This document shows, in pieces, positions 1-38,696 of a stretch of 38,696 nt of DNA; positions within the stretch are counted from its first letter, which is position 1, and each line of letters starts with the position of its first letter. The stretch is from Desulfobacteraceae bacterium (lineage in GTDB: Bacteria > Desulfobacterota > Desulfobacteria > Desulfobacterales > Desulfosalsimonadaceae). The stretch spans positions 1-38,696 of the forward strand of contig JAQIBZ010000577.1 of NCBI GenBank assembly GCA_027858815.1, given 5' to 3'. The translations under genes and the position numbers were made by a program. The notes under the pieces were generated by a model, which ran no database searches, was not told the origin of the DNA, and saw only the letters and a list, made by a program, of their open reading frames with translations.

Positions 1-232
1 TGCATGATTAACTGCAAAAAATCTTCCCCTTTCAGAGTGCGGTATCGTGTATCTCCGGTCTTGCTTTCAATATACTTAAAAGTGACCTGGCCGTTTTGAT
101 TGGAAACGATATTTTTTTCACTGATCACGCCCCGGTATAAATATTTGGATAAGTATTTCAGGGCGGTTATTCCGTTGCCCGCATGCCTGCAATCAACAAC
201 CCATTTGCCGGGCACGTTTTCAGGAATACGCT
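1..232 (-). pseudogene. IS91-type transposase fragment (Y2_Tnp-like), cut by the window edge
   Basis: No ORF-track line covers this stretch. Reading the minus strand by hand from about position 232 gives an open frame with the phrases VVDCRHAGNG, ALKYLSKYLYRGVI, GQVTFKYIESKTG and RTLKGEDFLQLIMH. I recognise these as the conserved C-terminal half of IS91-family (IS801/IS1294-like) rolling-circle transposases. The start and catalytic N-terminal half are absent. The fragment begins exactly where the upstream integrase fragment ends, in a different frame, so the two have been joined by a deletion. The 3' part may continue beyond position 1 of the window. The family assignment is fairly secure; the element is almost certainly inactive. 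Confidence 0.75.
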
Positions 233-399
233 TCCAACTGGTCCAGTGTTAATGTATCCGGGCAGCAATCAAAATGATCTCTGATCCGCAGGACAGACCG
301 GGAATAGGCATCAATGTTTTGGGCCTTGCCCTGAAGCTTGAGCAGTCTCAGGTGACGTTCGCAGAGCGTGTTAAATCGGTTTACTTCTGATCTCTTCAT
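220..399 (-). pseudogene. Tyrosine recombinase/integrase N-terminal fragment of the IS91-type element
   Basis: About 59 codons starting MKRSEVNRFNTL and ending LDQLEAYS. This matches the N-terminal SAM-like core-binding domain of the phage-type integrases that accompany some IS91-family transposases. I chose the ATG at 399 rather than the track start at 456 because an AAGGAG ribosome-binding site lies about 8 bases upstream of it and family members begin MKRSE. Full-length relatives run several hundred residues. Here the frame stops at TGA just after EAYS, where sequence from the middle of the transposase takes over. The catalytic domain with the Arg/His/Tyr residues is missing, so the product cannot be a working recombinase. 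Confidence 0.7.
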
Positions 400-459
400 A
401 GTGTATACTCCTTTTTTATAAGTGCCCGGAATTGGACACATAAAAAGAGTATACACTAT
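398..459. repeat. 13-bp inverted repeat around the integrase 5' end
   Basis: ATAGTGTATACTC at 398-410 is repeated as its exact reverse complement GAGTATACACTAT at 447-459. Each arm contains the palindrome GTATAC. One arm overlaps the integrase start codon and its ribosome-binding site, so the pair could be an operator or recombinase-binding site controlling the integrase. It could equally be a structural end of the element. The repeat itself is directly visible; its role is inference. Confidence 0.6.
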
Positions 460-692
460 TTTTGACTTTTCCGCCGCGTAGCGGCTTCGTTCAACTATAA
501 GAATATGTAAATATTTAGAGTAGCAAAAAGCCCGAGAGCGATGATTAGATTATTAAAGGTTCAAAAGAACAGGAGATAAATATAAGTTGTGGCTCTGTGA
601 TGGATAAGCCCGAAACCACCAACGCTGGATAGTGGATTCTTTACTTTCTTGGAGATAATTAAACAAATTTTGAACAGAAATAGGAATGGATA
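460..692. other. Intergenic region with likely IS91 terminal hairpin
   Basis: The stretch between the IS remnant and the first GT-C gene has no convincing ORF. It holds a perfect hairpin, GCCGC-GTA-GCGGC at 473-485, followed within a few bases by GTTC (489-492). IS91-family termini carry subterminal palindromes, and these elements insert next to GTTC or CTTG tetranucleotides, so this may be the outer boundary of the element. I looked for a riboswitch in the remainder and found no recognisable conserved core. An AGGAA ribosome-binding site precedes the TTG start at 693. Confidence 0.35.
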
Positions 693-2792
693 TTGTTTAA
701 GTTTACCAAAGCTTTTAAAAATTATCTGCCAGTATCATGCGATTGCCCTGCACCAAAATCTTTTCAAGATAAGTTAAAAGGAAAATATACAATTTGGGTT
801 TGTTTGATACTGACTTGCATGATATTTTTCAGTTACATGCAAGTTGTCAAATATGAATTTACGAATTTTGATGACGATAACTACGTTTATGCAAATCCCC
901 GCGTAACATCTGGCTTAACCGCTAAGAACATCGTCTGGGCATTTTCCTCTGCCCATTGTGCCAATTGGCATCCCATCACCTGGATATCTCACATGCTTGA
1001 TGTCGAAATTTATGGCATTAACGCCGGCGGTCACCATTTTACAAACTTGATTTTTCATGTTGCAAACACCATTTTGTTGTTTGTGTTTTTGAAAGGCGTA
1101 ACAGGCTCGTTTTGGTCCAGCGCATTGGTTGCGGCCTTATTCGCATTGCATCCATTGCATGTGGAATCCGTAGCATGGATATCGGAACGAAAAGATGTAT
1201 TGAGTACGTTTTTTGCGCTGCTTACGCTTATTTGCTATGGCTGGTATGGGATATATCGTATAAGTGTATGGTATCTGTCAGCTCTGCTTTTCTTTATTTT
1301 AGGATTAATGACAAAACCCATGCTTGTGACCCTTCCCTGCCTATTTTTATTGTTGGATTACTGGCCCCTCAGTCGCATTGATATTAAAAACGGATTTGAA
1401 TATAACTCATCGAGAGAATTCTCGTCAATTTCTTCATTGCTGTGGGAAAAAATACCGTTTTTCATGCTCGCTGCTTCATCTATCGTTATTACCTATTACG
1501 TTCAGCAAAGTGCAGGTGCAGTGTCGACTTACCAATTCCTTCCACTCGGAGAAAGGATATTAAATGCCTTAGTTTCATATGCGGCCTACATAGGTAAAAT
1601 GTTTTGGCCGGCCGGGCTTTCTGTTTTTTATCCCTATCCTGATTCTTTGGAGTTATGGAAAGCGAGTTTCTCCTTGGCATTGCTGACGGGAATCACCCTT
1701 TTTACAATTTGGCAAAGAAAACGTCGTCCATACTTACTTGTAGGTTGGCTCTGGTATTTTGGAATGCTTGTACCTGTAATCGGAATAGTGCAAGTTGGAG
1801 GCCAAGCAATGGCAGACCGATATATGTATATGCCGATCATCGGGCTGTTTATTATGATTTCTTGGGCAGGCTCGGATATTATGAAGCGGAAATTATTGAA
1901 ACCGATCTTCGCGGTCTTTTTGGTTACATTAGTATTGCTGATATTGATGGAAACTTCTAGAAGGCAAACCCGCCATTGGGTCAACAGTATCACGCTTTAC
2001 AATCATGCTTTGGCGGTTACTAATAATAATGAAACGGTTCACCTTAATCTCGGGAAAGCCCTGAACGACGCTGGCAAAAACTTCGAGGCCCGCAGACATT
2101 ATGAAGAAGCGCTCCGTATAAACCCGGACTTTGCTGATGCCCATCTAAACTTAGGAAGCTCCTTGCTTGATGAAGGACAAATCCGACAAGCAATCAATTA
2201 TTACAATCATGCTTTGAGATTGAAACCCGATATGGCTGCAGCTTACAACAACATCGGACTTGCACTTGTTCGCACAGGAAATTTAGAGAAAGCTATAACG
2301 TTTTTCAGAATCGCTTTGGAAAAAGATCCTGAAAACGCGGAGGCGACTATTAACTTAAAGTTGAGCAAGAATATCATGAATAAAATTTTTGAGACCGTAC
2401 GTTCTATGCGCAAAATCTTGTCAGCGGAAAACGCCAATTCACTTTCTTTGGATTTAGCTAAACTTTCTAAACGGAAAAAAGAGATGATGGAAACGGTCGA
2501 TTATTATCGAGACTCTTTGACAAAACAACCCGGCTTTAGCGGGCTCTCGGAATCTGATATACCAATTCTATTGGAAGTAATGCTAGAATATGAATGTTTG
2601 CTCCCCATAATGCTTAAAATAATCGATAATCAACCCGAGAATGGAGAGGCCTGTTACCATATCGCATGTATATATGCAAGGAAAGGTCAGTCGAGGAAAG
2701 CTGATTTATGGCTAAAACGAGCCATTAATGCCGCTCCCACCAAGCGTATTTTTTTCGAGTCGGATCCAGACATGATGAACTTGAAAAAATAA
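693..2792 (+). CDS. TMTC-like GT-C glycosyltransferase with TPR domain (paralog 1)
   Basis: A 699-residue polytopic inner-membrane protein related to TMTC (DUF1736) O-mannosyltransferases. A hydrophobic segment at about 34-50 is followed by the acidic motif FDDDNYVYANP (59-69) in the first periplasmic loop. NWHPITW (91-97) and HPLHVESVAWISERKD (153-168) follow, then GGQAMADRYMYMPIIG before the last membrane segments. Three clear TPRs lie at about 447-550, then a further helical C-terminal region of about 150 residues that scores only weakly as TPR. GT-C enzymes of this type use polyprenyl-phosphate sugars and carry their TPRs outside the cytoplasm. The start is TTG with AGGAA six bases upstream; no ATG exists before the first membrane segment. 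It is the first of three tandem paralogs. The GT-C family is clear, but sugar and acceptor are unknown. Confidence 0.85.
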   Translation: MFKFTKAFKNYLPVSCDCPAPKSFQDKLKGKYTIWVCLILTCMIFFSYMQVVKYEFTNFDDDNYVYANPRVTSGLTAKNIVWAFSSAHCANWHPITWISHMLDVEIYGINAGGHHFTNLIFHVANTILLFVFLKGVTGSFWSSALVAALFALHPLHVESVAWISERKDVLSTFFALLTLICYGWYGIYRISVWYLSALLFFILGLMTKPMLVTLPCLFLLLDYWPLSRIDIKNGFEYNSSREFSSISSLLWEKIPFFMLAASSIVITYYVQQSAGAVSTYQFLPLGERILNALVSYAAYIGKMFWPAGLSVFYPYPDSLELWKASFSLALLTGITLFTIWQRKRRPYLLVGWLWYFGMLVPVIGIVQVGGQAMADRYMYMPIIGLFIMISWAGSDIMKRKLLKPIFAVFLVTLVLLILMETSRRQTRHWVNSITLYNHALAVTNNNETVHLNLGKALNDAGKNFEARRHYEEALRINPDFADAHLNLGSSLLDEGQIRQAINYYNHALRLKPDMAAAYNNIGLALVRTGNLEKAITFFRIALEKDPENAEATINLKLSKNIMNKIFETVRSMRKILSAENANSLSLDLAKLSKRKKEMMETVDYYRDSLTKQPGFSGLSESDIPILLEVMLEYECLLPIMLKIIDNQPENGEACYHIACIYARKGQSRKADLWLKRAINAAPTKRIFFESDPDMMNLKK

Positions 2793-2846
2793 AAGACAAT
2801 GTTTAACCCCATAGCCATATCAAACTAATCTTGAAATTGTATTCTC

Positions 2847-4460
2847 ATGATCAAGTTGGAATTTAGAAAAATACTATTGATTGTTGCACTCATTATTTCT
2901 GTGTTCTCCGTTTATGGACCTGCTTTTCATTTCAACTTTGTCAATTACGACGACCCGGCCTATGTCAGTAATAATGAGACTGTTAAGGAAGGAATCAGCT
3001 TAAAAAACGTTATATGGGCATTCACTACTTTTTCAAACAGCAACTGGCATCCTTTGACTTGGCTTTCCCATATGTTAGATGTGACGCTTTTTGGATTAAA
3101 TGCTGGATATCACCACCTTATAAATGTGGTGATTCACACCTGCAATACTCTTCTACTTTTTTGCTTGTTTTATTTGGTTACCCACCACACTTATAAAAGT
3201 TTGATTTTAGCAGCTTTTTTCGGGTTACACCCTATTCATGTGGAATCTGTAGCCTGGATTTCAGAACGTAAGGATTTATTGTGCGCCTTTTTCTGGCTTT
3301 CAGCTATGGTTGCTTATTACCGTTATACTCAAAAACCATCGCCTGAAAGGTATCTTATCTCATTTATACTTTTTATTTTTGGCGCACTATCCAAACCGAT
3401 GATGGTTACATTCCCCTTCGTCTTATTGCTGTTCGATTACTGGCCATTGAATCGGTATTTAGGTTCTGACCGTATTTCACATTATCATTTTACAAAGAGT
3501 CCGTGGGTATGGTTGATCATTGAAAAAATACCAATGATGCTTGTTACCATAATAATTAGTTATGTTGCATTACTTTCTCAATCCAAAGGCGGTTCGATAG
3601 CGGAATTGCCCATTATGGTGCGTTTCGCAAATGCGGTAATATCCTATCTTATTTATTTAAAAAAAATGATCTGGCCAGGAGAGCTGGCGGTCATATATCC
3701 TTTTCAAACACCTTCTTTATGGCTGGCCGCAGCCGGTTTCATAGCTATTGTATGCATTCTGATTATCTCTTTTACAGTTCGTAATAAGTATCCCTATGTT
3801 TTAGTCGGTTTTTTGTGGTTTTTCGGCACGCTTGTTCCCGTGATAGGTTTTATCCAGGTAGGTTCCCAGGCCTTGGCTGATCGATATACTTATATACCGA
3901 GTATCGGTTTTTTTGTGGCAGTTATTTGGGGAGGGGCATCTCTTATCAAACAGCTAATACCGGATAAATTTTTAAAGAAAGTAATCATTACGATAGTAAC
4001 GATGACCGCGTTGACATTGATGATGTTGTTATCATACAGTCAGGTGCGTTACTGGGAAAACAGCGTCACATTAATGACAAATGCCGTTCGCGTCACAGAA
4101 AACAATTATATCGCACATGAAAATTTGGGGCTTGCACTATCGGAATTGGGACTTCACGATAAAGCGTTATTCCATTTTAACCAGGTAATTACAATTAATC
4201 CCGATTATGCGCCAGCATATATGAATATTGGCAGTTATTATCTGCTTCATAAGCAATACAATAAGGCAGTCTCCTTTTACCAGAAAACGATTTCCCTGGA
4301 TCCCAGTCTTGTAAGATCCTATGCGCTGATGGGAAAAGCTTTGTCTGCGCTGGGAAAACAGGAAAAAGCGGCAATGTATTTTGAAAAAGTCCGTCAATTA
4401 AGTCCTGGTGAGGAAAGCTTACAAGCGTTGAGAAAGTTTGAACAATCCGAAAAGGATTAA
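2847..4460 (+). CDS. TMTC-like GT-C glycosyltransferase with TPR domain (paralog 2)
   Basis: A 537-residue polytopic membrane protein with the same layout as its upstream neighbour: NYDDPAYVSNN (33-43) in the first outer loop, NWHPLTW (66-72), HPIHVESVAWISERKD (128-143) and GSQALADRYTYIPSIG before the last membrane segments. About three TPRs run from residue 420 to 530, and the protein ends soon after, so it lacks the long tail of paralog 1. Family knowledge points to transfer of a lipid-linked hexose, mannose in animal TMTCs, to an exported protein. It lies 54 bases after paralog 1 and 22 before paralog 3, suggesting one transcript. No strong ribosome-binding site precedes the ATG. The three neighbours are well diverged, so the tandem array is not a fresh duplication. 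Confidence 0.85.
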   Translation: MIKLEFRKILLIVALIISVFSVYGPAFHFNFVNYDDPAYVSNNETVKEGISLKNVIWAFTTFSNSNWHPLTWLSHMLDVTLFGLNAGYHHLINVVIHTCNTLLLFCLFYLVTHHTYKSLILAAFFGLHPIHVESVAWISERKDLLCAFFWLSAMVAYYRYTQKPSPERYLISFILFIFGALSKPMMVTFPFVLLLFDYWPLNRYLGSDRISHYHFTKSPWVWLIIEKIPMMLVTIIISYVALLSQSKGGSIAELPIMVRFANAVISYLIYLKKMIWPGELAVIYPFQTPSLWLAAAGFIAIVCILIISFTVRNKYPYVLVGFLWFFGTLVPVIGFIQVGSQALADRYTYIPSIGFFVAVIWGGASLIKQLIPDKFLKKVIITIVTMTALTLMMLLSYSQVRYWENSVTLMTNAVRVTENNYIAHENLGLALSELGLHDKALFHFNQVITINPDYAPAYMNIGSYYLLHKQYNKAVSFYQKTISLDPSLVRSYALMGKALSALGKQEKAAMYFEKVRQLSPGEESLQALRKFEQSEKD

Positions 4461-4482
4461 AAAATGACTAAAGGATGATCGA

Positions 4483-6252
4483 TTGAAAAGCATTTCATTT
4501 CACAAAAAACTGAACAAGGATTTTCTTTACGTGTCAGGTCTTGTTTTGTTTTTGGGTATTTCAGTACTTTTAATATTTAAAGAGGTTTCCTCTTTCAAAT
4601 TTATTACCCTTGATGACTATACCTATATCGTTAATAATTTATTTATTCAAAAAGGGTTGAGCCTTGAAGGTATAAAATGGGCTTTTTCCGGTTCCATTAG
4701 TATGTATATACCGTTAACATTTATTTCTTATATGTTTGATTGGCAAATTTACAATGGATATTCCGGAGGGTTTCATTTTACTAATTTGGTACTCCATATG
4801 TTTAACAGTATCCTTCTCTTCACCGTATTAAAAAAATATACAAAAACATTATTGCCCAGTGTTTTTGTGGCCTTTTTGTTTGCTTTTCACCCGATTCATG
4901 TTGAATCAGTTGCCTGGGCTAGCGAACGCAAAGATGTTTTGAGCACCTTTTTTTTTCTCATTTCGATTTTTTTCTATCATCGTCAGATAAAAAAGCCTAA
5001 TACGCTCAATTCAATATTGGTCAGTTTAAGTTATTTGTTGGGACTATTATCAAAACCAATGCTTGTTACTTTTCCGTTTGTACTTCTTCTCTTGGATTAT
5101 TGGCCTCTGAATCGTTTCTGTCTCAATGTTCCAAGTATGAAGCAAAGGCACCAACTGAAATTTCATATATTAAGGTTTATAGAACTATTGCGAGAAAAAA
5201 CCTCTCTTTTTTTACTCTCAATCACGTTTAGCTTATTTATCTTAATGGCCCAAAGATCCCACGGAGGATTGGCTTCATTTCAAGTCATTCCTTTGAATAT
5301 ACGTATTGAGAACGCTATCTTATCTTATGCGATGTATCTGAAAAAATTATTCTGGCCCATTGATTTGGCGGTATTTTATCCTCATCCCATGGATACCATT
5401 TCAAATACTGCATTGGGAATATCTGTTTTACTGTTATTGGGAATAACGGTTTGGATAATTAAAGTTGGAAAAAAGTATCCTTATTTGCCAGTGGGTTGGT
5501 TTTGGTACCTGGGGACAATGATTCCGGTGACAGGTATTTCTCAATCCGGTATGCAGGCCATGGCTGACCGTTTCGCTTATATCCCTTTTATTGGATTATA
5601 TATTATACTTTGCTGGGGAACCTTTTCTCTAATCAATAGATTAAGCCCAAAATACAACTATTATGCTTATATTGGTCTAATTATCATTACCATTTCAGTA
5701 CTTATGGCTCTTACCCGCAGTCAGCTTGATCTTTGGCGTGACAGTGAAACATTGTATGCACATACGCTCAAGGTAACTCAAAATAATTATATAATGCATT
5801 ATGCCATGGGTGATATTTTCGCAAAAAAAGCCAATCTTCAAGAAGCAAAAAATCAGTTTCATAAAGCCGTTCAAATAGAGCCCCGATTTATCAATGCAAT
5901 ATTTTCTATTGGCAAAATCAATCAGATCGAGGGGAAACTAAAAGATGCCTTACTTATGTATTATCAGGTAATTGAACAGAGGCCGAATTATTATCCCGTC
6001 CATAAACAGTTAGGATATCTATGGTTGCAACTAGGCAATCTTGACAAAGCAATTTTTTATTTGCAAAATGCGGTTTCCATCAATCCTGAAAATGCGAAAT
6101 TGCATAATGATTTAGCTTCTGTTCTTTTAAATGAACAAAACATAGAGAAGGCTATTTTTCAGTTCAAAAAAGCGATAGAGCTGAAACCCAAAAATCAAGA
6201 GTATCAAAAAAATTATAAAAAAGCACTCAAGCTATCTTTATCAGGTAAGTGA
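4483..6252 (+). CDS. TMTC-like GT-C glycosyltransferase with TPR domain (paralog 3)
   Basis: A 589-residue membrane protein with TLDDYTYIVNN (42-52), HPIHVESVAWASERKD (136-151) and SGMQAMADRFAYIPFIG. Four or five TPRs fill about 435-585. It differs from paralogs 1 and 2 where they have NWHP(I/L)TW: here the loop reads SMYIPLTFISYMFD, so the conserved Trp-His pair is lost while the acidic pair D44-D45 is kept. That may mean a different donor, a different acceptor or altered activity. It starts at TTG 4483 with AAGGA at 4471-4475, seven bases away. It is the last of the tandem trio. The GT-C/TMTC-like family is confident; specific function unknown. Confidence 0.83.
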   Translation: MKSISFHKKLNKDFLYVSGLVLFLGISVLLIFKEVSSFKFITLDDYTYIVNNLFIQKGLSLEGIKWAFSGSISMYIPLTFISYMFDWQIYNGYSGGFHFTNLVLHMFNSILLFTVLKKYTKTLLPSVFVAFLFAFHPIHVESVAWASERKDVLSTFFFLISIFFYHRQIKKPNTLNSILVSLSYLLGLLSKPMLVTFPFVLLLLDYWPLNRFCLNVPSMKQRHQLKFHILRFIELLREKTSLFLLSITFSLFILMAQRSHGGLASFQVIPLNIRIENAILSYAMYLKKLFWPIDLAVFYPHPMDTISNTALGISVLLLLGITVWIIKVGKKYPYLPVGWFWYLGTMIPVTGISQSGMQAMADRFAYIPFIGLYIILCWGTFSLINRLSPKYNYYAYIGLIIITISVLMALTRSQLDLWRDSETLYAHTLKVTQNNYIMHYAMGDIFAKKANLQEAKNQFHKAVQIEPRFINAIFSIGKINQIEGKLKDALLMYYQVIEQRPNYYPVHKQLGYLWLQLGNLDKAIFYLQNAVSINPENAKLHNDLASVLLNEQNIEKAIFQFKKAIELKPKNQEYQKNYKKALKLSLSGK

Positions 6253-6360
6253 AACCCTTTATCAATCTCACAATAACAATACAATATTTACAAATGAATT
6301 ATTTGACTTCGTAAAGATCATTCTTGCAATCACTTAAGAAATTGAAATCAGGTAGGCCAA

Positions 6361-8487
6361 TTGAATTTTCGATTTAATTATCCAGAGAAAAATAAAGCAA
6401 TAAACTTATCTTTTTCTCTTCTTTTTTTTGGGTGTACCTTTCTGGTTTTTGCAGTACTTTTTATCCGGCAGCCCATTGAAGCAGTTGATACGGATTTGTG
6501 GTATCACTTAAACGGGGGAAGATATTTTTTCGATAATAATGAAATCGCTAGTAACAGTTTTTTTTCATTTCTTTCACCTGAGCGTATAAAAGTTAATTAT
6601 TATTGGCTTTTTCAGGTTTTGGTTTATAAAGTGTATTCTTTTTCAGGGTATCATGGCCTGATATTTTTGCGAGCTTTTGTCTTTTTATTAATTATTTCAT
6701 TGCTATATAGTTTTTTAGACAAAACGCAAAACCGAAAGCTGCTGCCATTTATTTTTATGTTGTTTGGGCTGTTGCTTTTAATGCGATGCCTGCTTGTCAG
6801 GCCGCATATTTTTTCATTTTTATTTCTAATTTTATTTATTTATATTCTTGAAATAGCCCCTCAAAAATCAATTTGTTTACCTTTTATTGGGTTATTATGG
6901 GTAAATATGCACGGCATCGCATATCCTGTGATGATATTGATCATAGTCTCCTATACTACCGGTATTTTTTATAAGAGAATTAAAAATAACGCCCCGCTTG
7001 ATAAAAAGCAAATTCTTCAGCTTCTTTTTCTCACATTTTCAATGTTAACTATTTTTGTTTCTCCTCATGGAACAAAATTACTGACGGTTCCTTTTATTTC
7101 GACAAAATATGCTTCCCAGTATATTCAGGAGCTGGGGGGAAGGGGTATGCATATCGCTGATTTCTTGACTTTTCACGTTACTAATCTGGCACCTTCACTG
7201 CAAACAATTTTTAATATTATTTTTTTAATGGTGATCAGTTCTGTAATTATAAAATCGTTTAAAAAGAAACTGCGAATCAGTCATATTTTACTTTTTGGGG
7301 GGGCAACCTTTTTGCTTATAAAAAGCAGCTCTCGATTTATGTATGAATTTTCATTGCTTTCTTTACCGTTGCTCAATACAAAAAACGTTTTCGTTCGCGA
7401 TGATAAAGTTTCATATATAAACAATTTCTTTTATTATTCCTGTTTTCTTGTACTTTTAATTTCCACGTATGGTCACGCTGCAAAGTATTTTTCAAACCCG
7501 CCCACATATCCTGTTTCCATGGTCGGATTACCAACGGGTATTTCTACTTTTTTAAAAAAGATAGACACAAAAGGAACTGTTTTAAATTTTCCTAATACTG
7601 GAGGGTATTTACAATGGATGCTTTATCCGGATTACCAGATTGCAATGGACATGGAAGTGCCTCACTTGTTTACTGACAAAGACTTTTTTTATGTTCTGAA
7701 TGCATTTTTTGATGATTCCGGTTTTAAAAATTTTTATGCTCAATATAATCCGTCTTACATTACCGTTCCGATTTATATTTATCTGAATTATAATATTTTG
7801 AAAAAATTTAGCCCGGAATATGTTTGCGTATTTTTTGATGATGCAGAAGCTCTTTTTGTAAATAAAGCAAAACTGCCAGAAATCGCTGATGAATTTGCAT
7901 TGACATTAGATCCCGCGTTGCTGGTAAATTTTGATATGTCGCTATTGCAGCGCGGTATTCAGAAAAACCATGAAATTATACAGGATCTTTTTCATGTTGA
8001 GACTATTTACCCAAACTGCAAAATGATCAACTGGGCAATTTCAAATATTTTCATTGATAAAAAAGAATATGATTCGGCTGAGAAATATGCATCTCGAATT
8101 ATACAGGATTTTCCTGACTCATATATTGGGTATAATTTATTGGGGGATATCAAATCATATGCTGAATTGTATAATGAGGCAATTTTAGATTACAAAACCG
8201 CCCTTGAGAAAACTGATGATTTGGATATCTATAAAAAATTGAGCGTTTGTTATGTCAAAATTGAAAATTACCAAAAAGCCTACCATACATTAAAAAAGGG
8301 ATTAGACATTTACTCAACAGAAATTCAACATGAAGATATTTTTAAACTTGGCTTGCTTGCACTGCAACTTAACAAAAAGGACGAAGCTCGAATGCTTATG
8401 GAATTTGCAGATTATAAAACGCCTGATAGTGAGACTGATTTGAAAAACCGGATTCAAATCATTTTAGATAACGCAAACGTTAATTAG
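6361..8487 (+). CDS. Polytopic GT-C-like membrane protein with C-terminal TPRs
   Basis: A 708-residue protein not close to the TMTC group. After a first hydrophobic segment (about 15-35) the outer loop reads AVDTDLWYHLNGGRYFF (41-57). This Asp-rich segment with a following WYHL/GGRYF pattern is common in uncharacterised bacterial GT-C-fold proteins. About ten further hydrophobic segments reach residue 380, then a soluble periplasm-like domain, then two or three TPR-like repeats at about 565-690 (for example YNEAILDYKTALEKT). Start is TTG 6361 with GGTAGG just upstream. The coding sequence is strikingly A+T rich. Position in a run of GT-C genes supports a glycosyltransferase role, but I cannot assign a family name with certainty. 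Confidence 0.65.
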   Translation: MNFRFNYPEKNKAINLSFSLLFFGCTFLVFAVLFIRQPIEAVDTDLWYHLNGGRYFFDNNEIASNSFFSFLSPERIKVNYYWLFQVLVYKVYSFSGYHGLIFLRAFVFLLIISLLYSFLDKTQNRKLLPFIFMLFGLLLLMRCLLVRPHIFSFLFLILFIYILEIAPQKSICLPFIGLLWVNMHGIAYPVMILIIVSYTTGIFYKRIKNNAPLDKKQILQLLFLTFSMLTIFVSPHGTKLLTVPFISTKYASQYIQELGGRGMHIADFLTFHVTNLAPSLQTIFNIIFLMVISSVIIKSFKKKLRISHILLFGGATFLLIKSSSRFMYEFSLLSLPLLNTKNVFVRDDKVSYINNFFYYSCFLVLLISTYGHAAKYFSNPPTYPVSMVGLPTGISTFLKKIDTKGTVLNFPNTGGYLQWMLYPDYQIAMDMEVPHLFTDKDFFYVLNAFFDDSGFKNFYAQYNPSYITVPIYIYLNYNILKKFSPEYVCVFFDDAEALFVNKAKLPEIADEFALTLDPALLVNFDMSLLQRGIQKNHEIIQDLFHVETIYPNCKMINWAISNIFIDKKEYDSAEKYASRIIQDFPDSYIGYNLLGDIKSYAELYNEAILDYKTALEKTDDLDIYKKLSVCYVKIENYQKAYHTLKKGLDIYSTEIQHEDIFKLGLLALQLNKKDEARMLMEFADYKTPDSETDLKNRIQIILDNANVN

Positions 8488-8722
8488 TGCGTTAATTGCT
8501 TTCGCATAACACAAGGTACGAAAATGGCCACTGTGATAGTTCTAATTTATCTTATCCCCCCGATAAATTCCACTCCGATAGGCAATGTTACAGAATATAT
8601 TCCTTGAAATTGAGGTGGAAAATATGCGGAAAATAAAAGGTTGCAACCGTATGTTGTTGTGACTATTTTTTTCGTTTTATTACTCAGCAACCTGAATGTC
8701 GTGATTTAGATAAGGTATTAAT
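8488..8722. other. Intergenic region, no supported gene
   Basis: These 235 bases separate two GT-C genes. They include a 12-codon frame starting MRKIKGCNRM at 8623 behind GAGGTGG, and in another frame a short hydrophobic stretch ending LLLSNLNVVI. Neither is long enough or recognisable, so I read them as coding debris or an untranslated leader. An AAGG ribosome-binding site at 8712-8715 serves the next gene. No terminator hairpin was seen. Confidence 0.4.
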
Positions 8723-10381
8723 ATGAAGTTATTAAAGTACTCCCGGCAAAAAGGCAATTTAGCATCATTTTATTTTGAGTCTGGATTTTCTTTAAGGCTG
8801 ACTTTGGTTTTTTTAAGCGCAATCATATTTATATATATCTTACTAAGAGTGAATCTTATCAATATTCCGCTGGATCGGGATGAAGGGGTGTTTGGCTATA
8901 TTGGACAAGTTATCAATGATAACGGAATACCGTATGTAGATGCCATTGACCATAAACCCCCTATTGTCTTTTATATTTATGCTTTTGCGCTTAAATTTTT
9001 TCCTCCAAGTGCGAAAGGGGTCCATCTGTTTCTGCACTTATATAACTTTCTGACACTTATTGTTCTTTTTTTTGTCGTAGATATTTATTCAAAATCAAGG
9101 CTTATGGCATTATGGACAGTATCTGCATATGCAGTTATTAGTTCTAGTCCTATAGTTCAGGGTTTTACAGCTTCAACAGAAATGTTTATGCTTTTACCCA
9201 TTTCGCTTTCTCTTCTATTTATTGTTTTAGCAATTCAAAAAGAAAGGCTTTATTATTTTATTTTAAGCGGGGTTTGTGGTGCTTTGTCCTTTTGGATAAA
9301 GCAAACCGGTGCATTCATCATTTTATTTGTTGTTTTATATTTTATCAATGTATTGACCTGGAGAGTTCTTCGGAAAGAAAAATCATTATTAGATTTTATG
9401 AGAGATATTCTTTTATGGGGATCGGGATTTATTTTTATTTCGGTGTTGATCGCTGGTTATTTTTATTTCAACAATGCATTTAATGAATTTGTGTATTGGA
9501 GTTTCACACACAGTTTTTTTTATAGTCAAAAAAGCAGTATATTTTTGATGTGGCCGATAATATCCCAGACTCTTAAGGATCTTTTTACAGGAAATTTTAT
9601 GATCATACTTCCTGGCATTGCCGGGTGCTTGATTATGGTTAAACAAAAGGATAAAAGAGGAATATGGGCTTTGTCTTTTTTATTGTTTTCATTTCTTGCG
9701 ATATGTCCGGGATACGCATATTGGCATTATTTTGCGCAATTATTGCCCGCGCTTTCTGTTACCAGTGGAATCGGAACTGTTTATCTTCTTCAATTTATTC
9801 CCAAGAAATCCAGAAGTGCCTTTTTAACGCTTATTATCTGCTCCATTATATTTGTACCTTTTTTGGTTCATTACAATTATTATGTTAGAAATTCCCCGGA
9901 AGAAAATATCAGGGATCTTTTTAAGGGCAATCCTTTTCAGGAATCAATCGAATTGGGAAAATATATAAAAGAACAAACCACAGATAAAGATACGATTTTT
10001 ATTTTTGGTTCGGAGGCTCAAATATTTTTTTACTCAGAAAGAAAAAGCGCAACTGCTTTTGCTTTGATTTATCCTCTGCTTACCAGCTTTCCGAAATATA
10101 TGGAATTTCAGCATAAGGCATGGAAAGATATTGAACAAAATGACCCCAAGTATATTATTTTTATAGAGATTCAATCAACATTGTCGTATGATGGTAAAGC
10201 CGATTTGTGGATTGTGAGAAAAATCCGAGAGCTAATATCAACTAAATATGAGTTAGAGGCGGTCATGACAATTGATACCCCAAAAGGCAGGATTCTAAAA
10301 AAATCTGAATTGTTTGAAACCAAGAATACATTCAATCATCAACAATTTCCGATCAAAATTTTTCGTAAAAAAGAAAATTAA
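8723..10381 (+). CDS. PMT_2/ArnT-like GT-C glycosyltransferase (GT39-like)
   Basis: A 552-residue membrane protein of the dolichyl-phosphate-mannose mannosyltransferase superfamily. The first outer loop carries IPLDRDEGVFGYIGQ with the Asp-Glu pair at 53-54, and HKPPIVFY (77-84) follows. Both are hallmarks of PMT_2/PF13231-type enzymes, where the acidic residue is catalytic and the loop binds the lipid-linked donor. About ten more hydrophobic segments follow up to residue 385, then a periplasmic C-terminal domain of about 160 residues with no TPR. It starts at ATG 8723 with AAGG nine bases upstream. The following GT2 gene could supply its lipid-linked sugar. Donor and acceptor are not predictable. 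Confidence 0.8.
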   Translation: MKLLKYSRQKGNLASFYFESGFSLRLTLVFLSAIIFIYILLRVNLINIPLDRDEGVFGYIGQVINDNGIPYVDAIDHKPPIVFYIYAFALKFFPPSAKGVHLFLHLYNFLTLIVLFFVVDIYSKSRLMALWTVSAYAVISSSPIVQGFTASTEMFMLLPISLSLLFIVLAIQKERLYYFILSGVCGALSFWIKQTGAFIILFVVLYFINVLTWRVLRKEKSLLDFMRDILLWGSGFIFISVLIAGYFYFNNAFNEFVYWSFTHSFFYSQKSSIFLMWPIISQTLKDLFTGNFMIILPGIAGCLIMVKQKDKRGIWALSFLLFSFLAICPGYAYWHYFAQLLPALSVTSGIGTVYLLQFIPKKSRSAFLTLIICSIIFVPFLVHYNYYVRNSPEENIRDLFKGNPFQESIELGKYIKEQTTDKDTIFIFGSEAQIFFYSERKSATAFALIYPLLTSFPKYMEFQHKAWKDIEQNDPKYIIFIEIQSTLSYDGKADLWIVRKIRELISTKYELEAVMTIDTPKGRILKKSELFETKNTFNHQQFPIKIFRKKEN

Positions 10382-10512
10382 ATATTTATTGAGTTCCTGA
10401 AATTAAACAAATATCATTCTCGATATGATTCATTAATCTGTATAATTGCCTTTTGACTATCTAAAATACGTGTCATGCATAGTGAAAAAGCGGACAAAAT
10501 AAATCGTTGTGG

Positions 10513-10527
10513 CCTGCCATAGGCAGG
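10513..10527. repeat. Perfect short hairpin CCTGCC-ATA-GGCAGG
   Basis: A six-base-pair perfect stem with a three-base loop, 26 bases upstream of the GT2 start codon. No T-run follows, so it is not a typical terminator. It could be a short dispersed palindrome or a structured leader element. The hairpin is visible; the role is unknown. Confidence 0.4.
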
Positions 10528-10553
10528 TTTAAATGAGAGATTAGGGGTATTCG

Positions 10554-11357
10554 ATGGCATCCGATTTACAAACAACGATCATTATTCCTTGTTATAATGA
10601 AGAAAAACGGTTACCCACTGAAAAATTGCTGAAATTTTTGGATCAAACAGTAAATATAGGGTTTTTACTAGTCAATGATGGTAGCTTAGATAAAACGGCA
10701 AGGTTAATAGATGATTTAGGCAGGAAAAGGCCTGAAAAAATTAAGACCTTTCATCTTAGGTCCAACCAGGGGAAAGGCGAGGCGGTTAGACTGGGATTGC
10801 TCAAGGCCATGGAGAATGAGTCCAGGATTGTTGGATATTGGGATGCAGATTTGTCGGCACCATTATGTGAAATCCTGCGCCTGCAACAAATACTAGAGAT
10901 GCGTCGAACGCTAGACGCGGTAATTGGGGCACGGGTTAAACTGATCGGGCGCAGAATTGACCGCACAATCTGGCGTCATTATGTAGGGAGAACAATTGCA
11001 ACTATAATTTCAATAGTTTTGCTTTTGCCAGTTTATGATACTCAGTGTGGTGCTAAATTATTCAGAGTTTCTCCAAGACTAAAAAACGTGATGGAAGAGC
11101 CGTTTTTGACCCGATGGCTTTTTGATGTCGAAATATTTGCCAGATCCTTACTGTCATTTGCGACTTATGGAAATGTGAGCCTGACTTTTTATGAAGAGCC
11201 ATTGGAAAGCTGGACCCATGTCGGTAACTCTAAGATTGGACCCACCGATCTTCCGATTATCATTAAAGAATTATGTCAGATTTGGTACAATTATACCCTG
11301 AAACTCCGCCGGATAAAAAAGTCCACAGGTTCACAAATGGAAGATGGGTTATCCTAA
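10554..11357 (+). CDS. GT2 polyprenyl/dolichyl-phosphate glucosyltransferase-like (ALG5 type)
   Basis: A 267-residue GT-A-fold enzyme. The nucleotide-binding start [15 protein letters not shown] (7-21), VNDGSLDKT (40-48), the metal-binding WDADLSAP (96-103) and [11 protein letters not shown] in the second half are typical of ALG5-like dolichyl-phosphate beta-glucosyltransferases. These load glucose from UDP-glucose onto polyprenyl phosphate at the cytoplasmic face. A late hydrophobic stretch ([13 protein letters not shown]) may contact the membrane. ATG 10554 has AGGGG at 10543-10547. The gene follows a GT-C gene after 172 bases, fitting a donor-synthase role. Its last codons overlap the end of the converging ppdK remnant. 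The sugar could differ from glucose. Confidence 0.8.
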
Positions 11358-11862
11358 ATCATTTTCTTTTTCGCCGCAATCGCCGCCTGGGCTACTGCCA
11401 GCCTTGCAATGGGCAATCGAAACGGAGAGCAGCTCACGTAATTAAATCCGGTTTTAAAACAAAATTCAACCGAGGCCGCATCTCCGCCGTGTTCACCGCA
11501 GATACCGATTTTCAGGTTCGGTCGGGTCGCGCGCCCTTTTTCGACCGCCATTTGTATTAAAGCCCCCACACGCCCTCGATATCCAGAGTCTGAAACGGGT
11601 CATTTTTGATAATTTTCTTATCAAGATAATCATCCATGAATCCGCCGATATCATCCCGGCTGAATCCAAGATGGGTTAAATCGTTGGTGCCGAACGAGAA
11701 AAATTCAGCGGTTCCCGCCATTTTGTCGGCCAGTAAGGCAGTCCGGGGAATTTCAATCATTGTCCCGTATTGGTAATCGATTTTATTAATCTCAATCTTG
11801 GAAGGATTATCCGGAATATAATCCGTTAACTCAAGCTTTTTTGCAATAGTCTTTTCGGGTGG
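11354..11862 (-). pseudogene. ppdK: Remnant of pyruvate phosphate dikinase 3' end
   Basis: Two minus-strand track ORFs join into the C-terminus of PPDK. The upstream part has GTMIEIPRTAL, AEFFSFGTNDLTHLGFSRDD and DPFQTLD; the downstream part has IGICGEHGG-type sequence ([16 protein letters not shown]) and [20 protein letters not shown], the normal PPDK end. Between them the frame breaks after EGVWGL: removing two bases restores [22 protein letters not shown] is normally followed by QMTFGFSRDD, so residues are missing there too. Upstream homology fades out near 11862, where an in-frame stop occurs. About 165 of the enzyme's roughly 900 residues remain. The fragment ends overlapping the converging GT2 gene, marking a rearrangement breakpoint. 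Confidence 0.85.
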
Positions 11863-12140
11863 GGGTCAAATAAAATATGGTGATATTTGAAGTAATAATA
11901 ACCTAATGAATTTAATTAAATTTTTTACTTTTTGATTGAAAGTTTGAAAGGTTTATGTATAATTGAATCCTGTTGTTGATAAGAGATGAATTGTATGATG
12001 ACAAAAAATGTCAGCAAAAACCTATTTTTGTCAAATTTTTTACCTGATGACTTTGAAAACAATGTTTTGATCTGTGAATACTATTTTTATTTGTATTCTT
12101 TTTAGATGCTTAAAATAAAAATAGATAATGATTTAATTTT
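11863..12140. other. A+T-rich region upstream of the pilin promoter
   Basis: No coding sequence is apparent. A sigma-70-like box pair, TTGAAA (11936-11941) and TATAAT (11958-11963) with 16 bases between, could start a transcript toward the pilin. TGTCA-containing sites follow and are listed separately. AAAAC-AAT-GTTTT (12056-12068) is another inverted repeat that could bind a regulator. Confidence 0.4.
11999..12033 (+). promoter_or_regulatory. Putative enhancer sites (PilR-like TGTC motifs) upstream of pilin
   Basis: TGACA-AAAAA-TGTCA (11999-12013) is a perfect inverted repeat, and another TGTCA lies at 12029-12033. They are about 110-145 bases upstream of the -24 box. PilR, the enhancer-binding protein for pilA in Pseudomonas, recognises TGTC-containing sites at roughly this kind of distance. 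The motif is short, so chance occurrence in A+T-rich DNA is possible; I infer the role from spacing and context. Confidence 0.4.
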
Positions 12141-12157
12141 TGGCACATCCATTGCTT
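12141..12157 (+). promoter_or_regulatory. Sigma-54 (RpoN) promoter of the major pilin gene
   Basis: TGGCACATCCATTGC matches the -24/-12 consensus TGGCAC-N5-TTGC, with exactly 12 bases from GG to GC. Transcription would begin near 12167, leaving an untranslated leader of about 145 bases before the pilin ATG. The leader contains a small hairpin, TGGTTT-TTT-AAACCA (12270-12284), and a strong AAGGAG ribosome-binding site. Sigma-54 control of pilA is known in Pseudomonas, Myxococcus and Geobacter. Confidence 0.85.
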
Positions 12158-12311
12158 CTTTATAAATTACATTTATTTTAAAACTTATAAAAAAAGGAAG
12201 GGGGGGATAAAATACATTCAATCAGTAAATTCAATACAATTGAAAAAAAAACACACACATCACACCAAATGGTTTTTTAAACCAAACTCAATATAAAAAA
12301 GGAGAATAACT

Positions 12312-12695
12312 ATGTTGAAGAAACTTAGAGGAAACACTAAAGGTTTTACACTGATCGAACTGATGATCGTTATTGCCATCATCGGTATTTTGGCTGCCAT
12401 CGCCATCCCGAACTTCATCGCTTATCGTAACAAATCTTTCTGTTCAACTGCTGAATCAGATGCCAACTCCATTGCCGGCGGCATCGCAGATTATTTTGCT
12501 ATCCCGCAACGTACAACTAATCCGACAGACGCGGCGATGGTTGGTATCACTATAGCAAATACCAACGGAGTTGCCGGTGATATCAATACCACCCTGACCA
12601 TTACGGTACAAGATGACAGCAAGCGTTGCCCGGACGATTATCAAGGTGCCAGCGATTATTGGGCCAGCAATGTTTTTACAAAATACATCCGGTAA
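12312..12695 (+). CDS. pilA: Type IV pilin (PilA-like), pilin 1
   Basis: A 127-residue prepilin. The short leader MLKKLRGNTKG ends in Gly11, and prepilin peptidase would cut before Phe12; Glu at mature position 5 is present in [24 protein letters not shown], the hydrophobic assembly helix. The globular part is short (mature length 116) and carries two cysteines (44 and 106 of the precursor) that could form a disulfide. It ends NVFTKYIR, nearly identical to the end of pilin 2. AAGGAG precedes the ATG, a sigma-54 promoter lies upstream and a strong terminator downstream, so this looks like the abundant major pilin. Ser/Thr residues (RTTNPTD, NTTLTIT) are candidate glycosylation sites, but this is inference. 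Confidence 0.93.
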   Translation: MLKKLRGNTKGFTLIELMIVIAIIGILAAIAIPNFIAYRNKSFCSTAESDANSIAGGIADYFAIPQRTTNPTDAAMVGITIANTNGVAGDINTTLTITVQDDSKRCPDDYQGASDYWASNVFTKYIR

Positions 12696-12749
12696 GTTGT
12701 TTAACGAATTTACTATTTGTTAATGTAAATTAAATATTTTTGAGTTGTA

Positions 12750-12784
12750 AAAGGAGAGGAGAAGCAATTCCCTCTCCTTTTTTT
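12750..12784 (+). terminator. Rho-independent terminator after pilin 1
   Basis: AAAGGAGAGG (12750-12759) pairs perfectly with CCTCTCCTTT (12771-12780) across an 11-base loop and runs into a T-tract. It would end most pilin transcripts while leaky read-through could express the following glycosyltransferase and second pilin at low level. Confidence 0.88.
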
Positions 12785-12803
12785 ATAAATTTGTTGAATA
12801 ATC

Positions 12804-14921
12804 ATGCCAATGATCTATAAAGCAAATAAATCCAAGCTACCGGCAGTCTTTTTATTACTGGCGCTAATTATCGGTGTCTGCTATTCAAACACCCTTAATG
12901 CCTCCTGGCATTTCGATGATTATCCAAACATCATAAATAATCCCGGTCTGCACCTGGAACATATTTCCATTGACGCCATTTGGAACTGTTTTTTCAATGC
13001 TACACCGTCGGGGGGGACTTTTCGTCCAATTGCTTACCTGACGTTTGCATTTAACTGGTTTACTGGAGGCACTCAGGTCGTTGGATATCATGTGATCAAC
13101 ATCCTCGTCCATATGCTTGCTGCGTTTTTTCTTTTTTTAACCATTCAACAAATATTAACAACACCCAATATTACCTGTGATTTACAGAAGAACGCATTTT
13201 CCATTGCCTTGCTCACTTCTGTCGTGTGGGCAGTTCATCCCATTCAAATACAGGCTGTAACCTATATCGTGCAGCGTATGACATCCATGGCTGCCCTTTT
13301 TTTTATCCTATCTGTGTGGGCCTATCTTTCCGGTCGAACGTCTTCAATTCCCTACAAAAAAACTTTATGGTATCTTGGATGTTTTCTTTCATGGACCTTG
13401 GCTGTTCTCACCAAACAAAATACAGTCACGCTGCCGCTTATTTTGCTGCTGCTGGAGTTTATATTTTTCCAAAACTGGCGGTCTCCTATGGTAAAGCGAT
13501 GCTATTGGGGTATTATCATTGTCGGTGTGCTGGTTTTGATTGCCGGAATATGTTTTTTGATTATCAATGGGGACGCCGGACCATATATGGGGAAATATCA
13601 AATACGGCCTTATACACCTATTGAGCGCTTGTTAACTCAGTTTCGGGTGGTGTTATTTTATCTTTTTCAGATTGTTTATCCGGTTCCTGGTAATTTCAGC
13701 ATTACGCATGATTTTATGATTTCAAGGTCATTACTTAATCCATGGACCACGCTGCCGGCCATTGGGGTAGTTCTGGGAATGGTATCGGTTTCAGTATGGG
13801 CGATATCCAAAGGTCCATTTTTGAAAATTATGGGTTTTTCGATTCTGTTTTTTTCAATTAACCATTTGATCGAATCTACTATTTTACCGCTGGAAATGGT
13901 GTTTGAACACCGTAATTATTTACCTTCATTTTTTTTGTTTATACCTTTTGCCATTGGCATAAATAAGGCCTTTGATATTTATCATAAACAAAGCAAACCC
14001 ATGTTTTATTTTCTGGTGCTTTCTACATGTGCACTCTTAATCAGCATGGGTATCAGCACCTATCTACGAAACATGGACTGGCAATCAGAAAAGACTTTAT
14101 GGCAGGATGCCATGAAGAAAGCCCCCCATTCCTCTCGCCCCCCCCATAATATAGCATTAGGGTATTATGAGCCTGCCGGAATGTATAATCAGGCAATAGA
14201 CCTCTATCATCACGCATTAGAATTAAATGATGAATCAATCGGATTTGAATCGACAATTTTTTTCAACATTGCGGCAATTTATTTCTCATCATTGCAAGAC
14301 TATGAGAAAACAATTGAATATGCTTTTAAGGCCCTCCAGATAGACAGAAACCATGACCGTGCACTCTATTTGCTGGCAAGATCTTTGGCCGAACTTGGGC
14401 ATTATGGAGACGCGTTGAATGTAATAGCGCCTCGTCTTCATAAAAAGAATACAAGCCCTGCAAATATGCACCTTAACGGTTTAATTTTGCTTAACCTATC
14501 ACAACCGGAGACGGCCTTGGTATGTTTCCAAAAATGCATGGCTCGAGATCCGGGCAACTGGCTATATCTGCGGGAAATCGGTTTTGCGTTGTCTGCCATG
14601 GAAATGCAGAATAGGGCGCGCTGGTTTTTTCGTCGTGCCAATGCATTATATCCAAATCAGCCAGAAATTTTGCTGGGCAGAGCTGCCGTCAATCTTGAAT
14701 ACGGATTGTTGAAAAAAGCTGAAACAAATGTCGAACAGTTTATTCTCAGCATTGGTATAGACAACGTTGAAAACTACTGGGTGAATGCAAGCGCTGCTCC
14801 ACTGGGGTTGCCGATTCCCTACTCACGACTTACCCCAATGATTTGCCGTTTTTTATTTAACCAGTCCGAAGGTTATGCTAAGATGTCTCAACGATTATTA
14901 AATATTTTTAGTGAAAAATAA
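12804..14921 (+). CDS. TMTC-like GT-C glycosyltransferase with TPRs, between two pilin genes
   Basis: A 705-residue polytopic membrane protein of a TMTC-like subgroup distinct from paralogs 1-3. The first outer loop has WHFDDYPNIINNP (35-47), then GTFRPIAYLTFAFN (71-84) and HPIQIQAVTYIVQRMTSMA (145-163); EHRNYLPSFF replaces the usual ADRYxYxP. TPR-like repeats fill about 440-660. Such proteins are candidates for moving a polyprenyl-phosphate sugar to an exported protein. It sits between two type IV pilin genes on the same strand, 25 bases before the second, which makes pilin glycosylation the most economical hypothesis. A pilin assembly or chaperone role through the TPRs is an alternative. 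No clear ribosome-binding site precedes ATG 12804; a second ATG follows at 12810. Confidence 0.82.
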   Translation: MPMIYKANKSKLPAVFLLLALIIGVCYSNTLNASWHFDDYPNIINNPGLHLEHISIDAIWNCFFNATPSGGTFRPIAYLTFAFNWFTGGTQVVGYHVINILVHMLAAFFLFLTIQQILTTPNITCDLQKNAFSIALLTSVVWAVHPIQIQAVTYIVQRMTSMAALFFILSVWAYLSGRTSSIPYKKTLWYLGCFLSWTLAVLTKQNTVTLPLILLLLEFIFFQNWRSPMVKRCYWGIIIVGVLVLIAGICFLIINGDAGPYMGKYQIRPYTPIERLLTQFRVVLFYLFQIVYPVPGNFSITHDFMISRSLLNPWTTLPAIGVVLGMVSVSVWAISKGPFLKIMGFSILFFSINHLIESTILPLEMVFEHRNYLPSFFLFIPFAIGINKAFDIYHKQSKPMFYFLVLSTCALLISMGISTYLRNMDWQSEKTLWQDAMKKAPHSSRPPHNIALGYYEPAGMYNQAIDLYHHALELNDESIGFESTIFFNIAAIYFSSLQDYEKTIEYAFKALQIDRNHDRALYLLARSLAELGHYGDALNVIAPRLHKKNTSPANMHLNGLILLNLSQPETALVCFQKCMARDPGNWLYLREIGFALSAMEMQNRARWFFRRANALYPNQPEILLGRAAVNLEYGLLKKAETNVEQFILSIGIDNVENYWVNASAAPLGLPIPYSRLTPMICRFLFNQSEGYAKMSQRLLNIFSEK

Positions 14922-14946
14922 ACTGATCTTTTGATCGGGAGGAAAA

Positions 14947-15336
14947 ATGTCTGATAAATATATCATAAAGAGATCAAAAGGGTTTACATTAATAGAACTT
15001 ATGATTGTCGTTGCAATTATCGGCGTTTTAGCATCTATAGCAATCCCAAATTATATAAATTATCGAAATAAGGCCTACTGTAGTGAAGCAGAAACCAATG
15101 CCAATCAGATCGGCTCTGCCATTGCCGATTATTTCGGCAATGGCAACCGGGTCAACCTACCCACTGTCGACGACCTGAGAATAAAGTTAAAATTCGCTAA
15201 TCCGGGGGGTATTCAGGGTGATCCCAACTTAACGATTTCCATCCTGATAACTGATCGTACTGGCAGATGCCCGAAAGAATACCAGGAAGCCCAAGAGCAA
15301 TGGTCCAATAATGTGTTTACCAAATATGTCCGATAG
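14947..15336 (+). CDS. Type IV pilin, pilin 2
   Basis: A 129-residue prepilin: leader [12 protein letters not shown], cleavage before Phe13, Glu at mature +5 and the helix [24 protein letters not shown]. Cysteines at 45 and 108 match the pair in pilin 1, and the tail NVFTKYVR is shared, whereas the middle (about 60-100) differs. GGGAGG precedes the ATG. With only 25 bases from the GT-C gene it is probably co-transcribed with it rather than from its own promoter; I saw no sigma-54 motif here. It could be an alternative or minor pilin, or a silent or variant copy. The pilin identity is secure, the role is inference. Confidence 0.92.
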
Positions 15337-15508
15337 TTGTTATGAGATAGTTCAACCAGAGCCAAATCCATAAAAGAATTGATTCCCATTGGCTTTATGT
15401 GTTCGGAAGATGAGAATTCTATGCTTTTTTTTAAGAAACCTGCCCAAAAATCAGTCCGATAAAAAGATTTGGCCCGCTTACTTTTTCCATGACTTTTTAG
15501 CCAGCTGA

Positions 15509-15540
15509 ATTGGGACAGCCCAATCTTGACATTTAAGATT
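15509..15540 (+). promoter_or_regulatory. Overlapping hairpins just upstream of a GT2 start
   Basis: ATTGGG-ACAG-CCCAAT (15509-15524) forms a perfect six-base stem, and AATCTT (15522-15527) can pair with AAGATT (15535-15540). The two stems share bases and so are mutually exclusive, and they end about 9 bases before the GT2 ATG. They could tune translation or transcription of the next operon. The structures are visible; regulation is speculative. Confidence 0.3.
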
Positions 15541-15548
15541 GAAAGGGA

Positions 15549-16271
15549 ATGATGAACCAGAAAAAATCTGATATTAATGATATCCTGCTAAGTGTTGTGA
15601 TCCCGGCATATAATGAAGAAGAAACCATCATGGAAATTATTGATCGGGTTTTGGATTCACCGTTTAAAAAGGAAGTAATTGTGGTTGACGACGGGTCAAC
15701 AGACAATACCCGTCATATTTTATCTAAAATTGAAAATTCAGTCATCAAAGTCATCTTTCATGAAAATAACGCAGGCAAGGGCAGCGCTGTGCAAACAGGA
15801 TTTGATGCCGCCACTGGCGATATTATTGTGATTCAGGATGCGGATCTTGAATATAATCCGGATGAGTATCCAGTGCTTCTCAACCCCATATTATCCGGTA
15901 ACGCAGATGTGGTTTATGGTTCCAGATTCGGCGGGCATGGTGAACACCGGGTGTTGTATTTCTGGCATTATGTGGGCAACCGCTTTCTCACGTTGCTTTC
16001 AAATATGTTTACAGATCTGAATCTGACCGACATGGAAACCTGCTATAAGGCATTCTCCCGCCAGGCCCTCCAGGGAATTCGAATCAATGAAAAACGGTTC
16101 GGTTTTGAACCGGAGATTACCGCATATATAGCGAAAAAAAAGCTTCGCATTTATGAAGTGCCGATTTCATATTACGGCCGGACCTATGAAGAAGGGAAAA
16201 AAATCAATTGGAAAGATGGCTTTCGCGCCTTGTGGTGCATTTTTAAATACAATCTTTTTATCCGGCAATGA
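15549..16271 (+). CDS. GT2 polyprenyl-phosphate glycosyltransferase, DPM1-like
   Basis: A 240-residue soluble GT-A enzyme: [12 protein letters not shown] (16-27), [10 protein letters not shown] (45-54), [12 protein letters not shown] (74-85), IQDADLEY (95-102) and [13 protein letters not shown] near the end. This is the pattern of bacterial DPM1-like polyprenyl-phosphate sugar synthases without membrane segments. It would make a lipid-linked sugar, mannose or glucose, from a nucleotide sugar at the cytoplasmic face. AAGGG precedes the tandem ATGATG start. The next gene, a GT-C protein, starts 14 bases after its stop, so donor synthesis and use are probably coupled. Confidence 0.82.
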
Positions 16272-16284
16272 AAACCCATATAAC

Positions 16285-18102
16285 GTGAAAGCAACTGTTT
16301 TTAATCAAGAAAAATTTTATAATTCAAGCCGATTTATTTTTTATTTATTTCTGGCCGCGTTTGCTTTGCGCATCGGTTTTTTTGCGGTAATGCGCGATTA
16401 TCCCCTCCTTTATATACAAAGCCTTGATGAAAAGTATTATGTGGATCTTGGCAAAATCATTGCCAGTGGTTCCCTTAGAGGCGAGCAAGGCGCTTTTTTC
16501 ATGGACCCTATGTATGGCTACTTTTTGGGGTTCATTTTTTTTGTATTTGGCGATAACCTTACCATCGTCCGGCTCATTCAGATATTGCTGGATGCCTTTA
16601 ATGTGGTTCTCATTTTCGCCATTGGCCGCAGGGTATGGGACCAGTGGGCTGGAATAGTTGCAGCGATCATTTGGGCCGCTTATATTGTTTCGTTTTATTA
16701 TACGCTGTTGATGCTCAAAGTCACCCTGGCGATAACAGGGCTTCTTGTATTCATGCTGTTGCTTTTAGTCGTCATTAAAAACCAGCGAAAGACGTCATGG
16801 TTTTTGACTGGTATGGGAGCGGGGATATTAAATTTTATTAGCGCGAATTTCATATTAATGATCCCGCTGACGCTGGTGTTTTATTGTTTCATTGAACGAC
16901 CCAAATGGCGAAGTTTTATAATCAATAGCGCTTTTGTTTTGGCGGGGGCCATGACGTTGCTATCAATAAATGGTATCCGCAATTATTTCGTGGCCGGTCA
17001 TCCCGTATTTTTAAATACCTCCTCTGGCCTGATACTGTATTCTTCAAATAATCCGGGTAACACTTCCGGCCTGTTTGATGTGCCAGCTTTTGCGCAATCC
17101 CATCCGGTTTCTTGCCAAGATGATTTTCTTAAAGAAGCGGAACGTAGAACCAGCAGGTCTTTGTCCCCCAAAGAGGCATCAATTTTCTGGCGAAACGCAA
17201 CATTCCGCGTATTAAAAGACAATCTGCAAATTATTCCGGTTCTCATTTTAAATAAGCTGAAATGGACTTTTGCAAACTATGAAATTACCATGAACCAGCC
17301 CTATCAGTTTGTTGCAAACTTCGCAGGGACGAATAAATGGCCGTTTCCCAATTATGCATTTGTGCTCGCCTTCGGATTACCTGGGCTGGCCATCGGCATT
17401 TCAAGGAGGAAACAGGTCGGGTGGCTGCTGGTTCCAGTATTGGTTATTCTGGCCACATTGATGATTTTTTACGTCTGCACCCGTTTCAGAATGCCAATGG
17501 TGCCGTTTCTGGTGATTGGAACAGGTATCTGTTTGCGGATAGCATTCGTTTGGGTCAAAGAAGGCAATTGGCGGAAAATTATTTTACTGGGCCTTGTTTC
17601 ATCAACGATTTTTTTGGTTTCCATGTCTATTTCGCCGCCTTCAGGTGACGGGTATAAGGAATTTGTGCTGGCAAAGGCATTTTACTCGCAGAACCATCAC
17701 GATAAAGCCGAAGCGTATGCTGTGAATGCGTTAAAAAAATATCCCGATAATTTGGATTTGCATATTCTGCTCGGACGTATTGCCACTAAAAAAGGTCTGA
17801 TTAATGAGTCAATTATGTATTATCAGGGCGCCATGAAAATCACCCCTGACAATTTTACCGTTAATTATGATCTGGCGATGATTCATATGGATTCCGGCAA
17901 GCCTGAACTAGCCATTCCTTATTTCGAAAAATGTTTAACGCTTAACCATCATATCCAAAGTATGTTTCATCTGGCCCGGGCGTATGAGGCCTGCGGCAAC
18001 AACCGGCAAGCTATCAAATATTATAGGGAGTTTTTGGAGTCAGCAAGCCCTGATGATCCGGGGCGTGAATATGCGAAAAAGCGATTAGCCGTCATAAGAT
18101 AG
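16285..18102 (+). CDS. GT39-like GT-C glycosyltransferase with C-terminal TPRs
   Basis: About 606 residues if it starts at GTG 16285; the track start at 16153 lies inside the upstream GT2 gene and adds residues with no family character. After the first membrane segment (about 17-36) the outer loop has SLDEKYYVDLG with the Asp-Glu pair (48-49) and FMDPMYGYFLG (72-82), the PMT_2/GT39 arrangement. Further membrane segments reach about residue 450, then three to four TPRs (about 455-600), for example HHDKAEAYAVNALKKYP and NRQAIKYYREFLE. Family knowledge suggests a polyprenyl-phosphate sugar donor, presumably supplied by the adjacent GT2. It converges on the minus-strand GT-C pair with 13 bases between stops and no terminator hairpin. 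The start choice is moderately certain. Confidence 0.78.
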   Translation: MKATVFNQEKFYNSSRFIFYLFLAAFALRIGFFAVMRDYPLLYIQSLDEKYYVDLGKIIASGSLRGEQGAFFMDPMYGYFLGFIFFVFGDNLTIVRLIQILLDAFNVVLIFAIGRRVWDQWAGIVAAIIWAAYIVSFYYTLLMLKVTLAITGLLVFMLLLLVVIKNQRKTSWFLTGMGAGILNFISANFILMIPLTLVFYCFIERPKWRSFIINSAFVLAGAMTLLSINGIRNYFVAGHPVFLNTSSGLILYSSNNPGNTSGLFDVPAFAQSHPVSCQDDFLKEAERRTSRSLSPKEASIFWRNATFRVLKDNLQIIPVLILNKLKWTFANYEITMNQPYQFVANFAGTNKWPFPNYAFVLAFGLPGLAIGISRRKQVGWLLVPVLVILATLMIFYVCTRFRMPMVPFLVIGTGICLRIAFVWVKEGNWRKIILLGLVSSTIFLVSMSISPPSGDGYKEFVLAKAFYSQNHHDKAEAYAVNALKKYPDNLDLHILLGRIATKKGLINESIMYYQGAMKITPDNFTVNYDLAMIHMDSGKPELAIPYFEKCLTLNHHIQSMFHLARAYEACGNNRQAIKYYREFLESASPDDPGREYAKKRLAVIR

Positions 18103-18115
18103 ACTCTTTATTATG

Positions 18116-19837
18116 CTATTGCGAATGAGGGGGAGCATAAAATATTACTTCGGAAATACGGAAATAATATTTTGGTGAAATATTTATTTGAGCAATTTCG
18201 TTAAGCTGGAATTCTTTTTTCAGCCGATCGGCCGGAAACACTTCATCGGTAAATAGATTGCATTTTTGAATCACCAATATCTGATCATAATACACATTCG
18301 CAAGATAATTTATTTTTTTTCGTTGACGAGTGGCCTCCTTGAAACAAATAGACCCGATACCGTGAATGATATAAAAATTCGCTCGATCGGAAATCAGCAA
18401 CAGTTTTTCATTTTTTATGTCATGATTTTTGTAAAGGTATTGAGTTATCCGGTTGTTGATATAATGGAAGTTGTTTTGTTTTAAAATGTGATGGTCCGCA
18501 GCAATTGGCCAGTAATAAAGCATTTGAACCAGAAGTAAAAAAAGCAGTAAATTTTTTGCTGACGAAAATTTATAATGGAAAATCCGATAAATACAGTAGA
18601 CAGAGGGGATAATAATAAACGGCAGAAGCGACATTGCCAGGCGATTGTCAATATCCGTGGTAAAATGTCCCCAAAAAAAAGATGTATAAAGGGCAAAGAG
18701 CAAAAACCCGGATAATGAAACATATAACCCGAACGCTTTGTCGGCTGGATTGATGGAATAAGGTTGTAATAGTAATGTTTTCCCGGCAAGATATATCCCC
18801 GCAACTGCCGCGATAAAGATTAAAAGTATAAATCCAAAATCTGCGTTCAGGCCGGTCAAAGAGAATACGTTCGGTGAAAAATTATGCAGAAAATTGCTCA
18901 GTCCAAACGTTTGGTCTGGTGTTTTTACTCCATCTGGACTCCAAATAGATGCATTAAAAAAGATAATCTGCCGTTGCCATGCCGAAGGTAAAAATAATAG
19001 GGGTATACAAAAAGTGGGAAAGCGGTATTTTTTCATAATTTCTGTGTTTAAGAAATATGGTGCCAATATAATCAGGCTGAAAAAAAATATAATGGATTCA
19101 TAACGGCAATTGGCAAGCAAAACCAGAGAGAATAATACGATTTCAGCGTATTCGACATCTTTGTGTCTTAAAAAAAGAATCAATGCCAGCAATACTATCA
19201 TGATAAAAAACAGGTTAATGGTTTCAAAGCCGCTTGACGTCACCCAGAATATAAAAATTGGAAAACTCGCCATTATAATCATGGCAACAATCCCATAAAA
19301 TTTTGAAAACATATGAAAAAATAACAAATAAAGCGCAAAAAGAATACCGATACCGGCTACAAAATTGACTGCCATGCCATTAAACGGGCTGTAGCCGATA
19401 AACGCGTGGAATAAGGATATAATAAAGGGGTATAATAAGGGTCGTTGATCTACGCTCTGGTCATAATCAAACGGATAATATTCCACCGCCAATCCCTGCA
19501 GGGGCATAGAAGCAGTTTTATTTTGGTGCATGGCCATGGATACACTGACCAAATTGGTCTCATCCGCCAGTATTTTGAATTTCGGGGGGGAGATATGAAA
19601 AATGAGCACCATTAAAACAATGGCAAATAACAGGGCAGGGATATGTTGCTTGATATTAGTCAGAAAATTATTTTTTAAGACATCTAAAATTAATGCTCCC
19701 CATAATACAAATGCAAAGAGCATGAAATAATACCCTGAATAATGAAAAGCCGGGGACAACCATTGGTCCGGAAGAGAAAATCCTAAAACAATGGCCAGCA
19801 AAGCGATAGCTAAAAATAATATAATTTTTTTAATCAT
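18116..19837 (-). CDS. GT-C-like polytopic membrane protein, tandem paralog B
   Basis: A 573-residue membrane protein, second in a two-gene minus-strand unit, starting 17 bases after the stop of its paralog. Two hydrophobic segments open the protein, then a loop with FKILADETNLVSVSMAM (87-103, Asp-Glu at 92-93) and QRPLLYPFIISLFHA (131-145). An acidic pair followed by RP-x-LYP matches the donor loop layout of PMT_2-like GT-Cs. More membrane segments reach about 450, and the C-terminal part of about 120 residues is soluble with no TPR. It is highly similar to the upstream paralog, with one stretch almost identical at DNA level. A glycosyltransferase function is inferred from fold and context. 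Confidence 0.72.
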   Translation of the reverse strand: MIKKIILFLAIALLAIVLGFSLPDQWLSPAFHYSGYYFMLFAFVLWGALILDVLKNNFLTNIKQHIPALLFAIVLMVLIFHISPPKFKILADETNLVSVSMAMHQNKTASMPLQGLAVEYYPFDYDQSVDQRPLLYPFIISLFHAFIGYSPFNGMAVNFVAGIGILFALYLLFFHMFSKFYGIVAMIIMASFPIFIFWVTSSGFETINLFFIMIVLLALILFLRHKDVEYAEIVLFSLVLLANCRYESIIFFFSLIILAPYFLNTEIMKKYRFPTFCIPLLFLPSAWQRQIIFFNASIWSPDGVKTPDQTFGLSNFLHNFSPNVFSLTGLNADFGFILLIFIAAVAGIYLAGKTLLLQPYSINPADKAFGLYVSLSGFLLFALYTSFFWGHFTTDIDNRLAMSLLPFIIIPSVYCIYRIFHYKFSSAKNLLLFLLLVQMLYYWPIAADHHILKQNNFHYINNRITQYLYKNHDIKNEKLLLISDRANFYIIHGIGSICFKEATRQRKKINYLANVYYDQILVIQKCNLFTDEVFPADRLKKEFQLNEIAQINISPKYYFRISEVIFYAPPHSQ

Positions 19838-21352
19838 CAGGTTTTATGAAGTTTTTATTTACGTAAATGAAAAGGTGTGTGTTTAAGGGATGCCTCGGAA
19901 ATACGAATATAATATTCGGGTGACACGTTTATCCTGGCTATTTTCTGAAGCCGGAAGCCGTCATCTAAAAGATTATCAGATATTAATTCATTGGTGTAGG
20001 GATTGCATTTTTGAAGCACGAGTATTTGATCGTAATACACATTAGTCAGATAATATATTTTTTTTCGTTGAAGGACGGCTTGTCTGAACCCGATAGACCC
20101 GATACCGTGAATAATAAAAAAATTAGGTCGATCGGAAATTATCAGCAATTTTTCATTTTTCATGTCATGATTGTTATAAAGATAGCGAATCACGCGTTCA
20201 TTGAGATAACAAGATGCATTTCGTTCGATAATGCGTTGTGCAGCAGCCACCGGCCAATAATAGAGCATTTGAACCAGAAGTAGAAAAATCAGTAATTTTT
20301 TTGCTGATGAAAATTTATAATGGAAAATTCGATAAATACAGTAGGCAGCAGGAATAATGATAAATGGCAGCATGGACATCGCCATTCGATTGGCGACATC
20401 CATGGTGAAATTTCCCCAGATGAATGATGAATATATACCAAAAAGCAACATTCCGGATAAGGAAATATATAATCCGAAAGCTTTACTGGTCGGATTGATG
20501 GTATGTGGATTCAATAGTAATTTTTTACCGGCAAGATATATTCCCGCAACTGCTGCAATAAAGATTATAGGCAAAAATCCAAAATCCGCGTTCATTCCGG
20601 TCAATGTAAATACGTTCTGGGAAAAAGTACCCAAAAAATTATTCATCCCAAATATATGATCATAAGTTTCCAGCCCATTATCGCCTTTAAGGTATGGATA
20701 GAAAAAAATGATTTGCCGCTGCCATGCCATGGGCAAAAAGAACAGGGGCATGCAAAAAGTTGGGAAACGATATTGTTCAATGATTTCTCTGTTTAAGAAG
20801 CATGGAACCAAGATGATCAGGCTGAAAAAAAAGATGATGGACTCATACCGGCAATTGGACAGTAGAACTAATGAGATAAGAACAAGTTCGGCGAATTTGA
20901 CGTCTTTGTGTTTTAAAAAAAGAAACAGCGTCAGTAGCACAGCCATGATAAAAAACAGGTTAATGGTTTCAAACCCGCTCGACGTGACCCAGAAAACAAA
21001 TATTGGAAAACTTGCCATGATGATCATGGCGATAATGCCATAATATATAGAAAACATATGAAAAAATAATAAATATAATAAAAAGAGAATACCGATGCCG
21101 GAGAAAAAATTAACCATCATGCCGTTATACGGACTATAGCCGAGCAGGGCGTGGAATAAGGATATAATAAAAGGATATAATAATGGTCGGGACCCCACAG
21201 TCTGGTCATAATCAAACGGATAATATTCCACCGCCAATCCCTGCAGGGGCATGGAAACTGTTTTATTTTGGTGCATGGCCATGGATACACTGACCAAATT
21301 GGTCTCATCCGCCAGTATTTTGAATTTCGGGGGGGAGATATGAAAAATGAGC
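19461..21352. repeat. Near-identical 147-bp segments shared by the two minus-strand paralogs
   Basis: Positions 19461-19607 and 21206-21352 match at 144 of 147 bases by my manual alignment; the three differences cluster around the AGAAGCAG/GGAAACTG stretch. Synonymous sites are also identical, unlike most of the gene pair, and a second similar block lies around the DVLKNNFL codons. The segment encodes the acidic donor loop (ADETNLVSVSMAM to EYYPFDYDQ). Gene conversion between the copies explains this better than protein-level constraint alone. Confidence 0.7.
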
Positions 21353-21582
21353 GCCATTAAAAAAATGGCCAACAATAGGGCCGGGGCGTGATTCTTGAGG
21401 TGCGTTAAAAAATTGTTTTTCAAGACATCTAAAATCAATGCTCCCCATAATACAAATGCAAAGAGCATAAAATAATACCCTGAATAATTAAATGCCGGCG
21501 TCAACCATCGATCAGGAAGACAAAATCCTATAAATAGAGCGATCAGGGTAATAACCAAAAATAATATTATTCTTTTAATCAT
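19855..21582 (-). CDS. GT-C-like polytopic membrane protein, tandem paralog A
   Basis: A 575-residue membrane protein and the upstream copy of a tandem pair; it shares ADETNLVSVSMAMHQNKT, MPLQGLAVEYYPFDYDQ and RPLLYPFIISLFHA with paralog B and aligns end to end with it. The order of membrane segments, acidic loop and soluble tail is the same, suggesting a PMT_2-like GT-C fold acting at the periplasmic face. The ATG has no good ribosome-binding site. Both genes run against all neighbours, with a divergent promoter region upstream. The copies differ most in the outer C-terminal part, where acceptor or donor preference might diverge. Confidence 0.72.
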   Translation of the reverse strand: MIKRIILFLVITLIALFIGFCLPDRWLTPAFNYSGYYFMLFAFVLWGALILDVLKNNFLTHLKNHAPALLLAIFLMALIFHISPPKFKILADETNLVSVSMAMHQNKTVSMPLQGLAVEYYPFDYDQTVGSRPLLYPFIISLFHALLGYSPYNGMMVNFFSGIGILFLLYLLFFHMFSIYYGIIAMIIMASFPIFVFWVTSSGFETINLFFIMAVLLTLFLFLKHKDVKFAELVLISLVLLSNCRYESIIFFFSLIILVPCFLNREIIEQYRFPTFCMPLFFLPMAWQRQIIFFYPYLKGDNGLETYDHIFGMNNFLGTFSQNVFTLTGMNADFGFLPIIFIAAVAGIYLAGKKLLLNPHTINPTSKAFGLYISLSGMLLFGIYSSFIWGNFTMDVANRMAMSMLPFIIIPAAYCIYRIFHYKFSSAKKLLIFLLLVQMLYYWPVAAAQRIIERNASCYLNERVIRYLYNNHDMKNEKLLIISDRPNFFIIHGIGSIGFRQAVLQRKKIYYLTNVYYDQILVLQKCNPYTNELISDNLLDDGFRLQKIARINVSPEYYIRISEASLKHTPFHLRK

Positions 21583-21919
21583 TGATTATAGCTTATACTT
21601 TTTTTATCATTTGAGACGATTTCAATAAAGCAAAACAGGTATTACAATGCATCCAGCGGATAAATCGATAACCCGTCTAAATGTGAAGGTTTATATAACA
21701 ATTGTCTTACGGTCTTCAAGATAAATCATCCACAAGATGGATTCAGGATGTCATTTTTTTTGATCGACGTAGGACATCAAACGTTTTTAGAGTCAGCATG
21801 TTAACTTGTCATAAATGGATTAAAAAAGTCTATCAAGTTTTGATGAAAACTATTAAAAAGATGAGTATTGCCCTGTTTTTTGTTTTAATTATTAATGAAA
21901 GCTGAATAACCTTATTCCC
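21583..21919. other. Divergent intergenic region
   Basis: It separates the minus-strand GT-C pair from the plus-strand GT2 gene, so it should hold promoters for both. On the minus strand a TATAAT-like box lies too close to the start codon to be convincing. The 67-codon track ORF at 21702-21905 has no recognisable domain; its last 20 codons (MKTIKKMSIALFFVLIINES) look like a truncated signal peptide, but no gene follows in frame. I see no terminator, repeat or RNA motif. Confidence 0.4.
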
Positions 21920-22660
21920 ATGCATGAAAAAATTATTTGCTGTTTGCCCACCTACAATGAAGCGGAAAACATTGCGGCAATCGTCAATGCCATTCTCCGT
22001 TTCGTTCCTCAATCATCCATTTTGATTATCGATGATCATTCTCCTGATGGAACTGGACAGATAGCCGATACGCTTTCTCACCAGGACTCTCGTATTTCTG
22101 TGCTCCATCGCCCGCAAAAGGAAGGTCTGGGAAAAGCGTATTGTCATGGTTTCCAAGTTGCTCTCGACCGGATGAAAGCGGATATTATAGTGCAGATGGA
22201 TGCGGACCTGTCCCATCCGCCGGAAAAACTCCCTGAAATGATAGACGCTATTCAAATGAATGATTTAGTGATCGGTTCCCGTTATATTCCAGGTGGTGGC
22301 ACGAAAAACTGGAATATGGCCCGTCGCATGATCAGCCGTTTTGGCGCTATCTATGCAAGAGTGTGGCTGGGTTTACCAGTCAATGATCCTACCGGCGGAT
22401 TTAAGGTTTGGCGAAGTGATCTGCTCAAACATGTGCTGGCTTGTCCCGTCAGATCGGAAGGATATGGTTTTCAGGTAGAAACTACCTTTATTGCCCGCTG
22501 TCTCGGTGCGCGCATCGTGGAAATTCCTATCTGTTTTTCGGACCGCCATGTGGGGCGGAGCAAAATGACAGCCGGAATTGCGTTTGAAGCATTTTGGCAG
22601 ATACCATTCATGCGGGTTCGTTGCCGTTATTTAAAGAAAAAATCAGGCTGTTATGAATAA
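21920..22660 (+). CDS. Polyprenyl-phosphate mannose synthase-like GT2 (DPM1/Ppm1 type)
   Basis: A 246-residue soluble GT-A enzyme with the strongest DPM1 signature in the window: CLPTYNEAENI (8-18), IIDDHSPDGTG (36-46), QMDADLSHPPE (92-102), VIGSRYIPGGG (117-127), NDPTGGFKVWR (155-165), SEGYGFQVE and SDRHVGRSKM. DPM1/Ppm1 enzymes transfer mannose from GDP-mannose to dolichyl or polyprenyl phosphate. Its stop overlaps the start of the next TMTC-like gene by eight bases, implying translational coupling and supply of lipid-linked sugar to that enzyme. No clear ribosome-binding site was seen. GDP-mannose is the most likely donor, though relatives also use GDP- or UDP-glucose or similar sugars. 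Confidence 0.87.
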   Translation: MHEKIICCLPTYNEAENIAAIVNAILRFVPQSSILIIDDHSPDGTGQIADTLSHQDSRISVLHRPQKEGLGKAYCHGFQVALDRMKADIIVQMDADLSHPPEKLPEMIDAIQMNDLVIGSRYIPGGGTKNWNMARRMISRFGAIYARVWLGLPVNDPTGGFKVWRSDLLKHVLACPVRSEGYGFQVETTFIARCLGARIVEIPICFSDRHVGRSKMTAGIAFEAFWQIPFMRVRCRYLKKKSGCYE

Positions 22661-24332
22661 AGGTAAATATAACTTATTATGGTCAACAATATTCATAGGT
22701 ATGACCTTTGCGCTGTATGTTGGCGTTACCCGGTTTCCTTTTTTGATCATAGATGACCAGGTTTATGTAACGGCGAATGAACATGTCCGGCAGGGCCTGA
22801 ACTGGGAAAACCTTCGCTGGGCTTTTACCACTGTTCATGCTGAATTCTGGCACCCCCTGACCTGGCTGTCTTTGATGCTCGATACCACTCTTTACGGCGT
22901 GACACCAGCCGGATATCATTTCACAAATCTGCTGCTGCATATCGCATCCGCAGTTTTGCTTTTTCTATCATTTGATTTGATTACTCGCCAACGTTTCCGA
23001 TCGTTCATTCTGGCTGTTCTGTTCGCTCTTCACCCGCTGCATGTGGAAGTTGTGGCATGGATCGCCGAGCGAAAAGAAGTCTTGTGCGGATTTTTCTGGA
23101 TCGCCGCGCTTTATGCGTATGCAAGGTATGTTCAAAACCCGGGCATCAGATGGTATGGAATAATTACATTGTTATTTATATTAGGGCTTATGTCCAAATC
23201 CATGATTGTGACTCTGCCGTTTAGCTTGCTGCTGCTCGATATCTGGCCTTTGCAGCGTTGGCAGTGGAACAGGAAGATTATCTTCGAGCTTGTGGAGGAA
23301 AAGATACCCCTCTTTTTTTTAAGTGCCATTGGCATTGGATTAACAATCTTTGCCCAACAAGCCGGTGATGGCATCGTCAATTTTGATGTTTACTCCCTGC
23401 CTGATCGTTTTGCAAATGTCCTGGTTGCCTATAAAATGTATGTTGTTAAAACTTTTTTCCCCTTTAACCTTTCTGTCTTTTATCCATTTCGAATCCATAT
23501 TCCGCTTATACAAACCATCAGCGCCATAGTCTTGCTGATTTTTATTTCCGCTTTGGGGGTTATTCTTTTTTTTAGGAAAAAACAGTATGTTATTATCGGA
23601 TGGTGCTGGTTTCTGGGTACTCTCGTGCCTGTGAGTGGCATTGTTAAAATCGGGGACTTTGCAATGGCGGATCGATATATGTACATGCCAATCGTCGGCC
23701 TGCTGTTCGGTTCTATCTGGCTGGCGGCTGACATGATGGGTGACCAGCGTACAGGGAAGATCATTTTTGGCATTATGTGCATAACCGCAATTATCCTTTC
23801 GGGAATTAGCACTCATTATTATTTGCTCTGCTGGCGGGATAACAATACATTATTTCGCCATGCAGCAAAAACAGCTGCGCCAAATTTTTTTGCGCATAAC
23901 ACACTTGGCCATATCTATACAAGCAAGGGGCAAATGATCGAGGCTGAACGACACTTTCAAATTGCGGTTTCCATGAGACCAGACAAACAAACATTGAGAC
24001 TGGATCTCGGACGTATCCTGGGATGGAACGGACATTTCGCGGAATCTATCCCGCAATTTCAAACTGTGATTCAAAAAAATCCGGAAAACCTTGAAGCGCA
24101 TTATTATATGGGATTGGCGTTGATAGGGCAGGGTAGACGCTCGGACGCATTGACACATTTTATCATAGCAGTTAAAGATGTAGTGGACATTCAAACAGCT
24201 ATTCAAAAACGACAAAAAGCAGGCGATGTGGAAGGCAGTCTGCTCTTGCTTGGCATTAGTGAAGAAACAACAACTATAAAAAAAAATATGGCCAGAGGAT
24301 ACAATCATTGGCGGGTCCACGTTGCACCGTGA
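22653..24332 (+). CDS. TMTC-like GT-C glycosyltransferase with TPR domain, coupled to DPM1-like gene
   Basis: A 559-residue polytopic membrane protein with IIDDQVYVTAN (32-42), EFWHPLTW (64-71), HPLHVEVVAWIAERKE (127-142) and GDFAMADRYMYMPIVG, the canonical TMTC-like set with the Trp-His-Pro retained. Three TPRs occupy about 411-510, followed by a short polar tail. The start codon lies inside the last codons of the DPM1-like gene (ATG 22653, GT2 stop at 22660). Animal TMTC proteins use dolichyl-phosphate mannose, so this pair closely mirrors donor synthase plus transferase. The acceptor is unknown; no obvious substrate gene is adjacent, and the next gene encodes a disulfide-forming enzyme. 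Confidence 0.87.
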   Translation: MNKGKYNLLWSTIFIGMTFALYVGVTRFPFLIIDDQVYVTANEHVRQGLNWENLRWAFTTVHAEFWHPLTWLSLMLDTTLYGVTPAGYHFTNLLLHIASAVLLFLSFDLITRQRFRSFILAVLFALHPLHVEVVAWIAERKEVLCGFFWIAALYAYARYVQNPGIRWYGIITLLFILGLMSKSMIVTLPFSLLLLDIWPLQRWQWNRKIIFELVEEKIPLFFLSAIGIGLTIFAQQAGDGIVNFDVYSLPDRFANVLVAYKMYVVKTFFPFNLSVFYPFRIHIPLIQTISAIVLLIFISALGVILFFRKKQYVIIGWCWFLGTLVPVSGIVKIGDFAMADRYMYMPIVGLLFGSIWLAADMMGDQRTGKIIFGIMCITAIILSGISTHYYLLCWRDNNTLFRHAAKTAAPNFFAHNTLGHIYTSKGQMIEAERHFQIAVSMRPDKQTLRLDLGRILGWNGHFAESIPQFQTVIQKNPENLEAHYYMGLALIGQGRRSDALTHFIIAVKDVVDIQTAIQKRQKAGDVEGSLLLLGISEETTTIKKNMARGYNHWRVHVAP

Positions 24333-24585
24333 AAATATGACTGCGATCATCCATTCCGGTTCAGAGTAAGTTTATCGGGGCAAAAGCTTATCACGGGTAA
24401 GGGACAAAATTATTTTTGGTGCTTGCGCATGATCGTCCCTTCGGTCATGAACGATTACCTGAAAATTTAGGAATAACCAACCGAGGTATCACTACTTGTT
24501 TTTTTGATATCAATGATTTAATTTTGGATTATTTTTAGAGAATGCATGAAAGAATATTTACTTTTCTTGTGGAGGCACAACAACA

Positions 24586-25767
24586 ATGCGGCTGATTTGG
24601 AACCATAAAAAAACTATCATTCCCCTCCCATTTTCTTATTATTTTGTGCCGGCCACAATCATCGCCCTGACTGGTTTTTTCGATTCCATCTATCTGGCGG
24701 TATCTCATTACCGCAATTATGCTGACATGGGTTATCAGAGCTTTTGCGCGATTTCCCGATCTCTTAATTGCGATACGGTTTCCCAAAGCGCTTATTCCAT
24801 TTTCTTGGATGTTCCGGTGCCGATTTGGGGGATTCTGGGATATGGTTTTTTTATGTTCCTGCTGTGTTTTGCATGGGATAGAAAGGCTGAGAAAAAACGA
24901 GTCTGGACCCTGTTGATGCTGATCAGTTTGGCATTCAGCATTTACAGTGTTATCCTGGCATTTATCTCTTCCTATTATATCCACAGCTACTGTATCATGT
25001 GCATTTTGAGTTATGGAGTCAATCTGGCGCTTCTTTTTTATGCATGGATTATACGGAAACGATTTGCCTGTGAATCGATTTTCACTGCCGCCAAACTGGA
25101 TGTCCTTTATTTGTTGAGTTATAAAAAAATTGTGATTCCTGTTGGATTGGTTTTTGTCACAATGTCCCTTTTCATGATCTTTTTTTTCCCTCCTTACTGG
25201 CATATGAATCCGCCGGCGTTATCTAATACCATTCCCACCGGTGTCAATGAAGACGGTTATCCCTGGATCGGGGCCGAGCACCCAGAACTGATCATCACCG
25301 AATTTTCCGACTACCGGTGTTTTCAGTGTAAAAAAATGCATTATTTTCTCCGCCGGCTCATTGAAGCGCATCCGGAAAAAATTCGGCTGATTCACCGGCA
25401 GTTTCCCATGGACCATACTATTAACCCTCTGGTCACCATTCCTTTCCATACGGGCGCTGCCAAACTCTCGATGCTGGCGATATTTGCCGGGGAACATGGG
25501 AAATTCTGGGAAATGAACGATTATTTATTTAATTTGTTAAAAAATATTGAAGCGGTGAATATGAGAAATATTGCCGGAAAAATCGGCCTTGACCTTGAAA
25601 CCATGCGCCATGCTTTTCAGGACCGCCGATTATGGAATATATTATGGGGAGATATTAAGGAAGGTATCAAGGTTCATGAATTGACCGGCACGCCGGGCTT
25701 TGTTATTAAGGGTCAGGTATACGAGGGACAAATCCCAGCAGAAATTCTAAAACCATATCTTGAATAA
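24586..25767 (+). CDS. VKOR-DsbA fusion, periplasmic disulfide-forming enzyme
   Basis: A 393-residue fusion. The N-terminal vitamin K epoxide reductase domain (about 18-155) has four to five membrane segments, loop cysteines C54 and C62 (FCAISRSLNCDTVSQS) and the quinone-side CxxC C136-I-M-C139. A further membrane anchor at about 182-202 leads to a DsbA-like thioredoxin domain (about 225-393) with active site C245-F-Q-C248 and cis-proline in GTPGFVIKG (near 370). VKOR passes electrons from the thioredoxin partner to quinone, so the fusion is a self-contained oxidase making disulfides in exported proteins. GGAGG lies ten bases before ATG. Its neighbours are GT-Cs, and both window pilins have a cysteine pair, so it may serve them. 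Confidence 0.93.
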   Translation: MRLIWNHKKTIIPLPFSYYFVPATIIALTGFFDSIYLAVSHYRNYADMGYQSFCAISRSLNCDTVSQSAYSIFLDVPVPIWGILGYGFFMFLLCFAWDRKAEKKRVWTLLMLISLAFSIYSVILAFISSYYIHSYCIMCILSYGVNLALLFYAWIIRKRFACESIFTAAKLDVLYLLSYKKIVIPVGLVFVTMSLFMIFFFPPYWHMNPPALSNTIPTGVNEDGYPWIGAEHPELIITEFSDYRCFQCKKMHYFLRRLIEAHPEKIRLIHRQFPMDHTINPLVTIPFHTGAAKLSMLAIFAGEHGKFWEMNDYLFNLLKNIEAVNMRNIAGKIGLDLETMRHAFQDRRLWNILWGDIKEGIKVHELTGTPGFVIKGQVYEGQIPAEILKPYLE

Positions 25768-25786
25768 CAAAAATTTATGTTTTGAT

Positions 25787-27451
25787 ATGAAAACCTCAGC
25801 CAATCAAAAATCATACTGGACTTCTATTGTTTATGGCTTCATGATCGCAGGTGTTGTGGCGATCATCGCCCTTATGGCCAGCGTTCCGCCGGTCAGCCGG
25901 GATGCGCTGATTCACCATCTGGCCATACCGAAATTGTACCTGCGACATGGCGGTATGTTTGAGATTCCGGCGTTTTCCTTTTCCTATTATCCCATGAACC
26001 TGGATTTGCTGTATCTGATTCCGTTGTATTTTAAAAATGATATCTTCCCGAAATTTATCCATTTTGCTTTTGCTCTGGCAACCGCCTGGATGGTTTACCG
26101 ATATTTAAAACGCCGGCTCAATATTGAGTATGCGCTGTTGGGCAGTCTTTTTTTTCTTTCCATTCCCGTTATTGTGAATCAGTCAACCATTGTATATGTG
26201 GATTTGGGCCTGGTCTGTTTTTTGTTTGCCGCGCTGATGTATTTGTTCAAGTGGATTGAGTATGATTTTAAAATAAAATATCTGCTTATCAGCGCTGTGT
26301 TTTGCGGGTTTGCCATGGGAACGAAATACAATGGTCTGGTCGGTCTGTTTCTATTGGGTCTATTTGTGCCGCTTGTTTATGCACGATACCATGCTGAAGA
26401 GCAATCCCATGCCAGAAAAGCCATTGGGTATTCAGCAGTGTATGTTCTTATCGCATTGATTATTTTTTCACCCTGGATGATTCGCAATACGATCTGGACC
26501 GGAAATCCGGTTTATCCTCTGTATAACAGCGTGTTTAATTCAGGAGCGGCACACACTGAAGCAGTTGATGAAGATGAGCATGAGAAAGGTTCCCGCATGA
26601 ATCATTTCCAGATCCGTCGAGACCTGTACGGGGAATCCGGCCTTGAAATCGCGCTGATTCCCTTACGGGTATTTTTTCAGGGGAGAGACAATGATCCTAA
26701 ATATTTTGACGGCCGGGCCAACCCATTTCTGTTGTTACTGCCGATTTTTGCATTTTTGGGAATCCGGACAAATCCCCGGCAGATCAAAACAGAAAAATAT
26801 CTCATGCTGGGATTTTCTGTCTTCTTTCTTTTATTTGCCTGCGCCCAGACAGTGATTCGGATTCGGTATTTCGCGCCCATTTTCCCCCCATTGGTAATTC
26901 TATCCATGTTCGGCCTGCGTCATATCCAGAAAAATCTTTTGAGCCGGAATTTACAGATAGGAGCTTTTGCGAACCGGACATGTATTATCAGCATTATATT
27001 TGTCATGCTCGGCTTAAACGCAAAATACATGATGGAACGATTCAGTTATGCACAGCCTCTGGCTTATCTGAGCGGAAAAGTCAGCAGGGATCAATATATT
27101 CAGAAATTCCGGCCTGAGTATGCATCCATGCAATACGCTAATCGTAATTTAACCAAAAACGATCGAATTCTTGGTGTTTATACAGGCAACAGAGGTTATT
27201 ATTCGGATATCGATATGGTGTTCAGTCTGGATTTATTGCAAGACTTGGCAGCGGAAGCCAATACACCCGAAGATATCGCCGAAGGCCTGAAGAAACTTGG
27301 CATCACGCATTTGCTGGTGAATTATGAATTGTTTAATTTTTGGGTGAAAAATTACAGCCTGCATGAAAAACAGATGCTCAAGGATTTCTTTGAGAAAATG
27401 ACAGTTACAGAATTCTCAAAGGATCAAAACGGGTTGTTGAAAGTTTTGTAA
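25787..27451 (+). CDS. GT-C (phospholipid carrier-dependent) glycosyltransferase-like membrane protein
   Basis: About 554 residues from ATG 25787 (track start TTG 25760 overlaps the VKOR-DsbA stop). After the first membrane segment the loop reads PPVSRDALIHHLAIPKLYL and then FSYYPMNLDLLYL. This SRDAL...H.AIPK...YYPMN pattern is typical of bacterial GT-C-fold proteins often labelled phospholipid carrier-dependent glycosyltransferases. Ten or so further segments follow, and after about residue 420 a soluble domain (KNDRILGVYTGNRGYYSD, GITHLLVNYELF) similar to the C-terminal domains of other GT39-like enzymes. No TPR. It is 19 bases downstream of the VKOR-DsbA gene and probably co-transcribed. 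Donor and acceptor unknown. Confidence 0.75.
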   Translation: MKTSANQKSYWTSIVYGFMIAGVVAIIALMASVPPVSRDALIHHLAIPKLYLRHGGMFEIPAFSFSYYPMNLDLLYLIPLYFKNDIFPKFIHFAFALATAWMVYRYLKRRLNIEYALLGSLFFLSIPVIVNQSTIVYVDLGLVCFLFAALMYLFKWIEYDFKIKYLLISAVFCGFAMGTKYNGLVGLFLLGLFVPLVYARYHAEEQSHARKAIGYSAVYVLIALIIFSPWMIRNTIWTGNPVYPLYNSVFNSGAAHTEAVDEDEHEKGSRMNHFQIRRDLYGESGLEIALIPLRVFFQGRDNDPKYFDGRANPFLLLLPIFAFLGIRTNPRQIKTEKYLMLGFSVFFLLFACAQTVIRIRYFAPIFPPLVILSMFGLRHIQKNLLSRNLQIGAFANRTCIISIIFVMLGLNAKYMMERFSYAQPLAYLSGKVSRDQYIQKFRPEYASMQYANRNLTKNDRILGVYTGNRGYYSDIDMVFSLDLLQDLAAEANTPEDIAEGLKKLGITHLLVNYELFNFWVKNYSLHEKQMLKDFFEKMTVTEFSKDQNGLLKVL

Positions 27452-27500
27452 TGCTTTAAAATTGATGGTAAGTATTGTCCCCGTAGCTTTGAAAAACAGA

Positions 27501-27542
27501 TTGACTTCAAACACCCCATTGCTATATTTGTATAACAGGAGG
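27501..27542 (+). promoter_or_regulatory. Sigma-70-type promoter and ribosome-binding site of the RelBE-type pair
   Basis: TTGACT (27501-27506), a 16-base spacer, then TATATT (27523-27528), with an alternative TATAAC at 27531. AGGAGG (27537-27542) lies seven bases before the antitoxin ATG, so the leader is very short. A separate promoter fits an autonomous, autoregulated toxin-antitoxin cassette. No clean operator palindrome was seen. Confidence 0.6.
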
Positions 27543-27549
27543 AGAGAAT

Positions 27550-27765
27550 ATGTTAGCCATCAGATTGCCGGACGAAATCGAAAAAAGACTTGAATCCCTG
27601 GCTGAAAAGACGGGACGAACCAAATCGTTTTATGCCAGGGAAGCCATTATGGAGCATCTGGAAGATATAGAGGATTACTATCTTGCAGTCCATCGAATTG
27701 AAAATCCGCCCGAAAGAAGCTGGTCGTTAGAAGAATTGGAGAAGGATTTTGATCTGGAAGGTTGA
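27550..27765 (+). CDS. Antitoxin, ribbon-helix-helix (RelB/DUF6290-like)
   Basis: A 71-residue protein. The start MLAIRLPDEIEKRLESLAEKTGRTKSFYAREAI is a classic ribbon-helix-helix DNA-binding domain (residues 1-45). The acidic tail (IENPPERSWSLEELEKDFDL) would wrap the toxin. Antitoxins of this type bind and repress their own promoter and neutralise a RelE/ParE-like toxin. It overlaps the downstream toxin by 17 bases, typical of such pairs, and has AGGAGG before the ATG. Confidence 0.9.
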   Translation: MLAIRLPDEIEKRLESLAEKTGRTKSFYAREAIMEHLEDIEDYYLAVHRIENPPERSWSLEELEKDFDLEG

Positions 27766-28015
27766 ATTCGATGAACGGGCCAGAAAAGAATTGCGCAAGT
27801 TGGATCGACAGGCACAGGTTAATATCCTGAGTTATTTGAGAACCCGCATTGCCACGCACGAAGATCCCCGTCGATTTGGAGATCCTCTTCGGAAAACGTT
27901 GATCGGGTTATGGAAATACCGGGTAGGCCCTTACCGTATTATTTGTTATATTAACGAGAATGTTGTCACTGTCCGCGTTCTCCGTGTCGGCCATCGTAAA
28001 AATGTATATGAATAA
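27749..28015 (+). CDS. RelE/ParE-superfamily toxin
   Basis: An 88-residue basic protein: IWKVEFDERARKELRKLDRQAQ (N-terminal helix pair), DPLRKTLIGLWKYRVGPYRIICYI and VTVRVLRVGHRKNVYE. The GLWKYRVGPYRIIC-type strand and the final VGHRKxVY are characteristic of RelE mRNA-cleaving toxins, in which Arg, Lys and the terminal Tyr contribute to catalysis. It is probably a ribosome-dependent mRNA endonuclease counteracted by the upstream antitoxin. A terminator begins at its stop codon. It sits between glycosylation genes, which suggests an inserted stability cassette. Confidence 0.9.
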   Translation: MIWKVEFDERARKELRKLDRQAQVNILSYLRTRIATHEDPRRFGDPLRKTLIGLWKYRVGPYRIICYINENVVTVRVLRVGHRKNVYE

Positions 28016-28036
28016 CTGCCATCCGGCAGTTATTTT
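28011..28036 (+). terminator. Rho-independent terminator after the toxin gene
   Basis: AATAACTGCC (28011-28020) pairs perfectly with GGCAGTTATT (28025-28034) around the four-base loop ATCC and is followed by TT. The toxin stop codon lies within the 5' arm. The stem is symmetrical and could act in both directions. It isolates the toxin-antitoxin pair from the GT2 gene, which starts 22 bases later and so needs its own promoter or read-through. Confidence 0.75.
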
Positions 28037-28057
28037 GGATTCAGGAAATCAGCGTAA

Positions 28058-29005
28058 ATGTATAAAAATAAAAAAATAGGCGTTGTTATACCCGCCCATA
28101 ACGAGGAAACCCAGATAGGCAAGGTCCTCGAAACCATGCCGGATTTTATCGATCAGATAGTTATTGTCGATGATAAGAGCACTGATAAAACCGTTGGAAT
28201 CATAAATTCTTATCAGAAAAAATTCCAGAATATCACCCTCCTTGAGCATAAAACGAATAAAGGGGCAGGGGGGGCAATGATAACGGCCTATAATTTTGCA
28301 AAATCGATGGATCTTGATGTGGTGGTCCGGATGGACGGTGACGGCCAGATGGCTCCAAAAGATTTGCCGGCATTGCTTGATCCGGTAGTTGAAGGGAAGG
28401 CTGATTATTCAAAAGGCAACCGTCTCTTTACCGGTGAGGCGTATCAGAAAATTCCGAAAGTCAGATATTTCGGCAATGCGTTTTTATCGTTATTTACTAA
28501 AATAGCATCCGGATACTGGCATGTGGCAGACTCGCAGTCAGGGTATACTGCAATAAACAAAAAAGCGCTTCAAATGATTGATTGGAATCAACTGTATACC
28601 TGGTATGGACATCCAAACGATATTCTGGTTCGTTTAAATGTGCAAAATTTTAGAGTTAAAGACGTACCCGTTGAACCGGTTTATAATATCGGTGAAAAAT
28701 CAGGGATAAAAATCGGACGCGCGATATTTAAAATCGGATGGTTGCTGATCAAGCTGTTTTTCTGGAGAATGAAAGAAAAGTATATCATTCGCGATTTTCA
28801 TCCACTGGTGTTCTTTTATGCGCTAGGTGGTTTATTCGGTATTGTTACTTTTCTGCTTTTTATTCGCCTTCTAATCCTATGGTATCTAACCGGCTATATT
28901 CCACCCATCAATGCGCTGGCGGCCATGTTTTCGTTCATGAGCGCCAGTTTGTTCACGCTTTTTGGAATGTGGTTTGATATGGAGGCGAATAAGGATTTGA
29001 AATGA
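28058..29005 (+). CDS. GT2 polyprenyl-phosphate glycosyltransferase with two C-terminal membrane segments (GtrB/DPM-like)
   Basis: A 315-residue enzyme. The GT-A domain has GVVIPAHNEETQIG (8-21), IVDDKSTDKT (36-45), TNKGAGGAMITAY (66-78) and RMDGDGQMAPKDL (91-103), the last giving the DxD-type metal site. Two hydrophobic segments near the end (FFYALGGLFGIVTFLLFIRLLI and the ALAAMFSFMSASLFTLFGMW region) are typical of GtrB-like and related lipid-linked-sugar synthases. It would add a hexose to polyprenyl phosphate for use by a GT-C enzyme. It starts 22 bases after the toxin terminator, with AGGA about 12 bases upstream. A truncated, diverged copy of its second half lies at 30119-30661. Confidence 0.85.
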   Translation: MYKNKKIGVVIPAHNEETQIGKVLETMPDFIDQIVIVDDKSTDKTVGIINSYQKKFQNITLLEHKTNKGAGGAMITAYNFAKSMDLDVVVRMDGDGQMAPKDLPALLDPVVEGKADYSKGNRLFTGEAYQKIPKVRYFGNAFLSLFTKIASGYWHVADSQSGYTAINKKALQMIDWNQLYTWYGHPNDILVRLNVQNFRVKDVPVEPVYNIGEKSGIKIGRAIFKIGWLLIKLFFWRMKEKYIIRDFHPLVFFYALGGLFGIVTFLLFIRLLILWYLTGYIPPINALAAMFSFMSASLFTLFGMWFDMEANKDLK

Positions 29006-29041
29006 TATCGAAATAATTTTGTTGGTTAATGCGGGTATAAA

Positions 29042-29335
29042 ATGCGACTCATAGAATCAGAAAAGATGATTATTAAAAAGGTTGCACAAGAAATATTCGG
29101 TCCTGAAGTTAGAATATTTTTGTTTGGCAGTCGGGTAAATGATTCCTTAAAAGGCGGTGACATCGATTTATATATAGAAACAGAAAAGCATGCGCTACTT
29201 CAGGACAAAATATCATTATTGTCGCTTCTGAAATTAACTCTTGGGGATCAAAAGATTGATGTGGTGGTCAATGCGCCGAATAAAAATGACCAGAAAATTT
29301 TTCACATTGCTCGACAAACAGGAATTGAGTTATGA
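29042..29335 (+). CDS. MNT-type minimal nucleotidyltransferase (antitoxin of HEPT/MNT pair)
   Basis: A 97-residue minimal nucleotidyltransferase: RIFLFGSRVNDSLKGGDIDLYIE contains the GS-x(9-10)-DxD motif that binds nucleotide and metal, and QKIDVVVNA supplies the later acidic strand. In MntA/HepT systems this protein AMPylates and thereby inactivates the HEPT toxin. The gene overlaps the next one by four bases (ATGA). It lies between a GT2 gene and that gene's truncated copy. Confidence 0.87.
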   Translation: MRLIESEKMIIKKVAQEIFGPEVRIFLFGSRVNDSLKGGDIDLYIETEKHALLQDKISLLSLLKLTLGDQKIDVVVNAPNKNDQKIFHIARQTGIEL

Positions 29336-29763
29336 CCTTTTCAGATATCTATAAAGTTTTGGATTTACATTTCAGCCGGGCGGACAAAGCTGCGGATGAA
29401 ATCAGTCGGATTCAACTGGATGCCCATACTTTCGACGATTTTGAAGCTGTGAAAACTATTGATACGTTCATATACCGCTTTTCAAAAATCCAGGATTACA
29501 TGGGAGAAAAATTATTTCCCGTGGTTCTTGATATGCTGGGCGAATATAAATCTTCCTTGTCGTTTATGGATATTCTAAATAAACTTGAACGGTTGGAATT
29601 TATTCAATCCGTCCGACAATGGATTAATTTCAGGGAAATCAGAAACACCTTAACTCATGAATATCCGGACAATGAGAAAGAAATCATTGAAGGCATTAAG
29701 CTTGCCGTGAACGCTTATTCCGAAATCAAAAACATTTACGCAACCATTAATAAAAGGCTTTAG
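29332..29763 (+). CDS. HEPT-domain toxin of the MNT/HEPT pair
   Basis: A 143-residue all-helical protein with the HEPT signature REIRNTLTHEY (an R-x4-6-H-x-Y ribonuclease motif) at about residues 106-116. HEPT toxins cleave RNA and are silenced by their MNT partner, encoded immediately upstream with a four-base overlap. The length and late position of the motif fit the MNT-linked HEPT family rather than the shorter DUF86 type. Some members have an abortive-infection role, but nothing here shows which role applies. Confidence 0.85.
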   Translation: MTFSDIYKVLDLHFSRADKAADEISRIQLDAHTFDDFEAVKTIDTFIYRFSKIQDYMGEKLFPVVLDMLGEYKSSLSFMDILNKLERLEFIQSVRQWINFREIRNTLTHEYPDNEKEIIEGIKLAVNAYSEIKNIYATINKRL

Positions 29764-29880
29764 GGGTGCGTTATTTTACACTCAATGCCTGATTTGTTGC
29801 GCGTTCCAGATTGGGGCTTTACAAATTTCATTAAATGCAGGAGGAATGAATGGACGTCCGTTCAACTGATGATTTATTAA
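29764..29880. other. Debris between the HEPT gene and the HepT remnant
   Basis: About 117 bases with no intact gene. A short frame M-N-G-R-P-F-N follows a good AGGAGG at 29840-29845 but stops at once, and the frame leading into the HepT remnant has a stop at 29878-29880. This is where the start of the DUF86 gene should be; its first 35 or so codons are missing. Confidence 0.5.
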
Positions 29881-30129
29881 TTTGAACAGGATAGAAAGAA
29901 TTATTCTGCGGTAATCAGAGATTTTGAAATCATTGGTGAGGCGGTTGGGAAAATTCCTGAAAACATCAAGCGGAAACACCAAAATGTCGAATGGCAGGAT
30001 ATTAAAGATTTCAGAAACCTGTTGATACATGAGTATTTTGGCGTTGACTTGGAAATCGTGTGGAAAATCATTCAGGATGATCTACCTGTATTGATTTTGA
30101 CGGTAAACAAAATGTTATATGAAGTGTAA
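29881..30129 (+). pseudogene. HepT/DUF86 toxin remnant lacking its N-terminus
   Basis: Not in the ORF track. Reading from 29881 gives about 82 residues: FEQDRKNYSAVIRDFEIIGEAVGKI, then EWQDIKDFRNLLIHEYFGVDLEIVW and a normal ending LPVLILTVNKMLYEV. IIGEA and RNLLIHEYFGVD are hallmarks of DUF86 HepT proteins, with the R-x4-H-x-Y ribonuclease motif (RNLLIHEY) intact. A stop codon precedes the frame and no start codon or partner MNT gene is present, so this is a truncated copy. It ends inside the first codons of the truncated GT2 ORF. Its neighbour is a different-type MNT/HEPT pair, suggesting repeated insertion of such cassettes here. Confidence 0.78.
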
Positions 30130-30661
30130 TCATTTCCGTTTATTTGTATTTACCAAAATCGCCTCCGGGTACTGGCATGTGGCGGATTCCCAATCCGGAT
30201 ATACGGCAATAAACAAAAAAGCGCTTCAACTCATCGACTGGGATCAACTATATACTTGGTACGGACATCCCAATGATATTTTGGTCCGTTTGAACGTTCA
30301 TAATTGCAGGGTTAAAGACGTACCAGTGGAACCGATTTACAATATTGGTGAAAAATCTGGTATCAAGTACAAGAAAGCAATTTTTGCTATCGGATGGCTT
30401 TTGATTAAACTGTTTTTCTGGCGAATGAAAGAAAAATATATTATTCGTGATTTTCATCCACTAGTATTCTTTTATATACTTGGGGGCCTTTTTTCAATGC
30501 TAACTTTCTTGCTGTTTGTTCGACTCTTTATACAGTGGTATCTAAACGGCTATATACCTCCGATAAATGCTTTAGCAGCAATGTTTTCTTTTATGAGCGC
30601 CAGTTTATTTACTCTTTTTGGCATGTGGTTTGATATGGAAGCAAATAAGGATTTGGAATAA
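30119..30661 (+). pseudogene. Truncated duplicate of the GtrB-like GT2 gene (C-terminal half only)
   Basis: A 180-codon ORF. From about codon 11 (FTKIASGYWHVADSQSGY) it aligns with residues 146-315 of the intact GT2 at 28058-29005 to the very end (GMWFDMEANKDLE versus DLK). The DNA is clearly diverged, so the duplication is old or imported. The nucleotide-binding half with the DDxSxD and DGDGQ motifs is missing. The start codon sits within the tail of the HepT remnant and the first ten residues are unrelated. The two membrane segments remain, so a residual membrane protein is conceivable, but a pseudogene is more likely. Confidence 0.8.
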
Positions 30662-30732
30662 AAAAATTTAATATTCAATTTCATATAAATAATAAGCAAT
30701 AATGTTAGTGAATTATATCTGAGGGTAAATCG

Positions 30733-31719
30733 ATGTTTAATAATAAAAATATTCTAATTACAGGTGGCACCGGATCATTCGGGAAGAAATGTACTGAAAT
30801 ATTACTGAAAAGATATCAACCAAATAAAATAATAATTTTCAGCCGAGATGAACTTAAACAATTTGAAATGTCTCAAACATTTCCTGATAAAACATTCCCT
30901 TGTATGCGATATTTTATCGGAGATGTTCGGGATAAGGAAAGACTCTCTCGAGCATTTCGTAATGTAGATTACGTTATCCATGCAGCGGCCATGAAGCAGG
31001 TCCCAGCCGCAGAATACAATCCTTTCGAAGCGATCAAAACTAATATCATCGGTGCTGAAAATATTATCGACGCAGCCATTGATCAAAAGGTAAAACGAGT
31101 GATTGCTTTAAGCACTGATAAAGCGGCTAATCCGATAAATCTTTATGGCGCAACAAAATTATGTTCTGATAAGCTTTTTATTGCTGGGAATTCATATGTC
31201 GGCAGAGATAAAACGATATTTTCAGTTGTTCGCTATGGCAATGTGGTTGGCAGCCGTGGAAGTGTGATACCTTTCTTTTTTAAAAAAAAAGCTGAAGGTG
31301 TCCTTCCCATAACTGATCCTCGCATGACCCGTTTCTGGATTACCCTGGAACAAGGGGTCGATTTTGTAATCAATTCATTTGATTTAATGGTTGGCGGTGA
31401 AGTTTTTGTGCCCAAAATCCCTAGTATGAGAATAACTGATATAGCCAATGCCATTTGTCCTGATTGCCGACTTGAAACAGTGGGTATTCGTGCTGGTGAA
31501 AAACTCCATGAAGTCATGATTCCGATGGACGATGCAAGAAATACGATTGAATTTGATAATTATTTTGTTATAAAACCGGCATTCCGATTTTTTGAGAGAA
31601 GATTTCTGCAGGAAGGGGGTAAAGAACTCCCGGATGGTTTTGAATACAGTTCTGACAAAAATGAAAAGTGGTTATCTTCAGATGAACTAAAAAAAATGAT
31701 TCAACCTGTGACCCCATGA
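30733..31719 (+). CDS. pseB: UDP-GlcNAc 4,6-dehydratase (inverting), PseB
   Basis: A 328-residue Rossmann-fold SDR enzyme: NADP-binding ITGGTGSFG (9-17), FSRDELKQFEM (36-46), AAMKQVPAAEYNP (85-97), and the catalytic region STDKAANPINLYGATK (127-142) with Asp129, Lys130 and Tyr138. This is the FlaA1/PseB set. It removes water and inverts C5 of UDP-GlcNAc to make UDP-4-keto-6-deoxy-AltNAc, the first step of pseudaminic acid synthesis in the cytoplasm. GAGGG precedes the ATG. Its stop overlaps pseC by four bases (ATGA), showing operon organisation. Confidence 0.95.
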   Translation: MFNNKNILITGGTGSFGKKCTEILLKRYQPNKIIIFSRDELKQFEMSQTFPDKTFPCMRYFIGDVRDKERLSRAFRNVDYVIHAAAMKQVPAAEYNPFEAIKTNIIGAENIIDAAIDQKVKRVIALSTDKAANPINLYGATKLCSDKLFIAGNSYVGRDKTIFSVVRYGNVVGSRGSVIPFFFKKKAEGVLPITDPRMTRFWITLEQGVDFVINSFDLMVGGEVFVPKIPSMRITDIANAICPDCRLETVGIRAGEKLHEVMIPMDDARNTIEFDNYFVIKPAFRFFERRFLQEGGKELPDGFEYSSDKNEKWLSSDELKKMIQPVTP

Positions 31720-32846
31720 TACCATATGGCAGACAATTAATTAATGAAGATGATATTGAGGCTGTTGTCGAAGTATTACGATCTGATTATTTAACAACAG
31801 GTCCGAAAATCAATGAATTTGAAAACGCAATATCCGAATATGTTGGCACAAAATACTCAATAGCATTATCCAGCGGAACTGCCGCTTTGCATTCAGCAAT
31901 GCATGCCATTGGAATCGGACCAGGAGATGAGGTGATTTTACCTCCTATAACATTTGCTGCAACAGCCAATTGCGTCGTTTATCAGGGAGGTACACCGGTT
32001 TTTGCGGATGTTGAACCTGAAACTCTTTTAATTGATCCCATAAAAGTTGAAAAAAAAATTACTCCAAAGACCAAAGTCATTATTGGCGTTGACTATGCTG
32101 GTCAACCCTGTGATTGGAACGCTCTTCGCGGAATCGCTAAAAAGCATAACCTTATTCTGGTAGCCGACGGTTGCCATGCATTAGGCGCAGAATATAGAGG
32201 AGTTAAAGTAGGTTCACTTGCCGATTTGACGGCATTTAGTTTCCATCCGGTTAAACATATTACAACTGGTGAAGGCGGGATGGTTACCACGGATAATCAA
32301 GACTGGGCTGAAAAAATCCGTATGTTCAGAAATCATGGCATCACCACCGATCATCGTGAGCGGGAAGAAACCGGCTCCTGGTTATATGAAATGACTGACC
32401 TGGGTTTTAATTACAGAATAACCGATTTTCAAAGCGCTCTGGGTATCAGTCAACTCAAAAAACTTCCTGATTTTCTAAAAAAACGAAGAAAGATAGCTGA
32501 TCAATATAACACTTTTTTTTCATCCAGAGAATCTGTAAAACCTTTGTCTGTAAAAACTGATCGTTTGCATGCGTATCATTTATATGTTGTAAAACTCCAT
32601 AAGGATAAAGAAAATTCAAGGCAGGATGTTTTTAATCAATTGCGAAAAAATGGCATTGGCGTGAATGTACATTATATTCCTGTACATATGCATCCGTTCT
32701 ATCGAAAAAATTTTGGATATAAGGCAGGTGATTACCCGGTAGCGGAAAAAGCTTTTGAAAGCATTCTCTCTTTACCGATGTTTCCGAGTCTAAAAAAGAA
32801 CGAGATTGAGCATGTAATCGAAAATATAAGACAAATAATATTCTAA
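31716..32846 (+). CDS. pseC: UDP-4-amino-4,6-dideoxy-AltNAc transaminase, PseC
   Basis: A 376-residue DegT/DnrJ/EryC1/StrS aminotransferase. The start MIPYGRQLINEDDIEAV is typical of PseC, ALSSGTAALHSAMHA (50-64) is the PLP phosphate loop, VADGCHALGA (149-158) is the ring-stacking region and SFHPVKHITTGEGG (175-188) holds the PLP lysine at 180. The reaction transfers an amino group from glutamate to C4 of the PseB product. ATG overlaps the pseB stop; pseF follows after 25 bases. Length and motifs are normal for the family. Confidence 0.95.
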   Translation: MIPYGRQLINEDDIEAVVEVLRSDYLTTGPKINEFENAISEYVGTKYSIALSSGTAALHSAMHAIGIGPGDEVILPPITFAATANCVVYQGGTPVFADVEPETLLIDPIKVEKKITPKTKVIIGVDYAGQPCDWNALRGIAKKHNLILVADGCHALGAEYRGVKVGSLADLTAFSFHPVKHITTGEGGMVTTDNQDWAEKIRMFRNHGITTDHREREETGSWLYEMTDLGFNYRITDFQSALGISQLKKLPDFLKKRRKIADQYNTFFSSRESVKPLSVKTDRLHAYHLYVVKLHKDKENSRQDVFNQLRKNGIGVNVHYIPVHMHPFYRKNFGYKAGDYPVAEKAFESILSLPMFPSLKKNEIEHVIENIRQIIF

Positions 32847-32871
32847 AAATGACATAAAGTTATATAATTAA

Positions 32872-33579
32872 ATGAAGATAGCAGTGATTCCAGCAAGGGG
32901 AGGGAGTAAACGTATTCCCCAAAAAAATATTAAGAATTTTTTAGGCAAACCGATTATTGCTCATTCTATCGAAACTGCCAAGGTATCCGGTCTTTTTGAC
33001 CGTATTATTGTCTCTACAGATAACCATGAAATAGCTGCCGTGGCCAGAGATTTCGGCGCGGAAGTTCCTTTTATGCGTCCGGCAGAATTAGCTGACGATT
33101 ATACCGGGACTAATGCGGTGGTTAAACATTCAATTGAATGGCTGAATATCAATGGTTTTCAAATAGATTTTGTCTGCTGCATCTATGCAACTGCCCCGTT
33201 TTTAAATATTAGTTATTTGAAACAAGGAATCGAGCGTCTCGAGAAAACCAATAAATTGTATGCTTTTTCTGTTACATCTTTTCCCAGCACCATTTTCAGG
33301 TCTTTTCGAATGGATAATGACGATTCAGTAAAAATGTTCTGGCCGGAATATTTAAATACCCGGTCACAGGATTTGCCTGTTGCGTATCATGATGCCGGGC
33401 AATTTTATTGGGGTAAACCGGAAGCATTTTTAAAAAATTATCCTGTGTTTTCAAACCATTCAATTGGAATCGTATTACCACAACACTTAGTGATGGATAT
33501 CGATACCATAGAGGAATGGAAACAAGCAGAACTGATGTATAAGGCCTTGCAGATAGAGGAACAACAATGTACCGCTTAG
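32872..33579 (+). CDS. pseF: CMP-pseudaminic acid synthetase, PseF
   Basis: A 235-residue nucleotidyltransferase of the CMP-NeuAc synthetase family. The start MKIAVIPARGGSKRIPQKN (1-19) is the CTP-binding loop, with IIVSTDNHEIAAVA, IYATAPFL and the metal-binding VMDIDTIEEW near the end. It activates pseudaminic acid with CTP to CMP-Pse, the donor for transferases. The relatives KDO and NeuAc synthetases differ; assignment to PseF rests on neighbours and the short length. The end overlaps pseGH by 13 bases. No strong ribosome-binding site precedes the ATG. Confidence 0.92.
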   Translation: MKIAVIPARGGSKRIPQKNIKNFLGKPIIAHSIETAKVSGLFDRIIVSTDNHEIAAVARDFGAEVPFMRPAELADDYTGTNAVVKHSIEWLNINGFQIDFVCCIYATAPFLNISYLKQGIERLEKTNKLYAFSVTSFPSTIFRSFRMDNDDSVKMFWPEYLNTRSQDLPVAYHDAGQFYWGKPEAFLKNYPVFSNHSIGIVLPQHLVMDIDTIEEWKQAELMYKALQIEEQQCTA

Positions 33580-35072
33580 TCATTCGGGCGGATTCCAATT
33601 TTCAAATCGGAACCGGGCATGTCATGCGTTGTGTCGCTCTTGGGCAGGCCTGGAAAGATCAGGGTGGGCAGGTTTCATTTTTTTCGTATTGTGAATCGAT
33701 TGCCTTGCAGCAGTTCATTCGTGATGAGGGATTTGATTTAACTGAAGTGGAAAACCCTCATCCTGATTCATCTGATTTAATCCAGCTTAAAATTCATTTA
33801 AAGCAACATAATGAAACAGCTGATGCAATCTGGGTGGTTTTGGATGGTTATCATTTTACGTCGGATTATCAAAAAGCAATAAGAAAAGCTGGTTTCAGAT
33901 TGATGGTGATTGATGATTACAATCACTTGCCGGAATATCATGCCGACATTTTATTGAACCAGAACATCGGAGCCGAACAGCTCAATTACACTTGTAACCT
34001 GGAAAGCCTGAAATTATTAGGTTCCAGGTATGTGATGCTGAGACGGGATTTTTCCCAATACAAGAATTTTAAAAGGATTATTTCGCAAAAAGCTAAAAAT
34101 ATTTTGATCACTCTGGGGGGAGCGGACCCTGATAATATAACGCTTAAAGTTATCAATGCACTAAAAAAATCAAATGATCTGGAGCTTGATATACGTGTGA
34201 TCATCGGACCGTCCAATCCAAATCGGAGTGTTTTGGAGAATGCGATAAAAAAGTTCGAATCTAAAATTTTATTTGTCTCACCTTCTCCCGATCAAATGCC
34301 AGATCTTATGGCCTGGGCCGAGTTAGCAATTACGGCCGGCGGAAGTACTTGTTGGGAATTGTGCTTTATGCAGGTGCCCATGTTTGTTTTGATTGCGGCA
34401 GAAAATCAGCGAGAAATATGCCGGAGATTGGACGAAAATTTTATGGGATGTTGTCTGGGATGGTACCATGACTTTTCTGAGAAAGAATCTTCTTCAAAAA
34501 TTAACAAATTGATCAAAGATTATTCAACTCGGCATCATATGGTAGAGCAAGAAAAGTCATACGTTGATGGAAAGGGATTAAAACGTATACTGAGACAATT
34601 GTTGGTCGGTAATTTTCAATTGCGTTTATGGAAAATGCAAGATTGTGAACATCTATGGGTCTGGGCGAATGATTCCCTTGTCCGAGAAAATTCATTTAAC
34701 GCAGAACCCATTTTATGGAATGAACATAAAAAATGGTTTGAGCATAAAATTATGGATTCAAACGCATATGCATATATTGCAATAACTGAACTTGGTGAAT
34801 CAATTGCACAAATCAGATTTGAAGTTTCTGAACAATTTGCTGAAATTAATTATTCTATCGCCCCATCATTTCGAGGGATAGGAATCGCTGAACTTCTTAT
34901 TCAAAAGGGTATTCAAAGATTTAAAACGGATCATAAAGGAATATTAAATTTACAGGCACTTGTTAAACCTCAGAATAAAACTTCGAATCATATTTTTATG
35001 AAGTTAGGATTTGTTCAGTTTTTTAATTGTTCAAAAAATCAGGAATTTATTATCTGGCGGTACAAGTTGTAA
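33567..35072 (+). CDS. pseG: PseG-PseH fusion: UDP-sugar hydrolase plus N-acetyltransferase
   Basis: A 501-residue fusion of two pathway enzymes. Residues about 1-345 are PseG: RADSNFQIGTGHVMRC (7-22, catalytic His18), NQNIGAE, ILITLGGADPDN and AITAGGSTCWELCFMQVP form the GT-B-like hydrolase that releases the 2,4-diacetamido sugar from UDP. Residues about 348-501 are a GNAT domain (FQLRLWKMQDCEHLWVWAND; INYSIAPSFRGIGIAELLIQ with the acetyl-CoA loop), the PseH acetyltransferase that acts on the 4-amino group one step earlier. Fusing consecutive steps could channel intermediates. GAGGA precedes ATG 33567. No separate pseH is present, supporting the fusion as functional. Confidence 0.93.
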   Translation: MYRLVIRADSNFQIGTGHVMRCVALGQAWKDQGGQVSFFSYCESIALQQFIRDEGFDLTEVENPHPDSSDLIQLKIHLKQHNETADAIWVVLDGYHFTSDYQKAIRKAGFRLMVIDDYNHLPEYHADILLNQNIGAEQLNYTCNLESLKLLGSRYVMLRRDFSQYKNFKRIISQKAKNILITLGGADPDNITLKVINALKKSNDLELDIRVIIGPSNPNRSVLENAIKKFESKILFVSPSPDQMPDLMAWAELAITAGGSTCWELCFMQVPMFVLIAAENQREICRRLDENFMGCCLGWYHDFSEKESSSKINKLIKDYSTRHHMVEQEKSYVDGKGLKRILRQLLVGNFQLRLWKMQDCEHLWVWANDSLVRENSFNAEPILWNEHKKWFEHKIMDSNAYAYIAITELGESIAQIRFEVSEQFAEINYSIAPSFRGIGIAELLIQKGIQRFKTDHKGILNLQALVKPQNKTSNHIFMKLGFVQFFNCSKNQEFIIWRYKL

Positions 35073-35124
35073 ACGATATTGACGATATTTATACATCCGA
35101 TAGAGACAGTGGAATCCGACTAAT

Positions 35125-36174
35125 ATGAAAACTGAAATCAAAATCAATGATCGTTTCATCGGTGACGGTAGGCCTGTTTATATAATAGCCGAAATATCAG
35201 CTAATCACAGCCATGATTTTAGTAAAGCAGTCCGACTCATTCAGGCTGCAAAAAAAGCCGGGGCGGATGCTGTTAAACTTCAGACTTATAAGCCTGAAAC
35301 TATGACCATTGATTGTGACAACGAATATTTCAGGATTAAGGGAACGATTTGGGAAGGGAAAACATTATATCAACTTTATGAAGACGCTTATATGCCTTGG
35401 AAGTGGCAGCCAGATTTAAAAAAAATAGCCATAGAATTAGGGATCGATTTTTTTTCAAGTCCATTTGATACAACCGCTGTTGATTTTTTAGAAGAAATTG
35501 GTGTGAGGTGTTACAAAGTCGCATCGTTTGAAATCTTAGATATTCCATTACTGCAAAAAATTGCTAAAACCGGAAAGCCTATTATCATGTCAACTGGAAT
35601 GGCTTCATTGGGCGAAATTGATGAAGCAGTCGATACAATCCGTTCAAACGGTAATAATCAGTTAGCTCTGCTCAAATGTACCAGCGCATATCCCGCACCA
35701 CCGGATGAAGCAAATTTAAAAACCATAAAACACTTGGCAGATGCATTCGGCGTGCCGGTGGGACTATCCGATCATTCAATGGGCAGTGCTGTGGCCGTGG
35801 CGGCAGTGGCTCTTGGCGCCAGAATTATTGAAAAGCATTTCACCTTATCACGAAATGATCCTGGTCCGGACAGCTCATTTTCAATGGAACCGTATGAATT
35901 CAAACAAATGGTAGAGGATATTCGCACTGTTGAAAAGGCCCTTGGAAAAGTGACATACGAGATTACCGAAAAACAAAAAGAGAGCAGGTGCTTTAGGCGC
36001 TCATTATTCATAGTGAATGATATAAAGGCAGGAGAATCATTCACTCGAGAAAATATCAGGTCTATCCGGCCTGGCTATGGATTGCATACAAGATATATTA
36101 AAGAAATTTTAGGACGAAAGGCGAAGATTCATATTACAAAAGGAACTCCACTATCCTGGGATTTATTCAGATAG
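35125..36174 (+). CDS. pseI: Pseudaminic acid synthase, PseI
   Basis: A 349-residue NeuB-family enzyme: YIIAEISANHSHDF (19-32), DAVKLQTYKPETMT (49-62), GTIWEGKTLYQLYEDAYMPW (a stretch typical of PseI rather than NeuB), FFSSPFD, KVASFE, STGMAS, LLKCTSAYPAP and LSDHSMG, followed by a C-terminal antifreeze-like SAF domain (about 290-349). It condenses 2,4-diacetamido-altrose with phosphoenolpyruvate to give pseudaminic acid. The gap to pseGH is 52 bases. With pseB, C, F and GH the cytoplasmic pathway is complete. Confidence 0.95.
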   Translation: MKTEIKINDRFIGDGRPVYIIAEISANHSHDFSKAVRLIQAAKKAGADAVKLQTYKPETMTIDCDNEYFRIKGTIWEGKTLYQLYEDAYMPWKWQPDLKKIAIELGIDFFSSPFDTTAVDFLEEIGVRCYKVASFEILDIPLLQKIAKTGKPIIMSTGMASLGEIDEAVDTIRSNGNNQLALLKCTSAYPAPPDEANLKTIKHLADAFGVPVGLSDHSMGSAVAVAAVALGARIIEKHFTLSRNDPGPDSSFSMEPYEFKQMVEDIRTVEKALGKVTYEITEKQKESRCFRRSLFIVNDIKAGESFTRENIRSIRPGYGLHTRYIKEILGRKAKIHITKGTPLSWDLFR

Positions 36175-36511
36175 CATCTCATACCTACCAGTCGGAAATC
36201 GAATGGTCAAATGGCAAAGTGCTTGGAAAAAATTTGGCATCATTTTAAAATTATCACTCAGAAAAAAAATGTAGCCATAACAATCTAAAAGAATAAATCC
36301 ACGGTATATTTTCCTCTCACACCGGTGGTATATTATTTCAGGGGAAAAAATTCAGGAATAGAATGTATAGTGTTTCATATGACTAACCTTCTGTTAAGTC
36401 GGTTGAACATAATTTGATTGTCCGAGGAATATATTGAAAGCTAAAAGATGGCATTTAAGTTTGTTAAGGTTATATGTCAAATCAAAAAACCAAATCTGAA
36501 TGGAGAGTTAA
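36175..36511. other. Intergenic region after pseI
   Basis: A+T-rich sequence with no clear gene. GGTATATT occurs twice (near 36303 and 36328) around CACACCGGTGG. A 21-codon frame from TTG 36434 (KAKRWHLSLLRLYVK) behind CCGAGGA has no family and probably is not expressed. GGAGAG at 36502-36507 is the ribosome-binding site for the next gene. No terminator hairpin is evident. Confidence 0.35.
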
Positions 36512-37128
36512 GTGAGCTTTAAAACCGATCAAGAAGAATTTTGGGCTGGCAAATTTGGTGATGAATACATTGAACGAAATAAGGGAGGTTCAACATTAGC
36601 GTCAAATATTTCATTTTTTGCAAAAATACTTAAAAAAACTGTTTCTGTTTCGAGTGTTATTGAGTTCGGTTCAAATATTGGACTTAACTTAGAAGCAATT
36701 CAGCGCTTATTGCCAAATGCAGATTTGTCTGCAATTGAAATAAATAAAAATGCGGTAACTCAACTCAAAAGAATTAAAGGCATCAAAGTTTATCACTCTT
36801 CAATTCTTGATTTTGTTCCAGATAAAGCTCGTGATTTTGTTTTAATCAAGGGTGTGCTAATACATATTAATCCAGACGAACTGCAAAAAGTGTATGAGTT
36901 GTTACATAAAACGAGCAATAAATATATCTGCATTGCTGAGTATTATAATCCGTCCCTGTTGAGGTAAAGTATCGTGGGCATGATGGAAAGCTATATAAAA
37001 GAGATTTCGCAAGAGAAATCATGGACAATTTCTCTGACTTAAGACTCCTTGATTATGGCTTTGTTTACCATCGAGATAACAATTTCCCACAAGATGATAT
37101 AACTTGGTTTTTGTTGAAAAAACGATAA
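36512..37128 (+). pseudogene. Pseudaminic acid biosynthesis-associated methylase, frameshifted
   Basis: The track ORF stops at 36967 after YYNPSLLR, but the homologous continuation lies in the next frame: from CCT at 36955 the DNA reads PVEVKYRGHDGKLYKRDFA and goes on to DDITWFLLKKR with a stop at 37126-37128. One missing C in TCCCTG explains the shift, restoring YYNPSPVEVKYRGH. The joined protein is about 205 residues with a SAM-binding motif (VIEFGSNIGLNLEAI, 49-63) and matches the Pse-associated methylase family (TIGR03587 type) in order and ending. Start GTG 36512 has GGAGAG nearby. The break could be real decay or phase variation, or a base-call error. Confidence 0.82.
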
Positions 37129-37144
37129 AGAAACACTTACTTTT

Positions 37145-37165
37145 GAGCGGTAAAAAGCGCCGCTC
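37145..37165 (+). terminator. Possible weak terminator after the methylase
   Basis: GAGCGG (37145-37150) pairs with CCGCTC (37160-37165) across a nine-base loop. Only a mixed GTTCC follows rather than a T-run, so termination would be inefficient. Confidence 0.3.
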
Positions 37166-37296
37166 GTTCCTCATTATACTTTTCCCCGATGGCTATTTGC
37201 TACGATTATAGCTGGGGCAGCTGAATTATTTATTTTTGACGGAAAAATTGTCTGCAGTAAATTCCTTTTAGTATAAAATGAGGCACTATATAAATT

Positions 37297-38574
37297 GTGA
37301 GTAATATTAAATCTCAAATACAATCTGCTTTTTCTATAGCTAATAAAAATCCATTAATTCCAGAATTCTTTCTTTTTTCTTTTACTACATTTCTATTATT
37401 AATTTCGCGGTTAGTGGCATATTTTTGGGCAGCTAAATTACTTGGGCCTGAAACTTGGGGCAAATGGTTTCTTTTTGATCTTGTCATTATATATGGACCT
37501 AATTTCCAATTTGGTACGTTAAATGCCATGAATAAAGATGTACCATTATACAGAGGCAAACAAAATTTTGACAAAATAGTTGAGATTCAAAGTAATTCAT
37601 TTGGGTTCCAAATTATTATATCAATTCTATGCGCATTTTTTATATTTTTATATGGATTTGTAAAAGGTCCGCTTGAACTTAAATGGACATATCTGTTTTT
37701 TTGTTTATTTTTTTTATTTCACATGATTTATTTGTGGGAGCAGTTCTATCTGAAATCTATGGCCTTTTTTAACTATTTTAGCCAACAGCAAGCTTTTTTC
37801 GCATTTTTTTTTGTATTATTTACTATTCCTTTTACATATTGGAAGGGACTTTCAGGTTTTATTACAGGTCAATTATTAGCAACATCTATAATGGTTGTAT
37901 TAATATGGAAACAGAAAGTATCTGTTGTTCCTCGCTGGAATCGGACGAAAATAATACAATTGATTCGAATTGGCTTTCCGATAATGCTTGTTGGATTAAT
38001 TTTTTCTTTATTTAAAACAATTGATCGTTGGATAGTAATCGCTTTTTTTACTGAAAAACAATTAGGGTATTTCAGCATCGCCATTATGTCATTTAATGTT
38101 CTATTAATACTGCAAATGGTGGTTGCTCAACAAGTATACCCTAGAATGGCCGAAGCATGGGGACGAACGCAAGAAATAAAAGAAATATTAAAATGGGTTC
38201 GTTTGCAAATTGGAGTATCGGTTCTTTTATCTATTTTAGCTGCAACCATTTTTGCTTTTTTAATCAAATTTATAATTAACCATTTTTTAATTGAGTATTC
38301 TCCCGGATTAGCTGCTGTCTATCCTATGCTCTTCGGACCTGTTTTTTTGTCCTTTGCAGGTGCATTTGGCAATTTACTTAATACAATTAATAAACAAAAT
38401 CATTATTTAGCTGTTCAAATATTTACTCTTCCAATATTTATTGGATTGGATATTTGGTTTGTAAAAAATGGTTATGGGTTACCGGGTGTAGCTTTAGGCA
38501 CATCAATAACATTTTTTATATATTCTTTAATATTGAGTATGGTTGGAATTTATCATTTAAAAAATTCTGTGTGA
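37297..38574 (+). CDS. Wzx-like oligosaccharide flippase (MOP/PST family)
   Basis: A 425-residue protein with about twelve hydrophobic segments. The start FFLFSFTTFLLLISRLVAYFWAAKLLGPETWGKW is the typical opening of polysaccharide transport (PST/Wzx) proteins, and DRWIVIAFFTEKQLGYFSIAIMSFN in the middle is the conserved second-half motif. Such proteins flip undecaprenyl-pyrophosphate-linked glycans to the periplasm. GTG 37297 has a GAGG about 14 bases upstream. It follows the pse genes, so it may belong to a polysaccharide or O-antigen cluster continuing to the right of the window. Substrate unknown. Confidence 0.85.
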   Translation: MSNIKSQIQSAFSIANKNPLIPEFFLFSFTTFLLLISRLVAYFWAAKLLGPETWGKWFLFDLVIIYGPNFQFGTLNAMNKDVPLYRGKQNFDKIVEIQSNSFGFQIIISILCAFFIFLYGFVKGPLELKWTYLFFCLFFLFHMIYLWEQFYLKSMAFFNYFSQQQAFFAFFFVLFTIPFTYWKGLSGFITGQLLATSIMVVLIWKQKVSVVPRWNRTKIIQLIRIGFPIMLVGLIFSLFKTIDRWIVIAFFTEKQLGYFSIAIMSFNVLLILQMVVAQQVYPRMAEAWGRTQEIKEILKWVRLQIGVSVLLSILAATIFAFLIKFIINHFLIEYSPGLAAVYPMLFGPVFLSFAGAFGNLLNTINKQNHYLAVQIFTLPIFIGLDIWFVKNGYGLPGVALGTSITFFIYSLILSMVGIYHLKNSV

Positions 38575-38696
38575 TATCAATAAAAAGGCTTCAACCGTTT
38601 ATAACGAATCAGGAAAAGGCATAAATATTCTTAAAAAAGTTTGGTTTTTTTTATATTTTTTGAAAGTGAAGGTATTCCAAGCTGATTTAAATAGAT
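38575..38696. other. Window end, no gene seen
   Basis: The last 122 bases are A+T rich, with no start codon followed by a recognisable protein and no terminator hairpin. The next gene presumably begins beyond the window. Confidence 0.4.

Follow-up and report, generated by a model that had tools for sequence, protein, structure and literature searches.

A VKOR-DsbA fusion in a conserved pilin/glycosyltransferase cassette of Desulfobacterota: a probable pilin-dedicated thiol oxidase

The analysed window (the whole 38,696-nt stretch of a Desulfobacteraceae genome, contig JAQIBZ010000577.1) carries a gene for a VKOR-DsbA fusion, which, judging from its sequence and surroundings, is probably a self-contained, quinone-coupled thiol oxidase whose main client is the pilin encoded in its own cassette. 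Pointing to this are the architecture and invariant catalytic residues of the fusion, the gene order, the confinement of a cysteine pair to the pilin, the co-occurrence of pilin and fusion, and the near absence of DsbB. Because the conserved gene set encodes a pilin with an invariant cysteine pair together with likely sugar-adding enzymes, the fusion probably serves one pilus and not the whole cell. Disulfide formation is normally regarded as a general housekeeping service. In an order largely without DsbB, where the fusion accompanies one pilin type, a substrate-dedicated oxidase becomes a testable idea. On this view the pilin of these sulfate reducers should contain an invariant disulfide, and the idea is also relevant to cable bacteria and their PilA.

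A complete VKOR-DsbA fusion lying between GT-C genes, as proposed in the original prediction, was confirmed by the 393-aa open reading frame, its Pfam domains and six invariant cysteines (Table 1). Residues 23-154 match VKOR (PF07884; 95.6 bits versus a cut-off of 27.5) and residues 225-392 match Thioredoxin_4 and DSBA (PF01323). All six catalytic cysteines (C54, C62, C136-IM-C139 and C245-FQ-C248) are invariant among 13 aligned homologues, as is T369-P370, the presumed cis-Pro loop. In the structure model (pLDDT 83.8, 13 sequences) the VKOR core is built of four helices (residues 17-46, 78-94, 107-132 and 137-160), and a fifth predicted helix (residues 180-200) joins it to the thioredoxin-type C-terminal domain. 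The protein thus combines the features of a VKOR (a conserved loop cysteine pair plus CxxC at the fourth helix) with those of VKOR-thioredoxin proteins (a fused thioredoxin-fold domain with CxxC and a TP motif). Foldseek matched the model to DsbA-like proteins, human and fish VKOR and Synechococcus VKOR, in agreement with a profile search of the fusion against PDB sequences. The Synechococcus VKOR-thioredoxin fusion (PDB 3kp9, 4nv5) has the same succession of VKOR domain, further helix and thioredoxin-fold domain, and both proteins carry the loop cysteine pair and CxxC; however, the partner domain here matches DSBA/Thioredoxin_4, and the gene lies inside a pilin/glycosyltransferase cassette. 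A chance reading frame was ruled out by homologues of 37-72% identity, near full-length in most of 80 loci.

Table 1 Coordinates of the fusion, its domains and the neighbouring genes in the window.
Feature	Position	Strand	Remarks
Type IV pilin 1	12312..12695	+	likely substrate; prepilin C44 and C106
Large membrane TPR/GT-C-like protein	12804..14921	+	in relatives usually directly 5' of the fusion
Type IV pilin 2	14947..15336	+	likely substrate; cysteine pair as in pilin 1
Extra glycosyltransferase genes between pilin 2 and fusion	15549..24332	.	about 9 kb
VKOR-DsbA fusion gene	24586..25767	+	393 aa, open frame throughout; ribosome-binding-like GGAGG just 5' of ATG
VKOR domain of fusion	24652..25047	+	four predicted TM helices
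VKOR-domain cysteine codons	C54 24745-24747, C62 24769-24771, C136 24991-24993, C139 25000-25002	+	
DsbA-like thioredoxin domain of fusion	25258..25761	+	C245 25318-25320, C248 25327-25329
GT-C glycosyltransferase (PMT_2/PMT)	25760..27451	+	usual next gene 3' of the fusion; likely true start ATG 25787
GT2 (family 2 glycosyltransferase)	28058..29005	+	frequent downstream cassette partner

The window also contains two type IV pilins, several PMT_2/TPR proteins, family-2 glycosyltransferases and a pseudaminic-acid-type gene set. The fusion is flanked by a PMT_2 + TPR gene (22653-24332) and the PMT_2/PMT gene listed in Table 1, both above the Pfam cut-off. An 8-bp overlap of the latter with the fusion was dropped, its likelier start being the in-frame ATG 19 nt past the fusion stop. 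The source assembly (4.85 Mb, 95% complete, 6% contamination), whose closest named relatives are Desulfobacteraceae/Desulfobacterales genomes, was searched for other DsbA, DsbB or VKOR proteins, as the original prediction had suggested: VKOR is present in one copy (the fusion), DsbB gave no match above the cut-off, and DsbA-type domains occur in the fusion and in one 129-aa frame that is cut by the end of its contig (C503).

The cysteine pair claimed for both pilins of the window was confirmed: downstream of the cleavage site each has two cysteines and no more, and those of one pilin align with those of the other. The pair (mature positions 33 and about 95) is invariant in 55/55 scored pilins from fusion loci, and in a second alignment (52 pilins) the same holds for C44 and C106 of the window prepilin. 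There is no conserved cysteine pair in 56 proteins of the downstream GT-C family, where a single cysteine is strongly conserved, nor in 51 TPR/GT-C proteins; among the cassette families examined the invariant pair is found only in the pilin. Foldseek retrieved nothing significant for the pilin model.

In the proposed pathway, the periplasmic DsbA-like domain (CFQC) would oxidise Cys33/Cys95 of the pilin, while the VKOR domain would take the electrons via C54/C62 to C136/C139 and hand them to a membrane quinone, presumably menaquinone. The pilin would be held in the inner membrane before polymerisation, then glycosylated by the neighbouring GT-C enzymes and then assembled. We infer the direction of electron flow, the quinone, the pilin as substrate and the order relative to glycosylation; the chemistry of the fusion, its quinone and its substrate are suggested by analogy with the VKOR and DsbA families and with VKOR/MdbA of Actinomyces oris.

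A second line of evidence comes from 80 loci, which were fetched by similarity to the fusion sequence alone, so that their neighbours are unselected. The original prediction had suggested checking for co-occurrence of the fusion with TMTC-like genes across genomes; a link of the fusion to a pilin/glycosyltransferase cassette is borne out by a conserved order in these loci, usually pilin - TPR/GT-C - fusion - GT-C, often with GT2. The loci belong to Desulfobacterales and Desulfobulbales, including Electrothrix and Electronema; Desulfosarcina alkanivorans, Desulfobulbus rhabdoformis and Desulfofustis glycolicus are among the carriers in culture. When only loci with enough flank were scored, GT-C was directly 3' of the fusion in 54/67 (median gap 18.5 nt), a TPR/GT-C or pilin gene directly 5' of it in 49/62, and a pilin no more than 6.5 kb 5' of it in 32/42. 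The extra glycosyltransferase genes of the window are missing in two close relatives from its genus (L025 and L028), whose pilin 2 gene is immediately followed by the fusion. In genus g40 and its kin, a subclade inside the cassette clade, the fusion is located apart from the pilin. A quick tree places the VKOR-DsbA fusions of other Desulfobacterota lineages outside the cassette clade, and no pilin/GT-C cassette was seen beside them. No description of a VKOR-DsbA/pilin cassette turned up in the literature searched, which does not in itself prove the absence of prior work.

Co-occurrence was assessed in 253 genomes of the order of the source genome, a sample that replaced a phylum-wide one too thin in carriers. 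The fusion was counted in 73 of them (80 VKOR-positive genomes minus 7 with only short frames, by a frame-length criterion), a pilin DNA signature, whose reversed control pattern gave occasional chance matches, in 68, and both in 53. The signature is thus present in 53/73 fusion genomes versus 15/180 others (Fisher p = 2.5e-24, uncorrected for shared ancestry), and 42 of the 45 pilin sites sharing a contig with VKOR are within 8 kb of it. Among the 15 signature-only genomes, 4 (G476, G532, G580 and G600) have no pilin near the match, as holds also for one site in G615, and 8 (G016, G054, G369, G498, G567, G573, G617 and G632) have the pilin near the downstream-side contig end, which makes the absence of the fusion uninformative; the 3 exceptions (G603, G615 and G654) carry the signature, and no fusion was found in them. 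Fusion-only genomes include four (G467, G504, G612 and G618) with a Cys-pair pilin that the strict pattern missed and four (G528, G575, G576 and G653) whose fusion is more distant, with a score no higher than about 150 bits.

Two other readings have to be set against a pilin-dedicated oxidase. The fusion may be the general disulfide-forming enzyme of the cell that merely travels with the pilin cassette, which would suit its being the sole VKOR in a genome where no DsbB was found, and usually the sole VKOR/DsbB-type enzyme wherever it occurs in the order; moreover, VKOR/MdbA is a general oxidative-folding pair in Actinomyces (PMC5478893). We consider this unlikely. DsbB was detected in 3/253 genomes and most relatives are without both VKOR and DsbB, hence the lineage can do without a general enzyme of this type. 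A general Dsb enzyme would also be broadly present independently of one substrate, whereas the fusion, found in 73/253 genomes, tracks the Cys-pair pilin and keeps its gene neighbours. The original prediction had named a sole general enzyme with variable neighbours as the outcome that would speak against it: the fusion is indeed the only enzyme of the VKOR/DsbB type in this genome, but its neighbours are conserved. Counting against a dedicated role are the separation of fusion and pilin in g40, the three exceptional genomes, and the second, truncated DsbA-like gene in the genome of the window. Genetic linkage does not prove the substrate, and the fusion could also oxidise other exported proteins.

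The other reading, in which the GT-C enzymes are themselves oxidised by the fusion, or the fusion is directly coupled to glycan transfer like the thioredoxin-fold subunits of eukaryotic oligosaccharyltransferase (OST), draws on the GT-C gene being the most constant neighbour, directly 3' at a median distance of about 18 nt. It is nevertheless very improbable, as GT-C and TPR/GT-C proteins have no conserved cysteine pair, several genomes have the same GT-C without the fusion (beside a different pilin class or none), and no fusion of an oxidase with a glycosyltransferase was seen. An OST with OST3/6-like subunits has an STT3-type catalytic subunit; no window protein matched the STT3 family and the GT-C proteins match PMT_2/PMT. 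The coordination of disulfide formation with glycosylation proposed at the outset stands as gene linkage but finds no support as a mechanistic parallel to eukaryotic OST. The oxidase follows the pilin cysteine pattern and not glycosylation as such, and what connects it to glycosylation appears to be the pilin, as a substrate of both.

The dedicated oxidase has a counterpart in A. oris, where the VKOR-recycled DsbA-type oxidase MdbA is required for pilin folding and links menaquinone to pilus assembly (PMC5478893). In both cases a VKOR-linked DsbA-type oxidase is tied to a pilus, but A. oris has separate genes, sortase-assembled Gram-positive pili and an essential MdbA, while here there is a single fusion beside type IV pilins, known from genomes alone. 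In PMC10580974, the pilA cluster of cable bacteria (Electrothrix/Electronema) is described as comprising PilA, TPR proteins and sugar-modifying enzymes, and PilA reportedly ranks first in expression among the proteins of the Ca. Electronema aureum proteome. The gene set of a Ca. Electronema locus (L109) is similar to this cluster. In L109, L099 and L100 the fusion adjoins GT-C, whereas passages on the cluster in that paper mention no VKOR or disulfide role, and neither 'vitamin K' nor 'thioredoxin' appears in its main text.

In relatives without the fusion, the same GT-C can accompany a pilin with Cys29 and a C-terminal cysteine. Such sister cassettes (L150, L151, L153, L154, L275, L276, L280 and L282, with the same GT-C in the longer ones) also have ABC ATPase/permease genes and a one-helix CxxC protein of TPR-like character (CPWC, CSWC, CSIC or CITC), which is absent from all 81 fusion loci searched. 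The Cys29/C-terminal-Cys pilin class occurs in 13/253 genomes and the fusion in 0/13 of these, an exclusivity that is only moderately significant given an expected overlap of about 4. One GT-C contig (L155) encodes a pilin devoid of cysteines, and no recognisable thiol enzyme was found on it. Pilus-linked ABC transporter genes are also known as PilG/PilH/PilI of Myxococcus xanthus (PMC3724824); the likeness is by gene set, and the resembling genes occur only in relatives, outside the window. Tentatively, Desulfobacterota pilus cassettes may carry interchangeable, pilin-class-specific thiol modules, i.e. the VKOR-DsbA fusion for Cys33/Cys95 and the CxxC-TPR protein with an ABC transporter for Cys29/C-terminal Cys. 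Lineages without a general DsbB/VKOR pathway, cable bacteria included, might thus reserve disulfide formation for one surface fibre and tie pilus assembly to the quinone pool.

Several other features were observed around the cassette. Positions 30733-36174 hold an apparent pseudaminic-acid gene set (PseB-, PseC-, PseF- and PseI-like), in which a glycosyltransferase-28/GNAT fusion (33567-35072) looks like PseG joined to PseH. Two adjoining PMT_2 proteins of 573 and 575 aa are encoded on the opposite strand (18116-21582) and are possibly a tandem duplication. A ParE-type toxin-like gene (27749-28015) lies within the glycosylation region, and a nucleotidyltransferase/HI0074-like pair of the MNT-HEPN type (29042-29763) lies between cassette genes; a pair of this type also adjoins GT-C in L025 (74-79% identity). 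In several relatives (L024, L025, L028 and L029), a large ORF (about 900 aa) whose start is PPDK-like is located beside the cassette.
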